Below, in pieces: positions 1-64,000 of a stretch of DNA of 64,000 nt. Source of the stretch: Fibrobacter sp. UWR2 (lineage in GTDB: Bacteria; Fibrobacterota; Fibrobacteria; Fibrobacterales; Fibrobacteraceae); contig NZ_MWQE01000001.1 in NCBI RefSeq assembly GCF_002210285.1, forward strand, positions 124,001 through 188,000, in the 5' to 3' direction. The stretch's first letter is position 1, and every line of letters begins with the position of its first letter. Both the position numbers and the translations under genes were made by a program. The notes under the pieces are model-generated. The model ran no database searches and was not told the origin of the DNA. It saw only the letters and a program-made list of their open reading frames with translations.

Positions 1-1182
1 ACGGGCAATCTTTTTCCCGTACTTGAGATTGAACTTGTCGATAAAGTGTTCCGCAAGCAAGATGATGTCGCTCTTGCGTTTTGCAAGGTCGGGTACTACG
101 ATGGGGAATATATTCAGGCGGTAGTAGAGGTCTTCGCGGAACTTGCCCTGGGCCATGAGTTCCTCGAGGTTTCGGCTAGTTGCTGCCAAGAAGCGGACAT
201 CCGCATGGATTTCCTCGTTGCTACCCACGCGACTGAATGTGCGTTCCTGCAAAAAGCGTAACAGCTTGACTTGGGTCTGTATTGTCAGGTCACCGATTTC
301 ATCGAGGAAGAGCGTTCCCCCATTTGCCGCTTCTGCTCGCCCGATACGGCGGGCCATGGCCCCCGTAAAGGCTCCCTTTTCATGGCCGAAAAGTTCGCTT
401 TCTACGAGATTCTCCGGGAGTGCGGCGCAGTTGAGCGTAATGAAGGGCTTGTCCTTTCGGGACGATAGATTCACGATAGCCCGGGCAATCATCTCCTTAC
501 CCGTACCGCTCCCACCGCGGATAAGCACGGTCGCGTCGCTTGGGGCGACTTGACGGACCTGCTCGTAGACAATCTGCATTTCGCGGCAGTTGCCCACGAT
601 TTCGGTGGGATTGTTCGAGAGCATGTCGCGCAGTTTGCGGTTCTCGTCAATCATGGCCTGCTGTTCGTTGCGCAGTTCGATGCACTCGTTTGCTGCATCG
701 CCCGTGATGTTGGCGATGATTTCGAGCAGGGCCACGTCACGGTCCAGGTCCGTCGTACCGTCTACGGGGCGGTCAATGGAGAGGGTCCCGATAATTTGTT
801 CGTCATGGATGAGCGGCACGCAAATGAAGGCCACCTGGCTATCGTAGTGGCGGCTACCGGTGCGGTTCAGGAACCTGGAGTCCTTGCGCAAATCGGGAAT
901 GACATGGCTTATGCCGCGTTCGGCGACATGTCCTGTAATGCCTTCGCCCATACGGTAGAAGCCTTTCTGCTTTTCGGATTCGTCGAGCCCACGCGACGCC
1001 TCGATCTTGAGTGTGTCCCCAAAGAGGAGCGCGAACGTGCCGCGCAACATGCCGAGTTCGGATTCTAGGATACCGAGAACATTCTCGAGCAACTTCTCCA
1101 CGTTGCGTTCGTGAATAATCGCGACGCTAATCTTCTGGATGACCGAGATTTCCGGGCCTATGGGTGTTGACATATGTGACAT
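1..1182 (-). CDS. Sigma-54-dependent transcriptional activator, GAF + AAA+ (partial)
   Basis: The gene runs off the left edge; 394 codons are visible. The N-terminal part (about residues 10-170) reads as a GAF sensor domain. The AAA+ sigma-54 interaction domain follows, with the Walker A motif GGSGTGKE, the sigma-54 contact motif GAFTGA (inside GHEKGAFTGA) and the Walker B-like stretch GGTLFLDEIGD. By family, such NifA/NtrC-type proteins hydrolyse ATP to open sigma-54 RNA polymerase promoters; the DNA-binding helix-turn-helix should lie beyond the window. Two in-frame ATGs (1182 and 1173) are possible starts and neither has a clear ribosome site. The signal sensed and the targets cannot be read from the sequence. 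It is not joined to dapL, whose stop lies just left of position 1207. Confidence 0.9.
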   Translation of the reverse strand, partial: MSHMSTPIGPEISVIQKISVAIIHERNVEKLLENVLGILESELGMLRGTFALLFGDTLKIEASRGLDESEKQKGFYRMGEGITGHVAERGISHVIPDLRKDSRFLNRTGSRHYDSQVAFICVPLIHDEQIIGTLSIDRPVDGTTDLDRDVALLEIIANITGDAANECIELRNEQQAMIDENRKLRDMLSNNPTEIVGNCREMQIVYEQVRQVAPSDATVLIRGGSGTGKEMIARAIVNLSSRKDKPFITLNCAALPENLVESELFGHEKGAFTGAMARRIGRAEAANGGTLFLDEIGDLTIQTQVKLLRFLQERTFSRVGSNEEIHADVRFLAATSRNLEELMAQGKFREDLYYRLNIFPIVVPDLAKRKSDIILLAEHFIDKFNLKYGKKIAR

Positions 1183-1206
1183 AAGATAGAAAATCGGGAA
1201 TAGGGG

Positions 1207-2415
1207 TTAGAGTTTTTCCTTAATTCTCTTGAGGGCTTCGCAGGTGCGTTCGTAGTCACCGAAGGCGGTCAGGCGGAAATACCCTTCGCCGCAGGGGCCA
1301 AAGCCGCTGCCGGGGGTGCCCACGACCTCGCAGGTGGCAAGCAGGCGGTCGAAGAAGTCGAAGGACTTTTCGCCATCGGGAATCTTCCACCAGATATACG
1401 GGGCATGCTCGCCGCCGAACACCGTGTAGCCCGCCGCGGTCAGTTCCTTGCGGATGACGCCGGCAGTCTTCATGTAGCCCGCGATAACGGCCTTTGTCTG
1501 CTGCCAGCCGACCGGGGAGTATATAGCCTCGGCGGCACGTTGGGTCACGTAGCTCACGCCGTTGAACTTGGTGCACTGGCGACGGTTCCACATGGAGCGG
1601 AGTTTGGATAGTTCATGCGGGATGACCGTATAGGCGCAGCGAACGCCAGTAAAGCCGGCGGTCTTGCTGAAACTGCGGAATTCGATGGCGCAGGTGCGGG
1701 CTCCCGGAATCTCGTAGATGGAATGCGGGAGGCTCTCGTCCTGGATGTAGCAGTTGTAGGCGCCGTCGAACAGGATAATCGCACCGTTCTCGTTCGCGTA
1801 GTTCACGAACTTCTGGAGCGTCTCGCGGCTGAGCACCGTACCCGTCGGGTTGTTCGGGCTGCAGAGGTAGATCATCTGCACCGGGTTCTTGGGCAGGTCG
1901 GGCTGGAAGTTGTTCTCGGCAGTCGACGCAAGGTAGGTGACCTTAGAAAAATGTCCGTCATCCTGCAACACGCCTGCACGCCCGGCCATCACGTTGGAGT
2001 CCAGATAGACCGGGTAGACGGGGTCCGGGATGGCAATTTTTACATTTTCTGTAAAAAGTTCCTGGATGTTCGCGACGTCGCACTTGGATCCGTCGCTCAC
2101 GAAGATGTCGTCCGGGTCCATCTCGATGCCGCGGGAAGTGTACTCGCCGGCGACAATCGCCTCGCGCACAAAATCGTAGCCCTGTTCGGGCCCGTACCCG
2201 CGGAACGTTCCCTTCTCGGCCATCTCGTCGACGGCCTTGTGCATGGCCTTGATGACCTCGGGGATAAGCGGCGTGGTCACGTCACCGATACCCAGACGTA
2301 CGATGTCGGCGTCGGGTTTCTTTGCCTGGTATTCGGAAATCTTCTTTGCGATGGTGGAGAACAGGTAGCTGCCGGGCAGCAAGTCGTAGTTCGGATTTAT
2401 AATGGATTCGTTCAT
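1207..2415 (-). CDS. dapL: LL-diaminopimelate aminotransferase
   Basis: Pyridoxal-phosphate enzyme that converts tetrahydrodipicolinate directly to LL-diaminopimelate with glutamate as amino donor, for lysine and peptidoglycan. The 402 residues match the usual DapL length. Visible family features are the N-terminal NPNYDLLPGSYLF, the dimer and cofactor region RLGIGDVTTPL, the CSPNNPTGT loop, and the Schiff-base lysine in SFSKTAGFTG. Its start overlaps the dapF stop by 4 bases (ATGA), so the two are translationally coupled. DapL rather than the succinylase route is in keeping with the Fibrobacter lineage. A perfect 8-5-8 inverted repeat lies inside the coding region at 2037-2057 (see findings). 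Confidence 0.97.
   Translation of the reverse strand: MNESIINPNYDLLPGSYLFSTIAKKISEYQAKKPDADIVRLGIGDVTTPLIPEVIKAMHKAVDEMAEKGTFRGYGPEQGYDFVREAIVAGEYTSRGIEMDPDDIFVSDGSKCDVANIQELFTENVKIAIPDPVYPVYLDSNVMAGRAGVLQDDGHFSKVTYLASTAENNFQPDLPKNPVQMIYLCSPNNPTGTVLSRETLQKFVNYANENGAIILFDGAYNCYIQDESLPHSIYEIPGARTCAIEFRSFSKTAGFTGVRCAYTVIPHELSKLRSMWNRRQCTKFNGVSYVTQRAAEAIYSPVGWQQTKAVIAGYMKTAGVIRKELTAAGYTVFGGEHAPYIWWKIPDGEKSFDFFDRLLATCEVVGTPGSGFGPCGEGYFRLTAFGDYERTCEALKRIKEKL
2037..2057. promoter_or_regulatory. Palindrome TTTACA-N5-TGTAAA inside dapL
   Basis: A perfect inverted repeat with 8-base arms (TTTTTACA / TGTAAAAA) around TTTTC. The same core, with the same 5-base spacing and a TTTTN centre, recurs at 3389-3405 and 3419-3437 on the other side of dapF. 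The form is that of an operator for a dimeric regulator, but no protein is known to bind it. Confidence 0.45.
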
Positions 2416-3287
2416 TCGATCGTTCCTCTAAATACTTCCTGTGCAGGGCCGGTCATGAGGACCGGGCCGTCATTTTCGTGCTTGATATGGAGCGTTCCGC
2501 CGTCCAGGATGACATCGGCTTCGACGCCCACGCGGCCCGTGCGCTGGGCCGCAACGAGGGTTGCGCAACTGCCGGTTCCACAGGCCATGGTGACGCCGCA
2601 ACCCCGTTCCCAAACCCGCATGCGGATTTGGGTGGGCGTCTCTTGACCCGAGTGGAGAACCTGTGCGAATTCAATGTTGCAGCGGTCCGGGAACTGCTTG
2701 TCGCATTCCAGCACGCGCCCCCAGTTTTCCAACTGGATTTTCTCGATGTCGTCAACGAAGATGACGGCGTGCGGATTTCCCATCGAGACAGTCTCTGCAG
2801 TAAAGTCATAGCTGTCCGCCGTAAGCTTTATACTCCCGAGGAAGTTTCTCGGGTTGCCCATGTCTACGCACACGCGTCCGTCGTCCAGGAGTTCGGGTTT
2901 CACGAGCCCGCTTTTCGTGTGCAGGTTGAATACCTTTTGCCCCGGCTTCGCGAGCCCGCGGCTTACGATGAACTTCGCGACACAGCGTGTCGCGTTACCG
3001 CACATCGCGGCCTCTGATCCGTCGGCATTGAAAATGCGCATCTCGAAATCGATGCCGTTCGCGACGGACTTGGATGCAGGGCCGACCCCCGCATCGTCAA
3101 GTACTAGGCAGCCTTCGCCGTCCATCGGGGTTACGATGACTACGCCGTCTGCGCCTATACCGAAGCGGCGGTCGCACAACTTGATGACGCTCTGTTCGAA
3201 TTCCGCGCCGTAATACACTTTTTGACCCGGTTCCAATAAAATGAAATCGTTGCCGAGTCCGGTCCATTTAGAAAATTTGGTAAACAT
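2412..3287 (-). CDS. dapF: Diaminopimelate epimerase
   Basis: Converts LL- to meso-diaminopimelate, the step after DapL. Both catalytic cysteines are visible: AMCGNATRC (first Cys) and MACGTGSCATL (second Cys). The start is taken at the ATG at 3287 (MFTKFSKWTGLGNDF), because an AAGGGG ribosome site stands 1-2 bases before it and the family normally begins KFxKMxGxGNDF; the longer open frame to 3314 adds nine residues without support. It has 291 residues, slightly longer than usual through an insert after GEGCLVLDD. It is first in a dapF-dapL pair. The region ahead of it holds two copies of a 17-base palindrome that could control it. Confidence 0.96.
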   Translation of the reverse strand: MFTKFSKWTGLGNDFILLEPGQKVYYGAEFEQSVIKLCDRRFGIGADGVVIVTPMDGEGCLVLDDAGVGPASKSVANGIDFEMRIFNADGSEAAMCGNATRCVAKFIVSRGLAKPGQKVFNLHTKSGLVKPELLDDGRVCVDMGNPRNFLGSIKLTADSYDFTAETVSMGNPHAVIFVDDIEKIQLENWGRVLECDKQFPDRCNIEFAQVLHSGQETPTQIRMRVWERGCGVTMACGTGSCATLVAAQRTGRVGVEADVILDGGTLHIKHENDGPVLMTGPAQEVFRGTIE

Positions 3288-3388
3288 GCCCCTTATTTGC
3301 AAGAAGCATGCCAACTTTACAGATTTTGTTAAAAATGCGAAAAACCGCGGTTTTTCGCCAGAATACGATATTTCTATAAAATGTAACG

Positions 3389-3437
3389 TTTACATTTTAT
3401 GTAAAAACAAGTGTTTTATTTTACATTTTGTGTAAAA
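3389..3437. promoter_or_regulatory. Two TTTACA-N5-TGTAAA palindromes upstream of dapF
   Basis: Site 1 at 3389-3405 is TTTACA-TTTTA-TGTAAA. Site 2 at 3419-3437 is TTTTACA-TTTTG-TGTAAAA. Their centres are 31 bases apart, about three helical turns. Site 2 abuts the stop codon of the BASS transporter gene, and both lie about 100-150 bases ahead of the dapF start in the only non-coding DNA there. Repeated, perfectly symmetric and equally spaced, they read as operators. Confidence 0.5.
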
Positions 3438-4439
3438 CTACTTGGCGGTTGCCTTGCGCCCGTCCAACCATGCGAATATGTTAGCAAGAATCGTGCCGCT
3501 GATGGAATGGTAGATGCAGCTCAAAGCGCAGGGGACAACGCAGAGTGCCGCTTCGGGGTGAACTGCCAGGTTCTCGGGGTTAGCGAAGAACCCTGCAGCA
3601 AGGACTGTCGCCATGCCCGCGTTCTGCACGCCGACCTCGATGGCGATGGTGCGCTTCTTCGCGGTGTTGAACTTGAACAGCCTGCCTACGCTGTAACCCA
3701 GCACGTAGCCGAGCGCGTTGTGGCAGAACACGACCGCGAGCACGAGGAACAGGAGGCCGACCCCGTTGAGTACGAGCTGCGGGTGCACGGTCACCATCAC
3801 TCCGCCCACGATAAGCATGAGCCCGATGACACCGACCGCAGGCATGTTGGCCTGGATTTCCTTGAATACGGCGCGGTGCCCGAGAAATACGTTGAGGAGA
3901 AACCCGATGGTCACCGGGAGGATGGTGACGTAGAGGATGTTGAGGAACATCCCGAGGGCGTTCACGTTGATGCTCGTGTCGGCAAGCCACAGCACGAGCA
4001 GCGGGGTCATGATGGGGGCGAGCAGCGTGGAGACTGTGGTCATGCCTACGGAGTAGGCCACGTCGCCCTTCGCGAGGAAGCTCATGATGTTGCTGGAGAC
4101 GCCGCCCGGGCAGCAGCCTACGAGCACGATGCCCACGGCGAGGTAGGGGTCGAGCCCGAAAATCTTGGTGAGCGTGAAGGCCACCAGCGGCATGATGGTG
4201 TATTGTGCGACGGCCCCGAGCAAAATGTCGAGCGGGCGCTTGAACAGGATCTTGAAATCCTGTACGGAAAGCGTGAGCCCCATGCTCAGCATGATCACCC
4301 CGAGGATGACCGAGGAGACGTTCCCGTGGACCCAGCCGAAGGCTACGGGAACGAAGAATGCGACGATTGCGCTTGCGATGACGAACGGGGAAGCGTAGGC
4401 GGAAAGAGTGTGGCTCACGGCCCGGATAATCTTGGACAT
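3438..4439 (-). CDS. Bile acid:sodium symporter (BASS/SBF) family transporter
   Basis: A 333-residue inner-membrane protein with about nine to ten hydrophobic segments and the family hallmarks MLSMGLTLS and GCCPGGVSSNIMS. Members move organic anions (bile acids, pantothenate, pyruvate-like acids) with sodium; the substrate here is unknown. It lies upstream of dapF on the same strand with about 150 bases between, and two operator-like palindromes sit in that gap, so it is probably a separate transcription unit. A link to diaminopimelate or lysine metabolism would be only a guess from position. Confidence 0.88.
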   Translation of the reverse strand: MSKIIRAVSHTLSAYASPFVIASAIVAFFVPVAFGWVHGNVSSVILGVIMLSMGLTLSVQDFKILFKRPLDILLGAVAQYTIMPLVAFTLTKIFGLDPYLAVGIVLVGCCPGGVSSNIMSFLAKGDVAYSVGMTTVSTLLAPIMTPLLVLWLADTSINVNALGMFLNILYVTILPVTIGFLLNVFLGHRAVFKEIQANMPAVGVIGLMLIVGGVMVTVHPQLVLNGVGLLFLVLAVVFCHNALGYVLGYSVGRLFKFNTAKKRTIAIEVGVQNAGMATVLAAGFFANPENLAVHPEAALCVVPCALSCIYHSISGTILANIFAWLDGRKATAK

Positions 4440-4467
4440 GCCTAAAATATAGCGATATTTTAGGCGG

Positions 4468-6042
4468 CTAGCGAACGGCGACTCTACGCATGTAGCTTGT
4501 TCCCTTGGAACGAGCCCTTACGACGTAGACTCCACGGTCTGCCTTCTGCCACAGGAACTTGGCGCCGCGCGCTGCGGCAACCTTGTGCCCGTTCATGTCG
4601 TAGATGCTCCATTCGGCGTCTTCGGGCAGCGTAAGCAGGACGGAATGTCCGCTAATGGTCAGTCCGATGTTGTCGGCCTTTTGAGCCTGCGCCGCGGCCT
4701 TGATGGCGACAGTCTTGGTGAGCGACGAGGAATCTCCTGCAGTCGCTTCTTTCGGATTATCGATGGCGTCAATCACGTTCACGAAGGTTCCGCTCATCAT
4801 CGAGGCTCCGAACCAGGCGAGGAACTGGTCGAAATACATCTCGTTGTGGAGCGTGTCCTCGAGGGCGCCAGTCGTGTCCTTTGCAAGGCCGAAGTAGTCG
4901 CCGCCTTCGTAGAACTTCGCAAGTTCCTCGCTGAAGGCGATGCGGTCCTCGGATTTACCGACGGCGACGGCTGCGGTGGCCCACATGCCGATTGTCAGGT
5001 GGCTGTGTTCGCGGCGGTAGCGCCAGGTCGACGTGTCCTTGCTGTTGTTAAAGTCTGTCCAGATATCTTCGGCAGGCAGTAGTTCGCCGGGATTTTCGAT
5101 CTGGTAGAAGTTCGCGGCTTCGGGGCCGCCCTTTCCGTTGATGAATGTGAGCGAGTTCTCGAGGAATGCTTTTGCCCTGGACTCGTCGAACCAGACGGCG
5201 TCAATTGCGAGCCTCCACAGGATGCGGATGGCGTCCTTGAAGAAGGCGCGGCTGTTGAAATAGGCGTTGTAGCCGAGGCTTCCTGCCCAGCCACCATCGG
5301 GGCGCATCCAGTCGGGAATCATGCCCATGCTATAGCCGGGGCTCTTCGAAAGGATCTCGTAGGTCTTTTCGACAACCTTATTCCAGCGGTCGCCATTGCT
5401 ATCGAACTTGGCGAAAATCCTGTACCATGCCGGGGAAAAGTAGCCGGGATTCACGAAGCTGTCACCGCCCCAGCCCGCGCCGGGGGCCAGAATTCCGCTG
5501 CTCGTAATTTGCTGCGTTCCCCACATGCAGCCCAAAATCTTCTTGGCATGGTCTGCGTAGCCGTAATTGAACTTGGTCGAGGTATAGGGCTGCCATTTGC
5601 CGGCAGAAACTAGTTTGTCTGCAAAAATCAAGGCGAGCGCGACGTCTTCTTCGGCATCAGTTGCGGCGCCCTCGCCGCTAATCATGCCGCTAGGCGCCAT
5701 CTGCCAGTTGTAGTAGCAGCCGCCCCACATCTTGTCGTTCGCTGCATCCCAGATACTGTTGAAGTGATCCTGATCGTTGGCGAACAGGGCTACGAGCATG
5801 CCGTAGCCGACGGCTTCGCTTACCGCGTCACCCGGGGTTTCGCTCTTGGGACGGTGAATCAGCCCCTTGCCTTCAGAATAGGGATTGATGTTGCGGCGGA
5901 TAAGCCCTTGCCATGTGCTGTCGAGAGCCGCCTTCCAGTAGGATTCGTCTACCTTCGGTTGGGTGTTGGGCAAGTCCAGCACTGCCTGCGAGAAAGAGAA
6001 TGCCGCTGCAATGCAAAGGGGAATAAGATTAAGATTCTTCAT
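4468..6042 (-). CDS. Secreted glycoside hydrolase family 8 enzyme
   Basis: A 524-residue secreted enzyme. The signal peptide is about 1-20 (MKNLNLIPLCIAAAFSFSQA). The GH8 fold follows at about 30-430, with SEAVGYGML carrying the usual catalytic glutamate and ATDAEEDVALALI carrying the aspartate region of the family signature. GH8 enzymes cut beta-1,4-glucan, xylan or chitosan by inversion; cellulase or xylanase activity is likely here but not settled. The last 65 residues form a small beta-rich module (WSIYDMNGHKVAAARG, GVYVVRA) ending in the basic RRVAVR, which resembles the C-terminal sorting tails of type IX secretion substrates and is also seen on the other hydrolases in the window. A GGAGA ribosome site precedes the ATG, and a TATTATATAT element lies about 40 bases upstream. 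Confidence 0.9.
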   Translation of the reverse strand: MKNLNLIPLCIAAAFSFSQAVLDLPNTQPKVDESYWKAALDSTWQGLIRRNINPYSEGKGLIHRPKSETPGDAVSEAVGYGMLVALFANDQDHFNSIWDAANDKMWGGCYYNWQMAPSGMISGEGAATDAEEDVALALIFADKLVSAGKWQPYTSTKFNYGYADHAKKILGCMWGTQQITSSGILAPGAGWGGDSFVNPGYFSPAWYRIFAKFDSNGDRWNKVVEKTYEILSKSPGYSMGMIPDWMRPDGGWAGSLGYNAYFNSRAFFKDAIRILWRLAIDAVWFDESRAKAFLENSLTFINGKGGPEAANFYQIENPGELLPAEDIWTDFNNSKDTSTWRYRREHSHLTIGMWATAAVAVGKSEDRIAFSEELAKFYEGGDYFGLAKDTTGALEDTLHNEMYFDQFLAWFGASMMSGTFVNVIDAIDNPKEATAGDSSSLTKTVAIKAAAQAQKADNIGLTISGHSVLLTLPEDAEWSIYDMNGHKVAAARGAKFLWQKADRGVYVVRARSKGTSYMRRVAVR

Positions 6043-6494
6043 AACGTCTCCATTTTACCCAATCGCTCTCCGCTTCAAATATATAATAAAGGGGGCCGGC
6101 TCCCTGTAAAACTTTTGGTAACTGTGAAAGGAGTCACGCTAAAAAGCCAGTTTCCTTAGTGTAACTTGAGTTTTATCCTGCCTTGGAGAGGTCTTGTGCT
6201 CTTTGCCCTATGCGTCTGCCGTCTAATTGGAGCCGGAGAGTCTTGAACCTGCGGGTGAAGATGTGATTCATTGTCATATACTGTTTGTACAATCAAGTTG
6301 TTTGTGTGTACAAAAATCGTTAAATTACGTACAAAATAAAATTACAAACAAACTTTGTGTGTAACATGTTATTTTTCTTATATTATTCATGCGTTTTTAA
6401 CAAATGAATAATAACTATTTGCTTTAAAAACATTTAAAAATTGTTTGGCGAAAACTAGGCAATTCCCCTTGAACATTTACAACAAGAATAAAAC
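6043..6494. other. 452-base gene-free region, AT-rich toward the calpain gene
   Basis: Positions 6043-6100 hold the GH8 promoter and ribosome site (minus strand). From about 6280 the DNA is strikingly AT-rich and contains repeated TGTACA-like and TTTGTGTGTA words (6284-6367) and a perfect 10-base inverted repeat (6381-6390 with 6404-6413). At 6229-6256 a stretch resembles, on the minus strand, the 3' end of a tRNA or tmRNA, but its T-stem does not pair. No open frame with coding character was seen. This looks like the left border and promoter region of the calpain island. Confidence 0.5.
6381..6413. repeat. 10-base inverted repeat upstream of the calpain gene
   Basis: TATTATTCAT at 6381-6390 and its exact complement ATGAATAATA at 6404-6413, separated by 13 bases, about 80 bases ahead of the calpain gene. 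It could be an operator or an mRNA leader hairpin. It is too AT-rich and too far from a T tract to be called a terminator. Confidence 0.45.
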
Positions 6495-7703
6495 ATGAAA
6501 AAAGACAAGTATATCTCGAAAAGAAAGTTGATGAAACTGAAACCGAAGGATATGACATTCCGTGAATATAAGCTGGGCGCAGTCAGGGAAACGGAACACC
6601 CGAACTTTACTGAAAATGATATTAGTACTGCGATTAACCCATGCGCCCTTGCAGAACAAATCGAAGGCCGCAAGATTGATTGGGGTAATGATGAAGAACG
6701 TGAAAAGATGCTTGTGAAAATTCTTGGTGCGTCAAGTGTAAAAGACATTTATGACCCAAAAAAATCCTTTTTACGCCCAATTAGAAGGATGATTGATGCC
6801 TCCGGAAAGAGTGTGTTCAAAACATCGGATGTAGAAGAGAAAAGTATTCCGGAACAAATCGCTAGCGTCTATGTTCCGTTAAGGAATCGCGCGGCATCCG
6901 CAGAAATCAGTTTCAAGTCGGACGATTCCTGGCTACCCGAAAATGTCGGCTGGAAAAAAGTAGGTACCTATTATATTAACGGCGCGGAACCGCTTGAAAT
7001 TGACCAGGGTTCTCTAGGAGACTGCTATTTCTTGGCAGCACTGTGTTCTGCGGGATGGGTCAATAGGAACTACATAAGGAGTACCGATGTAAACGGCTCT
7101 CATACGATGACCTTCTATACGTGGCTAAAAAATCCGGAAAAGGTGTCCGTAAGTGAAGAAATTCCCTGCAATCTTTCGAGTAATCGACCTGCTTTTGGGG
7201 GCAGTACTACTACTGGGGAAATCTGGCCTGCCGTCTGGGAGAAGGCTTTTGCAAAATGGGACACCGGCTGTAGCCATGATCATCCCAATGTTTCGAAGAT
7301 TGCGGGGGGTAATGGCGGAACGGCATTAAGGCAAATTACGGGTAGGGGGTATTCCTCTTATTACCTGTATAACACTAAGAGTAGGATAAACACTATATGG
7401 GGGTGGCTTGACAAGAATACCAATTACTTGGGAAAGACGATGATCCCCATGGTTGTCAATACGTCTAGTATTGATAGGTATGATTCTCTTGGAATTGTTT
7501 CTAGCCATGTCTACTCGGTTCTGGGCATTGAAACCGTGAATAAGAAGAAACGAATCGTCTTGAGAAATCCGTGGGCGTGGAAAACCCCGAGTGAGTATTG
7601 TAGAACGGGCAGTTGGAATGGACTAGCGTTAGGTGCCAATGGGGTGTTCTCCATTGAGTTCGAAATGTTCCTTGAATATTTCTACAACCTATACTACGTG
7701 TAA
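6495..7703 (+). CDS. Calpain-type (C2 family) cysteine protease
   Basis: A 402-residue protein whose second half is a calpain-like papain-fold protease. The family signature QGSLGDCYFLAAL places the catalytic cysteine at residue 177, SSHVYSVLGIE gives the histidine at 338, and VLRNPW gives the asparagine at 358, so the triad is complete. Residues 1-160 are charged and unrecognised; they may be a regulatory or partner-binding region. No signal peptide, membrane segment or C-terminal sorting tail is seen, so the protein should stay in the cytoplasm unless exported by another route. Calcium-binding EF-hands are absent. The start ATG has only a weak purine stretch before it. Thirty-five bases after its stop begins a 1028-residue partner, so the two are probably one operon. 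Base composition is AT-richer than the flanking genes, suggesting acquisition by transfer. Confidence 0.85.
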   Translation: MKKDKYISKRKLMKLKPKDMTFREYKLGAVRETEHPNFTENDISTAINPCALAEQIEGRKIDWGNDEEREKMLVKILGASSVKDIYDPKKSFLRPIRRMIDASGKSVFKTSDVEEKSIPEQIASVYVPLRNRAASAEISFKSDDSWLPENVGWKKVGTYYINGAEPLEIDQGSLGDCYFLAALCSAGWVNRNYIRSTDVNGSHTMTFYTWLKNPEKVSVSEEIPCNLSSNRPAFGGSTTTGEIWPAVWEKAFAKWDTGCSHDHPNVSKIAGGNGGTALRQITGRGYSSYYLYNTKSRINTIWGWLDKNTNYLGKTMIPMVVNTSSIDRYDSLGIVSSHVYSVLGIETVNKKKRIVLRNPWAWKTPSEYCRTGSWNGLALGANGVFSIEFEMFLEYFYNLYYV

Positions 7704-7738
7704 AATCAACAAACAATAAATCAAAAAAAGGATAAAAA

Positions 7739-10700
7739 ATGGCAACTAAGACGTTGAAGACAGCAGATCTCAAGGCTTCCTTGAATTTGAAAAAGACTAC
7801 TAGGGTGGAGAACATCTCCGTTAAAGAAGTCAAGGGCGTTAGTGAAATAAAGACTGCAGCGGGTTCTAGGGTGCAGAAAGAACAGCTTTTGGACTTTAGG
7901 GAAAATGCTGGAATTTCGGTATTGGAACTAAGGGTTGATTCTACTAGCAAGACGCTTGATGACGTGAGGACTGAACTAGATGAAATAATTCGTCAAAAGG
8001 GAGAATTTCTTGATAAGAGGGACTACTTTGACGAAGGAAGGGCAAGAAGAGAACTACAGGAATCGCTTGATAACATAAAAAAATATGGAATGTCCGGTTT
8101 CACTGCAGAAGTGGACCCTGCAGGGGGCGTGACCTGCAAGTATGTGAGAATGTGGAGGCAGCCTGCTAGAAAGTATACGTATTCGCTTCTGCGAAAGAAA
8201 GAAGGCTTGAAGGTTATTGCTGTTAGAGGTGATAAACAACAGGCGACTGCCAAAAACGGAAGTTCCTCGATTACTAGTAAACTGAAGACGCTGGAGTGGG
8301 AAATATTAGTGCCGACGAGTACATCGCATATCGTAAATGGGTTTGTTCTTCATGATGATACGGCGGAGGAAGGCAACAAGTACACGTATCGGTTGGTCTT
8401 GAACTACACGGACACAAATGAGACGGAATCATTTGAGGCGACTGTCCTATACGAAAAATTAAAATTGAATGTTGTTGAATTCAGTGCTCGCGCGGATTCG
8501 ATCAATAAAAAGGTCGTGGTAACATGCAGCGTGCAAAACGCAAGTACGATGAAGGTTTATCGAAAGGACACGGGGAAGGTCTTGTCTAGCCCTTACGAAG
8601 ACACCAATGTTGAACTGGGTAAGACGTATGAATATGTTCTAGAGGCGGCCAACAAATGGGAATCTGTGAAAAAAACGGCTAAAGCCTCCTGCTCGAATCT
8701 TAAGCCGACTATGGGAAAGGTTACTGCGACGATAGAAACGTTTGACCGTGGCGTGACATTACAGTGGCCGTCTGTTGCGAATATTTCTTATTTTATCGTT
8801 GAGCGGTCTTTGTCGGGGACTAGTTCCTGGACAAAGGTTGGTTCTAATACAACTCAGAATACCTGTAAAGATATTGACGAATCGGAAGACGAAAAGGTCC
8901 TCAAGAAGGGGAAAACCTATGCATACAGGGTTACTGCTCACAATGGATGGGGCGATTCTTCGGCAACAGTTTCCGTAACCATGACCAATGCGGCTCCTAA
9001 TACGCCTCGAATTCTTGAACCGGGTTCAAATACATTGTGCTGGACCGCAATAAACAATGCGAAGACATTCCGCATTGAAAGAACCGATAATCCTTCGACG
9101 TATAATTGGACCAAGAAAACTGGGTACACTACGTTATACGACGGCAGTATTACGGCGGGAAAGCTGTACACGTACACAATTCAGGCCTGTAATGGATGGG
9201 GAAAGTCCGGCCTCTGCTATTGCGATGTCGTGAAGCCGATAACGGAAAATAAAGGAAAGGTGGGTGATTATTATGGGTATATTGGACAGAATAAAGATGA
9301 TGATTACGGTGGAAATTTTGCGAAAAAGTGGCAACTCAATTTCCAGGGAATAACGACGGATGGAACGTGGTGGTATATAACGAATGGTGCTGATGGGTGG
9401 TACCATTCTATAAGAAAACGTTCTCTGGATAGAACATTGGATAGTGGAATCGGTCGTGACTACACGGTGCCTGATGAAGCCCATGTAGGAGACCTCGATT
9501 TCTATAAGGGCTATCTATTTGTTCCTGTGTATAAGAGTGGGGAAAACGGCAAGATATGGATTTTCAAAACAGATAAGAGCAACAGCTGCGTCCAAAGCAG
9601 CGATAGGCTTAAATGTATTGAATTGCATAAGAATAATGGTTCCTCCTTTAAAAAACTTGGATGGTGTGCCGTAAACCCCTGTGACGGCAGACTGTATGTT
9701 TGCGAGGGAGATGAAGCCCTTGGACCGAATGCTCCGCTCTATTCATTCAAGGTTAATGTGGATAATATCAAGAATGCAAAATGGGACAATGTATTTGTAG
9801 ACCCCAAGGTGGTGCGCCTGTATCTTAGCGATGGATCCGAATGCGTGAAGCAATGCATGCAGGGAGGATGCTTTGATTACTACAACAACCTTTATCTCAA
9901 TAGTGGCTATTCGGACGGCCACAGAACAGGTGAAGGTGTCCATGTATTCAAGCTGATTCGTGACGATTCAAAACAGCTTAGAGAAAAGTTGAGCGCCGCT
10001 CGAAATGACGAAGAACGTGCTAAAATCTACGAGGCGTATAAATCGGGCGACCTGAATTTGCCATTTGACTGCACTAAGGGTATACTTATTGCACAGTCAA
10101 ATCAAAAGTCGGGATTCAGGTATCAGTTTGACCCCACCGATGATGAGGAGCCGGAGGGCATGATGTATTATGACTTTACATTTGCCGAAAGGACGCCTCC
10201 GCAGAGTTATGTGGGTGAAGGTTCTCTTCATATCGGTATGTTGATGAATGATATAGCGACAGAGGAATGCGTGTGCTTTAAACACTATGCTCACAAGCTC
10301 CGTGATACTGAAGAGAAAAATGTCTACTACAATCCTTCAAATCTGGTAGTTGTTTCTGCTACCGAAAACAATGATGGTGTAAACGAAACTGTATATAAAG
10401 TTGTCGATAACGGCGTTCTTGTGAAGAAGTTTAAACTGAGAAAATATGCGGATGCCGCTTTGACTATATTGAAAAAATTCAGCAAGGTCCATACGGTAGG
10501 CTGGCTTTATACGTGTTCGCCAAATCATAATTATGAATTTAGCGCTCTTGAAAGCAGTACGTCATTGCCTAAAACGCAATGTGTACAGATGGCATATACT
10601 AGTGTCGTTAAAAGCCATGCGACTGATGAAATGTGGAAGGTGGAAGTACGGTCGAGTCAGGGAGTCCTGTGTCACTTCCGCGCTCATAATGAAGCGGATG

Positions 10701-10825
10701 CGAATACGATACAGGCTATTCTGAAACAGCATAAAAAACTTTGCTATATAGGAGTGGGGCCTGATACCGATGCTAAAACCAAGGGATTTTTCCGTAGTGC
10801 AAACAACTTGATTTGGCTCGAGTAA
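7739..10825 (+). CDS. Large Fn3-like repeat / propeller-like protein, calpain partner
   Basis: A 1028-residue protein not recognised as a named family. Residues 1-120 are charged and helical with no signal peptide. From about 130 to 490 there are repeated Fn3-like (immunoglobulin-type) units, each ending in a Y-x-Y strand: YTYRLVL near 216, YEYVLEA near 297, YAYRVTA near 394 and YTYTIQA near 477, the last two followed by NGWG. Residues about 500-760 contain spaced aromatic strands (GTWWYITNG, GDLDFYKGYLFVPVY, DGRLYVCEGD, YNNLYLNSGY) that suggest a beta-propeller. The C-terminal 250 residues are unassigned. A GGATAAAAA ribosome site precedes the ATG. The gene follows the calpain gene by 35 bases and ends at a strong hairpin. 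It could be the substrate, scaffold, target-recognition subunit or inhibitor of the protease; the sequence alone does not decide. Confidence 0.7.
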   Translation: MATKTLKTADLKASLNLKKTTRVENISVKEVKGVSEIKTAAGSRVQKEQLLDFRENAGISVLELRVDSTSKTLDDVRTELDEIIRQKGEFLDKRDYFDEGRARRELQESLDNIKKYGMSGFTAEVDPAGGVTCKYVRMWRQPARKYTYSLLRKKEGLKVIAVRGDKQQATAKNGSSSITSKLKTLEWEILVPTSTSHIVNGFVLHDDTAEEGNKYTYRLVLNYTDTNETESFEATVLYEKLKLNVVEFSARADSINKKVVVTCSVQNASTMKVYRKDTGKVLSSPYEDTNVELGKTYEYVLEAANKWESVKKTAKASCSNLKPTMGKVTATIETFDRGVTLQWPSVANISYFIVERSLSGTSSWTKVGSNTTQNTCKDIDESEDEKVLKKGKTYAYRVTAHNGWGDSSATVSVTMTNAAPNTPRILEPGSNTLCWTAINNAKTFRIERTDNPSTYNWTKKTGYTTLYDGSITAGKLYTYTIQACNGWGKSGLCYCDVVKPITENKGKVGDYYGYIGQNKDDDYGGNFAKKWQLNFQGITTDGTWWYITNGADGWYHSIRKRSLDRTLDSGIGRDYTVPDEAHVGDLDFYKGYLFVPVYKSGENGKIWIFKTDKSNSCVQSSDRLKCIELHKNNGSSFKKLGWCAVNPCDGRLYVCEGDEALGPNAPLYSFKVNVDNIKNAKWDNVFVDPKVVRLYLSDGSECVKQCMQGGCFDYYNNLYLNSGYSDGHRTGEGVHVFKLIRDDSKQLREKLSAARNDEERAKIYEAYKSGDLNLPFDCTKGILIAQSNQKSGFRYQFDPTDDEEPEGMMYYDFTFAERTPPQSYVGEGSLHIGMLMNDIATEECVCFKHYAHKLRDTEEKNVYYNPSNLVVVSATENNDGVNETVYKVVDNGVLVKKFKLRKYADAALTILKKFSKVHTVGWLYTCSPNHNYEFSALESSTSLPKTQCVQMAYTSVVKSHATDEMWKVEVRSSQGVLCHFRAHNEADANTIQAILKQHKKLCYIGVGPDTDAKTKGFFRSANNLIWLE

Positions 10826-10828
10826 CAA

Positions 10829-10860
10829 AAAAGGCCGCGGTTCTAAAACCGCGGCCTTTT
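10829..10860. terminator. Bidirectional terminator between the calpain operon and pgi
   Basis: Perfect 14-base inverted repeat AAAAGGCCGCGGTT - CTAA - AACCGCGGCCTTTT between two convergent genes. A-runs and T-runs flank both sides, so it can stop transcription from either direction. Confidence 0.92.
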
Positions 10861-10873
10861 CTTTAGTCAAGTT

Positions 10874-12538
10874 TTAAGCCTGGTGAGCCTTGAACCACTT
10901 GATGAGCCCGTTGGTGGAGCTGTCGTGGTTCAGTTCGGCGTCGGCCTTGGCGAGTTCCGGAAGGATCTTCTTCGCGAGCTGCTTGCCGAGTTCAACACCC
11001 CACTGGTCGTAGCTGTTGATGTTCCAGATAACGCCCTGCGTGAAGATCTTGTGTTCGTACATGGCGATGAGGGCGCCGAGCGTTTCCGGAGAAACGTAGT
11101 CCATCATGATGGAGTTGGTCGGCTTGTTGCCTTCGAACACCTTGTGCGGGGCGAGGAATGCGATTTCTTCTTCGCTCTTGCCGTCCTTGCGGAGTTCTTC
11201 CTGAGCCTGGGCGAGCGTCTTACCGTTCATCAAGGCTTCGGGCTGTGCAAAGAAGTTGGAGAGCAGCTTCTGGTGATGGTCGCCGACCTTGTTGTGGCTG
11301 TTTGCCGGGGCGATGAAGTCGCACGGAATCATCTTGGTGCCCTGGTGGATGAGCTGGTAGAAGGCGTGCTGGCCGTTGGTGCCCGGTTCGCCCCAGAGGA
11401 TCGGACCGGTCTGGTAGTCGACGCGCAGGGAGTCGCGGTCGACAGTCTTGCCGTTGGATTCCATGTCGGCCTGCTGGAAGTAAGCGGCGAGGCGGTGCAG
11501 GTACTGGTCGTACGGGAGCATCGCGTAGCTGGAAGCGCCGAAGAAGTTGTTGTACCACACGCCGATGAGGGCGAGGATCACCGGCAGGTTCTTGTCGGCC
11601 GGAGCGGTCTTGAAGTGCTGATCCATTTCGTAGGCGCCCTGATGGAGCTTCATGTAGTTTTCGAAGCCGATGCGGAGCGCGATGGAAAGGCCGATGGCAG
11701 ACCACAGGGAGTAGCGGCCGCCGACCCAGTTCCAGAATTCGAACATGTTGGCAGTGTCGATACCGAAGGCAGCAACGGCTTCGGTGTTGGTGGAGAGCGC
11801 CACGAAGTGCTTGGCGATGGACTTCTCGTCGCCGTTGAATGCCTTGAGCACGGCAGCCTTGGCAGTTTCGGCGTTGGTCATGGTTTCAAGAGTGGTGAAT
11901 GTCTTGGAAGCGACGATGAAGAGCGTCTCCTCGATGTTCACCTTCTTGAGGGTTTCGGCCATGTGGGTGCCGTCGATGTTAGAAACGAAGTAGACTTCCG
12001 GGGAGTATTCGCCGGCAATCGGCTTGTCGGCATACGGCTTCAAAGCTTCGGTAACCATCACCGGACCGAGGTCAGAACCGCCGATACCGATGTTCACCAC
12101 GTACTTGATGGACTTGCCGGTGTGGCCTTTCCACTTGCCGCTGCGGACGAGGTGGGTAAAGTCTTCCATGTGCTTGAGAACCGCGCGGACTTCGGGCATC
12201 ACGTCCTTGCCATCGACGCAAATCGCCTCATTGCCCTTGTAGCGCAGAGCGGTGTGGAGCACGGCGCGCTTTTCGGTGGTATTAATCTTTTCGCCGGCGA
12301 AGTACTTCTTGCGCATGTCGTCGAAGTTTGCGGACTTCAGGAGGTCCTGGAGCTTCGCCATGGTTTCGTCGGTGATGATGTTCTTGGAGTAGTCGAGGAA
12401 CAGGCCGCAGGCTTCGGCGCTGAACTTGTCGGCGCGGGTCGGGTCCTTCGCGAAGAGTTCCTTCATCTGCCAGGTCTTGGCGACTTCGGCATGGGCCTCG
12501 AGGGCCTTCCATTCCTTAGAATCAGTCAGTTTAGACAT
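10874..12538 (-). CDS. pgi: Glucose-6-phosphate isomerase
   Basis: Interconverts glucose 6-phosphate and fructose 6-phosphate in glycolysis. At 554 residues it is full length. Diagnostic stretches are [14 protein letters not shown] in the phosphate-binding region, [13 protein letters not shown], and [19 protein letters not shown] near the C-terminal active site. It ends at a hairpin shared with the convergent calpain operon and diverges from the HD hydrolase gene at 12612. The N-terminus reads [16 protein letters not shown] with a purine-rich GGAAAGGATTAAT stretch before the ATG. Confidence 0.97.
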
Positions 12539-12611
12539 AGATTAATCCTTTCCGCAAGTGCGGGTATTTGTTGCGAGGGTAAAGATAGCAATTTTTATAT
12601 ACATTTAAAGC

Positions 12612-13175
12612 ATGGATACATCGATTCTTGACAAGGCTATCGTCTTTGCCGTGAAGGCCCATGCGGGCATGGAGCGCAAGGGCAAGGGATTCCCCTATAT
12701 CGTTCATCCGATGGAGGCGGTCTCGATTGCCGCCACCATGACAAACGACCAGGAACTCCTGGCCGCGGCGGCTTTGCACGATACCGTCGAGGATACCGAC
12801 GTGAAATATTCCGATATCAGGAAGGAATTCGGCGAACGGGTCGCGCAGCTCGTCGAGACGGAATCCGATATTGTCGTGAATGGCAAGACCGAAGAGGAAA
12901 GCTGGCAATTGCGTAAGTCCATCGCGATAGACCAGTTGACAACTGCATCGCGCGATGCGAAAATCGTGGCTCTTTCGGATAAATTAAGTAATGCCCGCGC
13001 AATCTATCGCGATTGTCGGGCATGTGGCGATGAAGTGTGGAAACTCTTTCATGTCAAGAGCAAGAAAAAGCACGAATGGCATTACCGTGGGCTGGTAAAG
13101 GCCCTCTCGGAACTGGAAGGCACTCTCGCCTTCGAGGAATTCGCCGAGACGGTAGACAAGATTTTCAAGAAATAG
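12612..13175 (+). CDS. Small HD-domain hydrolase, MESH1/RelA-SpoT HD type
   Basis: A 187-residue single-domain protein. The metal-binding HD fold is visible: KGFPYIVHPMEAV supplies the first histidine, AAALHDTVEDT the HD pair, and ALSDKLSNAR a later aspartate. The pattern AxHxGxxRKGxxPYIxHP is typical of the ppGpp hydrolase half of RelA/SpoT proteins and of small alarmone hydrolases, so degradation of (p)ppGpp is the likely activity. A broader nucleotide phosphohydrolase role is possible. The ATG is preceded by TATATACATTTAAAGC with no ribosome site, so the mRNA may be nearly leaderless. A RelA/SpoT-type synthetase lies 1.6 kb away. Confidence 0.8.
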   Translation: MDTSILDKAIVFAVKAHAGMERKGKGFPYIVHPMEAVSIAATMTNDQELLAAAALHDTVEDTDVKYSDIRKEFGERVAQLVETESDIVVNGKTEEESWQLRKSIAIDQLTTASRDAKIVALSDKLSNARAIYRDCRACGDEVWKLFHVKSKKKHEWHYRGLVKALSELEGTLAFEEFAETVDKIFKK

Positions 13176-13781
13176 TTATTGACGGGCCTGTTTCTGCTCG
13201 CGGAACTTTTCTCTCTGCTCCTTGCGGTATTGGTCGAACTTGGCGCGTTGCTCCGGTGAGAGAATCTTCGTGAGGGCGGCAACCCCCTTGATACGGTGCT
13301 CGAGCAAAGCCTTGTCTGCATCGAGAACCTGAATCTTTGCGGTTTCGATCTCTTCAGCTACGTTTTTCTCGAGGGCCATACCCAGAGCCTTTTCGGCATC
13401 GTGCTTCTGCTTGCGGAGTTCCTTGAAAATGGAATCTCCCTTGGCACGGTTCGCATCGAGGGCGGCCTTCTGTTCTGGGGTCACCTCTAGCATGGAATCG
13501 ATGAGGGCGGGGTTAAACCGTTCCTTGAATCTCGGACTCTCGCGGAAGTCGCCATGGGGGCCTCGCGGCCCCTTCTGAAAGTCTCCGTGATGATGCGGGC
13601 CGGGGGGCGGCGGTGGGGGCATCATGCCCTGGCGCGGGCACATGCCTTCCATTTTCTTGCAGCATGCCATTTCGGCCTTGTTGCAGCAGCAACCGCTCTT
13701 GTTACAGATGTTTCCTAGGAAGAATCCCAAAGTGAGTGCAAGTACGACAAGACTTGCGACGAATAGTTTGGCTCCGTTCAT
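13176..13781 (-). CDS. Periplasmic metal-sensing/chaperone-like protein (CnrX/Spy type)
   Basis: A 201-residue protein anchored or exported by an N-terminal hydrophobic segment (about 5-24), followed by a Cys-rich stretch (CNKSGCCCNKAEMACCKK), a Pro run and a His cluster (GPHHHGDF), and then a long helical region with two LTxxQ-like motifs (VTPEQKAAL and LSPEQRAKF). This is the layout of the heavy-metal resistance/Spy/CpxP group that works in the periplasm as a metal sensor or chaperone. It is the third gene of an operon after an ECF sigma factor (14129-14674) and a membrane protein (13786-14136), as in CnrYXH-like metal systems. The Cys and His clusters are good metal ligands; which metal is unknown. 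Confidence 0.75.
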   Translation of the reverse strand: MNGAKLFVASLVVLALTLGFFLGNICNKSGCCCNKAEMACCKKMEGMCPRQGMMPPPPPPGPHHHGDFQKGPRGPHGDFRESPRFKERFNPALIDSMLEVTPEQKAALDANRAKGDSIFKELRKQKHDAEKALGMALEKNVAEEIETAKIQVLDADKALLEHRIKGVAALTKILSPEQRAKFDQYRKEQREKFREQKQARQ

Positions 13782-13785
13782 GGTA

Positions 13786-14136
13786 TTACTCCTTTATCAA
13801 ATAGTTGAATCCGACAGTTTCTTCGAGCGTGTCGAAGTCGTCGCTCATCGAGTTGCCCAGGCTGGAATACCAGCTCATGACTTCCGAGGGAGCGGAACTG
13901 TTTATGGAAATAGTCTCTGTCGCGGTGGTGCGGTTGAGTGCGGGGAGGAGCGCCATAATGCTCACGAGTGCGATGCTCGCGGCAATCGGGATGGCGCTAT
14001 ACCAGCCCTTGATGTTGATGATGTTCCCAGCGGGTAGCGCCTTGGCAGCCGCGTCCAAGCGGGCGCAGACCTTGGCCCAGGAATCTTCCCTGGGGGTAAG
14101 TCTTTCGAGCTTCGAGAAGTCGATTTTGTTAGCCAT
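13786..14136 (-). CDS. Probable membrane anti-sigma factor
   Basis: A 116-residue protein with one central membrane segment (WYSAIPIAASIALVSIMALL, about 45-64), an N-terminal cytoplasmic part (MANKIDFSKLERLTPREDSW) and a short outer tail. It overlaps the end of the ECF sigma gene by 8 bases and precedes a periplasmic metal-binding protein by 4 bases. Size, topology and position fit an anti-sigma factor that holds the sigma factor at the membrane. No zinc-binding HxxxCxxC anti-sigma motif is present, so the call rests on context. Confidence 0.6.
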   Translation of the reverse strand: MANKIDFSKLERLTPREDSWAKVCARLDAAAKALPAGNIINIKGWYSAIPIAASIALVSIMALLPALNRTTATETISINSSAPSEVMSWYSSLGNSMSDDFDTLEETVGFNYLIKE

Positions 14137-14674
14137 GATCCTTACGCTCCTTTAAATAGTCCCTTACAAAGTGCCTGGCGCGGCTGAGCCTTGCCTTGAC
14201 GGTGCCTTCGGGCATCCTGTAGATCTCGGCGAGGTCCTTCACGTCCAGGTCTTCGGCGTCCTTGAGCCAGAGCATACTGCGGGTTTCGGCCGGCAGCTGC
14301 CCGAGCCCCCTTTCCAGGAGTTCGGCGTCGAAGTTTTCGTCCTGCGATTCGTCCTTGCCAAGAACCTCCTCGATGATAATATCGAGTTTAGCCTCTTCGA
14401 GTTCGCGGTGCCTCTTTTGCGTGCGCAACTTCATGAGGCATGCGTTCACGGTGAGCCGGTAGAGCCACGTATTGAGCGCGGACTGTCCACGGAACCCCTG
14501 AACGGCCTTTGGCACCTGTACGAACACGTCCATGAGGATGTCCTCGGCCTGGTCGCGGTCCTTCAGCATCCTGAAGGCGAGGTTCAGCACGTTCGTACTG
14601 TGCTCCTGCCAGACGATGGCAAGGGCCTCGCGGCTGCCTTCCATCAGGTGTTGAAGTATCACTTTTTCGTCCAT
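14129..14674 (-). CDS. ECF-family RNA polymerase sigma factor
   Basis: A 181-residue sigma-70 family protein of the extracytoplasmic function type. Region 2 is seen as FRMLKDRDQAEDILMDVFVQV with LNTWLYRLTVNACL, and region 4 as LAEIYRMPEGTVKARLSRAR, the -35-binding helix-turn-helix. The start is set at the ATG at 14674 (MDEKVILQHL) because AAAGGG stands about 5 bases before it; a longer frame to 14713 adds thirteen residues. It is first in an operon with a membrane protein and a periplasmic Cys/His-rich protein, so it probably answers an envelope or metal signal. It diverges from the alarmone synthetase gene at 14750. Confidence 0.92.
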   Translation of the reverse strand: MDEKVILQHLMEGSREALAIVWQEHSTNVLNLAFRMLKDRDQAEDILMDVFVQVPKAVQGFRGQSALNTWLYRLTVNACLMKLRTQKRHRELEEAKLDIIIEEVLGKDESQDENFDAELLERGLGQLPAETRSMLWLKDAEDLDVKDLAEIYRMPEGTVKARLSRARHFVRDYLKERKDHG

Positions 14675-14749
14675 TATGCCCTTTTGATGCGTATAGGGGT
14701 GTTTCGGTTGCAAAAAAAAGTAAATTATATTAAGTTACGAATATGCAGA

Positions 14750-15856
14750 ATGTGGCCGATTACGGGCTTCCCCCCCCGGGAAACCCTGATTCTTGACGAA
14801 TATCGCGAAAAACGAGCTACCTATGACAAACTGTTACAGGTTGTTAAGGACGTTCTTGCCGATAGCATCAAGTCGAACAATTTATATATCAACGCCATAG
14901 AGGCGCGTATCAAGGCCGAAGACAGCCTGGCGGGCAAACTGGAACGCAAGGCGGGCAAGTATTCAAGCCTTTCCGACCTCACCGATATCCTCGGGGTCCG
15001 GGTTATCACGTTTTACAGCGACGAAGTCGATAAGATTGCGGCCATGGTCGGCAGGCTTTTCGAAATCGACTGGGAAAACAGTATCGACAAGCGCAAGATG
15101 CATGATATCCACAGCTTCGGCTACAGTTCGCTCCATTATATATGCCGTGTCCCCAAGGCGCTCTTCGAGGATCCCGCATACCCCGAACTGAATAGTATCC
15201 GCTTCGAGGTGCAGATGCGTACTGCGCTACAGCATGTGTGGTCGGTGCTTGACCACGATACGGGCTACAAGTCGGGATTCGAGGTGCCCAAGGAGTACCT
15301 GCGCAACCTGAACCGCCTTGCGGGGATGCTCGAACTTGCCGACGAGCAGTTCTGCGCTATTCGTACAGGCATAAACAACTATAGACGCCAGGTCCAGTCC
15401 CTGGTGCATTCTGGAAAGTTCGACGAGGTGGCGCTGGATGGCGATTCCTTCGGGAACTACCTGGAGTTAAGGCCTTTCGATTCCCTGAATGAACGCATTG
15501 CGGCTATTAATCAGGCCGAAGTCCATGAAACCTCGCTGGCCGGTTACCTGAAGGTGCTCCTGTTCCTTGGATTCAAGACTCTTGGCGATATCGAGAAAAT
15601 GATAAAGGAAAATTCCGAGGATGCCTATCAGCTGGCGGCGTTCCAGCTCGCGAATACGGATCTCGATATCATTAACTCGTCGCTTGCGCTAGTGAATCTT
15701 TGCGCCGTCCATATCCTGAAGCGCGGTGGCGGGGTGCTGGAACTGACACGTTGCTTGGACGAACTGAACGGAGTGTCCAAGGTCAACCGCCGTAGGGCGG
15801 AACACCTGTACGAAAGGGCGAAGAAACTGGCCTTCATGGAAACGGCGGGCGGTTGA
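14750..15856 (+). CDS. RelA/SpoT-domain GTP pyrophosphokinase (small alarmone synthetase-like)
   Basis: A 368-residue protein. The synthetase domain covers about 25-200: KYSSLSDLTDILGVRVI, the GYSSLHYI motif, and FEVQMRTALQHVWSVLDHD with the usual ExQxRT and HxW residues. No HD hydrolase, TGS or ACT domain is present; the C-terminal 150 residues are helical and unassigned. It should make (p)ppGpp from GTP or GDP and ATP. The open frame extends far upstream but overlaps the sigma gene on the other strand, so the ATG at 14750 (MWPITGFPPRETL) is chosen. Directly downstream, on the same strand, is a SpoIIE phosphatase gene. Confidence 0.85.
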   Translation: MWPITGFPPRETLILDEYREKRATYDKLLQVVKDVLADSIKSNNLYINAIEARIKAEDSLAGKLERKAGKYSSLSDLTDILGVRVITFYSDEVDKIAAMVGRLFEIDWENSIDKRKMHDIHSFGYSSLHYICRVPKALFEDPAYPELNSIRFEVQMRTALQHVWSVLDHDTGYKSGFEVPKEYLRNLNRLAGMLELADEQFCAIRTGINNYRRQVQSLVHSGKFDEVALDGDSFGNYLELRPFDSLNERIAAINQAEVHETSLAGYLKVLLFLGFKTLGDIEKMIKENSEDAYQLAAFQLANTDLDIINSSLALVNLCAVHILKRGGGVLELTRCLDELNGVSKVNRRRAEHLYERAKKLAFMETAGG

Positions 15857-15891
15857 TTTTTTTAGAACGGAAAATTAAAGAGAGGTGTAAA

Positions 15892-18348
15892 GTGAAGTTT
15901 AATTTCCGTGGACTTGCCTTCAAGCAGTCGGTATGGATCCTTATCGGCGTGACCATCGCTTTTGCGATGACCTTCGGCGTCATTAGATCGCAGATAAAGC
16001 AGGGTATATACAACTTGGTCGTCCAGAAGGGCGAAGAAATCAGCGAGGCAAACGTCACCTTTATTGACAAGTTGTTCAATACGGGCCGAAAGATTGGCGA
16101 TGACATCGCAGAAAACCTGGGCAAACGCGAAATGACCAAGGCCGAGATGGACGAGTTCCTGTTGCAGTCGCTGGGCAATGCTCGCAGGATTCTCCCGCAG
16201 GTCATTGCCGTAGTCGTTGCTTTCGAACCCGGGATGGGACCCGAGACCAAGAACGGTGAATTCATGAGGCTGGCACGCTATGTCAACGATGCCACAGTCC
16301 TTGTCACTGGAGCTAACTACCAGGACAAGGAATGGTATGCCAGTACAAAGGATGGCGGTACGAGCCGCTGGCAGGAACCCTTTATCGGTGAATTTGTGCA
16401 TGAACCGATTGCCGTCTATACGATTCCTATTATCCGTAGGGACAAAAAGGGCGAGGATGTGTTGGTGGGTGTGCTTGCTGTTGACATGTCTATCGACTTC
16501 TTGAAGAACACCATTGCTTCCATCCCAGTTTCCGATTCCGGCTATGCCATGATCCTCTCGTCCAAGAGTACTATTGTGGCTCACCCGAAAAGTGTTGACC
16601 TGGGTGGCGACGAGAATAACCTCGTTGTCGAGAAGGTCAAGACGGAAAATGGCGAAGATTTTGACCGTGTCACCCAGAAGGCGGAGCATGGGTTGTTCCG
16701 TGGATTTGTCGGCGACAGTGACCTGTCGGCCATCTACTATACCACAATTAAGTCGAATAACTGGATCTTCATGGTGGTCTGGCCTATGCAGAAGTTCCTC
16801 GAGGACCAGTCGTCTTTTGTTCGGCTCATTGGAGTCTTTATCCTGGGTGGCTATATACTGATATTGATTTTTGTTCTCATAATATCGTACCGTATCTCGC
16901 ACCCGCTAAGGCAGCTGGCGAAGGCGGTGGATAAGTTTGGCCATGGGAACTTTGATGCAGAACTCCCGGTAGTAAAGGGGCACGATGAAATAGCGCTGCT
17001 CGCCTCGGCGTTCTCGGGCATGCAGGCGTCCATCAAGGAAAACATCAAGACGCAAAAGAGCCTGGGCCGTATCGAACGCGAACTTGACTTCGCGAGGAAC
17101 ATCCAGCTCGCGATGCTTCCTGAAAACGAGGTGGAAGAAAACTGCAATGACGACCGCCATGAGCTCGCTCCATTCATGTTGCCCGCAAAGGAAGTCGGCG
17201 GCGATTTCTATGACTTCTTCAAGATAGACAATGACCACCTGTGTGTCGTGATTGGCGATGTTTCGGGCAAGGGCGTGCCCGCATCACTCTTCATGATGGT
17301 TTCAAGAATTATTCTCCGTACGATGATGAAAAACTTGAAGTCCGTGGAGAAGACTTTCAACAGTACGAACTTCGCGCTTGCCAGACGCAACAAGTTGAAT
17401 ATGTTCGTTACGGTGTGGATGGGCGTTGTCGACTTGCGCACGGGCCATGTGGAATTTGCATCGGCGGGCCATAATCCGCCGGCAATTCGCCATGCCGATG
17501 GCTCCGTCGAATTCGTGAAGAGCAAGTCCGGGCTTGTCATGGCCGCCATGGAAGATGTCCGGTACCAGACGCAGACTTGCGAACTCCTTCCGGGCGATAC
17601 GCTGTTCCTGTATACAGACGGCGTGACCGAAGCAACCAATAGCAATGACGAACTGTTCGGCGATGCAAGGCTTTTGGATACTCTTGCGAAGAGCAAGGAT
17701 TTGGCTACTACAGATATTTGTAAATTTGTCAAAAACGAAATCGATTCGTTTGTGAACGGAGCGCCCCAATTCGATGATATCACGATGATGGGTGTGAAGT
17801 ACATAGGCAACGATGAACCAGTTTGGGAACGTTACGAAAAGACGATTGACGTGGGTATCGAGGGCCAGGGCGAACTCAAGACGTTTGTCGAAGGCATCCT
17901 CACTCCCATGGATGGTCTTGCGAAGGTACAGATGCAGAATGCTTGGGAACGCTATGAGAAGATAGTCGATGTTATTCCGGAGAACCAGGATATCCTTACG
18001 GCCTTTGTCGAAGGAATTCTTGCTCCGATGGAAGGCTCCGTAAAGTCGCAGATGCAGATTAACATTGCTATCGATGAAATCTACAGTAATATTGTCAAGT
18101 TCTCGGGTGCGACGAAGGTAACTTTGATTGTCGAGGTCCGCAAAGCGACGCTTACGGCCAAGTTGACCTTTATCGACAATGGCGCTCCCTATGACCCGCT
18201 GAAGAGCAAGGACCCCGATATCACCTTGCCGGCAGAAGAGCGCGAAATCGGCGGACTCGGGATATTCATTGTCAAGAAGACCATGGATAGCGTATGTTAC
18301 CGTAGAAATGGTGATTGCAACGAGTTGGCCATTACCAAAGCACTGTAA
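15892..18348 (+). CDS. Membrane sensor with SpoIIE-type PP2C phosphatase and C-terminal HATPase
   Basis: An 818-residue sensor: TM1 about 12-32, an extracytoplasmic Cache-like domain (about 40-300), TM2 about 308-334, HAMP, a PP2C/SpoIIE phosphatase at about 400-640 (EVGGDFYDFF, GDVSGKGVPA, FLYTDGVTEA, QFDDITMM), and a C-terminal HATPase like RsbW (NIAIDEIYSNIVKFSG, IGGLGIFIVKKTMD). By family, the phosphatase dephosphorylates a STAS protein, here probably the one at 18380, and the HATPase may be the opposing kinase/anti-sigma. The start is the GTG at 15892 after GAGAGG: the paralogue at 18785 begins with the same GLAFKQS sequence at the equivalent place. Residues 644-723 are a 40-residue tandem duplication (see findings). 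Confidence 0.9.
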   Translation: MKFNFRGLAFKQSVWILIGVTIAFAMTFGVIRSQIKQGIYNLVVQKGEEISEANVTFIDKLFNTGRKIGDDIAENLGKREMTKAEMDEFLLQSLGNARRILPQVIAVVVAFEPGMGPETKNGEFMRLARYVNDATVLVTGANYQDKEWYASTKDGGTSRWQEPFIGEFVHEPIAVYTIPIIRRDKKGEDVLVGVLAVDMSIDFLKNTIASIPVSDSGYAMILSSKSTIVAHPKSVDLGGDENNLVVEKVKTENGEDFDRVTQKAEHGLFRGFVGDSDLSAIYYTTIKSNNWIFMVVWPMQKFLEDQSSFVRLIGVFILGGYILILIFVLIISYRISHPLRQLAKAVDKFGHGNFDAELPVVKGHDEIALLASAFSGMQASIKENIKTQKSLGRIERELDFARNIQLAMLPENEVEENCNDDRHELAPFMLPAKEVGGDFYDFFKIDNDHLCVVIGDVSGKGVPASLFMMVSRIILRTMMKNLKSVEKTFNSTNFALARRNKLNMFVTVWMGVVDLRTGHVEFASAGHNPPAIRHADGSVEFVKSKSGLVMAAMEDVRYQTQTCELLPGDTLFLYTDGVTEATNSNDELFGDARLLDTLAKSKDLATTDICKFVKNEIDSFVNGAPQFDDITMMGVKYIGNDEPVWERYEKTIDVGIEGQGELKTFVEGILTPMDGLAKVQMQNAWERYEKIVDVIPENQDILTAFVEGILAPMEGSVKSQMQINIAIDEIYSNIVKFSGATKVTLIVEVRKATLTAKLTFIDNGAPYDPLKSKDPDITLPAEEREIGGLGIFIVKKTMDSVCYRRNGDCNELAITKAL
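17821..18060 (+). repeat. Two 120-base tandem repeats in the HATPase region
   Basis: Positions 17821-17940 and 17941-18060 encode two 40-residue copies beginning VWERYEKTIDV and AWERYEKIVDV and sharing FVEGIL-PM-G and QMQ. The copies have diverged in both protein and DNA, so the duplication is old and kept in frame. It lies at the N-terminal edge of the HATPase domain. Confidence 0.9.
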
Positions 18349-18379
18349 ATTTTTTTAAATTGAATAGAGAGGTGATTAT

Positions 18380-18676
18380 ATGACAATCAACAAGATTAAG
18401 GAAAATGACAGCTTGATGATCGCTCTCGAAGGGCGTCTCGACACACTGACCGCTCCCAAGCTGGATGCCGAAATCCAGGGTGCGCTCGACGGCATCAAGT
18501 CGCTCGTGTTCGATTTCGAGAAACTCGCCTACATCTCTTCTGCAGGTCTCCGTATTCTGCTTGCCGCACAGAAGATCATGAACAAACAGGGCACGATGGT
18601 CATCAGGAACGCCGGCCCGGAAATTCGCGAGATTTTCGATGTTACTGGCTTCAGCGACATCCTGACGCTCGAATAA
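18380..18676 (+). CDS. STAS-domain anti-sigma factor antagonist
   Basis: A 98-residue single STAS domain. The motif YISSAGLRILL holds the conserved serine that a partner kinase phosphorylates and a SpoIIE phosphatase restores. It lies 31 bases after a SpoIIE/HATPase gene with a GAGAGGTG ribosome site and is closed by a hairpin at 18701-18730. Together they form a partner-switching module; the sigma factor or other target is not in this window unless it is the ECF factor nearby, which is only a possibility. Confidence 0.92.
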   Translation: MTINKIKENDSLMIALEGRLDTLTAPKLDAEIQGALDGIKSLVFDFEKLAYISSAGLRILLAAQKIMNKQGTMVIRNAGPEIREIFDVTGFSDILTLE

Positions 18677-18700
18677 ACAGCATAAAGTGCTTTTAGACGG

Positions 18701-18730
18701 AAAGTCCCTGGCTTTTTTGCCGGGGACTTT
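18701..18730 (+). terminator. Terminator after the first STAS gene
   Basis: Hairpin AAAGTCCCTGGC / GCCGGGGACTTT with a T-rich loop and a short T tract, 24 bases after the stop codon. It separates the first phosphatase/STAS module from the second. Confidence 0.8.
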
Positions 18731-18784
18731 TACGTTATTATGGTTTTTATTACATTATACGCAAGAACATAAAGAGGTATGCCG

Positions 18785-20719
18785 ATGAAGATAAACGTTC
18801 ATGGCCTGGCATTCAAGCAGTCGATGGCAGTCCTTGCTGGCATAAGCATTGTATTCGCCGCTCTGTTTCTTTTCAGTAATTCCCAGATACAGGGAAAACT
18901 CTCCCAGATGCTTTTGGATAAGGGCGAAGAAGTCAGCCGCGCAAACGTGGCGCTTATCAACAAGCTCTTTACCTCGGGCCGCAGTATTGGCGAAGAAATT
19001 TCGTACAAGGTTGGCGAGCAGAACCTTTCCGGGGCGGAACTTGACGACTTCTTGCTCCGGACTCTTTCGGGTGTGCGCGCGACGGTACCGCAGGTGGTGG
19101 CGATGGTCGTTGCCTTCGAACCGGGAATGGCGCCGGATGGCTCGAACAATGAATACATGCGCCTCGCCTACTTTTCGGGTGACAGCAGCTACGTGATTAA
19201 CGGAGGCAATTACCAGGAGAAACCCTGGTACACAAGCACCAAGGGTGCAATGAAAGGTCTTTGGCAGGAACCGTTTATCGGGGACTTCATCAAGGAACCG
19301 ATCGTTATTTTTACGACTCCCATCTTCCGCAACAATGCTGCCGGACAGAAGGAGTTTGCAGGAGTCCTGTGTGTGGATATTTCCATCGCGTTCCTGAAAG
19401 AGGCGATCGCGAACATGCCGGTTTCCAATGACGGCTACGCGGTGGTGCTTTCGGCGAATAACACGATTATCGCTCATCCGAAGAACGAACTTACGTTCAA
19501 GGCGAATTTCGCATCGCTTTCGAGGAACTCTTCGCATAAGCGTCTTGTCGAGTTCGAGAATGCCGTGCATTCCATGAAGAGTGGCCTGTTCCTCGGGTCG
19601 TCCGTTGACGGTGAAGATGCCGCCATTTATTTTACGGCGATGGATGCCATCGATTGGACATTCCTGATTGTGTGGCCTGCAAGCAGGTTCATGGAAGAAC
19701 AACGCTCCGTAAGCCATACGTTTGCCGGAATCTGTTTTGGCGGCTATGTGGTTATGTTTATCCTGATTCTCGTGATAACCTTCCGCGTTTCCCGTCCGCT
19801 CAAGACGCTCTCTGTTGCGGCGGGCAAGCTTGGAAAGGGAGATTTCGATGCGGAAATCCCTGTTGTCGAAGGCCACGACGAGATATCGCAACTCGCTAGC
19901 GCCTTTACGGAAATGCGTACTTCGCTCAAGAGCTTTATCGAGACGCAGAAGGACATGGACCGCTCGAAACGCGACCTGGAATTCTCGCGCAGTATCCAGC
20001 TGGGAATCCTTTCGAAGAACGAGGCGGAAGAGGGCTGCGGCGACAACCGGCATGCGCTGGCTCCTTTCCTGCTGCCAGCACTCGATGCCGGTGGCGACTA
20101 TTACGATTTCTTCAAGCTGGATGATGACCACCTTGCCTTGCTGGTCGCCGACGTGGCGGGCAAGGGCGTGCCGGCGACACTTGTCATGATGGTGTCCCGA
20201 ATCGTGATCCGTACACTTGCTCTGCACCACACGTCTGTAGCCGAGATTTTCAATGAGGCGAACGACGGGTTGTTAAGCCATAACAGGGACCATTTGTTCG
20301 TGACGGCGTGGATGGGCATTCTGGACCTGCGTACTGGGCACATGGAATTTGCCTCGGCGGGCCACAAGGCCCCTGTGGTACGCCGCAAGAATGGCTCCGT
20401 GGAATTCGTGAACTGCGTTCCCGATATCGCGCTTGTCGTGAAGGAAGACTTCTCCTACAACACGCAGACTTTGGACCTCCATCCGGGTGATACGTTGTTC
20501 ATGTATACCGACGGCGTGACGGGTGCCAGGAACGGCGAAGGCAAGGTCTTTGGCAAAGACAGCCTGCTGCGTGCACTTGCGGAATGCGGCGACCGGGCGC
20601 CTGCAGAGATTAATAACTTCGTGAAGGAACGGTTGGACCGCTTTACGGGTGACGTGCAGCAGCTGGACGATATGGCCATGCTGACGGTACGTTACGATGG
20701 CGTTCCGGAAAAAGCCTAG
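18785..20719 (+). CDS. Membrane sensor with SpoIIE-type PP2C phosphatase (no HATPase)
   Basis: A 644-residue paralogue of the protein at 15892. It has TM1 near 13-33, a Cache-like outer domain, TM2 near 312-333, HAMP, and a PP2C/SpoIIE phosphatase (DAGGDYYDFF, ADVAGKGVPATL, MYTDGVTGARN, QLDDMAMLTV). It stops where the first protein continues into a HATPase, so it has phosphatase but no kinase. The second ATG (18785) is chosen because GAGGT stands at the right distance and the paralogue aligns there. The next gene is its STAS partner. Confidence 0.9.
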   Translation: MKINVHGLAFKQSMAVLAGISIVFAALFLFSNSQIQGKLSQMLLDKGEEVSRANVALINKLFTSGRSIGEEISYKVGEQNLSGAELDDFLLRTLSGVRATVPQVVAMVVAFEPGMAPDGSNNEYMRLAYFSGDSSYVINGGNYQEKPWYTSTKGAMKGLWQEPFIGDFIKEPIVIFTTPIFRNNAAGQKEFAGVLCVDISIAFLKEAIANMPVSNDGYAVVLSANNTIIAHPKNELTFKANFASLSRNSSHKRLVEFENAVHSMKSGLFLGSSVDGEDAAIYFTAMDAIDWTFLIVWPASRFMEEQRSVSHTFAGICFGGYVVMFILILVITFRVSRPLKTLSVAAGKLGKGDFDAEIPVVEGHDEISQLASAFTEMRTSLKSFIETQKDMDRSKRDLEFSRSIQLGILSKNEAEEGCGDNRHALAPFLLPALDAGGDYYDFFKLDDDHLALLVADVAGKGVPATLVMMVSRIVIRTLALHHTSVAEIFNEANDGLLSHNRDHLFVTAWMGILDLRTGHMEFASAGHKAPVVRRKNGSVEFVNCVPDIALVVKEDFSYNTQTLDLHPGDTLFMYTDGVTGARNGEGKVFGKDSLLRALAECGDRAPAEINNFVKERLDRFTGDVQQLDDMAMLTVRYDGVPEKA

Positions 20720-20752
20720 AGGCCGAAAAGCAACAACTTTAGTGAGGTTATC

Positions 20753-21049
20753 ATGGACATTGTCAAGACTCGCAAAGATGTAACAATGACGCTCGCTGTC
20801 AGTGGGCGCTTGGATTCGCAGACGTCTCCGCAGCTGGAAGGTGAGATTGTCGGTAAACTCGACGGTGTGGCCCATCTTATTTTTGATTTGTCGAAACTGG
20901 AGTTTATCTCTTCGTCTGGACTCCGCGTGTTGCTTATGCTCCAGAAAATCATGGACAAACAGGGGTCCATGGCCATCAGAAACTTACCGGAAGAATTCCG
21001 TGAATACTTCGACGAGACTGGATTCAGTCGCGTTATGCGGATTGAGTAG
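20753..21049 (+). CDS. STAS-domain anti-sigma factor antagonist (second copy)
   Basis: A 98-residue STAS protein, similar along its length to the one at 18380. The phospho-acceptor site is FISSSGLRVLL. It follows the second SpoIIE phosphatase by 33 bases with a GAGG ribosome site. Its last 17 bases overlap the 3' end of the convergent PAS-HD-GYP gene, so the two transcripts are antisense at their ends. Confidence 0.92.
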   Translation: MDIVKTRKDVTMTLAVSGRLDSQTSPQLEGEIVGKLDGVAHLIFDLSKLEFISSSGLRVLLMLQKIMDKQGSMAIRNLPEEFREYFDETGFSRVMRIE

Positions 21050-22085
21050 CATCGTCATTGAGTCGGTTCATTGCCGACTCAATTTTGTTTTGGGCCTTGA
21101 AAAATGCTTCGACACAGATCGGGTCGAAGTGTGTGCCCGATTCCTCGCGGATAATGGAGTAGGCCTTTTCTAGGGGCATGCCGGGCTTGTAGACTCTCTT
21201 GGAGACAAGCGCGTCGAACACGTCGGCGATGGCCATGATTCGTGCGCTCACGGGAATCTGGTCGCCTTGGATCCCGTTGGGGTAGCCCCTGCCGTTCCAC
21301 CATTCGTGATGGTCTCCCGCCATGTCGATGGCGTGATCGAGGTAGGCGGAGTGTTCTGTCATGTCCACGGCGTCCGAAAGAATCTTGCGGCCGGTTTCGG
21401 CGTGGCTTTTCATGATGGCGAATTCCTCGTCGGTGAGGCGCCCCGGCTTGTTCAATATGGTGTCGGGCACGTTAATCTTGCCAACATCGTGGAGCGGTGC
21501 CGCAGTCGAAATATCACGAATAAATTCAGGAGTCACGATATCGGGATACTTGTGGTCGTCGAGAAGTTGCTGCGCAATAATCCTCACGTATTCCGCGGTG
21601 CGCCTAATATGCCCGCCGGTACTGCCGTCGCGGCTTTCCACAAGTTCAGCCATCATCATGATGGTCCCGAGCTGGTTTCTAAACAGGCGTTCCTGCAGTT
21701 TCATTGTCTGCGTGATGTCGTCAAGGATGAGGATTGTTCCGGTGATGTTCCCTTCGTCGTCTTGCGTGTACGACGTTGTGAGGTAGAGTTTCTTGAATTC
21801 CTTCCCGGTGTAGAAATCGGTGACCTTCTTGTTGGGGGAGATGTCCTTCTGCGAAATCATGTTGACGATGCAGTCGTTGAAACCGTCGTTCTCTTCGTAA
21901 CCGAAGAAGCATGTCGCGAAGTTCTTGCCGACGAGCTCTTCTCTCGACTTTTCAAGTATTTTCGTTGCTGCGTCGTTGACGACGAGGATTTTACCGGTGG
22001 GTCCGGTATATACGACACCATCGCTCATGTCACGAATGATGTTACGCGACACCAATTCGTTGTTGTTTTCGATTGTTATGGACAT
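21033..22085 (-). CDS. PAS and HD-GYP domain protein, probable cyclic-di-GMP phosphodiesterase
   Basis: A 350-residue soluble protein. A PAS sensor domain covers about 10-125 (MSDGVVYTGPTGKILVVNDAA begins it), and an HD-GYP domain about 150-330 with APLHDVGKINVPD, the HHEWWNGRGYPNG signature and ADVFDALVSKRVYK. HD-GYP enzymes hydrolyse cyclic di-GMP to GMP. The metal ligands of the HD pair are intact, so activity is expected. It is convergent with the second STAS gene and divergent from the TIGR02147 gene. Confidence 0.9.
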   Translation of the reverse strand: MSITIENNNELVSRNIIRDMSDGVVYTGPTGKILVVNDAATKILEKSREELVGKNFATCFFGYEENDGFNDCIVNMISQKDISPNKKVTDFYTGKEFKKLYLTTSYTQDDEGNITGTILILDDITQTMKLQERLFRNQLGTIMMMAELVESRDGSTGGHIRRTAEYVRIIAQQLLDDHKYPDIVTPEFIRDISTAAPLHDVGKINVPDTILNKPGRLTDEEFAIMKSHAETGRKILSDAVDMTEHSAYLDHAIDMAGDHHEWWNGRGYPNGIQGDQIPVSARIMAIADVFDALVSKRVYKPGMPLEKAYSIIREESGTHFDPICVEAFFKAQNKIESAMNRLNDDATQSA

Positions 22086-22175
22086 CCCGAACCTCGTTTT
22101 ACATTTACATAATAGTAAAAAATGCCGAAAAAGTGAGAAAAAGGGGCCTTTTTGTGATTTTTGTCAACCCCTCTA

Positions 22176-22190
22176 TGGATAAAAAGTCAA
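22176..22190 (+). promoter_or_regulatory. Dyad TGGAT-AAAAA-GTCAA upstream of the TIGR02147 gene
   Basis: A member of the TGGAY-N5-RTCMA set seen in front of xylanolytic genes. Its centre is about 51 bases ahead of a TAATTT element (22234-22239) that lies 8 bases from the ATG. The longer context TATGGATAAAAAGTCAAT is identical to the site in front of the GH43 gene at 29402. Confidence 0.55.
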
Positions 22191-22247
22191 TAGAGAATTT
22201 ACAAACAGCCTTTTTTTTCTACTTTGCAATGGGTAATTTAATAACTG

Positions 22248-23111
22248 ATGGTTATTTTTTCGGACATAGCGGATTACCGTGATTTTTTGAAGGACTACTA
22301 CGACCGCCGCAAGGCGGAGATGCCCTTCTATAGTTATCGCATGATGGGCGATAAGTTGGGGCTGGATTCCAGCTACCTTTACCGCGTGTTGCAGAAAAAA
22401 CAGCACTTGCCCGCTCATGCGCTCCAGGCTGCCAAGGAAATCCTTGCGCTGAACGGCCGCGAGGCCGAATACTTCGACCTGCTGTTCTCTGCCGCAGTAA
22501 GCAAGGACAAGGCCAAGAAAGAAGAACTGATGGCGAAGGCGCTTTCCCTTCGCGACGTGGAACGCCACAGCCTCCAGGCTGCCGAGCTCAAGTTGCTTGA
22601 GAACTGGTGGATTCCGGCTGTACGTGCCTACCTCGACCTGAATGGCGGGATTGTGAACGTAAAGCAGATTGCCAAGGATATCTGCCCGCCCATTTCCGAG
22701 GAGCAGGTGACCGAGGCTATTGAAATTTTGAAGGAAGTTGGGCTTGTCAAGAAGTTGGCGAGCGGACGTCTGGCCTTGACGGATGCGCATCTTACGGTGG
22801 GTGGCCCCGAAAAAGCGAAGGCCGTGAGAAATTTCCAGCGACAGGTGCTGTCTCTTGCCAGCGATTCCCTGGAAAACGTGCCTGTTACCGAGAGAAATAT
22901 TTCCACCCTGACTCTTTCTGTCGACCAGTCCTGTTTCGAGGATTTGGGCGATATGCTGAGGGAATTCCGCAGGTTAGTGCAAAAACGCGTTGACGAATCC
23001 AAAAATCCGGACCGTGTGATGCAACTTTCGATGGCGTTTTATCCGGTCGCCCGTAAGGGGGGCGTTCCTGAAAATGCTATTATGGGGGATGGCGCAGGAG
23101 ATAAAAAATGA
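22248..23111 (+). CDS. TIGR02147-family protein, probable DNA-binding regulator
   Basis: A 287-residue member of TIGR02147 (DUF4423-like), a family noted mainly from Fibrobacter. Residues about 25-75 read as an XRE-like helix-turn-helix: MMGDKLGLDSSYLYRVLQK resembles the recognition region of such repressors. A second winged-helix-like part follows (ISEEQVTEAIEILKEVGLV, about 145-165). There is no signal peptide. The stop overlaps the start of a lipoprotein gene by 4 bases (ATGA), so the two are made together. Its promoter carries the same dyad as several xylan-degrading genes, making it a candidate regulator of them and of itself. Function in the family is not established. Confidence 0.75.
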   Translation: MVIFSDIADYRDFLKDYYDRRKAEMPFYSYRMMGDKLGLDSSYLYRVLQKKQHLPAHALQAAKEILALNGREAEYFDLLFSAAVSKDKAKKEELMAKALSLRDVERHSLQAAELKLLENWWIPAVRAYLDLNGGIVNVKQIAKDICPPISEEQVTEAIEILKEVGLVKKLASGRLALTDAHLTVGGPEKAKAVRNFQRQVLSLASDSLENVPVTERNISTLTLSVDQSCFEDLGDMLREFRRLVQKRVDESKNPDRVMQLSMAFYPVARKGGVPENAIMGDGAGDKK

Positions 23112-24349
23112 TGAATAGGGTGTGGAAATTTGGGATTGCGGCTCTAGGAGGAATCCTTGCCGCTTGTTCTGGTGAGGGCGGTGACAAGCTCTCCGGTTCG
23201 TCGTTGGAGACAGAAAACTCCATCGCCCTTTCCGTGCAGTTGGCTGACGGTACTCCTGCGGCCCGTGTTCAGGTTTTTATTCGTCCGGATAGCTATTTGG
23301 CAAGTGGCGATTCTCTTGCGGACTCCCTTGCTAACGAGAACATGAATTTTGAAACCAACGACTCCGGCTCGTTGACTCTTACCAATTTGGGCTATGGTAG
23401 CTATATAGTGGAAGCCCGTAGTGATTCATTGAAGGGCGCCTCTAAGTTCAATTACAGATCATGGCATGCTGGCGATGGACGTGTGTCCCTGCATGTCGGA
23501 CCTCCGGGGGCGGTCGCCGGTCAGGTGTTGCTCGAAGAGAATGTCGATGCGCCGGTCACGGTTGCGGTCCAGGGGCTTGATTATAGTACTTCGACGGATT
23601 CTGAAGGCAATTTTGAATTTGAATCCCTGCCTGCAGGCAATTTCGAAGTGGTCGCCTTTATCCAGGATGATTCCACGGTTGTAAACGAGAAGGGCAAAAA
23701 ACAGCACGTGAGTTTCGTACGCAAACTCGGCTCTGTCCTTGCCGAAGTCAAGTCTGGCCAGTTCCGCGAAATCCTTATCGACGCAAGGCCGCCCGTACTT
23801 TCGTTTGTTCTTGAAGACTTCGAGAACGGTGTAGACAATTGGAAAATCGACCACTCCAAGGATGCCTCGGGCAAAATTGAATCGGCCGATGCCGGCTTTG
23901 GCCGCGAAGGCAAAGCCGCACACTTTACCTGTACGAACGATTCGCTGTACCAGTGGGTCCTGATGGGCTACCAGCTGGGTGGCTTTGTCGACATGAGCGG
24001 GCTTGATTCCATCGTGTTCTGGGCCCGTGCGGAAGCGAATGAAGACACGACCAAGCGTACCTATGTCTCGTTCTCGTTCGACATGAACCTCGACAGCACC
24101 TCCGAAGAAGAAAGCGGAAAGGCCTGGATGCACATAGATGTGGATACGGCCTGGAAGCGCTATGTGGTGGTGCCCAGCGAACTGCAGGAGCCCGACAGCA
24201 ACAAGACTGGCGGAAACCTGGGCTGGGATGTCGTGAAGAGGCGCATCACCGATATCTCCATCTTTGGTGGTACGGGCGGTGAATTCTGGATAGACGATAT
24301 CGAGGTGTTCGGCTATAGCGAGTTTGTCGCTAAAAAGCCAGAAGACTAA
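23108..24349 (+). CDS. Lipoprotein with regulatory-like beta domains and a carbohydrate-binding-like domain
   Basis: A 413-residue lipoprotein. The signal ends in the lipobox LAAC near residue 20. Two carboxypeptidase-regulatory-like beta modules follow (about 35-110 and 125-215, the second with STDSEGNFEFESLPAGNFEV), then a C-terminal jelly-roll-like domain (about 230-400: LEDFENGVDNWKI, FWIDDIEVFGY) of the type found in carbohydrate-binding modules. It overlaps the TIGR02147 gene by 4 bases. An envelope partner that senses or holds polysaccharide is a reasonable reading, but unproven. Confidence 0.7.
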   Translation: MMNRVWKFGIAALGGILAACSGEGGDKLSGSSLETENSIALSVQLADGTPAARVQVFIRPDSYLASGDSLADSLANENMNFETNDSGSLTLTNLGYGSYIVEARSDSLKGASKFNYRSWHAGDGRVSLHVGPPGAVAGQVLLEENVDAPVTVAVQGLDYSTSTDSEGNFEFESLPAGNFEVVAFIQDDSTVVNEKGKKQHVSFVRKLGSVLAEVKSGQFREILIDARPPVLSFVLEDFENGVDNWKIDHSKDASGKIESADAGFGREGKAAHFTCTNDSLYQWVLMGYQLGGFVDMSGLDSIVFWARAEANEDTTKRTYVSFSFDMNLDSTSEEESGKAWMHIDVDTAWKRYVVVPSELQEPDSNKTGGNLGWDVVKRRITDISIFGGTGGEFWIDDIEVFGYSEFVAKKPED

Positions 24350-24401
24350 CCTAATCTGCGTATCAAAAACCTTACAGAAGTCTAGACAAATTGTAAATGA
24401 G

Positions 24402-24424
24402 AAGTGTTGCCGAAGGTGACACTT
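24402..24424 (+). terminator. Probable terminator after the lipoprotein gene
   Basis: Imperfect hairpin AAGTGTTGCC / GGTGACACTT with a T run after it, 53 bases beyond the lipoprotein stop. It contains two mismatches, so strength is uncertain. Confidence 0.5.
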
Positions 24425-24514
24425 TTTGTGTTTTTGTAGGTATTTTTGTAGATGTATGGGACGCGGGTCTTTTTTTGGTGGGTGGACTCGTGGCTCTTGA
24501 AAAAAGGAGCTGTT

Positions 24515-26746
24515 ATGAAATTCAGTTGTGGTGTTGCAACTTCTTTTCTGGTAGTGGGTCTTGCCACCTACGGTTTGGCAGATAACCCTATCTCATCTTA
24601 TCACTATCTGGCAGACCCCTCTTGCGCTTCCGATGGTGACACCTTCTACATTTTGACTGACGTCGATGACTACAACAACCAGACCAACTGGAACTACGAC
24701 ATCGTCGGCCTTTATGCCTTTACGTCCGAAGATATGAAAAACTGGACCGACCACGGCATGATTTTCCGTTCCAAGCGCGAATTCGGCAACTATCCGAGCA
24801 ATACTTGGGCATCGGGCATTGCCGTCAAGGATGGTAAGGTCTATATCGTTTACCCTGATGGCGCAAGTGGCGTGGGCATGATTACCGCCCCGGCTATCGA
24901 TGGCCCTTATACTGACCCTGTTAAGGAAACTCATGGTGTCAATAGAATTGCAGGTGGCGGTAGCTTGATTGGCAGCTGCGATGGCATTGCGCACTGCTTT
25001 GACCCGGGCATCTTGATTGATGATGACGGTAAGGGTTACGTGATTTTCGGTGGTGGTGAAAGCTCCAGCCGTCCGTATGGCAACAACTTTGACATTATCA
25101 GTTTTACCGAAAGCAATGGCAAGATTACTTTCGACAAGAACTCCTTGAAGAAGGTCTCTTTGCCGAACTCCTTCGAAGCTCCGTACTTGCACAAGAAGGG
25201 CAGCACTTATTACTTGAGCTTCAACAACCGTAGCCAGGTGATTGACTATGGTATGTCCAACAATATTTGGGGGCCCTATACCTTTGTGGGCACGGTCATT
25301 CCGGGAATCGGCTCTGTGCCTGATGCTCATGGCGAAGGTGGCAACAACCACCAGGGCTTCGCTCCGTTCAAGGACAAGTGGTATGCAGTTTACCACGACC
25401 GTCGCCTGGTGACTTCCGACAACCACCCGGCCGCAACGACGCAGGCTGGCGTGCGTTCCGAAAACCCGAACTACGAAAACCACAGAAGCGTGTCCATCGA
25501 CGAACTCACCTGGAGTGGCGACAAGATGAACAAGCTGACCTTCACGCGTGAAGGCCCGAAGCAGATCAAGAATTTTGATCCGTACAAGACCTACAAGGCG
25601 ACTACGAGTTCCAAGCAGATGAATATCCGTAGCCGTACCGATTGGACGAAGGGCCAGCCGGTGAAGCACGTGCTTCTGCCGCTCACGAGCCGTAGCGAAT
25701 CCTGGATCCGCGTCTCTGGTGTGGACTTCGGTAATGGTGCCGAGAACCTCCGCATCAAGGCCGCGAACGTGGGCGACGGCAACAAGATTGAAATTCATAA
25801 GGGCAGTGCCACCGGTACGCTTGCCGGTACTTGCGAACTGGCAAAGACCAGCAACAACATGACATTCACCGATAACGACTGCGCCATGACGGGCCTGAGC
25901 GGTGTCGTGGACCAGCTGTTCTTCGTGTTCAAGAACAATGGCAAGGATTCCACCATGGGCATTCTCGAATGGGAATTCCAGGGCACCAAGCGCGAGCCTG
26001 AACCGCAGCAGCCGTTTGGCGGCAAGGCATGGGCCATTCCGGGCAAGATCGAGATGGAAAATTTCGATGAACCGGGTTACGGTGCGGGTAACGATTCTTA
26101 CGCTGACAATGATACCGATGACCATGGCGCCGAAACCAACGGTGGCAAGAGCTACCGCGAAGGCACGGGGGTAGACATCTACAAGAAGGCGACCGGCTAC
26201 GTTGTAGGCTACAACCAGACCGGCGAATGGCTCGAATACACTGTGGAAGTTGCCGAAGCAGGCGATTACACCATGTTTGCCGCCGTCGCCTCTGCCAATG
26301 CGACCTCCAGCTTCCAGCTCTCTATCGATGGCGAGAACATTACCGGCGAAGTCGCTGTTCCGCAGGCCAGTGCCGGCGAAGAAAACTACGACGACTACAA
26401 CAAGGTCAAGGAAAACGTGACGCTCACTGCGGGCAAGCATATCCTCCGCTTCACCGTGACCGGCGACTGGATGGATATTGACTACATCAACTTCGTGAAG
26501 GGCAAGGACGCCGAAGATTCCGACCCGATCGGAGGACCGTCTGCGCTCGGGAACAAGGTTGCGTTTAAGGCCCTGCAGTACACCACCTACCGTGTGTTTG
26601 GCTTGAATGGTGCAATGCTTGGCAAGGTCGACTTGAACGGCGCTAACGTTTCCGAAGCGCTTAAGGCCGCAGGCTACAAGAAGGGCGTCTACATGCTCCA
26701 GCAGGTCGAAGGTGGCAAGAAGTTTATGGCCAAGGTGACGAAATAA
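24515..26746 (+). CDS. Secreted GH43 enzyme with two CBM6-like modules (copy 1)
   Basis: A 743-residue enzyme, probably an arabinofuranosidase or beta-xylosidase acting on arabinoxylan. The signal peptide is about 1-22 (ends LATYGLA). The GH43 five-blade propeller covers about 24-360, with the base aspartate in HYLADPS, the middle aspartate in CFDPGILIDDDG and the acid glutamate in FEAPYLHKKG. A first CBM6-like module is at about 385-500 and a second at about 520-655 (KIEMENFDEPG, GEWLEYTVEV, DWMDIDYINF). The end, GVYMLQQVEGGKKFMAKVTK, is a sorting-type tail. The ATG at 24515 follows AAAGGAG; the longer frame has no such site. Two close paralogues follow. Confidence 0.9.
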   Translation: MKFSCGVATSFLVVGLATYGLADNPISSYHYLADPSCASDGDTFYILTDVDDYNNQTNWNYDIVGLYAFTSEDMKNWTDHGMIFRSKREFGNYPSNTWASGIAVKDGKVYIVYPDGASGVGMITAPAIDGPYTDPVKETHGVNRIAGGGSLIGSCDGIAHCFDPGILIDDDGKGYVIFGGGESSSRPYGNNFDIISFTESNGKITFDKNSLKKVSLPNSFEAPYLHKKGSTYYLSFNNRSQVIDYGMSNNIWGPYTFVGTVIPGIGSVPDAHGEGGNNHQGFAPFKDKWYAVYHDRRLVTSDNHPAATTQAGVRSENPNYENHRSVSIDELTWSGDKMNKLTFTREGPKQIKNFDPYKTYKATTSSKQMNIRSRTDWTKGQPVKHVLLPLTSRSESWIRVSGVDFGNGAENLRIKAANVGDGNKIEIHKGSATGTLAGTCELAKTSNNMTFTDNDCAMTGLSGVVDQLFFVFKNNGKDSTMGILEWEFQGTKREPEPQQPFGGKAWAIPGKIEMENFDEPGYGAGNDSYADNDTDDHGAETNGGKSYREGTGVDIYKKATGYVVGYNQTGEWLEYTVEVAEAGDYTMFAAVASANATSSFQLSIDGENITGEVAVPQASAGEENYDDYNKVKENVTLTAGKHILRFTVTGDWMDIDYINFVKGKDAEDSDPIGGPSALGNKVAFKALQYTTYRVFGLNGAMLGKVDLNGANVSEALKAAGYKKGVYMLQQVEGGKKFMAKVTK

Positions 26747-26808
26747 GGCCAAAAAGAGTCCCTAAACACCACACATCCAGACCGACGCCTTTTTCGGCGT
26801 CATGAAAG

Positions 26809-26837
26809 TACCCCGGGATTTCCCGAGGTGCTTTTTT
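26809..26837 (+). terminator. Terminator after GH43 copy 1
   Basis: Hairpin with stems CCCCGGGA / TCCCGAGG and a T6 tract, about 60 bases after the stop. A second small stem (GACGCC / GGCGTC) lies just before it at 26784-26801. Confidence 0.75.
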
Positions 26838-26850
26838 ATTAATGCAACTA

Positions 26851-26865
26851 TGGACAATACGTCAA
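26851..26865 (+). promoter_or_regulatory. Dyad TGGAC-AATAC-GTCAA upstream of GH43 copy 2
   Basis: A member of the shared dyad set. Its centre (26858) is 56 bases before the TATAGA element at 26914-26919, exactly the spacing seen in front of GH43 copy 3. Position and symmetry suggest an activator site upstream of the core promoter. Confidence 0.6.
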
Positions 26866-26927
26866 TGCTATTTGCTCGGGGAAGGATGAAAATCGGGCTT
26901 TTGGGGGTTAAATTATAGAATGGTGAA

Positions 26928-26945
26928 GACTGTAATGGTGCGGTC
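26928..26945 (+). promoter_or_regulatory. 5'-end stem-loop of the GH43 copy 2 mRNA
   Basis: GACTGT-AATGGT-GCGGTC can form a six-pair stem. It begins about where transcription should start after the TATAGA element and ends 18 bases before the ATG. The stem of copy 3 has different bases but the same shape and loop start (AATGG). Confidence 0.45.
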
Positions 26946-26963
26946 TTTAAAAGGGATGTTAAG

Positions 26964-29201
26964 ATGAAAAAGATTTCCAAGGGAAAGCTTGGTTTAGCGC
27001 TTGCGTTTGGCCTTGCGGCATCAGCGCTTGCCGATAACCCGATTTCTACCTACCATTACTTGGCGGACCCCGGTGCGGCTGCTGATGATGATTACTTCTA
27101 CATCATTACCGACTCCGACGACCCGGCTCCGTACAACTCCGACGGCTACAAGATTTACGCCCTCTATGCATTCCGCAGTAAGGATATGCAGAACTGGACC
27201 GACTACGGCATCATTTATGATGCCCGCAAGGTGAACGGCATTAACGACATTTGGGCATCCGGCATTGCCGTGCACAACGGAACGTTCTACATCGTGTTCC
27301 CCGATGGCGGTGGCGGTGGTATCGGCTACATCAAGGCGCCTGCTATTGACGGCCCGTGGACAAACGCCGTGGGCCAGGGCAAGGACAAACTGGTTGGTGG
27401 CCGCGGTATCATCGGTTGCGACGGCGTCTCGTGGTGCTTCGACCCGGGTATCTTTATCGATGACGATGGCACGACCTACGTCACGTGGGGCGGTGGTGAA
27501 AGCAATAGCCGTCCGAATACCGACAACTTCGATATCGTCAAACTGAACGATGCGAAGGATGCCCCGGTGGGTAACGGTTCCCACGTGAAGGTGAATAACC
27601 TCCCGACCCGTAAGATGCTCGAGGCGTCTTACATCCACAAGCACGGGAGCAATTACTACTTCTCGTACAGTACCGGCTGGCAGCAGGGGGCGCCTACCAT
27701 TGACTACGGTATGTCCAACAACGTGATGGGACCGTACACCTGGAAGGGCACGATTCTCGGCGACCCGAGCATGAACGGCCGTAGCATCAACGGTAACAAC
27801 AACCATCACGGTATTGCCGAATTCAAGGGGCATTCCTATGTGGTGTACCATGACCGCCGTATCGCGAAGGGACATAACGGACTTGAAATTATTCCGGCCG
27901 ACGACGGCAAGCCGAACCCGAACGAAGGCTATCACCGCAGTGTTTCCGTAGACGAAATGTTCTACAATAACGATGGCACTATCAAGACTGTTACGGTGAC
28001 GAACGAAGGCCCGAAGCAGATCGAGAACTTCGACCCATACGACTGGTATCCGGCACTCACGAGTTCTAAGCAGAAGGGCATCCGCAGTCGTTCCAATTTT
28101 GTGCAGGGCAAGAAGGCCGAACACGTGCTGATTCCGCTTTCCAGTAAGGAAGCCTGGATTCGCGTGAGTGGCGTGGACTTCGGTACCGCGGCGACGGGCT
28201 TTACGGTCGAGGCATCAAGTGCTGCCGACGGCAACAAGATTGAAATCCGCACGGGTTCTGCCACGGGTACGCTCGCAGGCACCTGCACGCTCAAGAATAC
28301 CGGCAACAAGAATACCTACGCCGAGAACAAGTGCGAAGTCGAAGGCCTCAAGGGCATCGTGAACCAGCTGTTCCTCGTGTTCAAGGGCAACCAGGATTCT
28401 ACCATGTACGTGAAGGCCTGGGGCTTCGAGGGCAGTGGCACTACGCCTCCGGAACCGCAGAAGCCGTTTGGCGGCAAGGCCTGGGCGATCCCCGGCAAGA
28501 TCGAGATGGAAAACTTTGACGAACCGGGTACGGGCCGTGGTGCAGGTGTCGATTCTTACAGCGACAACGATATGGACGACCATGGCGCCGAAAGCAACGG
28601 CGGCAAGAGCTACCGCGAAGGTACTGGCGTCGACATCTACAAGAAGGCTACCGGCTACGTGGTGGGCTACAACCAGGCTGGCGAATGGCTTGAATACACG
28701 GTGAATGTGGCTAAGGATGGCGACTACACGATGTTTGCCGCCGTGGCTTCTGCCAATGCGACCTCCGGCTTCCAGCTGTCTATCGATGGCGAGAACATCA
28801 CCGATGAGATTGCCGTACCTCAGGCAACCTCCGGCGAAGATAATTACGACGACTACAACAAGGTTTCTGCCAACGTGAAACTGACCGCCGGCGAGCACAT
28901 CCTCCGCTTCACCGTCACTGGCGACTGGATGGACATCGACTACATCAACTTTGTCGAAGGCAAGGATGCGGAAGATTCCGACCCGATTGGAACGACTTCC
29001 CTCCAGAACAAGGTTGCGTTCAAGGCCGGTCAGTACGAAAGCTATCGCGTGTTTGACCTGAAGGGTTCCCTGGTTGGCCAGATCAACTTGAAGGGCGCGA
29101 AAGTGGGCGAGGCCCTCCGTGCTGCAGGCTATGCGAAGGGCGTTTACATGCTCCGCGCCTTTGAAGGTGGCAAAAAGTTTATGGCTACGGTCTCTGAATA
29201 G
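26964..29201 (+). CDS. Secreted GH43 enzyme with two CBM6-like modules (copy 2)
   Basis: A 745-residue paralogue of the preceding enzyme. The signal peptide ends at ASALA (about residue 24). The GH43 catalytic residues lie in HYLADPG, CFDPGIFIDDDG and MLEASYIHKHG. The first CBM6-like module is at about 370-495 and the second at about 510-650; the second is nearly identical in sequence to that of copy 1, which suggests gene conversion or recent duplication. The tail, GVYMLRAFEGGKKFMATVSE, is the sorting type. AAAAGGGA stands before the ATG. Likely role: removing arabinose or xylose side groups from xylan outside the cell. Confidence 0.9.
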   Translation: MKKISKGKLGLALAFGLAASALADNPISTYHYLADPGAAADDDYFYIITDSDDPAPYNSDGYKIYALYAFRSKDMQNWTDYGIIYDARKVNGINDIWASGIAVHNGTFYIVFPDGGGGGIGYIKAPAIDGPWTNAVGQGKDKLVGGRGIIGCDGVSWCFDPGIFIDDDGTTYVTWGGGESNSRPNTDNFDIVKLNDAKDAPVGNGSHVKVNNLPTRKMLEASYIHKHGSNYYFSYSTGWQQGAPTIDYGMSNNVMGPYTWKGTILGDPSMNGRSINGNNNHHGIAEFKGHSYVVYHDRRIAKGHNGLEIIPADDGKPNPNEGYHRSVSVDEMFYNNDGTIKTVTVTNEGPKQIENFDPYDWYPALTSSKQKGIRSRSNFVQGKKAEHVLIPLSSKEAWIRVSGVDFGTAATGFTVEASSAADGNKIEIRTGSATGTLAGTCTLKNTGNKNTYAENKCEVEGLKGIVNQLFLVFKGNQDSTMYVKAWGFEGSGTTPPEPQKPFGGKAWAIPGKIEMENFDEPGTGRGAGVDSYSDNDMDDHGAESNGGKSYREGTGVDIYKKATGYVVGYNQAGEWLEYTVNVAKDGDYTMFAAVASANATSGFQLSIDGENITDEIAVPQATSGEDNYDDYNKVSANVKLTAGEHILRFTVTGDWMDIDYINFVEGKDAEDSDPIGTTSLQNKVAFKAGQYESYRVFDLKGSLVGQINLKGAKVGEALRAAGYAKGVYMLRAFEGGKKFMATVSE

Positions 29202-29249
29202 CCCAAAGCTGCGTTTTTTTAAGCAAAAAAAGACGATTTAGACATTAGA

Positions 29250-29280
29250 AACGTCCCAGACGTCGTTCTGGGATGTTTTT
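29250..29280 (+). terminator. Terminator after GH43 copy 2
   Basis: ACGTCCCAGA - CGTCG - TTCTGGGATGT followed by a T run, about 50 bases after the stop codon. Confidence 0.85.
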
Positions 29281-29287
29281 GCCGTTA

Positions 29288-29302
29288 TGGATAAAAAGTC
29301 AA
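29288..29302 (+). promoter_or_regulatory. Dyad TGGAT-AAAAA-GTCAA upstream of GH43 copy 3
   Basis: Identical over 18 bases to the site in front of the TIGR02147 gene. Its centre is 56 bases before the TATAGA element at 29351-29356 and 107 bases before the ATG. Confidence 0.6.
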
Positions 29303-29363
29303 TGGAATGTGCCTTTTTGAGGGTAAAAAGAGCCCCTTTTAGGGGTAGATTATAGAATGCAAA

Positions 29364-29381
29364 AGCCGTAATGGAACGGTT
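29364..29381 (+). promoter_or_regulatory. 5'-end stem-loop of the GH43 copy 3 mRNA
   Basis: AGCCGT-AATGGA-ACGGTT forms a six-pair stem beginning at the expected transcription start, 20 bases before the ATG. Compared with copy 2, stem positions differ on both sides while pairing is kept. Confidence 0.45.
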
Positions 29382-29401
29382 TTATAAAAGGGATGTGTAA
29401 A

Positions 29402-31597
29402 ATGAAGATGAATCATAAGGGAATATTTGGACTTGCCCTCATGGGTGGCCTCGTTGGGGTGGCGCTTGCCGATAACCCGATTTCCAGTTACCATTATCTG
29501 GCTGACCCGGGTGCAGCCGCTGACGATACGTATTTCTATGTCATTACCGACTCCGATGACCCGGCGGCATACAACGCAAACGGCTACAGCATCAAGGCCC
29601 TTTACGGTTTCCGTACTAAGGACATGAAAAACTGGACCGATTTCGGTATCATTTACGATGCGCGCAAGGTGGACGGTATCGGCGATATCTGGGCGTCTGA
29701 CATTGCCGTGAACCCCAAGGACGGAAAGCTCTACATCGTGTTCCCCGATGGCGGTGGCGGCGGTGTGGGCCTCATCTCTGCTGACAGCATTGCCGGCCCG
29801 TGGACGAACCCGGTTTCGGGCGGCAAGAAGCTCATCAACAACTGGGGCGGCGGCCTTGCGGACTGCGACGGCATCGGCTGGTGCTTTGACCCGGGTATTT
29901 TCTTTGATGACGACGGCACGGGCTACTTCACCTTTGGTGGCGGTAGCAGCGATAGCCGTCCGGCTGCCGACAATAACAACGACATCTTCAATATCTACAA
30001 GTTCAACTCCGACATGAAGGGCTTTGATGTGAGTTCCAAGACTCACCTGAAGATCGGTGGCCCGAAGGCGATGGAAGCTTCTTACATCCACAAGTACAAG
30101 GGCAACTACTATCTCTCTTACAGTACGGCCGACTTGCGTATTGCCTACGGCATGTCCGATAAACCCATGGGCCCGTACACCTACAAGGGCATCTTCATGG
30201 GGAACCCGAACATCAATGGCCAGAACATCAACGCGAACAACAATAACCACCATGGCATTGCCGAATTCAAGGGCCACTGGTACGTCGCCTACCATGACCG
30301 TCGCATTGCGAACGGATACGACGGCCTCGAAAAGATTCCTGCCGAAGATGGACAGGCGAATCCGAACCCGGCATACCACCGCAGCGTGAGCGTAGATGAA
30401 TTCACCTATGCAGCCGATGGTTCCATGAACTCGTTGACTTTCACGAAGGAAGGCCCGAAGCAGATAGAAAACTTCGATCCGTATGACTGGTATCCGGCTC
30501 TCACGAGCTCCAAGCAGAAGGGCATCCGTAGCCGTTCCAACTGGAGCTTGGGCAAGGTGGCTGAACATCTCCTTCTCCCGCTTTCTACGAAGGAATCCTG
30601 GATCCGCGTGAGTGGCGTTGACTTCGGTACTGCCGCGACGGGCTTCGTGGTGCAGGCAGCAAGCACTGCCGATGGCGACAAGATTGAAATCCACACGGGT
30701 TCTGCGACGGGTACGCTCGCCGGCACCTGCACGATTAAGAATACCGGCAACAAGAATACCTTTGCCGAGAATTCCTGCGAAGTCACTGGCCTCAAGGGAA
30801 TCGTGGAACAGGTGTTCCTCGTGTTCAAGGGCAGCAGGGATTCTACCATGGCTATTAAGGCCTGGGGCTTCGAAGGCAGCGGCACGACTCCGCCCACTCC
30901 GCAAACTCCGTATGGCGGCACGGCCGTGACGCTTCCGGCGAAGATTGAGGCTGAAAATTACGACGTTCCGGGTACGGGCCGCGGCGGCGATGTCGATTCC
31001 TACAACGACAACGATTCCGAAAATCAGGGCGATGCTAAGTTCCGCGAAGACTTGGGTGTCGACATTGTGGAAGGCGGCACCGGCAAGGCAATCGGTTACA
31101 CGGCTTCCGGTGAATGGCTTGAATACACTGTCAACGTATCTGAAGATGGCGAGTATGCCATTAAGGCATCCGCTTCTACCGGCATGGAAAACGGTGCAAG
31201 TTTCTGCCTGCTTGTTGATGGAAAGCTTGTTGGCGATACCATCAAGGTTCCGCAGACGGGCGAGGACTGGAGCGTATATAAGGAATTTGAAGGCGGCAGC
31301 GCCCAACTCACCAAGGGTGAACACATCATCCGTCTGCTCATTACGAGCGACAACGTGAATGTGGACTGGTTCTCTCTCGGGAATGTCGAGACCATCGGGA
31401 TTGTCCCGACCAAGTTCCAACATGCTTCTGCGAAGGCATACGACGTGTTTGGCCTTACCGGAAAGAAACTCGGTACGGTTGATCTCTCTGCAGGGAGTGC
31501 CGCGGAGGTCTTGAAGGCTGCCGGATTTGGGCAGGGCGTCTACATGCTCCGCTCCGTAGCCGGCAACAAGAAATTCATGGTATCTACTGCAAAGTAA
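29402..31597 (+). CDS. Secreted GH43 enzyme with two CBM6-like modules (copy 3)
   Basis: A 731-residue paralogue. The signal peptide ends VGVALA (about residue 22). The GH43 catalytic motifs are HYLADPG, CFDPGIFFDDDG and AMEASYIHKYKG. The first CBM6-like module matches copies 1 and 2, but the second (about 510-650, with GKAIGYTASGEWLEYTVNVS and NVNVDWFSLG) is of a different CBM6 subtype. The sorting-type tail ends MLRSVAGNKKFMVSTAK. The ATG at 29402 is preferred over 29393 because it gives the same AAAGGGA-to-start spacing as copy 2. Confidence 0.9.
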   Translation: MKMNHKGIFGLALMGGLVGVALADNPISSYHYLADPGAAADDTYFYVITDSDDPAAYNANGYSIKALYGFRTKDMKNWTDFGIIYDARKVDGIGDIWASDIAVNPKDGKLYIVFPDGGGGGVGLISADSIAGPWTNPVSGGKKLINNWGGGLADCDGIGWCFDPGIFFDDDGTGYFTFGGGSSDSRPAADNNNDIFNIYKFNSDMKGFDVSSKTHLKIGGPKAMEASYIHKYKGNYYLSYSTADLRIAYGMSDKPMGPYTYKGIFMGNPNINGQNINANNNNHHGIAEFKGHWYVAYHDRRIANGYDGLEKIPAEDGQANPNPAYHRSVSVDEFTYAADGSMNSLTFTKEGPKQIENFDPYDWYPALTSSKQKGIRSRSNWSLGKVAEHLLLPLSTKESWIRVSGVDFGTAATGFVVQAASTADGDKIEIHTGSATGTLAGTCTIKNTGNKNTFAENSCEVTGLKGIVEQVFLVFKGSRDSTMAIKAWGFEGSGTTPPTPQTPYGGTAVTLPAKIEAENYDVPGTGRGGDVDSYNDNDSENQGDAKFREDLGVDIVEGGTGKAIGYTASGEWLEYTVNVSEDGEYAIKASASTGMENGASFCLLVDGKLVGDTIKVPQTGEDWSVYKEFEGGSAQLTKGEHIIRLLITSDNVNVDWFSLGNVETIGIVPTKFQHASAKAYDVFGLTGKKLGTVDLSAGSAAEVLKAAGFGQGVYMLRSVAGNKKFMVSTAK

Positions 31598-31634
31598 ACC
31601 AGAAAAGAGTCCCTAAACCACACATCCAGAAACG

Positions 31635-31662
31635 ACACCCTCGGGCAAACGTCCGAGGGTGT
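31635..31662 (+). terminator. Terminator after GH43 copy 3
   Basis: Perfect 10-base stem ACACCCTCGG / CCGAGGGTGT with an 8-base loop, followed by a T-rich stretch. Confidence 0.8.
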
Positions 31663-31778
31663 TGTTTTGTTGTCATTTTTGGAGTTTTTCCGCTCTTGTC
31701 CGTTGCCAAAACGTAAAAGGAAAATATTGCGTTTTATGGTAAAAAATGCCTTCCAACAGGTATCTTTATAGTATGGGA

Positions 31779-31792
31779 CCGCAATCCTGCGG
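31779..31792 (+). promoter_or_regulatory. 5'-end stem-loop of the GH30 mRNA
   Basis: CCGCA-ATCC-TGCGG begins 7 bases after a TATAGT element (31767-31772), i.e. at the expected first base of the mRNA, and lies 27 bases before the ATG. Confidence 0.4.
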
Positions 31793-31819
31793 ATTTCTGT
31801 TTGGAAAAATAGGGCTAGT

Positions 31820-33889
31820 ATGAAATTCATCAATAAAGTCTCTCTCGCAATTGGCTGCAGCGCCTTGGTCGCGCAGGCTTTTGCTTCGACGGTCAATGTC
31901 GATGTGACCGATGAACACCAGGTCATTCGCGGCTTTGGTGGCATGGTGCATAACCAGTGGCAGGGCGGTGGCGGACTTTCCGAGGCCGATGCCAAGCTCG
32001 CATTCGGTACGGGCGATGGCCAGATTGGCCTCAACACACTGCGTATTCCTGTGTATGCAAATTCCAGTGATTTCAATAAAGAAGTTCAGGCTGCAAAGTA
32101 TGCGAAGGCTGTGGCCGGTGATGACTTTATTTTGTATGCAACGCCGTGGACTTCGCCGTATGCAGGTGCAAACCAGCACATGGCTTCCTCGAACTACCAG
32201 AAGTACGTGGACCACCTGAACAGCTTTACTGCCTACATGAAGAACCAGGGCGTTCCTTTGTATGCAATTTCCATCAGTAACGAACCGGACTGGTGCGGTG
32301 AATGGGCTTGCTGGAGCGCTGACGAAATATACAACTTCACCAAGGGTTATGCCGATCAGATGCGCAAGAACGGCACCAAGGTGATTTCGACGGAATCTTT
32401 CCGCTACGACAAGAACCTTTACAACAAAGTCCTGAACGATGCTTCTGCCCTCAAGAACTGGGACATTCTCGGTGCGCACTTCTATGCGAGCGACAGAACG
32501 ACTGGTGACAATTTCTTCCAGTATTCTTTGGCTGACCAGAAGGGAGTGGAACGTTGGATGACGGAGCACTACACCGAAAGCCAGGGCAGCGGCAACTACT
32601 GGCGTACGATTACGAATACGGGTGACCAGGCGAACCAGAACAAGCGCGATACCGTGAACGCCATGGACGTGGCTTACGAAATCCACCGCGCTATGGTTGT
32701 GGGCAACTTCAATCAGTACACCTGGTGGTATATCCGCCGTTGCTACGGCCTCATCATGGAGAAGGACTTCGGCAACAAACTCCAGATTCCGTCCAACGAA
32801 ATCGGCAAGGTCTCGAAGCGCGGCTACGTGATGAGCCAGTTCGCCCGCTTTATCCGTCCGGGTGCAATCCGCGTGGGTGCGACCGCCAAGCCCGAAGCGA
32901 ATTTGTTCGCAAGTGCTTACAAGAGTTCCGAAGGCGATAGCGTCATCGTGGTGCTCGTGAACCGTGACTACCAGAATACGAAGACCGTGACCGTCAAGGT
33001 TCAGGGTGCGGACGTTCAGTCTTTCCATGTGTACACGACGAGCCAGTCGAAGGATGCAAAGTATGACGGCGAAGTCGAAGTCAAGAACGGCTCCGTGACC
33101 ATTACCATGGATCCGGGTAGCTCGAATTTCAAGGACTGTATCGTGACGCTCGTGGGTGTGGGTACTCCGGCCGACCCTGTGCCTCGTGAACCGTTCGGCG
33201 GCAAGATTGCCGAAATTCCGGGCAAGATTGAAGCCGAAAACTTCGACATTCCGGGCACGGGTAAGGAAAACAAGACATACAGTGAGAACGATGCCGATGA
33301 CCATGGCGAGATTAACTACCGTGAAGGTACCGGTGTCGATATCTACAAGAAGGCTACCGGCTATGTCGTGGGTTACAACCAGGAAGGCGAATGGCTCGAA
33401 TACACCGTGAACGTGAAGGAGGCGGGAGACTACACGATGACTGCCTCCGTGGCGACGGATAATTCGACATCGGGCTTTACGCTTTCCCTTGATGGAAATT
33501 CCATTGCCGAAGTTCCGCTGTCTGGAACGAGCTGGGATGAGTTCGTCGACGTGAAGACCAAAGTTACTCTCCCGGCGGGCGAGCATATCCTCCGCATGAC
33601 GGTGACGGGCTCCTGGTTCGATGTGGACTACTTTGCCTTCTCGAACGGTTCCAGCCAGTGCACGGAGGAACCCTGCGATCCGACGTTTGTAACGACCAAG
33701 TTCAATGCGGGTAAGTCGCCTGCCGTGTACGGAATTTACGACGTGTCGGGCGTGTTCCACGGGCGTGTCGAGGCTACGGGTCTCGCCGAAGTCAGGTCGA
33801 AGACTGCAGCGCTTGTCCGTAACGGCGGCATGTTTATCGCAAAGCCCCTCCGTGGCGGCCAGATGATCCGGTTCACCGTGACCAAGTAG
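31820..33889 (+). CDS. Secreted GH30 glucuronoxylanase-type enzyme with CBM6
   Basis: A 689-residue enzyme, best matched to GH30 xylanases that cut glucuronoxylan. The signal peptide is about 1-23. The TIM barrel and side beta domain cover about 25-445: GFGGMVHNQWQGG at the start, ISISNEPDW with the acid/base glutamate, and WMTEHYTES with the nucleophile. A CBM6 module follows at about 460-610 (KIEAENFDIPG, GEWLEYTVNV, GSWFDVDYFAF). The end (RGGQMIRFTVTK) is the basic sorting-type tail. It is the last gene of the first xylan block. Its promoter has a TATAGT element and only a degenerate version of the shared dyad. Confidence 0.9.
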   Translation: MKFINKVSLAIGCSALVAQAFASTVNVDVTDEHQVIRGFGGMVHNQWQGGGGLSEADAKLAFGTGDGQIGLNTLRIPVYANSSDFNKEVQAAKYAKAVAGDDFILYATPWTSPYAGANQHMASSNYQKYVDHLNSFTAYMKNQGVPLYAISISNEPDWCGEWACWSADEIYNFTKGYADQMRKNGTKVISTESFRYDKNLYNKVLNDASALKNWDILGAHFYASDRTTGDNFFQYSLADQKGVERWMTEHYTESQGSGNYWRTITNTGDQANQNKRDTVNAMDVAYEIHRAMVVGNFNQYTWWYIRRCYGLIMEKDFGNKLQIPSNEIGKVSKRGYVMSQFARFIRPGAIRVGATAKPEANLFASAYKSSEGDSVIVVLVNRDYQNTKTVTVKVQGADVQSFHVYTTSQSKDAKYDGEVEVKNGSVTITMDPGSSNFKDCIVTLVGVGTPADPVPREPFGGKIAEIPGKIEAENFDIPGTGKENKTYSENDADDHGEINYREGTGVDIYKKATGYVVGYNQEGEWLEYTVNVKEAGDYTMTASVATDNSTSGFTLSLDGNSIAEVPLSGTSWDEFVDVKTKVTLPAGEHILRMTVTGSWFDVDYFAFSNGSSQCTEEPCDPTFVTTKFNAGKSPAVYGIYDVSGVFHGRVEATGLAEVRSKTAALVRNGGMFIAKPLRGGQMIRFTVTK

Positions 33890-33914
33890 ATTTCCTTATC
33901 CTAGATAAAATCAA

Positions 33915-33945
33915 AAAGTTCCAGGGTTATCCTGGGACTTTTTTT
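33915..33945 (+). terminator. Terminator after GH30
   Basis: AAAGTTCCAGG - GTTAT - CCTGGGACTTT followed by a T run, 25 bases after the stop. The convergent DUF167 gene ends just beyond. Confidence 0.9.
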
Positions 33946-33975
33946 CTGGTATAAAAATGTTGCGGGAGGGGCTAA

Positions 33976-34200
33976 CTATATTCCGGCGATTTCGACGACT
34001 TTCTTGTTGTTGGTGGAGCCGAGGACGACCTTCACGTCGCGCTTGTGTACCTTGAAATGCTCTGCCAGCAGTTCGCAAATGGCCTCGTTTGCCGCACCCT
34101 CGACGGGCGGAGCCTTCACTTCGACCTTCAGGCTCCCGTCGGGGAGGGGCGTTACGCTTTCGCGCTTGCTCCTCGCATGTACCTTGATATTTACCCGCAT
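33976..34200 (-). CDS. DUF167 (YggU-family) protein
   Basis: A 74-residue protein of the YggU/DUF167 family. The core VEVKAPPVEGAANEAICELLA is the family signature. Its function is not known. It follows the DivIVA gene with 1 base between, a pairing often seen near cell-division genes (yggT/yggU/divIVA neighbourhoods). Confidence 0.88.
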   Translation of the reverse strand: MRVNIKVHARSKRESVTPLPDGSLKVEVKAPPVEGAANEAICELLAEHFKVHKRDVKVVLGSTNNKKVVEIAGI

Positions 34201-34201
34201 A

Positions 34202-34735
34202 TTAGGCGAGAACGTTGCCGCCCATGTTCATGCCTGGAGTGGCTGGCCTTACCTGTGGCGCGGCCGGGGCTTCAAGTTCCTTCTGGTCGTTTTCCATGGC
34301 GGCAAGGAGTTCCTCTTGCCCGCGGATGAGTGCGCGGCAGCGGATAAAGTAGTTGCTTCTGAGCTGCTTGAGCTGTTCGATTTCGGCGCGAAGGTCTTCG
34401 GCCTGCTTCTTGGTGGACTCCACTTCGCGGACCGCCCTGGCTTTGGCCTCGGCGATGATGATTTCGGCTTCCTTCTCGGCGGTCGCTTTCACTTCGTCCA
34501 CGGTGCGCTGCATGGTGATGACGGCATCTTGGATGGTCTTTTCGATTTGACGGTAGTAGTTGACGCGTTCCTCGGCAATCTTGAGCCTCTCGGTCAGGTC
34601 CGTGCGGTTGCGGGAAAGCTGCTCGAACGCGGTCGCTGCTGTTTCCAGGAAGGCCTTGACCTCCTCGGCGTCGATGCCGCCGAATGATTTCTTGTGGAAT
34701 GTCTGGTTGCGGATGTCAAGCGGAGTGAGTTCCAT
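34202..34735 (-). CDS. DivIVA-family coiled-coil protein
   Basis: A 177-residue protein. The N-terminal LTPLDIRNQTFHKKSFGG with GIDAEEVKAFLE is the membrane-curvature-binding domain of DivIVA/GpsB proteins; residues about 35-150 are a long coiled coil. DivIVA proteins gather at poles and septa and recruit partners in division or envelope growth. The C-terminus is a short Pro/Gly tail. It is first in a two-gene unit with DUF167. Confidence 0.9.
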   Translation of the reverse strand: MELTPLDIRNQTFHKKSFGGIDAEEVKAFLETAATAFEQLSRNRTDLTERLKIAEERVNYYRQIEKTIQDAVITMQRTVDEVKATAEKEAEIIIAEAKARAVREVESTKKQAEDLRAEIEQLKQLRSNYFIRCRALIRGQEELLAAMENDQKELEAPAAPQVRPATPGMNMGGNVLA

Positions 34736-34850
34736 TTTGTGCCTTCCGGGGTAAAATCGGTTTCTTCAAGGAAATATAAAATAATTTTTTCTTTTTTTGT
34801 CCTACTTTTGAAATCTCTAGTTATATTAGATAGTGGAGATTGACATAAAT

Positions 34851-35936
34851 ATGGTTGCTCGCCTAAAAAAATTTTGGGATAACCTTGAAACTCTGGAGCA
34901 GAAGCTATTCTGGATTATCCAGGGTGTCTTTATTATCGTTTCGGTGATTGGGACCATTCTTACCGTTGTCGAGAACGTGAACCATGCGGCATAAGTGGTC
35001 TGCCTTCTCAACGTGGTCGTGTGCGTCCTGGTGGCGTTATTCGTGAAAAAGACCGCATCCTATTCGGTCGCCTTTTTCATTGTGATTTTTTACTATTCGT
35101 GCCTGTCTTCACCGCTGCAGTTCTTCTTCTGCGGTGGTACGGCGAGTGCTGCGACATATTACCTGCTGGTAGGTCCCTTCCTCAGTAGCTTTATCGATAA
35201 TCGCCGGATGCGCTTCTTCTCGGCCTTCCTTACGCTTGTTGTCAGTACCGGTGTGTTTCTGGTGGCTTGGCGGCATCCGGACTGGATGTCGATTTACCCG
35301 ACGATTGACATTGTGTATCTGGATTACGTGACGAACTATCTGCTGGTAGGTGTGAGCCTGTTCCTTATCTGCTCGTTTGCGATAAACGCCTATGTGCGCG
35401 AACGTGTCCAGAGGGAAAGCTTGATGAGCAAGCTGGATTACCAGTCCAAGCACGACAGTCTTACCGAACTGTATAATCGCCGTTATGTTATCCAGTACCT
35501 CGAGAACATCGTGTGGCACAGCCGCGAAAAGTTCTACATGTTCATGTTCACTGTCGACGATTTCGATAGCCTGAACGATACCTACGGGCACGTGATGGGC
35601 GACCGCGTCGTGTGCGATGTGGCCCATGCACTGTGGAAGTGTGTCAACGAGGATGTGGGTGAATGTGGTGCCCGCTATGGGGAGGATACCTTCCTTTTCA
35701 TCATGGCGGCCGATTCCGGTGTCGACGCCTTTGTGCGGGCAGATGAATTCCGCGAGAGCATATGGAAGCTTTCCTGGAATATTGATCCGCGCCTGCGTGT
35801 CACCATCAGTGGCGGCCTGGTGCCGTGTCGCGACGAGAATGAGTTCGACCGCGAACGCCTGCTCAAGAAGGTGGATTCTCTGCTCGACAGTTTCAAGTCG
35901 CGTGGCAAGAACCAGGTGCGCACGTTGACTGACTAG
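34851..35936 (+). pseudogene. Membrane GGDEF-type protein split by an in-frame stop
   Basis: Codons 1-47 (from ATG 34851) encode a basic start and a membrane helix (FWIIQGVFIIVSVIGTILTV), then TAA at 34992-34994. The same frame continues at once with GTG and reads 313 more residues: four or more membrane segments and a C-terminal GGDEF-like domain (KHDSLTELYNRRYVIQYL, TVDDFDSLNDTYGHVMGDR). The protein character is continuous across the stop, so this looks like one gene with a nonsense change, or two coupled products restarting at TAAGTG. The active-site loop is RYGEDTF rather than RYGGDEF, so cyclase activity is doubtful even if full length is made. A sequencing error is also possible. Confidence 0.7.
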
Positions 35937-36019
35937 TTCCCGTGCGGATTGGCCTGGTGTTGATAAGTTGTTGATTAATCGAAGATGTTCCTGGGGATAG
36001 CCAAAAGAGGCTGTAAAAA

Positions 36020-36034
36020 AGCCGCTACGCGGCT
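36020..36034 (-). terminator. Minus-strand terminator-like hairpin upstream of rpmH
   Basis: On the minus strand the order is AGCCGC-GTA-GCGGCT followed by TTTTTT, a good intrinsic terminator; on the plus strand no T tract follows. No minus-strand gene reads into it. Confidence 0.5.
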
Positions 36035-36107
36035 CGTAACCCCTTGATATGTGCGGATTTTTTGCTATTTTTGTGGCTCAAAATTTTGCAAAGAAAAAGG
36101 TTTTATC

Positions 36108-36263
36108 ATGAAAAGAACATTCCAGCCTCACAATCGTAAGCGTGTCAACAAGCATGGTTTCATGGCCCGCATGGAAGACCGCTGGGGCCGTGCCGTCCTG
36201 AGCCGCCGTCGCGCCAAGGGTCGCAAGCGCCTCACCATTAGCGATTCCATCTACAAGAAGTAA
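36108..36263 (+). CDS. rpmH: Ribosomal protein L34
   Basis: A 51-residue L34. The conserved [20 protein letters not shown] and GRKRLT are present. An AAAAAGG ribosome site stands before the ATG at 36108, and a longer frame to 36051 is not needed. It leads the classic rpmH-rnpA-yidD-yidC group. No cluster of DnaA boxes was seen nearby, so this is not marked as an origin. Confidence 0.96.
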
Positions 36264-36287
36264 GTCGGGGGGTGGCATATCGCCGCT

Positions 36288-36653
36288 CTGCGCTCTTACC
36301 GGCTGCCAAACCAGCCTGCTTATCGGCAAGTAGCCGTCCAAGGCAAGTTCGTCCGCTCTCCATCGTTATCGATGAGGTGGATTGACAGCCCGGACGGTTC
36401 TTGTCGTTTTTGCTTTTTGGCAAAAAAGAGGAACGGAAACGCCGTATACAGGAACAAGTGCCGCCGTGTCCTTCGCCCGCTGTTCTTCGGGATGGTTCCC
36501 GCGATAGAGAAGCCTGTTTGGGCGATGGTCATCGTGAACGACCCGTCAGATGTGATGACGCCGGACCGCCTCAGGGAATCTGCCCTGAAGATATTCCGCA
36601 AGATGGAATGGAAGGTGCCGGAAGGTGGTTCGGAGAATGCTTGCGAAGGTTAG
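36288..36653 (+). CDS. rnpA: Ribonuclease P protein component, non-ATG start
   Basis: Protein subunit of RNase P, which trims tRNA 5' ends. The family core is KKRNGNAVYRNKCRRVLRPLF, although it is divergent. The only in-frame ATG (36372) would drop the conserved N-terminal strand region, which is plainly present upstream as YRLPNQPAYRQVAVQGKFV. No ATG, GTG or TTG exists in this frame between the rpmH stop (36263) and 36372. CTG at 36288 or ATC at 36279, each after a GGGGGGTGG stretch, are the likely starts. The position between rpmH and yidD supports the identity. It has about 121 residues. Confidence 0.65.
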   Translation: MRSYRLPNQPAYRQVAVQGKFVRSPSLSMRWIDSPDGSCRFCFLAKKRNGNAVYRNKCRRVLRPLFFGMVPAIEKPVWAMVIVNDPSDVMTPDRLRESALKIFRKMEWKVPEGGSENACEG

Positions 36654-36657
36654 GAAC

Positions 36658-36882
36658 ATGCTTGTGGAGGTGCTGGTCGCCCCGATCCGCCTTTACCAGA
36701 TGGTCCATCCGTTCTTTTTTCATGGGGTATGCAGGTTCCGTCCGACTTGCTCCCAGTATGCGATAGAAGCGTTTCGGGTTCATGGCCCTTTCAAAGGTTT
36801 CTATCTTGCTGTTTTTAGGATTTTGAGATGCAACCCATTCTGCAAGGGCGGCTATGATCCGGTTCCGCCCAGGAAGGAATAG
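36658..36882 (+). CDS. yidD: Membrane protein insertion efficiency factor
   Basis: A 74-residue YidD (Haemolysin-type DUF37). The diagnostic CRFRPTCSQYAIEAFRVHG and NPFCKGGYDPVP are present. The ATG at 36658 is chosen because AGGTTAGGA precedes it and the product then begins like other YidD proteins (MLVEVLVAPIRLYQ). It starts 4 bases after the rnpA stop. It assists YidC and Sec in placing proteins in the inner membrane. Confidence 0.93.
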   Translation: MLVEVLVAPIRLYQMVHPFFFHGVCRFRPTCSQYAIEAFRVHGPFKGFYLAVFRILRCNPFCKGGYDPVPPRKE

Positions 36883-36884
36883 AG

Positions 36885-38750
36885 ATGAACAAGAATACCA
36901 TTATCGGTTCCGTACTCATGGCGGTAATCGTCATCGTGTGGATGACGGTGAACGCTTCGAACGAAGAGGCTAGGGCGAAGGCCCGGGCCGCCCAGGCTGC
37001 CAAGAAGGCTGCTGCGGAACAGGTCGCCGATACGAAAGCGCCTTCTGAACTCGTGCTTCCGGTGAATAAGCCCGAAGAGAAGGAACCGCCTGTACTTGGC
37101 GCTCCTGCCGCTGCCCCGAAGGATTCCGCTGCCCAGGCTATTGCCGACAGCGCTGCTTCCGTTGCCGATTCTGTAGCTGCCGCCGATTCTGCTGCCGCAG
37201 TCAAGGCCCCTGCGATTGTCCCGCGCACGGTGACCGTCGAAACCGACAAGTTCATCATGACGCTCTCCAACGAGGGCGGACGCGTCCAGAGCGTTATCGT
37301 GAAGGCCCTGAAGGACAGTGCCGGTAACTTCCCCGAGCTCATCCAGGATACGGCGCTTGGCGCCCTCGACCTCAAGCTTGGCGGTGCCGACCTGAGCGAA
37401 ACCTTTTTTGCTGTCGATGCCCCGGAATGGATTACGGTAGATGCTGATACGAGCGTGGAATTCACGTTTACCGATGCGAACGGAAATAAGGTCGTGCGTT
37501 CTTACGGGTTTACGAAGGCCGGTGCTGCCGTGCGTCAGGTGAACAGGTTTGTCGGGTTCAAGCCCGAAGCCTACGAACTTGCCTGGAAGGGCGGCATGAA
37601 GGAAACGGAAGTCATTCCGCAGGGCAAGAGTGTCGGTGGCGCGAGCTACTTCTTCAGTGAAGTCATCTACAGGAACAACGAGATTACCGAGCGCGAGACG
37701 TTTACTGATGCCATGTCGTTCGACGAGGCCAACTACTACTGGGTGGGCCTGCGCCGCAAGTACGTGGCCATGTCAGTGCAGTTCGATAAGCCTGTCCCTG
37801 CCAAGGTGAAGGCCAAACATATCAATGTTACTGTTGAAGGCCATTCTGACCCCGGTACCTACAGCCTCACCATCGCCGACGAAGTCCGTGCCGATTCCAT
37901 GGCCTACAACCTCATGGTTCTCCCGCTCCAGTGGGACGAAGTTGAAGCCCTCGGCCAGGGCTATGAAAAGATTATCGTGACGGGTTCCAAGTGGTTCCCC
38001 GGTTCCAGTGTGTGGTTCGTGTGGATTTGCAAGTGGCTCCTCAAGCTGCTCAAGTTCTTCTACTCGATTGTCCCGAACTATGCAGTGGCCATCCTCCTCA
38101 TTACGATTATCGTGCGCGCCTTTACGACTCCCTTTACCGTCAAGCAGATGAAGGCTACGCGCGGGCTTGCAGCGCTCAAGCCGCAGATGGACGAGATTAA
38201 CGTGAAGTACAGGAGCGATCCGCAGAAGAAGCAGGCCGCCATGATGGAACTCTATTCCAAGAATGGCGTGAACCCGTTCTCTAGCTGCACGGGCTGCCTG
38301 CCGATGCTGTTCCAGATGCCGATATTCATGGGCCTCTTCTTTGTGCTTGGTCGTGCTATTGAATTGCGCGGCATGCCAGCATTCCTCTGGATTACCGACT
38401 TGAGCAAGAGCGATGTGGTGTGGAGCGGAATTTCCATCCCGTTCATCATGCCTGCGGGCCTTGCTATTCTCCCGTGGATCATGGTCGTGACGACCTACTT
38501 CCAGACGAAGGTCACCATGAGCGGCAGCGCCGGCATGGACCCTGCCCAGCAGAAGATGATGGTGTGGATGATGCCTGCCATGATGTTCGTCTTTAGCGCG
38601 GTGATGCCCTCCGGCCTCGTGCTCTACTGGATTATCAGTAACTTCTGGACCATCGCCCAGTACAAGATCATGAACCGCAACATTGTTGCCGCCAAGCCCT
38701 CTTCTAAGCTCGACGGCAAGAACGTGAAAGACGCTAAGATAGTGAAGTAA
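36885..38750 (+). CDS. yidC: Membrane protein insertase YidC
   Basis: A 621-residue inner-membrane insertase of the Gram-negative type. It has an N-terminal anchor (about 5-23), an Ala/Pro-rich linker, a large periplasmic domain (about 115-360), then five membrane segments of the conserved core with TTPFTVKQMKATRGLAALKP and PLFQMPIFMG-like (CLPMLFQMPIFMGLFF) stretches. It inserts and folds membrane proteins with or without Sec. It begins 2 bases after yidD and is the end of the operon, closed by the hairpin at 38781. mnmE and jag, often next, do not follow. Confidence 0.96.
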   Translation: MNKNTIIGSVLMAVIVIVWMTVNASNEEARAKARAAQAAKKAAAEQVADTKAPSELVLPVNKPEEKEPPVLGAPAAAPKDSAAQAIADSAASVADSVAAADSAAAVKAPAIVPRTVTVETDKFIMTLSNEGGRVQSVIVKALKDSAGNFPELIQDTALGALDLKLGGADLSETFFAVDAPEWITVDADTSVEFTFTDANGNKVVRSYGFTKAGAAVRQVNRFVGFKPEAYELAWKGGMKETEVIPQGKSVGGASYFFSEVIYRNNEITERETFTDAMSFDEANYYWVGLRRKYVAMSVQFDKPVPAKVKAKHINVTVEGHSDPGTYSLTIADEVRADSMAYNLMVLPLQWDEVEALGQGYEKIIVTGSKWFPGSSVWFVWICKWLLKLLKFFYSIVPNYAVAILLITIIVRAFTTPFTVKQMKATRGLAALKPQMDEINVKYRSDPQKKQAAMMELYSKNGVNPFSSCTGCLPMLFQMPIFMGLFFVLGRAIELRGMPAFLWITDLSKSDVVWSGISIPFIMPAGLAILPWIMVVTTYFQTKVTMSGSAGMDPAQQKMMVWMMPAMMFVFSAVMPSGLVLYWIISNFWTIAQYKIMNRNIVAAKPSSKLDGKNVKDAKIVK

Positions 38751-38780
38751 TCCTTTGTAAATTACATATAAAGTTTATAA

Positions 38781-38805
38781 ATCCCGTAATAGTACGGGAT
38801 TTTTT
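38781..38805 (+). terminator. Terminator after yidC
   Basis: ATCCCGTA - ATAG - TACGGGAT followed by five Ts, 30 bases after the yidC stop. Confidence 0.92.
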
Positions 38806-38835
38806 ATATATTTGTAGCCCAAAAGGAGAATAACC

Positions 38836-39336
38836 ATGAAAAAGATTCTGCTGGTCTTACTTTTCCTCTCTGCTTCGGCTTTCGCAGACTTGTACGTGGA
38901 TTCCGTATATACTGGGCCTAAGCATACGTCTGCAATTGGCGAGGAATCGGCTGCCCCGAAGGAAGAATCCGCATGTGTTTCGGGCGAGAAGGATGATCGC
39001 GGTTCGCCTGTCCGTTTCTTTGGAGAAATCGGTTTGCTGGACCTTGGCGTTGGTCTGCGTTTCTATATTGGCGAAACCTGGCACCAGTATATGCAGGTCA
39101 GTCTGCAGTTTGACTGGAATATAATCCGCATTCCGGCTGTATGGCATCTAGGCGGTGAAAACTTCCATGTAATCCTAGGGTACTCGGCTAACGTAGCTGC
39201 GGCAGCCTATAGTCTGTTCTCTACGGCTTTTATTTTTGGCCTGAACTATGATATCAATAGGCACGTAGGCTTTAATGCGGAGGTGCTGTTGTCCGCACCG
39301 ACTAGCATTTTACTTGATGTGCAGTTGGCTTTCTAG
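38836..39336 (+). CDS. Small exported protein, outer-membrane beta-barrel-like
   Basis: A 166-residue protein, family not recognised. The signal peptide is about 1-17 (ends SASAFA). A Lys/Glu-rich segment follows (about 30-60), then alternating beta strands (RFFGEIGLLDLGVGLRFYIG, YMQVSLQFDWNI) and a C-terminal LLDVQLAF ending in phenylalanine, as in outer-membrane beta barrels. AAAAGGAG precedes the ATG. It is transcribed alone, between two terminators. Confidence 0.6.
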   Translation: MKKILLVLLFLSASAFADLYVDSVYTGPKHTSAIGEESAAPKEESACVSGEKDDRGSPVRFFGEIGLLDLGVGLRFYIGETWHQYMQVSLQFDWNIIRIPAVWHLGGENFHVILGYSANVAAAAYSLFSTAFIFGLNYDINRHVGFNAEVLLSAPTSILLDVQLAF

Positions 39337-39380
39337 TTCCATTGCGGCGGGTCAGTCTCGATTGAAACTTTGCCCTTAGT

Positions 39381-39400
39381 GCCCCTGCGGGGGCTTTTTT
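39381..39400 (+). terminator. Terminator after the 166-residue exported protein gene
   Basis: Short GC-rich stem GCCCC-TGC-GGGGGC followed by a T7 tract, 45 bases after the stop. Confidence 0.85.
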
Positions 39401-39538
39401 TGTCGTTTGCAAAATCCTGTGACTTTGTATACGGGAATCTTGCAGGCTGAAAATTGCCTGTTTTATTTTCTTCAGAATAAATTATTTTATAAGAAAAGGG
39501 AAGGGACCCTTTAAAAAATGGGAAAAAAGGAGAAAAAA

Positions 39539-40504
39539 ATGAGACGTTTGGGTGTTAGGGTGCCGCTACTGGTGCTGGCGGCTTTTTTGGCCACTTTCAT
39601 GGTGGCATGCTCGCAAGAAGAGACTTCGCCGACCGGGCCGCAAGGCGAAACCGGCGAAAAGACTGGACCGCAGGTGTCTGGCGATAAGCCGGAATATTGT
39701 GGGGATAGGGAGGTAATTTATCATCACGATACGGTCACTATCTTCCGCGATACGGCGGAAAGGGTGATTGAAAAAGAGGGGAGTTCCTATACATCGTTCG
39801 TGTACAGGGATACGGCCGGCGCAATCGATACGGTGACCAAATATTCGTCACAATTGAAGTGTGATGTCGGGGAGAATGATTTTTCGTGTCGATATTCTTC
39901 GACTGACCCTATCCTGATTCCCATAGAAGGTCCATTGATTTCTTATGACCCTATGGAATACGAGATTATGGTTATAGATACTGTCCATTGCCATGTCACA
40001 ATTACGGATACGGTTGTCAAGGATACGTTCTACAAGGATTCGTACAGCTTCAAACACGATACGACGTTTATCAATTACGGCGAAAGCCGCATGACCGACT
40101 ATATCCCGCCAGAGCGCGTCTATGAACCGGGCGAATTCCCGTTCGATTCTACCGAGTTACGGGACTTCTTCGATACCCTGGATGTGAGCGATTCTCTGCT
40201 GGGAGGCAAGAACCACCTTGAAATCAATTCGGAATTGCATTTTCACGGGTTTCCGCTGACGGTCCGGGAACAGGTACAAATCGGTGTCATCGTCAAAGAC
40301 AAGATAATTTCGGATGTGAAATGGCCGGAGAAGTGGGGCCCCCAAAAACATTATTACCAAATTGAAAGAGATAACACGCTAGAAGCAGATACTACGGTTA
40401 CCTGGACTCTGGAATATACTCATTATGAGGGGGGACAGGAGGAGAAAGATTCCATCCAGGTAACCACTTTGTTTAAGACCGCTCGTTTGACGTCTGGGGA
40501 GTAG
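39539..40504 (+). CDS. Lipoprotein of unknown function
   Basis: A 321-residue lipoprotein. The lipobox FMVAC is near residue 26, followed by a low-complexity linker (SPTGPQGETGEKTGPQ). The rest is rich in Asp-Thr-Val repeats (RDTAERVIEK, YRDTAGAIDTVTK, DTVHCHVTITDTVVKDT), as in many Fibrobacter surface lipoproteins. The ATG at 39539 is chosen because AAGGAG lies 6 bases upstream; the frame to 39518 adds seven residues. No domain is recognised. Confidence 0.65.
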   Translation: MRRLGVRVPLLVLAAFLATFMVACSQEETSPTGPQGETGEKTGPQVSGDKPEYCGDREVIYHHDTVTIFRDTAERVIEKEGSSYTSFVYRDTAGAIDTVTKYSSQLKCDVGENDFSCRYSSTDPILIPIEGPLISYDPMEYEIMVIDTVHCHVTITDTVVKDTFYKDSYSFKHDTTFINYGESRMTDYIPPERVYEPGEFPFDSTELRDFFDTLDVSDSLLGGKNHLEINSELHFHGFPLTVREQVQIGVIVKDKIISDVKWPEKWGPQKHYYQIERDNTLEADTTVTWTLEYTHYEGGQEEKDSIQVTTLFKTARLTSGE

Positions 40505-40530
40505 AACCTCCGGCATCTCACGAGCTCTCG

Positions 40531-40564
40531 CCACCACGGCATGCTTACGCTATGCCGCTTGTGG
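40531..40564. repeat. Long hairpin between convergent genes
   Basis: GGCAT / ATGCC stem with outer CCAC / GTGG pairing around a 9-base centre. It lies in a 158-base GC-rich gene-free stretch between two convergent genes. It lacks a T tract; it may be a repeat element or a weak bidirectional stop. Confidence 0.4.
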
Positions 40565-40662
40565 CTCACGGAGACCGCTCGCGCTTCACTCGGGGATTAA
40601 ATTACTCCGGTAGGCGCTCGCTCTCGCCTCGACGTCTCAGGATTAGAATCTAAAGTGACGGG

Positions 40663-41604
40663 TTACTTGTACTCGTCGCCTTCGAGGGGCTTGCCGAGCA
40701 GCTTGTACTTGGTCTTGATGGCTGTGCGCAGTAACGGCCAGCCGACCTTGTCGAAAGCGCCTTCCCACAGAAGGTCAGCCTTGTGCCGCAGCGGGGAGTC
40801 TACCGCAGTCGGGAGCCACTCTTCCTTGAAATCGTGGGCGAGCCCTGCCTGCTTGACAATTGCCGCATAGTCGGTGTTGAGCGCGTCCTTGGCGCCCATG
40901 CGGATAAAGTACACCTTCTCGTCGAAATTGAATCGGCGCTGCAGGAGTTTCCGTTTGATGAATCCTGCTCCCTGCTCGATAAGTTCCCTTGCGGAGAACA
41001 GCGCCTTGCCATCGGTGGGGTAGAGCGCTTCCATGCGGACTTCGGCTTCCACGAACTTTTCGCTGAGCCCCACTTCCATGTGGCGTACGGTACTCAGGAA
41101 GTCCTCCTGTTCGGGAGTCTCGAAGAGGTGCATGAAGAACGCTCCGAGTGCGGGCTGCTTCATGTAGAGGAAAAATGATTGCAGGTGCGGGTAGATCTCG
41201 TTGCTGCTGGTGAGCGAGACGACGTCTGCCGTACTCTTTTCCGCTTCGGCAAAGAACTTCTCGAAGTTGTTCTGGAAGTAGACGATGGAATCGTTCAGCA
41301 CGAGCAGTCTGTCCAGGTTGCCCATGGATTCCTGCGCGACTCCTGCGGTGGGATTGTTTACCTTGAGCTTGAGGTAACGGTGCCACATGCCGAAATCGAA
41401 ACCGTGGTTCTGTGTGAGGAACAGTTCGATATCGTTGTCGGCGATGAACTTGTAGGTCTCTTCGGAAAGTTCGCGGTCGTTTGTCAGGAGTACCACGTGA
41501 AAATCTGTCGCCGCCAAGTGCCTGAGTGCAAACCGCACGTAGCCGGGAAGGTCTTTCCCGGTCTGGTAACTGGCATAGAGCGCGATTTTCTTGTAGCTAG
41601 GCAT
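40663..41604 (-). CDS. Rhamnan synthesis protein F (RgpF)-like glycosyltransferase
   Basis: A 313-residue protein resembling the RgpF family, which assembles rhamnose-containing cell-surface polysaccharide. Features visible are KKIALYASYQTGKDLPGYV at the start, VVLLTNDRELSEE, NHGFDFGMWHRYL and LLVLNDSIVYFQNN, a pattern typical of these enzymes (Gly-Phe-Asp-Phe-Gly and Asn-Asp-Ser). No signal peptide or membrane helix is seen. It starts 3 bases after the rnr stop, so it is the last gene of the long minus-strand run. Confidence 0.75.
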   Translation of the reverse strand: MPSYKKIALYASYQTGKDLPGYVRFALRHLAATDFHVVLLTNDRELSEETYKFIADNDIELFLTQNHGFDFGMWHRYLKLKVNNPTAGVAQESMGNLDRLLVLNDSIVYFQNNFEKFFAEAEKSTADVVSLTSSNEIYPHLQSFFLYMKQPALGAFFMHLFETPEQEDFLSTVRHMEVGLSEKFVEAEVRMEALYPTDGKALFSARELIEQGAGFIKRKLLQRRFNFDEKVYFIRMGAKDALNTDYAAIVKQAGLAHDFKEEWLPTAVDSPLRHKADLLWEGAFDKVGWPLLRTAIKTKYKLLGKPLEGDEYK

Positions 41605-41607
41605 GTA

Positions 41608-43950
41608 TTACCGCCGGCCGCCCTTGCCGCGGCCTCCGCGTGCATCGGTCTTGCGTGCTCTCTGCTTGCCCTTGCGACCACCTTTTTGCCCGAGGAAGTC
41701 GTCTTCCTGCCTGCCGCGTTGTTTGCCGGCGCGCTGCTTGCTTGCACGGCGTGCGGCGCGGTTGTTGGCCTTGAAACTGCGGGAGGATTCGTATTCCGGA
41801 GAATCGCCGAAGTCATCGCGCTCGTCGATATCGTCGGGCTGGCTCAGGTAACCGAGTGCTTCTGCAGCGGCGGCGCGGTCTGCGCGTTCATTCACGTCGC
41901 GTTCCCCCTGGCGGCGGCGCTTCTTGGGCTCGCTGCTGAGCTTTTCGATGATGCTGAAGTCGGCCTGGCCGCGTAGGGGGTCTACGCGGAGCAGGCGCAC
42001 CAGTACCTTGTCGCCACGCCGGAAGGTGCGCCCGCTGCGTTTCCCGAAAGCGAGTCCCTGGTCCGGATTGAATACGTAGAAGTCGTCGCCCGCGATGTCG
42101 CGGAAACGCACCAGGCCTTCTGCAATCGGGTCGGCGATGGAGACGTAGATGCCCCATTCCTCGATGCCTGTGACGCTAGCTTCGAAGTCGTCGCCGATAC
42201 GGCTCTTCAGAATCCAGCAGCTGCACACCTTGATGGAGATGCGTTCCACCTTCATGTTCTTGATTTCGTTTGCCGAAATCAGGTCACAAACTTCAATGAC
42301 GCTGTTCTTGCGCTCGGCGGTAATTTCCTTGCCCTTGCGCGCAAGTTCGCGGTGGCACCAGAGGTCGGCATAACGGCGGATAGGCGATGTGAAGTGGCTG
42401 TAGTCCTGCCAGTTCAGCGCGAAGTGCCCGAAGCTGTTGCTGTCGTAGTGAGCCTTCTGCATGCTGCGGAGGATACGGTTCATGAGTGTTTCGTCATCGC
42501 CGGCGCGCTTCACCAGGTGCTGGTACAGCTTGAAGGCGACCGGGTTCAGGTTGGTGTCGCCACTGCGCGGCTTGCCCAGGTCACGCAACATCACAGGAGC
42601 ATCCTTGAACAGGTCGGGGTACATGTAGTACAGTTCCATGATGTCCTTGGTATCGGGCGCTTCGTGGATACGGTAGATGCCCTGCAACTTGCGTTTGGAA
42701 AGTTCCTTCGCACAGCAGTTGTTCGCAATGAGCATACATTCCTCGACCCACGAGTTGCTTTCGTCGGTTTCGCGCGGTACGATTTTTTCGGGTTCACCTG
42801 CCTCATTGAACTTACAGCCGTATTCGGTGCTCTTGAATTCGAGCAGGCCTTCCTTGGTGCGGTTTTTCTTGAGCATGGCGGTCACTTCGGCGAGCGCCTT
42901 GATGGAGTCGTCGCCGGCTTCCATGAGCTTTACTGCCTCGCGGTAGGTGATGCCCTTCGATACATTTACGATACTGCGGTGGAAATCCCAACTGAGAACG
43001 TTTGCATTCTTGTCAAGTTCCATCATGCAGGTGAAAGCGCAGCGGTCCACGCCCTGGTGCAAACTGCACACACCGCTCGAAAGCTTTTCGGGGAGCATGG
43101 GCACCGCCGTCCACGGCAGGTACTGCGTGTAGCTGCGTTCGAGTGCTTCTTCGTCGAGTTCGGAACCTTCGGGTACGTAGTAGCTCACGTCGGCGATATG
43201 CACGCCGAGCCTGTAACCGTTCTCGGTGCGTTCCACGCTGATGGCGTCGTCGTGGTCCATGGCGCCATCGGGGTCAATGCAGAGCACGTCGAGTTTGCGG
43301 TAATCGACGCGGCCCTTGAAATCTTTGGCAGAAGGTTCCTTGATACCTTCCACGAATTTCTTGATAGCGGGGGAGAAGTCCTTGGGCAGGTTGCTTTCTT
43401 CCATGAACTTCGCCTTGACCTCGTCCCAGCTCACGTTCATCGCTTCGGCGCTGCGGTCGACCTTTGCGAGGTAGCTGTGCTTGAGTTTCGGGTGCGGGTA
43501 CAGTGTGAAGTTGATCTTCTCGCCTTCCTTGCCTGGAGCCTGCCTGCGGTGGCACATCTCGTACACCTTACCGGTGTCGATTTCGTGAACTTCCCACTGC
43601 TCGTCGCCAATCTGGTGCAGAATGCCGCGTTTGACGCGGGTCTCGTTTTCCTTGTCGTTCTGCCTGCGGCTGCGTGCTCCTGGGCGGCGGTTGTCTTCGG
43701 GGTACTGTTCTGCAATCTTCTTGAAGCGCTTCTCTCGCTTTTCGTCGAGGCTTTCCCCGTCACCGAGCTGGTATTCCTTGTGGCTAGTGCGCTTCAGGAG
43801 CCCGCGCTCCACCATGTCGGCGAGCATCTGCTTGAACGCCATCTTCTGCTTCTTGGGGAGCCCGAGTGCTCCGCGCAGCTGGCTTCCGACCATCGGTTCG
43901 TCGCGTAAAATTGCAATAATCTGTTCTTCGCTAGGTAAATGCTGAGCCAT
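41608..43950 (-). CDS. rnr: Ribonuclease R
   Basis: A 780-residue 3'-5' exoribonuclease. It has an N-terminal winged helix (EEQIIAILRDEPMVGSQLRG), cold-shock-like OB domains, and the catalytic RNB domain with DPDGAMDHDDAISVE carrying the metal-binding aspartates. An S1 RNA-binding domain follows (about 630-700). The C-terminal 80 residues are a highly basic, low-complexity tail (GRKGKQRARKTDARGGRGKG), as in many RNase R proteins. It degrades structured RNA. It sits between plsC and the rgpF-like gene. Confidence 0.95.
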   Translation of the reverse strand: MAQHLPSEEQIIAILRDEPMVGSQLRGALGLPKKQKMAFKQMLADMVERGLLKRTSHKEYQLGDGESLDEKREKRFKKIAEQYPEDNRRPGARSRRQNDKENETRVKRGILHQIGDEQWEVHEIDTGKVYEMCHRRQAPGKEGEKINFTLYPHPKLKHSYLAKVDRSAEAMNVSWDEVKAKFMEESNLPKDFSPAIKKFVEGIKEPSAKDFKGRVDYRKLDVLCIDPDGAMDHDDAISVERTENGYRLGVHIADVSYYVPEGSELDEEALERSYTQYLPWTAVPMLPEKLSSGVCSLHQGVDRCAFTCMMELDKNANVLSWDFHRSIVNVSKGITYREAVKLMEAGDDSIKALAEVTAMLKKNRTKEGLLEFKSTEYGCKFNEAGEPEKIVPRETDESNSWVEECMLIANNCCAKELSKRKLQGIYRIHEAPDTKDIMELYYMYPDLFKDAPVMLRDLGKPRSGDTNLNPVAFKLYQHLVKRAGDDETLMNRILRSMQKAHYDSNSFGHFALNWQDYSHFTSPIRRYADLWCHRELARKGKEITAERKNSVIEVCDLISANEIKNMKVERISIKVCSCWILKSRIGDDFEASVTGIEEWGIYVSIADPIAEGLVRFRDIAGDDFYVFNPDQGLAFGKRSGRTFRRGDKVLVRLLRVDPLRGQADFSIIEKLSSEPKKRRRQGERDVNERADRAAAAEALGYLSQPDDIDERDDFGDSPEYESSRSFKANNRAARRASKQRAGKQRGRQEDDFLGQKGGRKGKQRARKTDARGGRGKGGRR

Positions 43951-43951
43951 T

Positions 43952-44707
43952 CTAGGCCTCCTTTGTGCCGTTTGCGGCTTGCGCCTGGGCTAATTCTTCT
44001 TTCTTGTAGGGGAGCGCGGATTCGATCAAATCGTGCATCGTATCGCGCAAGTCGTTCATGGGAGTATTCTCGAAACTTTCGGGAGTCTGCAGCGGGTGCA
44101 CGATGATGCGTACCACGCCAGGGTTCATCGCCCACTTGACTTTCGGGAGACAGTCGCCCGTGCCGATAATCGTTATGGGCAGGAGCGGCAGCTTGTTGTC
44201 CTTTGCCATGCGGAAAATTCCGTTCTGGAACTTGACCATGTGCCCGTCTTCGCTGCGGTGGCCCTCGGGGAATACGGCGATATTGTACTTGTCGTCGAGG
44301 CGTTTCCTCACGAGCTTGCCCATGCCGGCGTTCATGCGCGGATTCTTGTGCACGGGAATGCAGCCGATGCTGTTGAGCACCCAGCCGAAGACGGGTGCCT
44401 TCCAGAGGGCTGCCTTCGCGATGAAGGCGGTGTTGCCGATGGCGGGCCAGATGACGTTGATGTCGAGGAAACTGATATGGTTGGCGACGATGATGAAGCC
44501 GCGGTCCTTGGGAATGTTCTCCGTGCCTTCGACCTGGATCTTTACGCCGAACAGCTTGAAGATGACGTGCGTGAAGTAGAAACTGCAGACGTTCGTGATT
44601 TCGTACTTGCGTCCGGTGATGCTCTTGTAGATGATGTACGGTGTGCCGAGAATAATCATCCCGGTAAAAACGACGATGTAGTAAAGAATGGCGCGAATAA
44701 AACCCAT
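43952..44707 (-). CDS. plsC: 1-acyl-sn-glycerol-3-phosphate acyltransferase
   Basis: A 251-residue membrane-associated acyltransferase. The catalytic HX4D motif is NHISFLD, the second motif is FPEGHRS, and there is one N-terminal membrane helix (about 1-25). It adds the second acyl chain in phosphatidic acid synthesis. The ATG at 44707 has a weak AGGTG ahead of it; ATG 44737 and TTG 44767 are possible but unsupported. Its stop is 1 base from the rnr start. Confidence 0.88.
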   Translation of the reverse strand: MGFIRAILYYIVVFTGMIILGTPYIIYKSITGRKYEITNVCSFYFTHVIFKLFGVKIQVEGTENIPKDRGFIIVANHISFLDINVIWPAIGNTAFIAKAALWKAPVFGWVLNSIGCIPVHKNPRMNAGMGKLVRKRLDDKYNIAVFPEGHRSEDGHMVKFQNGIFRMAKDNKLPLLPITIIGTGDCLPKVKWAMNPGVVRIIVHPLQTPESFENTPMNDLRDTMHDLIESALPYKKEELAQAQAANGTKEA

Positions 44708-44787
44708 AAACACCTGGAGGCTGATAATTACCTCCATAATGTATATTTTTTGCCCCGAGAGGGACAAGTAAATCCGCTGTTAGGGGC

Positions 44788-45789
44788 TTATTTTACTTTC
44801 CACTCGAGCGTCTGTCCGGCGGCGAGGGGCACCACGCCGTTTACGAGCGTGGGCACGGTCCACGATTCCTTCACGACCTCGATCTGCTTCGTGGGCCGCG
44901 GGATTCCGTAGAAGTCTGCACCGAAGCCGCCGATGAAATTGGCGAGCTTGTCGAGGTGGCCGGCACGTTCGAATTCCTGCACCAGGAGCGGGATGGCGAC
45001 CGGAGCGCTGTAGACGCCCGCCGCCCCGCACGGGCATTCCTTTTTGCCCTGCTGGTGCGGGGCGGAGTCCGTGCCGAGGAAGAACTTCGGGTTGCCGCTG
45101 AAGGCGGCCTCGCGGATGGCGGCACGGTCTTCAGGCCGCTTCGGTAGCGGCTTGCAGAAATGGTGCGGCCTGAGGGCGTCCCCGACGATGTCATCGAGTG
45201 TCATCATCAGGTGGTGTACCGTAAAGGTTGCTGCCACGTTGGCGGGGAGCCTCTTGACGGCTACTACGGATTTTGCAGAACTCAGGTGCTCAAAGACTAT
45301 TTTCAGTTTCGGGAACTTTGCGGCAAGTGTCTCTACACGCTTGATGAATGCGGGCTCGCGGTCTAGGCAGAACTCGCCCGGTTCCTCGCCGTGCACGCAC
45401 AGCACAAGGCCGAGTTTCTCCATCATCGCGACTACCGGGAATACGGCTTCGAAATCGCTGATGCCGTCGGCACTGTTCGTGGTAACGCCCGCGGGGTAGT
45501 ACTTTCCGGCGACCACTCCTTCCGCCATCATGTCCTTCAGGTCCTGTTCCGTGTAGTTCGGATTCAGCTTGAAAGTCATAAGCGGAACAAAGTCGGGTCG
45601 CACGTCCTTCGCGGCATCCAGAATTTGTTTCTTGTACTCGCTTATCGCCTTTGCGCTCGTCATCGCGGGTACGGTATTCGGCATAATGATGGCGCGGCCA
45701 AACTGGCCCACCAGATCGCGCACGTAGCCGGGCATCAGGTCGCCCTGGCGCAGGTGTGCATGAAAGTCGTCGGGTAAGGGGAGAAACAT
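44788..45789 (-). CDS. pyrC: Dihydroorotase
   Basis: A 333-residue class II dihydroorotase, closing carbamoyl-aspartate to dihydroorotate in pyrimidine synthesis. Metal ligands are visible: FHAHLRQG at the start, AGKYYPAG with the bridging lysine, CVHGEEP, EHLSSAKS and LGTDSAPH. It ends at a Lys-rich tail. It lies between mlaF and plsC on the same strand, with no functional link apparent. Confidence 0.96.
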   Translation of the reverse strand: MFLPLPDDFHAHLRQGDLMPGYVRDLVGQFGRAIIMPNTVPAMTSAKAISEYKKQILDAAKDVRPDFVPLMTFKLNPNYTEQDLKDMMAEGVVAGKYYPAGVTTNSADGISDFEAVFPVVAMMEKLGLVLCVHGEEPGEFCLDREPAFIKRVETLAAKFPKLKIVFEHLSSAKSVVAVKRLPANVAATFTVHHLMMTLDDIVGDALRPHHFCKPLPKRPEDRAAIREAAFSGNPKFFLGTDSAPHQQGKKECPCGAAGVYSAPVAIPLLVQEFERAGHLDKLANFIGGFGADFYGIPRPTKQIEVVKESWTVPTLVNGVVPLAAGQTLEWKVK

Positions 45790-45794
45790 AAAAA

Positions 45795-46610
45795 CTAACC
45801 ACTAGTTCGCAGGTCGCGGAACAGTTCTTTTGAAATGGCGGTATCGCCGTTCAGCCAGTCGTCGAAATACTGCGGCTCTGTAAGCGTCTTGTGTGTAAGG
45901 AACGTAATCTTGCAACCGAGTTCCTTTGCTACCATCAGGTCGTGTGTCACGATAATGATGGAAGTCTTGAACAGCGTACGCATGTTGTCGATCAGCGGCA
46001 GCAGGTTACGGCGGTTGTAGTTATCAAGTCCTGCGGTCGGTTCGTCCATCAGCAATAGTTGCGGGCCCATCGCCCAGCTGCGGGCGATGGCGACACGCTT
46101 CTGCATGCCGACGCTCAGCATGTGCGGGAACAGGTCGGCGTAGTCGCGAACGCGCATGAGGTCCATGGCCATTCGAACCTTGTCCTCGATTTCCGTTGTC
46201 GAACCCATCTTGTGGTAGCGCAGCGGAAGCGCAATGTTGTCACGTACTCTCAGGTTCGAGATCAGTGCCCCGTTCTGGAACACGAGACCTACCTGACGCT
46301 TGGCGATTTCGAGCGCGGTCAGCCTTTCGGGCGGGATATATTCGCCGAACACGTAGATCTTTCCGGCTGTGGGCCTCGCAAGTCCGGCAATCACGCGCAG
46401 CAGGGCGCTCTTGCCTTGTCCGGAAGCGCCTCCGATACAGAGGGTTTCGCCTTTTCTTAGGGTAAGGTTTGCTCCGGATATAAGTTCCTGCTCGCCGTTC
46501 TTGTTGGACTGGTCGAAGAATCCAAGAGCTCTCGGCTTGGAGAATGCCGTACCGACCAATCCTTGGTAGGAAAGGTGCAGTCCTTCAAGTCTGAGCGCTT
46601 CGTCTAGCAT
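45795..46610 (-). CDS. mlaF: ABC transporter ATP-binding protein, MlaF type
   Basis: A 271-residue ATPase. Walker A is GGASGQGKSALLR, the signature region is HMLSVGMQKRVAIARSW, and Walker B is LLLMDEPTAGLD. It powers a MlaE-type permease that moves phospholipids between membranes. The start is the ATG at 46610 (MLDEALRLEG), overlapping the mlaE stop by 1 base (TAATG); the longer frame reads into mlaE. The MlaD substrate-binding gene, usually next, is absent here; pyrC follows. Confidence 0.92.
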   Translation of the reverse strand: MLDEALRLEGLHLSYQGLVGTAFSKPRALGFFDQSNKNGEQELISGANLTLRKGETLCIGGASGQGKSALLRVIAGLARPTAGKIYVFGEYIPPERLTALEIAKRQVGLVFQNGALISNLRVRDNIALPLRYHKMGSTTEIEDKVRMAMDLMRVRDYADLFPHMLSVGMQKRVAIARSWAMGPQLLLMDEPTAGLDNYNRRNLLPLIDNMRTLFKTSIIIVTHDLMVAKELGCKITFLTHKTLTEPQYFDDWLNGDTAISKELFRDLRTSG

Positions 46611-47482
46611 TAGATAATCTTCGAAATTTCGTTGAAGTAATCGAGGAAATAGAACAGGGAAAGGAACACGTCGGCACAAACGATGTAGAAGAACGACTGA
46701 ATTACGGACTTGCCGGTAGCCTTCGGGACCTGGCGGATATCACGCGGAATGTTCATCGCCTGGTAGCAGGCGTTCGTGGTGATAATGCAGCCGAACACGA
46801 GGGGCTTTACGATGATGAAAATGAAGTCCGTGAAAGTCATGGCTTTCAAAATTTCGGTAGAAAGGTAATCCCACGTAAGCTGGAGGTTTATTGCGTTGCC
46901 GGTAAGCGCGATCGCGACCTTTGTCATCAGGAAGCCTACCCCGATAGCGCTCGAACTGAAGATAATCGTCATGATGAACGTCGCAATCGATCCGCCGATA
47001 AGGCCGGGCATTACAAGGTAGCGCACGGGGTCCACGCCCATTGTCGCAAGTGCGTCGACTTCGGAATTGATGACCATGCCGCCGGTGTATGTCGTCAGCG
47101 ACGAACCGCTGCGGCCCGCGATGAGGAATGCGGTGAGGATTGGCCCGAGTTCGCGGATGATGACCACCACCATGAGCCCGCCGACCACGTCCGAGAAGCC
47201 GACCTTTCCCATGAGGGTGATGACTTCGATGATGACGACTGTACCGAAAAGGGTCGCGACGACGAAGAGGATAGGGAATATCTCCACGCCGGTGAAGAAC
47301 GTTTGGAGGATGACATTCTTCGAGTCTGTCTTGAAACTTCTGTTCTGGGAGAAGATAGAGGCTACGGCCCGGAGAAACAAAGCGACTTCTTGCCCCGCCT
47401 TTCTACGGAGCAGGAACATGCCCAGGGCATGGAACTTCTGACCGATGAAGGTCAGCTTCTTATTGCTCGCCTGTACTTCCAT
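46610..47482 (-). CDS. mlaE: MlaE-family ABC transporter permease
   Basis: A 290-residue inner-membrane permease with about five to six segments. The family core is VVIIRELGPILTAFLIAGRSG and INSEVDALATMGVDP. It works with the ATPase encoded next to keep lipid asymmetry of the outer membrane or to import lipids. Its start overlaps the end of engB by 23 bases. Confidence 0.93.
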   Translation of the reverse strand: MEVQASNKKLTFIGQKFHALGMFLLRRKAGQEVALFLRAVASIFSQNRSFKTDSKNVILQTFFTGVEIFPILFVVATLFGTVVIIEVITLMGKVGFSDVVGGLMVVVIIRELGPILTAFLIAGRSGSSLTTYTGGMVINSEVDALATMGVDPVRYLVMPGLIGGSIATFIMTIIFSSSAIGVGFLMTKVAIALTGNAINLQLTWDYLSTEILKAMTFTDFIFIIVKPLVFGCIITTNACYQAMNIPRDIRQVPKATGKSVIQSFFYIVCADVFLSLFYFLDYFNEISKII

Positions 47483-48110
47483 CTACCTTGTTCGTCCCGT
47501 TCACTGCACTCAGTATCTCTTGCCAGAGGGCTTCCAGCCCGAACTTCTTGATGGCACTTACGCACAGGGGCTTGGTGGGCAGCGAAAGGCGTTCCTGAAT
47601 GAGCTTCAGGTTCTTCGCCAGTTCGGACTGGTTCACCTTGTCCCGCTTGCTGGCGATGACCAGCACGGGGCAACCCGTTGCACGGATGCTTTCCACGGTC
47701 TCGATGTCGATCGCGGTGCCTCCGTGGCGTATGTCCACCAGGTAGACGAGTCCTCGCAAGTCCTGGCACTTTTCCACGTAGTTGCGGATGAAGTCGGCCA
47801 TTTCGTCGCGTTTGGAATTGCTTACCTTGGCAAAGCCTACACCTGGTAAATCTACAAGAAAAAATTGCCTGTTGACTCTAAAAAAATTAATTTCGCGCGT
47901 TTTTCCGGGGGTCGAACTGACTTTTACCAGTTTTTTCTGCCCCATGAGGGCATTCATGAGCGAAGATTTGCCCACATTGGAGCGTCCGAGGAACGCCACC
48001 TGGGGTAAACGTTCTTCGGGAAGTCCCTTGATGTTTACCGCAGCCTTCACAAATTCTGCGGAGGATACGGTGAAGTCGCCGAACTTGACGGGAGCCTGGT
48101 GCTGTGTCAT
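47460..48110 (-). CDS. engB: Ribosome biogenesis GTPase
   Basis: A 216-residue EngB/YsxC GTPase. G1 is GRSNVGKSSLMN, G2 includes STPGKTREIN, G3 is VDLPGVGFAKV, G4 is ASKRDKVN and G5 is VSAIKKFG. It helps build the large ribosomal subunit. It overlaps recR by 4 bases and mlaE by 23 bases. Confidence 0.96.
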   Translation of the reverse strand: MTQHQAPVKFGDFTVSSAEFVKAAVNIKGLPEERLPQVAFLGRSNVGKSSLMNALMGQKKLVKVSSTPGKTREINFFRVNRQFFLVDLPGVGFAKVSNSKRDEMADFIRNYVEKCQDLRGLVYLVDIRHGGTAIDIETVESIRATGCPVLVIASKRDKVNQSELAKNLKLIQERLSLPTKPLCVSAIKKFGLEALWQEILSAVNGTNKVDGSTGEQ

Positions 48111-48703
48111 AGGTTCACCCTCCCTTCGAAGGCGCGGAGCATGGTGACTTCGTCGATAAACTCGAGGTCGCTGCCCATCGGGATTCCGCGGGCAAGGCGC
48201 GTGCGCTTCACGTTCACTCCTTCAAGCATGCGGTCTATCATCAGGGCGGTGCTGTCGGCTTCAGGGCTTGACCCGAGGGCGAGTACCAGTTCTTCGATGC
48301 CCTCGTCCTTTACGCGCTGCACGAGTTGAGGTAGGTGAAGTTGTTCCGGACCGATTCCGTCTAGTGGCGATATCACGCCGCCGAGCACGAAGTACAGCCC
48401 CTTGAAAATACCCGAGCGTTCGAACGGCATCGTGTCGGAACTCTTCTCGACGACGCACAGGGATTTTGCTCCGGAGCGCGAGGTACAGATGGAACATTCG
48501 TCGAGGTCTGTATAGGCATGGCACCTGGGGCAGGGGTGCACTTTCTCGATTGCGTTTATGAGGTTCCCGGCGAAGCGTTCCACGTCGGCCTTGGGTCGTG
48601 TCAGCACGTGATAGGCGAGCCTGCGGGCGGTCTTGTGGCCAATCCCTGGCAGACTTGTGAATTCGGCGATGAGCGCCTCAAGGCTTTCGGGTTCAGTGCT
48701 CAT
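48107..48703 (-). CDS. recR: Recombination protein RecR
   Basis: A 198-residue RecR. It has the helix-hairpin-helix LPGIGHKTARRLAYH, a four-cysteine zinc finger (CPRCHAYTDLDECSIC) and a Toprim domain with LALGSSPEADSTA. With RecF and RecO it loads RecA at gaps. Its start overlaps the 3' end of the EAL-HDOD gene by 11 bases. Confidence 0.96.
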   Translation of the reverse strand: MSTEPESLEALIAEFTSLPGIGHKTARRLAYHVLTRPKADVERFAGNLINAIEKVHPCPRCHAYTDLDECSICTSRSGAKSLCVVEKSSDTMPFERSGIFKGLYFVLGGVISPLDGIGPEQLHLPQLVQRVKDEGIEELVLALGSSPEADSTALMIDRMLEGVNVKRTRLARGIPMGSDLEFIDEVTMLRAFEGRVNL

Positions 48704-49928
48704 GGGCCCACGTATACGCGTCGTTCACACAACGGTTCAACAAGGTGGAAGAAATATTCAGTTCCTTGAGGAGCCCAAGGATTTTGGGCTGGTCGTCCTG
48801 TTCCACGGCATCGGCGAGTTGGAGCAGCTTACCTAGGCGGCCTGAGCGCTGGAGCAGAGCCTCGCGGATATCATCGTCGGCGGTCGATTCGGTAAGGATG
48901 TTTTCGAGCGGGGCTCCCACGAGTGCGTCCATACGGCTGATAAGCCCGACCATGAAAGCCTTCGCGGGCAGGTCGTTGTCGGTGCCGCTCACCACGCGGG
49001 CAAGTATCTCGAGGAACTTCGCGCGGTGGCTTGCGTTCTGGAACAGGGGCGAACTCTGCGGCGTCATGCCCATCTCGGGGCGGGCGTACAGCATGAGCAT
49101 CAGCCATTCCTGGATGTTACGCATGCCGATCCACACGATGGCGTCGCGTACGTTTGCGATGCTTTGACTTCTGAACTGCGCGTCGGAGTTCACGAAACGT
49201 AGCAGGTTGGCTGCCACATCGCCGTATTTGGAGAGGCAGTCGCACAGTTCGTCGAGGCTCGGGTGCGTGCGGAGCAGGAGCAATATGCGGAGAATTGCCG
49301 CGGAGGTCGCGTCAATCTTCTTGCCGGTCACGAGTTCGGGCTTTGCGAAGAAGAATCCCTGGAAGTAGTCGTAGCCGTTTGCAAGGCACTTCTTGAAACA
49401 CGCCTTCGTCTCTACCTTCTCGGCGAGAATCTTGATGTTCTTCGCCTTGAAGAATGCGGCTGCGTTTGCCATGTCCTCGTCGCTGTTTTCCACCAGGTCC
49501 ATCTTCACGTACGAGATGAACGGATAGAGCGGGGCGCAGCGCTTGAGGAATTCATCGTTGAAGATGAAGTCGTCGAGCGCGATTTCGAACCCGCGGGCAT
49601 GGTAGTGAGCGACGGCCTTCACGAGGGTGTCGTCCACCTCGACATCTTCGAGGACCTCGAGCACAAAGCAGCGCGGGTTTAAAAGTCCAAAGAGGTTGTC
49701 GAGCAGCATATCGCGACTGCAGTTCACGAACGCCTTGTGGTCGCCGATGAGCTTCGGGAGCCCGATGTTGTTGAGCACGTTCTCGAGGACTTGCGCGGTC
49801 GCAAGCATATCGCTCGCGATAACTGCGGTATCGCTCGTGGGCGAGTCGCGGAACAGAAGTTCGTAGGCGAAAATCTTCCCATCGCGGTCGAGGATGGGCT
49901 GGCGTGCTAGGTAGGCAAGAGAATGCAT
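48693..49928 (-). CDS. EAL-HDOD domain signalling protein
   Basis: A 411-residue YuxH-type protein. The N-terminal EAL-like domain (about 1-200) keeps YELLFRD, VKMDLVE and AEKVET, but the DDFGTG loop is DDFIFND, so phosphodiesterase activity is doubtful. The C-terminal HDOD domain covers about 215-400. Such proteins usually bind rather than cut cyclic di-GMP and act in regulation or stress response. The ATG at 49928 (MHSLAYLARQPIL) fits the family start and lies 1 base past the hisG stop. Confidence 0.85.
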   Translation of the reverse strand: MHSLAYLARQPILDRDGKIFAYELLFRDSPTSDTAVIASDMLATAQVLENVLNNIGLPKLIGDHKAFVNCSRDMLLDNLFGLLNPRCFVLEVLEDVEVDDTLVKAVAHYHARGFEIALDDFIFNDEFLKRCAPLYPFISYVKMDLVENSDEDMANAAAFFKAKNIKILAEKVETKACFKKCLANGYDYFQGFFFAKPELVTGKKIDATSAAILRILLLLRTHPSLDELCDCLSKYGDVAANLLRFVNSDAQFRSQSIANVRDAIVWIGMRNIQEWLMLMLYARPEMGMTPQSSPLFQNASHRAKFLEILARVVSGTDNDLPAKAFMVGLISRMDALVGAPLENILTESTADDDIREALLQRSGRLGKLLQLADAVEQDDQPKILGLLKELNISSTLLNRCVNDAYTWAHEH

Positions 49929-49929
49929 G

Positions 49930-50769
49930 TTAGATTCGTGCGCTCTTGATTCCGAATAGCAGGATACTGCGGGCGCCGGCATCCCAGAGCTTGTCCATGA
50001 TGGCGTTCGCCTCTTCTTGCGGGACCATTGCCTTCACGGAGTACCACTCGCGGCCGTGCAACTTGGTCACCGTCGGGGCGTCGAGCCCGGGCGTGAGTTC
50101 GCATGCCTTCTGGAGCAGTTCTGCCGGGCAGTCGTACTCGATCATCATGTACGACTGGGCCACGAGCTTGCCTTCGATGCGGCGGATGAGCGTGTTGACT
50201 TCTTCGAGTTCCGTCTTCTGCGGGTTGCAGAACAGGGCGGCGTTGCTGCGGAAGAGCGGGTCGCCCACGATGCGCAGCCCGGCCTGCTTGAGGGTCGTGC
50301 CGGTTTCCACCACGTCGACGATGGCGTCGGCTACACCGAGGCTCACGGAGATCTCGACGGCGCCTTCGAGCACCACAAAATCCATCGGCTTCTTGTAGAA
50401 GCCTTCCACGATGTTCGGGAAGCTGGTGGCGATGGTCTTGTCCTTGAGTTCGTCGAGCGACTGCACCGGGCTGTCGTTCGGGACGGCGGCGCACATCTTG
50501 GAGGCGCCGAAGGGGAGGTCCAGGACCTTCACTGCGGGACTCTTCGCTTCGGCGTTGAAGTCGATGCCGGTGATGCCTGCATCGATGATGCCGCGGCCCA
50601 CGTACATCGGGATGTCGCTCGGGCGGAGGAAGAAGAATTCGATGCCATTCTTGGTATCGAGCTGAGTCAGTGTCTTGTAGGGCTTGGATGCCTTGTAGCC
50701 GCAGGCCTTGAGGAGCTCCTGCGTGGGTTCGAAAAGCATGCCCTTGTTCGGGAGAGCTACCTTGATCAT
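49930..50769 (-). CDS. hisG: ATP phosphoribosyltransferase
   Basis: First enzyme of histidine synthesis, joining ATP and PRPP. At 279 residues it is the long form with a C-terminal ACT-like regulatory domain. ALPNKGMLFEP, DAGITGIDFN, and the PRPP loop VVETGTTLKQAGLR are visible. No HisZ is needed by the long form. It overlaps hisE by 4 bases (ATGA). Confidence 0.96.
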   Translation of the reverse strand: MIKVALPNKGMLFEPTQELLKACGYKASKPYKTLTQLDTKNGIEFFFLRPSDIPMYVGRGIIDAGITGIDFNAEAKSPAVKVLDLPFGASKMCAAVPNDSPVQSLDELKDKTIATSFPNIVEGFYKKPMDFVVLEGAVEISVSLGVADAIVDVVETGTTLKQAGLRIVGDPLFRSNAALFCNPQKTELEEVNTLIRRIEGKLVAQSYMMIEYDCPAELLQKACELTPGLDAPTVTKLHGREWYSVKAMVPQEEANAIMDKLWDAGARSILLFGIKSARI

Positions 50770-51026
50770 AGTTTAGCGTACACCTCTTCGAGAGTGAGAC
50801 CCTTTTCGGCCATCATCACGGCCACGTAGTAGAGCACCTGCGAAAGTTCGAGGCACTGGGCGTCGCGGCTTTCGAAGCGTGCGGCCTGCCAGCTTTCGGC
50901 GGCTTCTTCCACAAGTTTCTTGCCGATGGCGTGCGGACCCTTCTTGAAGAGTTCCGTGGTTCCCTTGCCTTCGGGCATTTCCTTCTTGCGCTGGCATGCC
51001 AGGGCGTACATTTCTTCAAACGTCAT
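50766..51026 (-). CDS. hisE: Phosphoribosyl-ATP pyrophosphatase
   Basis: An 86-residue HisE, the second step of histidine synthesis. It shows the all-alpha NTP pyrophosphatase motif KLVEEAAESWQAARF and DAQCLELSQVLYYVAVMM. It is stand-alone, not fused to HisI. It leads the hisE-hisG pair, with an AGAGGT ribosome site before the ATG. Confidence 0.95.
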   Translation of the reverse strand: MTFEEMYALACQRKKEMPEGKGTTELFKKGPHAIGKKLVEEAAESWQAARFESRDAQCLELSQVLYYVAVMMAEKGLTLEEVYAKL

Positions 51027-51106
51027 GATAGACCTCTTTTGTTTTTACGCGGTAAAAGATAGTTTTTTAGAAGTGGCGCGAAGGCCGCACGGGCCAAAAA
51101 TCAAGT

Positions 51107-51112
51107 TATATT
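51107..51112 (+). promoter_or_regulatory. TATATT element 6 bases before the GTG start of lipoprotein copy 1
   Basis: TATATT, then 6 bases, then the GTG start. The same hexamer and spacing precede copy 2 (52130-52135). A transcript starting 6-7 bases after it would begin at the start codon itself. Confidence 0.45.
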
Positions 51113-51118
51113 TTGAAC

Positions 51119-52084
51119 GTGCAGAAGAGAAACAAAAAGAAAATTGTCTGTATTGCGGTTGTGGCCTGTATGGCATTGGTGCTTGCTGGGTGTTCGGACG
51201 ATTCCGCCGGCGAAAGACGGCACGAGACTCTGCCTTTTTTCACTGCCCTGGACAGCGCGAACATGATGCTTGTGACCCCCGAGGGCCTCGGGAAACATGC
51301 GAAAGGCAAGGTGGTGAGCGGTCGCGCCTATCAGAACTTCGTGCAGATGCTGCGCCTTGCCGACGCAAGGGAATCCCTGCTGGATACCTTCCACACGGAA
51401 TGTGCAACGGGCGTTCGCGTGCAACTCTTTCACGATACTTTGTCTGTAGCGGAACTGCGCGTTGCCGAAAAGATTGGCTATGTCGGGGACGATATCGGAG
51501 TATGGGAACCCGAGAAGCTCGTGACGATGGGGAAGGTGAACACGTTCCTGCGGAATCAGGGCATAAACTTCAGACCCTGCGCCATAGGGTCTGCCGAAGT
51601 GTCGGAATATCCCGACTATGTGCTGAACGGAATAATTCTTGAACGTGATACGACTATCGGGAAGCCTCTTTACGAGTTGCTGAAGAATTCAGAACGTGCG
51701 GTCGTCAGTTTTACGAGAATCGTCTCGCCGAAGTTCGTTACACACAAGAAGAACAAAAAGAAGATAGACGTTGTGGACACCGAATTGCAGAAACGCGGAA
51801 ATGTTGAACTCGATTCCAGCCAGCTGCAGGAACTCCTTTCTCTATTGCGCACTCCCAAGAGGGAATCCTTTACCGGAGGGTGTCTGTGCATCCCGAGGGC
51901 GTCAGTTACGTTCTACCGCGATTCCGTGGAGGCGTTTAGACTACATGTCATCGGGTCGGATTACGGACGCCTGGAAAAACACGATCTTGTGTTGGGGCCC
52001 GGAGCGAGCGGTATATGGGAAAGTGCTGACGCACCTGCGCTCAAGGCTTTCTTTGACCGCATCAGTTTACCGCTGGAAGATTAA
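51119..52084 (+). CDS. Lipoprotein of unknown function (copy 1)
   Basis: A 321-residue lipoprotein with the lipobox LAGC near residue 25 and a basic start (QKRNKKK). Family not recognised. Residues 35-55 carry HETLPFFTALDSANMMLVTP, nearly identical to copy 2, and most of the length aligns with it (GKVVSGRAYQNFVQML, AELRVAEKIGYVG). There is no ATG near the start: GTG 51119 (or TTG 51113) must be used, and the spacing to TATATT matches the ATG of copy 2, favouring GTG 51119. No ribosome site is seen, so the mRNA may be leaderless. It diverges from hisE. Confidence 0.7.
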   Translation: MQKRNKKKIVCIAVVACMALVLAGCSDDSAGERRHETLPFFTALDSANMMLVTPEGLGKHAKGKVVSGRAYQNFVQMLRLADARESLLDTFHTECATGVRVQLFHDTLSVAELRVAEKIGYVGDDIGVWEPEKLVTMGKVNTFLRNQGINFRPCAIGSAEVSEYPDYVLNGIILERDTTIGKPLYELLKNSERAVVSFTRIVSPKFVTHKKNKKKIDVVDTELQKRGNVELDSSQLQELLSLLRTPKRESFTGGCLCIPRASVTFYRDSVEAFRLHVIGSDYGRLEKHDLVLGPGASGIWESADAPALKAFFDRISLPLED

Positions 52085-52129
52085 AGTAAAATTACCGGAT
52101 TCGCGGTTTCTTCTGCTGGCAAAACAAAT

Positions 52130-52135
52130 TATATT
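52130..52135 (+). promoter_or_regulatory. TATATT element 6 bases before the ATG of lipoprotein copy 2
   Basis: TATATT, TACGGC, ATG. The matching arrangement in copy 1 argues that it was duplicated with the gene and is a functional -10 element giving a leaderless mRNA. Confidence 0.45.
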
Positions 52136-52141
52136 TACGGC

Positions 52142-53104
52142 ATGTTTTGGAAAAACAAGAAAATAATTTGTGGTGCAGGCGCCGCATGTATTGTCGTGGC
52201 GGGTTGTATTGCGGCATTCTGCTGTCGTGGAATCGGGAATATTACCCCGCACGAGACGTTGCCGCTTTTGGAAACCCTGGATAGCGCGAACATGATGCTC
52301 GTGACCCCCGAGGGCCTTGGCGACCGTGCTGATGGCAAGGTGGTGAGCGGGCGTGCCTATCGGAACTTTGTGCAGATGCTCCGCTTTGTCGATGCGACGG
52401 AATCCCTGCAGGATACTTTCAAGACGGAATGTACAACGGGCTTGCGAGTACAGCTCTTTCGTGATACTTTGTCTATGGCAGAATTGCGCGTTGCCGAAAA
52501 GATTGGCTATGTCGGGAATGATGTCGGCGTATGGCAACCGCAAGATCCTGCCGTGATGAAGAAAATCAATGCTTTTTTCCGGAGCCAGTGGGTTTATTAC
52601 AGGGAATGTGCTGACGGAAATGCGAATGCGACTGCAGGGTCGGATGCCCTAAATGGAATGATTCTTGAATCCGATACGGCACTCGGAATGCCTCTTGTCG
52701 ATATGCTGAAGGGCGTGAACCGCGTGACGGTTTACAAGCCGGGCTTTGTACCGCATAGCGAACTCACTACGTTTTTGAAGGCCCAGAAAGAAGGGAAAAA
52801 ATACGAAATGAAAAAGGAATCGGCTCTGTATGCAGAACTCGATTCCAGTCAGATTGGTGAACTTCTTTCGCTGTTGCGGGAATCCAAGCGGGAATCCTAC
52901 AGTGGAAACTGCCTGTGCATTCCGCATCTGACGGTCACGTTATTCCGCGATACCGTGGCAATCGTAAAGCTCAATGCCGTAAGGAAAGACCTCAGCCGGT
53001 TCGAAAAAGTCCAGCAGGACATGGACTTTGCGAGGGGCGGATTCTGGGAACCCGCTAACCCGCAAGTCATCGAGGCGTTCGTTAAGCGCCTGTCAACTCC
53101 CTAG
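52142..53104 (+). CDS. Lipoprotein-like exported protein of unknown function (copy 2)
   Basis: A 320-residue tandem paralogue of the preceding gene. The N-terminus is a signal-like helix with VVAGC as a possible lipobox near residue 22. Shared blocks are HETLPLLETLDSANMMLVTP, GKVVSGRAYRNFVQML and AELRVAEKIGYVGND. The gap between the two stops and starts is 57 bases. Its end overlaps the convergent trpA by 23 bases. No known domain; a role in the envelope is all that can be inferred. Confidence 0.7.
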   Translation: MFWKNKKIICGAGAACIVVAGCIAAFCCRGIGNITPHETLPLLETLDSANMMLVTPEGLGDRADGKVVSGRAYRNFVQMLRFVDATESLQDTFKTECTTGLRVQLFRDTLSMAELRVAEKIGYVGNDVGVWQPQDPAVMKKINAFFRSQWVYYRECADGNANATAGSDALNGMILESDTALGMPLVDMLKGVNRVTVYKPGFVPHSELTTFLKAQKEGKKYEMKKESALYAELDSSQIGELLSLLRESKRESYSGNCLCIPHLTVTLFRDTVAIVKLNAVRKDLSRFEKVQQDMDFARGGFWEPANPQVIEAFVKRLSTP

Positions 53105-53834
53105 CCTTCGCTTCGATTTCGGCAATCGCTTTCTTGCGACCTTCGGCGGAGTCCTCGTTACCGAGGACGATGTTCACGAACACGGAACCCGCTACGACGG
53201 CGTACACATGCTTGCTGAGCACCTTGGACTGTTCGCCGTTACGGATACCGAAGCCGCCGAGCACTTTCGCACCCCCTTTACCGACGGTGTCGATAAAGTC
53301 GAGCGTCGCCTGGTCAATCGTCGTTTCGCTGCCGGTCGTGCCTGCACGGAGCGCAGCATAGATGTACTTGAACCCTGCAGAAGCCATCGTTTCGAGGCGT
53401 TCCTTCGTCATGGACGGAGCGGCGACTGGGATGTTTTCGAGACCATGCTTCTTGCAGGCTTCGGTAAGGCCTTCGTCGCAATCGAACGGCAGGTCCGGAA
53501 TGATGCAGGCAGAAACACCCGCGTCCTTGCACATCTTGACGAAGTTCTCGATGCCCGGAGTAAAGGCAAGCGAGCCGTAGGTCATGATGTAGATGGGCGT
53601 CTCGGGGTGGCGTTCGTGAATCTTCTTCACGACTTCGAGACCCTGCTTGGTAGAGAAACCCTTCTCGAGAGCGACAGTAGATGCCGTCTGGATGGCGGGA
53701 CCGTCGGCGCTCGGGTCGCTGAAGGCGAGCTGGATTTCAAGGATGTTGGCGCCACCCTTCACGAGGGCGTCGGCAATGGCAATGGATGTTTCTGCGTCCG
53801 GGAACCCGGCAATGAGATGAGACATTAAGTTCAT
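53082..53834 (-). CDS. trpA: Tryptophan synthase alpha chain
   Basis: A 250-residue alpha subunit that splits indole-3-glycerol phosphate into indole and glyceraldehyde 3-phosphate. LEIQLAFSDPSADGPAIQ holds the catalytic glutamate, and IPDLPFDCDEG the catalytic aspartate. It follows trpB after a 46-base gap containing a hairpin. The ATG at 53834 (MNLMSHLIAGFPD) gives a slightly short N-terminus; a few residues may be missing compared with other TrpA proteins. Confidence 0.95.
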   Translation of the reverse strand: MNLMSHLIAGFPDAETSIAIADALVKGGANILEIQLAFSDPSADGPAIQTASTVALEKGFSTKQGLEVVKKIHERHPETPIYIMTYGSLAFTPGIENFVKMCKDAGVSACIIPDLPFDCDEGLTEACKKHGLENIPVAAPSMTKERLETMASAGFKYIYAALRAGTTGSETTIDQATLDFIDTVGKGGAKVLGGFGIRNGEQSKVLSKHVYAVVAGSVFVNIVLGNEDSAEGRKKAIAEIEAKARELTGA

Positions 53835-53854
53835 AGTTATAATCCCGTTTTGTC

Positions 53855-53874
53855 ATGCCCGCGAAGGCGGGCAT
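53855..53874. repeat. 20-base palindrome between trpB and trpA
   Basis: ATGCCCGC-GAAG-GCGGGCAT, a perfect 8-base stem with a GAAG (CTTC) loop in the trpB-trpA gap. No T tract follows in the direction of transcription, so it is more like a REP-type extragenic palindrome or mRNA stabiliser than a stop. Confidence 0.6.
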
Positions 53875-53880
53875 CTCCTT

Positions 53881-55149
53881 TTATTTGTTCATTATCTCCG
53901 CGTCGTGGATGTCTTCGTTGTTTTCGAGGCGCTTGAGTTCCGCCTTCAGGAATTCCTTCCACTTTTCGGGGCGGAACACCGGACTCGTGATAAAGATGTC
54001 CTTGTCACCGCGGCCGCTCATGTTGATGACGAGCGCCTTGTCCTTCGGGAGTTCCTTCGCGATCTTCATGGCGGCGGCTCCGGCATGCGCGCTTTCGAGC
54101 GCAAAGAGGATGCCTTCGTTGCGGGCGAAGAACTTCACGGCCTCGAGCGCTTCCTTGTCAAGAATGCTCGTGAATTCCACGCGCCCCGATTCACCGAGGG
54201 CGGCGAGCTGCGGGCCGATACCCATGTAGTCGAGGCCGGCAGAAATCGAGCGGGTCGGCAGCGACTGGCCGTCTTCATCGATGAGGAAACGGCTCTTGTA
54301 CCCCTGCACAATTCCTTCTCGGCTCGCGTTACCCGTCATGCGGGAAGCGTTCTCGCCCATGTTCGGGCCAATGCCACCGGCTTCTGCACCGATCAGGCGC
54401 ACGTTCTTGTCTTCGATAAACGGAGTGAACACGCCGATGGAATTGCTACCGCCACCCACGCAGGCAACGATTGCTGCAATGTCGATGTGGCGTTCTGCCG
54501 CCTGGCGCTTGACCTCTTCGCCGATGATGGACTGGAAGGTGCGTACGATATCCGGGAACGGGGCAGGGCCGAGCGCGGAACCCAACACGTAATGCGTGTT
54601 CTTGAAATTCGTGGCCCAGTCGCGCATGGCCTCGTTCACGGCATCCTTGAGTGTACGGCTTCCGCTCGTAACCGGCACGACCTTCGCGCCGTACATTTCC
54701 ATGGTGGCCACGTTCGGCTGCTGACGACGGACATCGACTTCGCCCATGTACACGACGCATTCGAGCCCGAGTTTGGCGCAGGCGGCGGCGGTGGCGAGCC
54801 CGTGCTGGCCGGCACCCGTCTCCGCGATAATGCGGGTCTTGCCCATCTTCTTGGCGAGCAAACACTGGCCGATGGCGTTGTTGATCTTGTGGGCGCCCGT
54901 GTTGGCGAGGCCTTCCAGCTTGATGTAGATCTGAGCGCCGCCCAGGAGTTCGGTCGCCGTCGGGGCGAAGTACAGCGGAGTCTCGCGGCCAATATAGTCG
55001 CGCTGGATGATGCGGAGCTCTTCGATGAATTCCGGATCGTGGATGTACTTGTTGAATGCCGCTTCGAGGTCGTCGAGAGGGCGGCGGATGATTTCGGCAA
55101 CGTACTTGCCGCCGAACTTGTCAAAGAAACCGTTATTAGAAGTAATCAT
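53881..55149 (-). CDS. trpB: Tryptophan synthase beta chain
   Basis: A 422-residue beta subunit that joins indole and serine with pyridoxal phosphate. LANTGAHKINNAIGQ has the Schiff-base lysine, ETGAGQHGLATA the substrate loop, and CVGGGSNSIGVF the phosphate-binding glycines. It is TrpB1-like in sequence but a little long at the C-terminus. It is the first structural gene after the attenuator at 55191-55310. Confidence 0.96.
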   Translation of the reverse strand: MITSNNGFFDKFGGKYVAEIIRRPLDDLEAAFNKYIHDPEFIEELRIIQRDYIGRETPLYFAPTATELLGGAQIYIKLEGLANTGAHKINNAIGQCLLAKKMGKTRIIAETGAGQHGLATAAACAKLGLECVVYMGEVDVRRQQPNVATMEMYGAKVVPVTSGSRTLKDAVNEAMRDWATNFKNTHYVLGSALGPAPFPDIVRTFQSIIGEEVKRQAAERHIDIAAIVACVGGGSNSIGVFTPFIEDKNVRLIGAEAGGIGPNMGENASRMTGNASREGIVQGYKSRFLIDEDGQSLPTRSISAGLDYMGIGPQLAALGESGRVEFTSILDKEALEAVKFFARNEGILFALESAHAGAAAMKIAKELPKDKALVINMSGRGDKDIFITSPVFRPEKWKEFLKAELKRLENNEDIHDAEIMNK

Positions 55150-55190
55150 AGTAGGTTTTGGGTTTAGGTTTAAATTCTCAGGAAAAAATT

Positions 55191-55218
55191 AAAGGCCTTC
55201 GGGAGTCCGAAAGCCTTT
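55191..55218 (-). terminator. trp attenuator terminator (segments 3:4)
   Basis: On the minus strand: AAAGGCTTTCGG - ACTC - CCGAAGGCCTTT followed by AATTTTTT, 42 bases before the trpB ATG. It is an intrinsic terminator inside the leader. Segment 3 can instead pair with the upstream segment 55240-55254. Confidence 0.9.
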
Positions 55219-55248
55219 TACAAATCTCTTGATGAAAACGGCGAAACC

Positions 55249-55269
55249 GGACTCTATGTTCTAGAGCCC
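55249..55269 (-). promoter_or_regulatory. trp leader hairpin 1:2 overlapping Trp codons
   Basis: Minus-strand GGGCTCTA - GAACA - TAGAGTCC forms an eight-pair stem (one G-U). Its 5' arm overlaps the last Trp codon and the next three codons of the leader peptide. Its 3' arm (TAGAGTCCG) can also pair with CGGACTC in the terminator, so the two structures exclude each other. Confidence 0.85.
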
Positions 55270-55310
55270 CACCACCAACGGTTGAAACGGATTGCTGTAT
55301 TCATCATCAT
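55254..55310 (-). CDS. trpL: trp operon leader peptide
   Basis: An 18-residue peptide, MMMNTAIRFNRWWWGSRT, with three consecutive Trp codons (55269-55277), followed by TAG. It stands between a good promoter and an intrinsic terminator ahead of trpB. When Trp-tRNA is short, a ribosome stalling at the Trp codons should cover segment 1, let segment 2 pair with 3 and prevent termination. Three tandem ATGs begin the frame; with the -10 element ending 8 bases upstream, the mRNA would be leaderless or nearly so. Confidence 0.88.
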   Translation of the reverse strand: MMMNTAIRFNRWWWGSRT

Positions 55311-55317
55311 GGGCCTC

Positions 55318-55346
55318 AATATAGGAAGTCGCCGGCTGTTTGGCAA
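55318..55346 (-). promoter_or_regulatory. trp operon promoter
   Basis: Minus strand: -35 TTGCCA (55346-55341), a 17-base spacer, -10 TATATT (55323-55318). Transcription would begin near 55311, directly at the leader peptide start. Confidence 0.8.
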
Positions 55347-55368
55347 GGGGTGGGCCCGAAAAACACCA

Positions 55369-55399
55369 AAAAGCCCTGCACGTTGTGTGCAGGGCTTTT
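55369..55399 (-). terminator. Terminator after the secreted esterase gene
   Basis: AAAAGCCCTGCAC / GTGCAGGGCTTTT, a 13-base stem 24 bases after the esterase stop. It insulates the trp promoter from upstream transcription. Confidence 0.9.
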
Positions 55400-55422
55400 A
55401 AAACGAGGAGGTACTACTAATA

Positions 55423-56940
55423 TTACTTCACGAAGCTGGCGGGCAGAGTGAACTGCTTCAGGAACGGCCAGCCGATATTGCCATCGCCCTGTTCGTGGCC
55501 ACCGCCCTGCTTGGTGCAGAGCACGACTTTCACGCCGTCCATGCAGTTGGAGTATTCGTCACAACCGTCTTTGTTCTTGGACGGAGAGCCTTGACAGCCG
55601 TTCGCTTCTGCCCAATACCTGAAGGTGCCTTCGGCGCCGAGGAAGTTCAAACCGTCGTTGTAGCCACTGTCTCCACCTTGGTATTTGCAGACCGGGTCTG
55701 CTGTGCCGCGGAAGTTGATGACAGCAATCGGGCGCGCCTTCGTGCACTGGGCGCTGTTGGTCCTGTTCAAGTCCATGGCTGCGGGTGCTACTGCGGCGAA
55801 GACATCGGACATCATGCAGGCCACGTGGTTGCTCATACCGCCACCCATGGAGAAACCTGCTGCGTAGATACGCTGCGGATCGATGCAGGCTTTTTCCCTG
55901 ACATACTTGATCATTTCGCGAGTGAACTCGAGGTCATCGTCGTTGGAGCAGCAAGGACCGACGTTCCAACCCGGGCCCATCGTTTTGGTGGTGCCTTGCG
56001 GGTAGAGCGAGATGACGCCTTCCTTGTCGGTGAGTGCTTTGTACTTCGTATCTCTCATCTGTCCATCGCTGCTGCCACCAATCGGGTGATAGTCAATAAG
56101 CAGCGGTACGGCCTTATCGCCCTTGTAGGTGCTCGGCACATGCATGATAAATGAGCGTTGGCCTGAACTGCCTTTGACAGTCAATCTTACCGTCTCGTCT
56201 TTGCCGGACTGTGCAGTCTTGCCGGAGCAATCGACTACGATAGGTTCGTCGCTGCCTGCGCTGCTGGAAGACTTGACTTCGCTCGAAGACGAAGCTACGA
56301 CAGAAGAACTCTGGGGCGGCTGGATCGAACTGGAACTGGTCGGCGGAGTCGTGCCGGCTTCCATGACGATCTGGACATCGGTTTCTACTTCGGCCTTTGC
56401 CTGGTAGGTGGCATTCTTGTAGCCGTCTTTGGAGAACTGCAGGAACGGCAGCGGGTCGCCTTCCTTCTTGAGGGAGGAGACGCCCTTGCTGGTTACCATG
56501 TAGGTAGCCCTGTCGCTATCGGCGTTGATGCGGACAAACTTGGCACCGCGGGCGAGCTTGCCCAGGTCGAGAGAGACGATTCCCTGAACATGTCCGAGAT
56601 TATTCTGTACAAGGACCTTGCCCAGGGCGTCAATCACGGATACCTTGAGGGAGTTTGCGTCTGCATTGTAGATGGTGAGAGTGTTGCCATCCATATGGAT
56701 AGCCATGTTTGCAACCTTTGCTCCGGGGATTGCATCTGAGCCTTCGCCACCGCTGATGGTAAACGTACCGCCATCGCTAGTGGTGGCTTCGACGCCCGCG
56801 AAGTTGAAGGAAGTTATTTTTACACCGGGGAGAGGCTGCCCCATCTGGGTCTGAACCACGCCACTGATGCTCCAGGCAAAAGCCATGCTGCTAGACAATG
56901 CTATACCACTAGCAATGCCCATAAGTTTGGGAAATTTCAT
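55423..56940 (-). CDS. Secreted CE1/feruloyl esterase-type polysaccharide esterase
   Basis: A 505-residue secreted esterase. The signal peptide is about 1-22 (ends SMAFA). An N-terminal regulatory-like beta domain is followed by a sorting-tail-like module within the protein (about 85-145), then a Ser-rich linker (about 195-225) and an alpha/beta-hydrolase domain at about 235-500. This has the nucleophile elbow AAGFSMGGGMSN, the aspartate region FRGTADPV, and the histidine in GGGHEQGDG. It resembles the PHB-depolymerase/feruloyl-esterase group and probably removes ferulate or acetate from xylan. GGAGC precedes the ATG. It is divergent from the first GH10 gene. Confidence 0.8.
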   Translation of the reverse strand: MKFPKLMGIASGIALSSSMAFAWSISGVVQTQMGQPLPGVKITSFNFAGVEATTSDGGTFTISGGEGSDAIPGAKVANMAIHMDGNTLTIYNADANSLKVSVIDALGKVLVQNNLGHVQGIVSLDLGKLARGAKFVRINADSDRATYMVTSKGVSSLKKEGDPLPFLQFSKDGYKNATYQAKAEVETDVQIVMEAGTTPPTSSSSIQPPQSSSVVASSSSEVKSSSSAGSDEPIVVDCSGKTAQSGKDETVRLTVKGSSGQRSFIMHVPSTYKGDKAVPLLIDYHPIGGSSDGQMRDTKYKALTDKEGVISLYPQGTTKTMGPGWNVGPCCSNDDDLEFTREMIKYVREKACIDPQRIYAAGFSMGGGMSNHVACMMSDVFAAVAPAAMDLNRTNSAQCTKARPIAVINFRGTADPVCKYQGGDSGYNDGLNFLGAEGTFRYWAEANGCQGSPSKNKDGCDEYSNCMDGVKVVLCTKQGGGHEQGDGNIGWPFLKQFTLPASFVK

Positions 56941-57195
56941 TTTTTGCTCCTTTTTTTACCCATTCATTCCTTACACACCATAAACAAATTTAACCATTGC
57001 ATCTTTCTGCGCGGTGCTGTTTTGTTTGTAAACATTTTGTTATTTACATTTTGGTAATGGCAAATTATGCGAAAAAAGCCCATTCCTAAAAGCGCTCGCG
57101 TTTGCTGGGGTGAAAAATCCCGTTTTTTTTTGAAAATGCGTTTTTTTATTCAAAAACAAGAACTTTTTTCGAATCTCACTGTAAACTTTTGATTG

Positions 57196-57210
57196 TGGAT
57201 AAAACGTCAA
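57196..57210 (+). promoter_or_regulatory. Dyad TGGAT-AAAAC-GTCAA upstream of GH10 copy 1
   Basis: A member of the shared dyad set; its centre is about 56 bases before TTTAGATT (57258-57265). The flanking TCAATGGAATG matches the GH43 copy 3 site base for base. Confidence 0.6.
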
Positions 57211-57266
57211 TGGAATGGGCGTGCCGGTGTGAGTTTTTTGTAACCTGAGGAGATATCTTTAGATTA

Positions 57267-57288
57267 GGCCGGTATTGGTGTGCCGACC
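57267..57288 (+). promoter_or_regulatory. Leader hairpin upstream of GH10 copy 1
   Basis: GGCCGG ... CCGACC with one mismatch and a TATTGGTGTG centre, 22 bases before the ATG. A related GGCCG-TTATTGG-...-CGGCC is at 59349-59371 before GH10 copy 2. Part may lie ahead of the transcription start, so it might be a DNA rather than RNA signal. Confidence 0.35.
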
Positions 57289-57310
57289 ATAACACACAAG
57301 GGATGCGGTT

Positions 57311-59185
57311 ATGAAAAACATTCTTTCGACGGCAACGAAAGTTGCTGCAGTCGCTCTTGCAGCGTCTTCTTTCTCCTTTGCGGGGCCCGGCATTGCCGAT
57401 GGTGCAGCAAAGTTCATTGGCAACATTACTCAGTCTAACACTTCTCCTGGTCCAAATGACCAATTTACCAAGCTGTGGAACCAGGCTACCGCCGAAAACG
57501 GTTGTAAGTGGGGTTCCATCGAAGGTACTCGCGGTCGCTACAACTGGGCCGGTTGCGACGCGGCCTACAACTGGGCAAAGAACAATGGCGGTCACTTCAA
57601 GTTCCACGCCCTTCTTTGGGGCGGCCAGTATCCTGGCTGGCTCGAAAGCCTGAGCGTTGAAGATACCAAGAAGGCGATTACCGACTGGTTCGACGCCGTC
57701 AAGCAACATTACCCCGATATCGAGATGATTGACGTGGCCAACGAGGCTATCCGTACTGGCAACAATCAGTATCATTCTGGTTATACCAGAACCAAGATTA
57801 TTCCTGCACTGGGTGGCGATAACAACGGCGATTACGCCTTCTTGACGACCGCTTTCAAGATGGCTCGCGAACGTTGGCCAAAGGCTATCCTCATTTATAA
57901 CGACTATAACACCATCCAGTGGCATGTGGACCAGGGCATCAACCTGATCAACACCATTCGAAAGAATGGCGCTCCCGTTGATGCTTACGGCCTCCAGGCT
58001 CACGACTTGATGAGTGACGGTGGCCAGGCTGGCGGTACTGGCGGCGGCGGCGTCTGCATGAATTACAATAATTTCGTTTCTACCATGCAGAAGATCCATA
58101 AGGAAACCAATAATTTCCCGGTTCTCATCTCTGAATATGATGTTCCGTCTACTGACGATGGCATCCAGAAGCAGTGCTATCAGGAACAGGTCAAGTACTG
58201 GATGGAAGACCCCCATGTTGCCGGTATCACCATTTGGGGATGGATCTACGGTCAGACCTGGCTTAACTGTAATGGTAAGGCGAACGGTTGCTCGGGTCTT
58301 GTCAGGAATGGTCAGGATCGTCCGGCTCTCACATGGATGAAGGAATATCTGGCTTCCAACAAGGGCGTGAACACTACCGGCCTCAAGACTGGCGTGCTCA
58401 CTCCGGTCGAACCTGTGCCGCGCAAGATGTTCAAGGGCTCTGCCTTCGAGATTCCGGGCAAGATCGAGGCCGAAGACTTCGATATTTCCGGAGTCGGCGA
58501 AACTGATGGTGTAAGCAACGTCTCTTACAGCGAAGGCGATGTCGAAAACCACGGCGACGTGAAGGATTACCGCAAGGACACGACGGGTGTCGACCTCTAC
58601 AAGAAGGCTACCGGCATCATCGTGGGCTACAACAGCGAAGGCGACTGGCTCGAATACACGGTCAACGTGAAGGAAGCGGGCGACTACACCATGTTCGCTG
58701 CCGTGGCTGCTGCCGGTTCTACCTCCAGCTTCCAGCTTTCTCTCGATGGCAAGGCCCTTACCGATGTCATCAGCGTTCCGGCTGCCAAGCAGGGCGAGGA
58801 GAACTACGACGACTACAACAAGGTTTCTGCCAACGTTTCCCTCACTGCAGGCAAGCATATCCTCCGCATGACGGTAACCGGCTCCTGGTTTGACGTGGAC
58901 TACTTCACCTTCGTGAAGGGCAAGGACGCTACCGACCCCGAACCGATTGACGAACCGGATGAACCGCCTAGTGCAATCGCTCTCGACCAGCACATGAACG
59001 TCGACCGTGTCCAGGACTACTATGTCATTGACCCGATGGGTATGCGCATGGGTATTCTGAGCGCTTACGGATTCGAAGCCGCTGCGGAGATCCTCAAGAG
59101 CTCCAGTGCGGTCAAGAGTTCCGGCGTGTACTACCTGCGTAACCGCTGGACCGGTGAAATGCAGAGTGTGCGAGTCGTTCGCTAG
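57311..59185 (+). CDS. Secreted GH10 endoxylanase with CBM6 (copy 1)
   Basis: A 624-residue endo-beta-1,4-xylanase. The signal peptide is about 1-23 (ends SSFSFA). The GH10 barrel covers about 28-350: FKFHALLWGGQYP, MIDVANEAI with the acid/base glutamate, and LISEYDVPS with the nucleophile. A CBM6 follows at about 375-540 (KIEAEDFDISG, GDWLEYTVNV, GSWFDVDYFTF), and a C-terminal module of about 70 residues ends in the basic GEMQSVRVVR. The ATG follows AAGGGATGCGG. Three such genes lie in tandem, as in the known Fibrobacter xylanase clusters. Confidence 0.93.
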   Translation: MKNILSTATKVAAVALAASSFSFAGPGIADGAAKFIGNITQSNTSPGPNDQFTKLWNQATAENGCKWGSIEGTRGRYNWAGCDAAYNWAKNNGGHFKFHALLWGGQYPGWLESLSVEDTKKAITDWFDAVKQHYPDIEMIDVANEAIRTGNNQYHSGYTRTKIIPALGGDNNGDYAFLTTAFKMARERWPKAILIYNDYNTIQWHVDQGINLINTIRKNGAPVDAYGLQAHDLMSDGGQAGGTGGGGVCMNYNNFVSTMQKIHKETNNFPVLISEYDVPSTDDGIQKQCYQEQVKYWMEDPHVAGITIWGWIYGQTWLNCNGKANGCSGLVRNGQDRPALTWMKEYLASNKGVNTTGLKTGVLTPVEPVPRKMFKGSAFEIPGKIEAEDFDISGVGETDGVSNVSYSEGDVENHGDVKDYRKDTTGVDLYKKATGIIVGYNSEGDWLEYTVNVKEAGDYTMFAAVAAAGSTSSFQLSLDGKALTDVISVPAAKQGEENYDDYNKVSANVSLTAGKHILRMTVTGSWFDVDYFTFVKGKDATDPEPIDEPDEPPSAIALDQHMNVDRVQDYYVIDPMGMRMGILSAYGFEAAAEILKSSSAVKSSGVYYLRNRWTGEMQSVRVVR

Positions 59186-59212
59186 CAATAACTGATATCC
59201 ATATGCCTTAAG

Positions 59213-59235
59213 GCCCCGAAAAACCGTTTCGGGGC
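59213..59235 (+). terminator. Hairpin after GH10 copy 1
   Basis: GCCCCGAAA / TTTCGGGGC, a perfect 9-base stem 27 bases after the stop. The T tract is poor, so termination may be partial. Confidence 0.6.
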
Positions 59236-59276
59236 GCAATTCTGTGATTTTCGTCACACCTAGGTGGTGCGGCGCG

Positions 59277-59291
59277 TGGACAATTTGTCTA
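59277..59291 (+). promoter_or_regulatory. Dyad TGGAC-AATTT-GTCTA upstream of GH10 copy 2
   Basis: A more symmetric member of the shared dyad set (TGGAC/GTCTA). Its centre is about 58 bases before CATATT (59342-59347). Confidence 0.5.
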
Positions 59292-59388
59292 CGAATCATT
59301 TTGCGGAGGGCGATCCATAAAGCCTTGTGGAGAATAAATTCCATATTAGGCCGTTATTGGAAGTGTCGGCCAAAAAAAGGATGTGGAT

Positions 59389-61167
59389 ATGAAAAATCTA
59401 TTCTCTACTGCTACTAAAACCTTGGCCGTCGCACTCGCTGCTTCGACCCTTTCTTTCGCTGGTCCCGGCTTGGCTGATGGAGCTGCCAAGTTTGTCGGTA
59501 ACATTACGACACGTGGTCAGGTCCGTAGTGACTTTACCGAATTGTGGAACCAGATTACTGCCGAAAACGAATGTAAGTGGGCTTCTATTGAAGGAACCCG
59601 CGGCCGTTACAACTGGAGCGGTTGCGATGCTGCCTTTAACTGGGCAAAGAACAACGGTGGTCACTTCAAGTTCCACGCCCTGGTTTGGGGTTCCCAATAC
59701 CCGAACTGGTTGAACAATCTCAGTGCCGACGAAACCAAGAAGGCGATTACCGCTTGGATGGATGCTGTCAAGGAACATTACCCCGATCTCGAAATGATCG
59801 ACGTGGTGAACGAAGCCATCAAGTCGGGTGGTAAGTACCATTCCAATTACGGCCCGCAGGGTGGCAACAATATTATTGCAGCCCTCGGTGGCGATAACGG
59901 CAATTACGAATTCGTGCAAACGGCATTCAAGATGGCCCGTGAACGTTGGCCGGATGCAATCCTCATTTATAACGACTATAACACGGTTCAGTGGCAGAAG
60001 AACGAAGGTATCGACCTCATTCAGAAGTTGAAGAAGGCTGGTACTCCGGTGGATGCCTACGGCCTGCAGGCTCACGACATGATGAGCCAGGGCGGTGGCC
60101 AGGGCGGTACCGGCGGTGGCGGCTCCTGTTTGAACATCTCCACGCTCAAGAGCACCATCGAAGAAATCTGGAACAAGACCCAGATTCCGCTGTTCATCTC
60201 TGAATACGATATTTTCACAAGCGATGATAACGTCCAGAAGAAGTGCTACTCCGAACAGATCTCCTACTTCATGGAGAACGAGAATATTGCGGGTATTACC
60301 ATTTGGGGCTATATCTACGGTGCAACGTGGAACGACGGTACATCGGGTATCATCAAGGACAACAAGGACCGTGCGGCCATGACATGGCTCAAGGAATACC
60401 TGAAGAGCAACAAGGGCGTCAATACGACAGGCCTTCCGACGGGTGAACTCACTCAGGTTGAACCTGAACCGCAGAAGCCGTTCAAGGGTCAGGCGTTTGA
60501 TTTGTCGGGCAAGATTGAAGCTGAAGACTTTGATATCCCGGGAAAGGGTAAGGGCAATAATTCATATTCTGTATCTGGCGATTGTGATGATACCTGGAAT
60601 ACGGAATATAGAAAGGGAACATCTGTAAAAATTGGTGAAAAGAATGGCGGTCTTGTTCTCGGTTGCAACCCTACAGGAAACTACTTCCAGTATACCATTA
60701 ACCCTGCTTCTGCTGGCACGTTTAAAATAAAGGCCGCAGTTGCTGCAGATGGTGAGGGAGCTGTGGTATTCAAGGTCGGTGACAAGGTCGTATCTGATTC
60801 GTTGAAATACACTGGTTCTTCCTGGACTTCTTTTGATGAAGTTTCCGGTTCGATTACGCTTGAAAAGGGCGAACAGATCCTCACTATGGAAATTGCCAAG
60901 GGCTATATCGACGTCGACTGGTTCCAGATTTCTGCTGATGGTGACGAACCGCAGTTCGTGCAGCAGAACCTCATGCTCGACAACAATGTCCGTCAGGATT
61001 ACCACGTGTTCGACCAGAACGGTGTGCACATGGGTGTGCTCTCTGCCTATGGTTTCGATGCCGCCAAGGAAATCCTCCGGAACTCCGGCGACGTGAAGGC
61101 ATCCGGTATCTACTACCTGCGCAACGTCAAGACTGGCAAAATGCAGAGCGTGCGCGTGGTCCGCTAA
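59389..61167 (+). CDS. Secreted GH10 endoxylanase with a divergent CBM6 (copy 2)
   Basis: A 592-residue xylanase. The signal peptide ends STLSFA (about residue 23). The GH10 motifs are FKFHALVWGSQYP, MIDVVNEAI and FISEYDIFT. The CBM6 at about 370-520 differs clearly from those of copies 1 and 3 (GNYFQYTINP, GYIDVDWFQI), and the DNA under it is AT-richer than the rest of the gene, suggesting that this module came from elsewhere. The basic tail is KMQSVRVVR. The ATG at 59389 follows AAGGATGTGG; the GTG at 59383 is less likely. Confidence 0.92.
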   Translation: MKNLFSTATKTLAVALAASTLSFAGPGLADGAAKFVGNITTRGQVRSDFTELWNQITAENECKWASIEGTRGRYNWSGCDAAFNWAKNNGGHFKFHALVWGSQYPNWLNNLSADETKKAITAWMDAVKEHYPDLEMIDVVNEAIKSGGKYHSNYGPQGGNNIIAALGGDNGNYEFVQTAFKMARERWPDAILIYNDYNTVQWQKNEGIDLIQKLKKAGTPVDAYGLQAHDMMSQGGGQGGTGGGGSCLNISTLKSTIEEIWNKTQIPLFISEYDIFTSDDNVQKKCYSEQISYFMENENIAGITIWGYIYGATWNDGTSGIIKDNKDRAAMTWLKEYLKSNKGVNTTGLPTGELTQVEPEPQKPFKGQAFDLSGKIEAEDFDIPGKGKGNNSYSVSGDCDDTWNTEYRKGTSVKIGEKNGGLVLGCNPTGNYFQYTINPASAGTFKIKAAVAADGEGAVVFKVGDKVVSDSLKYTGSSWTSFDEVSGSITLEKGEQILTMEIAKGYIDVDWFQISADGDEPQFVQQNLMLDNNVRQDYHVFDQNGVHMGVLSAYGFDAAKEILRNSGDVKASGIYYLRNVKTGKMQSVRVVR

Positions 61168-61201
61168 TCATCGACCAGTAAAGTTCATCCTTTAGAGACG
61201 G

Positions 61202-61233
61202 GTCCCGAAACGAGAGTTTCGGGGCTCTTTTTT
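61202..61233 (+). terminator. Terminator after GH10 copy 2
   Basis: GTCCCGAAAC - GAGA - GTTTCGGGGC followed by a long T run, 35 bases after the stop. Confidence 0.92.
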
Positions 61234-61242
61234 TTAGCCTCA

Positions 61243-61257
61243 TGGATAATCTATCCA
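61243..61257 (+). promoter_or_regulatory. Dyad TGGAT-AATCT-ATCCA upstream of GH10 copy 3
   Basis: Perfectly symmetric five-base arms; with flanks it reads ATGGATA-ATC-TATCCAT (61242-61258). It lies about 62 bases before TATAGG (61312-61317) and 85 bases before the ATG. Confidence 0.5.
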
Positions 61258-61341
61258 TAGAAACACCGTTCCTACATCCAATATTTGGCGTTTTTCAAGG
61301 TAATTTTGGGGTATAGGTGAAACAAAAAAAGGATGTTGGTT

Positions 61342-63225
61342 ATGAAAAAGATTTCTCTTTCTCTTGCTGTCGCCGCCATTGCAGGCTTTGCCACCATGGC
61401 AAATGCCGCTCTCGCCGATGGTGGCGCTAAATTCCTGGGCAATATTACTACGGGCGGCCAGATCCGTAGCGACTTTGCTCAATATTGGAACCAGATTACT
61501 CCCGAAAACGGCTGTAAGTGGGGTTCCATCCATTCCCTTTCCAACGGCAACAGCGGTACAAGCAAGTTCGCCTGGGACAACTTCGACAAGTGCGAAAGCG
61601 CCTACAAGTGGGCCAAGGAAAAACCGGGTGAACGCCATTTCAAGTTCCACGCTCTCGTTTGGGGTTCCCAGTACCCGAACTTCCTCTGCAAGAAGAAGAA
61701 TCCGGGCATTACCGTAGAGCTCACGAAGCAGTACATCACCGAATGGTTTGATGCCGTCGCGGCCAAGTTCCCGGACCTTGAATACATCGACGTGGTGAAC
61801 GAGGCCATTTGGGCCGGTGACAACTACCACTCCGGTTACGGCAAGCCCGCTGCAGGTGCCGAAGGCCACAGCACCGACGATACCGAATGCGGCGGCTCCT
61901 ACATTATCGAGGCCCTCGGTGGCGACCGTGTGGTGAATGGCAAACACCAGTACGACTTTATCACGAACGCCTTCAAGATGGCCCGCGAACGCTGGCCGAA
62001 GGCAGTGCTTATTTACAACGACTACAACACGCTTTCCTGGCAGATCAACGAAGGTATCGAACTCATCCAGACCATTGTCAAGAACGGCGCTCCGGTCGAT
62101 GCTTACGGCCAGCAGGCTCACGACTGCAAGGGCATGAGCAAGTCTGATTTCGAAAGCAAGATGACTCGAATCCATAACGAGACGGGCCTTCCGCTCCTCG
62201 TTTCGGAATACGATATCGGCGAAGCCGACGATACCAAGCAGAAAAATGACTATGCAAACCAGGTTCCCTTCATGTGGGAAACTCCGTGGGTTGCAGGCAT
62301 TACCATTTGGGGCTATATCAACGGCTCTACCTGGGTGGCAAACACCGGCCTCATCGAAAAGGATGGCCGCAAGCGCGCTTCCATGAACTGGCTCGAAGAC
62401 TATTTCGCGCAAAACCTCAACAAGGGCCAGAACGATGTGACCTTCACGCCGGTTGAACCTGAACCGCAGCTCCCGTTCAAGGGCCAGCCGATTGATATTC
62501 CGGGTAAGGTCGAAGCCGAAGATTTCGATATCCCGGGCAAGGGCGTCAACGAAGACGGCACGAGCAACCAGTCCTATAGCGACGATTCCGAAAACCACGG
62601 CGATAGCGACTACCGCAAGGATACCGGCGTCGACCTCTACAAGAAGGCGACCGGCGTGATTGTGGGCTACAACAGCGAAGGCGACTGGCTCGAATGGACC
62701 GTGAACGTGAAGGAAGCGGGCGACTACACGATGTTTGCCGCCGTGGCTGCCGCGGGTTCTACCTCCAGCTTCCAGCTTTCCCTCGATGGTAAGGCTCTTA
62801 CCGAAAAGATATCTGTCCCCGCCGCCAAGGAAGGCGAAGAGAACTACGATGACTACAACAAGGTCAAAGCTAACGTGACTCTCCCGGAAGGCAAGCATGT
62901 CCTGCGTATGGACGTGACCGGCGCCTGGTTCGACGTGGACTACTTCACCTTCGTGAAGGGCAAGGACGCAACCGATCCCGAACCGATTGTCGGTGACGAT
63001 GACCCGGGCACGATTTCCATTGCAAATGTCAAGTTTGACGCGGGCAAGCTCCAGGATTACTATGTATTCGACCAGAACGGCGTACGCCTCGGCCTGATGA
63101 GCGCCTACGGGTTTAACGCTGCTGCCGACATGCTCCGCGCTTCCAGCATGGTGAAGGCGTCCGGCGTGTACTACCTGCGCAACCGCTTTACCGGCGCAAT
63201 GCAGAACGTCCGCGTTGTCCGCTAG
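61342..63225 (+). CDS. Secreted GH10 endoxylanase with CBM6 (copy 3)
   Basis: A 627-residue xylanase. The signal peptide ends MANAALA (about residue 22). The GH10 motifs are FKFHALVWGSQYP, YIDVVNEAIW and LLVSEYDIGE. A loop insert after WGSIHSLSNGN distinguishes it from copies 1 and 2. The CBM6 at about 380-545 is close to that of copy 1 (GDWLEWTVNV, GAWFDVDYFTF). The C-terminal module ends GAMQNVRVVR. The ATG at 61342 follows AAAGGATG; the frame start at 61333 adds three residues without support. Confidence 0.93.
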   Translation: MKKISLSLAVAAIAGFATMANAALADGGAKFLGNITTGGQIRSDFAQYWNQITPENGCKWGSIHSLSNGNSGTSKFAWDNFDKCESAYKWAKEKPGERHFKFHALVWGSQYPNFLCKKKNPGITVELTKQYITEWFDAVAAKFPDLEYIDVVNEAIWAGDNYHSGYGKPAAGAEGHSTDDTECGGSYIIEALGGDRVVNGKHQYDFITNAFKMARERWPKAVLIYNDYNTLSWQINEGIELIQTIVKNGAPVDAYGQQAHDCKGMSKSDFESKMTRIHNETGLPLLVSEYDIGEADDTKQKNDYANQVPFMWETPWVAGITIWGYINGSTWVANTGLIEKDGRKRASMNWLEDYFAQNLNKGQNDVTFTPVEPEPQLPFKGQPIDIPGKVEAEDFDIPGKGVNEDGTSNQSYSDDSENHGDSDYRKDTGVDLYKKATGVIVGYNSEGDWLEWTVNVKEAGDYTMFAAVAAAGSTSSFQLSLDGKALTEKISVPAAKEGEENYDDYNKVKANVTLPEGKHVLRMDVTGAWFDVDYFTFVKGKDATDPEPIVGDDDPGTISIANVKFDAGKLQDYYVFDQNGVRLGLMSAYGFNAAADMLRASSMVKASGVYYLRNRFTGAMQNVRVVR

Positions 63226-63253
63226 TAAGAACTGTTATCCATACACCTTAAGC

Positions 63254-63284
63254 GCCCCGAAGTCTGGCTTCGGGGGCTTTTTTT
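63254..63284 (+). terminator. Terminator after GH10 copy 3
   Basis: GCCCCGAAG - TCTGG - CTTCGGGGGC followed by T7, 28 bases after the stop. It closes the xylanase block ahead of the acyltransferase. Confidence 0.92.
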
Positions 63285-63297
63285 CTACATTTGGGGT

Positions 63298-64000
63298 ATG
63301 AAGGCAAGTTATTTCCCCGCAATCGATGGGCTGCGGCTCCTTGCGAGCATCAATATCGTGATGCTCCACCTGGGCAGTTCGAATGCGCTCGCCTACATGG
63401 CGGACTACAAGTGGCTCATGCCCATCGTATCGGCGCCCGCCTTTGCGGCCGGCATTTTCTACGTGTTTGCGGGGTTCCTTTTTGCAAGCAAGTTCAGCGA
63501 TCCGGAACGCCGCATTCCGGTAATCCCGTTCATGTTCGCCCGCATAGCTAAGCTCTACCGCCTGCACTTCTTCATGACGCTTTTGATGTTCGTGGTGCTC
63601 GTGTTCAAGTTCAGCGGCTATACGCACTTGCCTGCTTTCAGTGAAATCGGCGACTGCGCCTCGAAGGGCCTCTCTGCGATGGTTCACCCCTGGCGGAGCC
63701 TGCTCTTGCACCTCACACTCACGTGGTCCATTGTGCCCGATCTGGGCATGAAGCTGAACGAACCCAGCTGGTCCTTGACGAGTTTCTTCCTGTGCTATGC
63801 GATTACGCCGTGGTTTAGCCGCTGGCTGTTCAGGCGCAGCCGCCGTACGCTCTGGATTTTGTTCGGGGCCGTGTTCGTCCCTGGAATCCTCTGGGCGGTG
63901 ACCTTCGGGCTTACGGGCGACCTCTGGTTCGCCGGTTATGCCGAAAAATACAGGTTCTTCCACATGTTCGCGCCGGTACGTGTGTTCGAGTACATCTTCG
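63298..64000 (+). CDS. Acyltransferase family 3 membrane protein (partial)
   Basis: The gene runs off the right edge; 234 codons are visible. The start reads MKASYFPAIDGLRLLASINI, the typical opening of acyltransferase-3 proteins (xFxxIDGLRxxA), followed by MLHLG with the conserved histidine and several membrane segments. WSLTSFFLCYAI (Trp-Ser-Leu) also fits. These enzymes move acetyl or other acyl groups onto surface sugars. Only a short gap and the xylanase terminator separate it from the preceding gene; no role in xylan use is implied. Confidence 0.85.
   Translation, partial: MKASYFPAIDGLRLLASINIVMLHLGSSNALAYMADYKWLMPIVSAPAFAAGIFYVFAGFLFASKFSDPERRIPVIPFMFARIAKLYRLHFFMTLLMFVVLVFKFSGYTHLPAFSEIGDCASKGLSAMVHPWRSLLLHLTLTWSIVPDLGMKLNEPSWSLTSFFLCYAITPWFSRWLFRRSRRTLWILFGAVFVPGILWAVTFGLTGDLWFAGYAEKYRFFHMFAPVRVFEYIF

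What the first reader, a model, noticed from the sequence alone, without database searches (positions are those of the whole stretch)
6495..10825. Calpain protease paired with a large Fn3/propeller protein in an AT-rich island
Seen: a complete calpain triad (C177, H338, N358) in a protein without signal peptide, followed 35 bases later by a 1028-residue protein with Fn3-like repeats and propeller-like strands, also without signal peptide. The pair is AT-richer than both neighbours and ends at a strong terminator. Known: bacterial calpain-like proteases are scattered and little studied, and proteases paired with a large partner occur in defence, toxin and self-killing systems. Inference: this is a two-component protease system in which the large protein is substrate, activator, inhibitor or target sensor. 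I know of no described system of this architecture.
Basis: partly seen in the sequence, partly recalled or inferred. Interest (0 to 1): 0.78.

Follow-up and report, generated by a model that had tools for sequence, protein, structure and literature searches.

The report
Fibrobacter calpain–scaffold gene pair
A gut-type Fibrobacter carries, in a chromosomal slot that changes content from species to species, a calpain-type protein-cutting enzyme next to a large protein built of four fibronectin-type domains and a propeller; the pair recurs in one other species but its parts also occur apart, so it looks like a swappable protease-and-scaffold module of unknown target rather than an obligate two-part machine.

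Summary
Window 6495-7703 encodes a calpain (Peptidase_C2, E 1.4e-21) with C177/H338/N358 and Q171. The 1028-aa partner at 7739-10825 has about four Fn3 domains (119-502), a propeller-like region (509-855) and no signal peptide. They are the two most AT-rich ORFs of 200 aa or more in the window.

The genome is Fibrobacter. Among 80 Fibrobacter genomes, 10 have this calpain family and 4 the full Fn3-propeller protein. They are adjacent in two, at unrelated sites. One species (G018) has the large gene in the same slot, behind the same promoter region (83% over 92 bp), without the calpain. So the pair is real but separable. The "strong terminator" is the conserved pgi terminator, and the pgi 3' end is a hypervariable slot that elsewhere holds restriction-modification, TOTE, AbiD and DUF4062 genes.

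Relatives show a modular family: the same Fn3 array is fused to caspase-like domains, and those share a C-terminal beta-module with longer calpains. No Fibrobacter genome has T6SS TssC, and the phage collections gave no hit.

Best reading: a cytoplasmic, conflict-type protease-plus-recognition-scaffold module (about 0.4). Substrate, activation and any interaction are untested.

The parts
6495..7703 (+). Calpain-type cysteine protease, 402 aa. Residues about 46-125 form a conserved N-terminal region shared by all Fibrobacter calpains found; catalytic core about 143-402. No EF-hand or CBSW domain and no C-terminal beta-module.
7005..7025 (+). Active-site motif QGSLGDC: oxyanion-hole Gln171 (codon 7005-7007) and nucleophile Cys177 (codon 7023-7025)
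   Evidence: sequence; both residues invariant
7506..7568 (+). Catalytic His338 (7506-7508) and Asn358 (7566-7568)
7739..10825 (+). Fn3/beta-propeller protein, 1028 aa, no signal peptide
8093..9244 (+). About four Fn3-like domains (aa 119-502); homologous to the Fn3 array of caspase-like proteins in G015, G033, G052, G054 and G127
9263..10303 (+). Beta-propeller-like domain (aa about 509-855); found alone, with PLAT domains, or behind a signal peptide in other Fibrobacter
6338..6429 (+). Upstream promoter-side region, 83% identical over 92 bp to the region directly upstream of the large gene in G018 (which lacks the calpain)
10829..10860 (.). Bidirectional hairpin terminator; it is the conserved pgi terminator, not part of the cassette
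10874..12538 (-). pgi (glucose-6-phosphate isomerase); its 3' end is the hypervariable insertion slot
3438..4439 (-). BASS-type transporter, the other conserved flank of the slot (directly next to pgi in G003, the empty site)
4468..6042 (-). GH8 glycosidase with signal peptide, divergent from the calpain; directly next to pgi in G059

Best explanation
The pair is a swappable conflict-type module in a hypervariable chromosomal slot. A cytoplasmic calpain-type protease is made together with a large Fn3-propeller protein that most likely works as the recognition or assembly scaffold. The scaffold binds something (a phage or rival product, or an altered self protein) and brings substrate to the calpain or licenses it. 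Shown: calpain homology with an intact active site; Fn3 plus propeller-like architecture; no signal peptide; recurrence in a second species at another site; the same slot and promoter region in a third species driving the large gene alone; 42-45% protein identity between species whose pgi is about 96% identical; the same Fn3 array fused to a caspase-like domain elsewhere. Inferred: cytoplasmic location, physical or functional interaction of the two proteins, the conflict role, and the direction of activation.
For: Calpain. Fn3 and propeller. Pair in G001 at another site. Patchy: calpain in 10 of 80 and large protein in 4 of 80 Fibrobacter, calpain in 11 of 168 in the phylum. Slot variability and an empty site (BASS next to pgi in G003). 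The same slot holds Eco47II R-M, TOTE primase-helicase and DUF4062 in G037, and AbiD and TOTE-like genes in G047, with duplicated pgi ends alongside; DUF4062 is reported as an antiphage NADase family (PMC13174449). R-M genes also lie within about 10 kb of calpains in G004 and G070. Fast divergence: calpain 42% and large protein 45% to G001 against about 96-97% for pgi. Protease swapping: Fn3 array plus caspase-like domain, and a C-terminal module shared by long calpains and those caspase-like proteins at 1e-11 to 1e-15 without iteration. Cys content 1.5-2.2%, like non-secreted proteins, whereas secreted propeller homologues have 0-0.3%. TssC absent in 80 genomes.
Against: No PADLOC model matches either protein. 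No defence gene is adjacent in the window. The slot also carries many ordinary lipoproteins and glycosidases, so slot content alone does not prove a conflict role. Relatives' partner domains (PLAT, DUF6765, DUF285) are also compatible with action outside the cell. The pair is separable. The cysteine argument is weak (Mann-Whitney P 0.05). Calpain model confidence is low (pLDDT 44.8).
Confidence: 0.4

Rival explanations
1. Effectors released by an unknown route or by lysis: the calpain and the Fn3-propeller protein belong to a suite of signal-less multidomain proteins (PLAT, DUF6765 phospholipase-like, DUF285, DUF6603, papain-like) that act on other cells in the gut.
For: Relatives sit beside DUF6765 phospholipase-like and DUF285 proteins in G056, G070 and G126 and in a run of large signal-less proteins in G122. 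Fn3, PLAT and propeller domains are common in surface proteins. Some bacterial calpains are fused to toxin or secretion domains (PMC4631099).
Against: No signal peptide in the multidomain members; TssC found in 0 of 80 Fibrobacter genomes; the only sheath protein in this genome lies in a Mu-like prophage without these genes; no match in phages or viral contigs.
Confidence: 0.28
2. Incidental neighbours: two unrelated accessory genes that share a taste for the same variable slots, with no joint function.
For: Large gene without calpain in G018 and G067, calpain without large gene in G003 and in all long-clade genomes. In G001 a 262-bp AT-rich gap separates them. The calpain lies between the large gene and a promoter region that serves the large gene alone in G018.
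Against: Adjacent, same order and same strand in both genomes that carry both, at unrelated sites. The chance of an overlap of 2 or more between 3 short-clade calpains and 4 large genes in 80 genomes is about 0.006 (my arithmetic). The short clade is the only calpain clade found with the partner.
Confidence: 0.25
3. Ordinary intracellular protein turnover or cell-surface adhesion genes with a housekeeping role.
For: Calpains in eukaryotes do limited proteolysis of cell proteins (established knowledge); the genus depends on adhesion to plant fibre.
Against: Present in only 10 of 80 (calpain) and 4 of 80 (large protein) species, fast diverging, AT-rich and in a variable slot.
Confidence: 0.07

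Closest known systems
Bacterial calpain homologues, MEROPS family C2 (Rawlings 2015, PMC4631099)
   Same: Catalytic Cys-His-Asn core, no EF-hand or CBSW domains, mostly without signal peptide (63 of 66 in that survey), rare and patchy within a genus.
   Different: The survey text does not mention Fibrobacter, fibronectin, propeller or operon; here there is a genus-specific N-terminal region, an Fn3-propeller neighbour and, in relatives, a C-terminal module shared with caspase-like proteins.
Protease-effector pairs in antiphage immunity (trypsin-like protease with MBL nuclease, PMC12799240)
   Same: A protease gene next to a partner gene, exchanged between loci.
   Different: Calpain instead of trypsin-like fold; the partner has no recognisable enzyme domain; no PADLOC system attached; no activity data.
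Fn3-caspase-like proteins of Fibrobacter (L058, L059, L060, L062, L122)
   Same: Homologous Fn3 array (25-29% identity to the large protein over about 290-450 aa), no signal peptide, in slots also used by calpains.
   Different: Protease domain is caspase-like (Pfam C14 near the cut-off) and is on the same chain as the Fn3 array.

Membership tests
Peptidase family C2 (calpain) catalytic domain | Sequence match to the family above the curated cut-off | tested here: met
   PF00648, 77.3 bits against 23.8
Peptidase family C2 (calpain) catalytic domain | Catalytic Cys, His, Asn and oxyanion Gln | tested here: met
   C177, H338, N358, Q171
Peptidase family C2 (calpain) catalytic domain | Calpain protease-core fold | tested here: inconclusive
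   Model of low confidence (pLDDT 44.8); the only Foldseek matches at E 0.001 or better are calpains (best 5e-5); best Z 4.2 over 110 residues, below a safe level
Peptidase family C2 (calpain) catalytic domain | Proteolytic activity; calcium dependence | not testable with these tools
   needs an enzyme assay
Classical eukaryotic calpain | CBSW (C2-like) and penta-EF-hand domains after the protease core | tested here: not met
   No further Pfam domain; the chain ends 44 residues after Asn358
Fn3 protein | Tandem Fn3 domains | tested here: met
   Profile hit to titin Fn3, E 1.3e-15; structure alignment 119-502
Beta-propeller protein | Propeller fold in 509-855 | tested here: inconclusive
   Z 11-12.6 to two propellers with rmsd about 4 over 171-180 residues, but part of the model has low pLDDT
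Known antiphage defence systems (PADLOC-DB 2.0.0) | Match to a defence protein model | tested here: not met
   No match at E 0.01 for either protein
T6SS effector | T6SS in the genome | tested here: not met
   PF05943 (TssC) in 0 of 80 Fibrobacter genomes, own genome included; E. coli control positive
Protease-activated two-component immune pair | Partner is cleaved or activated by the protease | not testable with these tools
   no complex prediction or assay available

The most novel reading that the evidence does not exclude
Fibrobacter species carry an undescribed family of conflict modules in which a common Fn3 recognition scaffold is coupled to exchangeable death-type proteases: a caspase-like domain on the same chain in some species, a separate calpain in others, with the propeller as the specificity part. 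This would be a bacterial protease-based immunity or self-killing system using a calpain.
Probability: 0.25. Interest if true: 0.78.

Novelty: new variant of a known kind. Interest (0 to 1): 0.5.

Why it matters
As far as I know, bacterial calpains have no established role. This locus gives a small, defined setting to test one: a short clade of calpains with a specific neighbour, natural species with and without the calpain at the same site behind the same promoter region, and sister proteins in which the same scaffold carries a caspase-like protease. It also exposes the pgi 3' end as a slot whose content, including defence genes, turns over between Fibrobacter species.

Tried and rejected
Contractile injection: the only sheath hit in the genome lies in a Mu-like prophage, and TssC is absent from 80 genomes. 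Phage or plasmid carriage: no phage or viral-contig match and one weak plasmid match in Calothrix (30.8%). Known defence families: none. NCBIfam: none. A shared regulatory motif upstream of all family genes: no convincing k-mer, only the window/G018 pair. A leftover pgi duplicate beside the window pair: none beyond chance. Gene tree of the large proteins: order within the four not resolved, so co-descent of the pair could not be tested. Structure of the calpain: low confidence, used only as a weak check. sigma-70 scan: not above shuffles. Literature: no paper on DUF6603 and none relevant on Fibrobacter calpain.

Full report
Observation. The first is a calpain by Pfam (E 1.4e-21) and by comparison with solved calpains (calpain-8, 3.8e-10). 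In an alignment of 12 Fibrobacter calpains C177, H338 and Q171 are invariant and N358 is kept in 11. The second has an Fn3 array (profile hit to titin Fn3, 1.3e-15; structure alignment over 119-502) and a region 509-855 that aligns to beta-propellers (Z 11-12.6, rmsd about 4). Neither has a signal-peptide-like segment (a simple hydrophobicity scan). They are the two lowest-GC ORFs of 41 in the window. The hairpin after the second gene is strong but it is the pgi terminator, present in species without the pair.

Where it is. The genome is a Fibrobacter: the nearest named record with the calpain is F. succinogenes MAG RUG13674, which is G001. The pair lies between GH8/BASS/dapF and pgi. G003 has BASS directly beside pgi and G059 has GH8 directly beside pgi, so empty sites exist. 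What follows pgi differs in most species examined. In G037 and G047 duplicated pieces of the pgi 3' half bracket cargo or lie beside it; the cargo includes an Eco47II-type R-M system, a TOTE primase-helicase, a DUF4062 protein and AbiD. In G018 the large gene stands alone between pgi and BASS, with a 48-bp perfect pgi remnant on its far side.

Recurrence. Of 80 Fibrobacter genomes, 10 carry the calpain family and 4 the full Fn3-propeller protein. The two are neighbours in the window genome and in G001, at different chromosomal sites; in G001 the site is beside a tRNA-Arg and an HD-domain gene. The calpains form two well-supported clades: a short one (window, G001, G003), two of whose three members have the partner, and a long one (nine genes in the tree, seven genomes in all) that never has it. 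With 3 and 4 carriers among 80, an overlap of two or more has a chance of about 0.006 (my arithmetic), but both genes favour the same kind of slot, so adjacency alone is not proof of joint function. G018 is the sharpest comparison: same slot, and 92 bp upstream of its large gene are 83% identical to the region upstream of the window calpain. The calpain has therefore been gained or lost between promoter and large gene.

A modular family. The Fn3 array of the large protein is also found fused to a caspase-like domain in G015, G033, G052, G054 and G127 (Pfam C14 in four of five members, best 7.8e-5). Most of those proteins end in a beta-module of about 90 residues that also ends the long-clade calpains of several species (non-iterated profile, 1e-11 to 1e-15). 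After iteration the module also appears in DUF6603 and other large proteins of G122, a weaker claim. The propeller occurs alone, behind PLAT domains, or behind a signal peptide. Calpains and Fn3-caspase proteins occupy the same slot beside a FIST-GGDEF-HD gene in different species.

How it most likely works. Shown: an intact protease core, a large beta-rich partner, no export signal, no T6SS TssC in the genus, patchy distribution, and divergence (42-45% identity to G001) far above that of pgi (about 96%). The cysteine content of the signal-less members resembles that of non-secreted proteins, while secreted propeller homologues have almost none; the background difference is weak (P 0.05). From these I infer a cytoplasmic protease-plus-scaffold module used in biological conflict, with the scaffold as the recognition part. 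Which of the two acts on the other, and what the substrate is, is not known. The main rivals are release by an unknown route, favoured by neighbours such as DUF6765 and DUF285 proteins in other species, and incidental adjacency.

Comparison with the known. It is a member of the bacterial calpains by sequence and active site. The published survey (PMC4631099) describes mostly simple, signal-less, patchy bacterial calpains and has no word of Fibrobacter, fibronectin or operons. It does not match any PADLOC defence model. Protease-partner pairs are known in antiphage immunity (PMC12799240), which shows that such logic exists, not that this pair uses it.

Verdict.

Noticed in passing
window 10874-12538 (pgi); L172, L173, L055, L174: The pgi 3' end is a hypervariable insertion slot in Fibrobacter. 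Duplicated pgi fragments accompany cargo in G037 and G047 (R-M, TOTE, DUF4062, AbiD), and pgi is split across contigs near residues 464-517 in many assemblies.
   Followed up: partly
L058:7989-12692 (same in L059): Tandem Fn3-caspase-like genes in which the downstream copy has lost the His and Cys motif residues (MFSVFCNSD, DAHFRGS instead of MFYAHGGVD, SACHSGS): probably an active-inactive pair.
   Followed up: no
L118-L120 (G122:C1 about 874000-907000): A run of large signal-less proteins next to the HD-domain gene that also flanks the G001 pair: PLAT-propeller, PLAT-papain-like, DUF6603 (2177 aa) and 1197, 1539 and 639 aa proteins without a Pfam family above cut-off.
   Followed up: partly
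L067, L069, L121: Long-clade calpains in an operon-like row with DUF6765 (phospholipase-like) and DUF285 repeat proteins; in L121 one protein of 2492 aa carries many PLAT-like repeats.
   Followed up: partly
L063:7619-8740 and L068:11438-12550: Radical SAM/SPASM genes beside a PLAT-propeller gene and near two calpains.
   Followed up: no
L069:17161-19000 and L064:13896-17219: EcoRII-type R-M and a type I HsdR-like gene within about 10 kb of calpains in G070 and G004.
   Followed up: partly
window 24452-33889 and 59383-63225: Tandem paralogous secreted proteins that look like GH43-, GH30- and GH10-type glycosidases (judged by eye).
   Followed up: no
G000:C4 about 8000-36000 (L074-L075): A Mu-like prophage with a contractile tail sheath in the window's own genome.
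   Followed up: no
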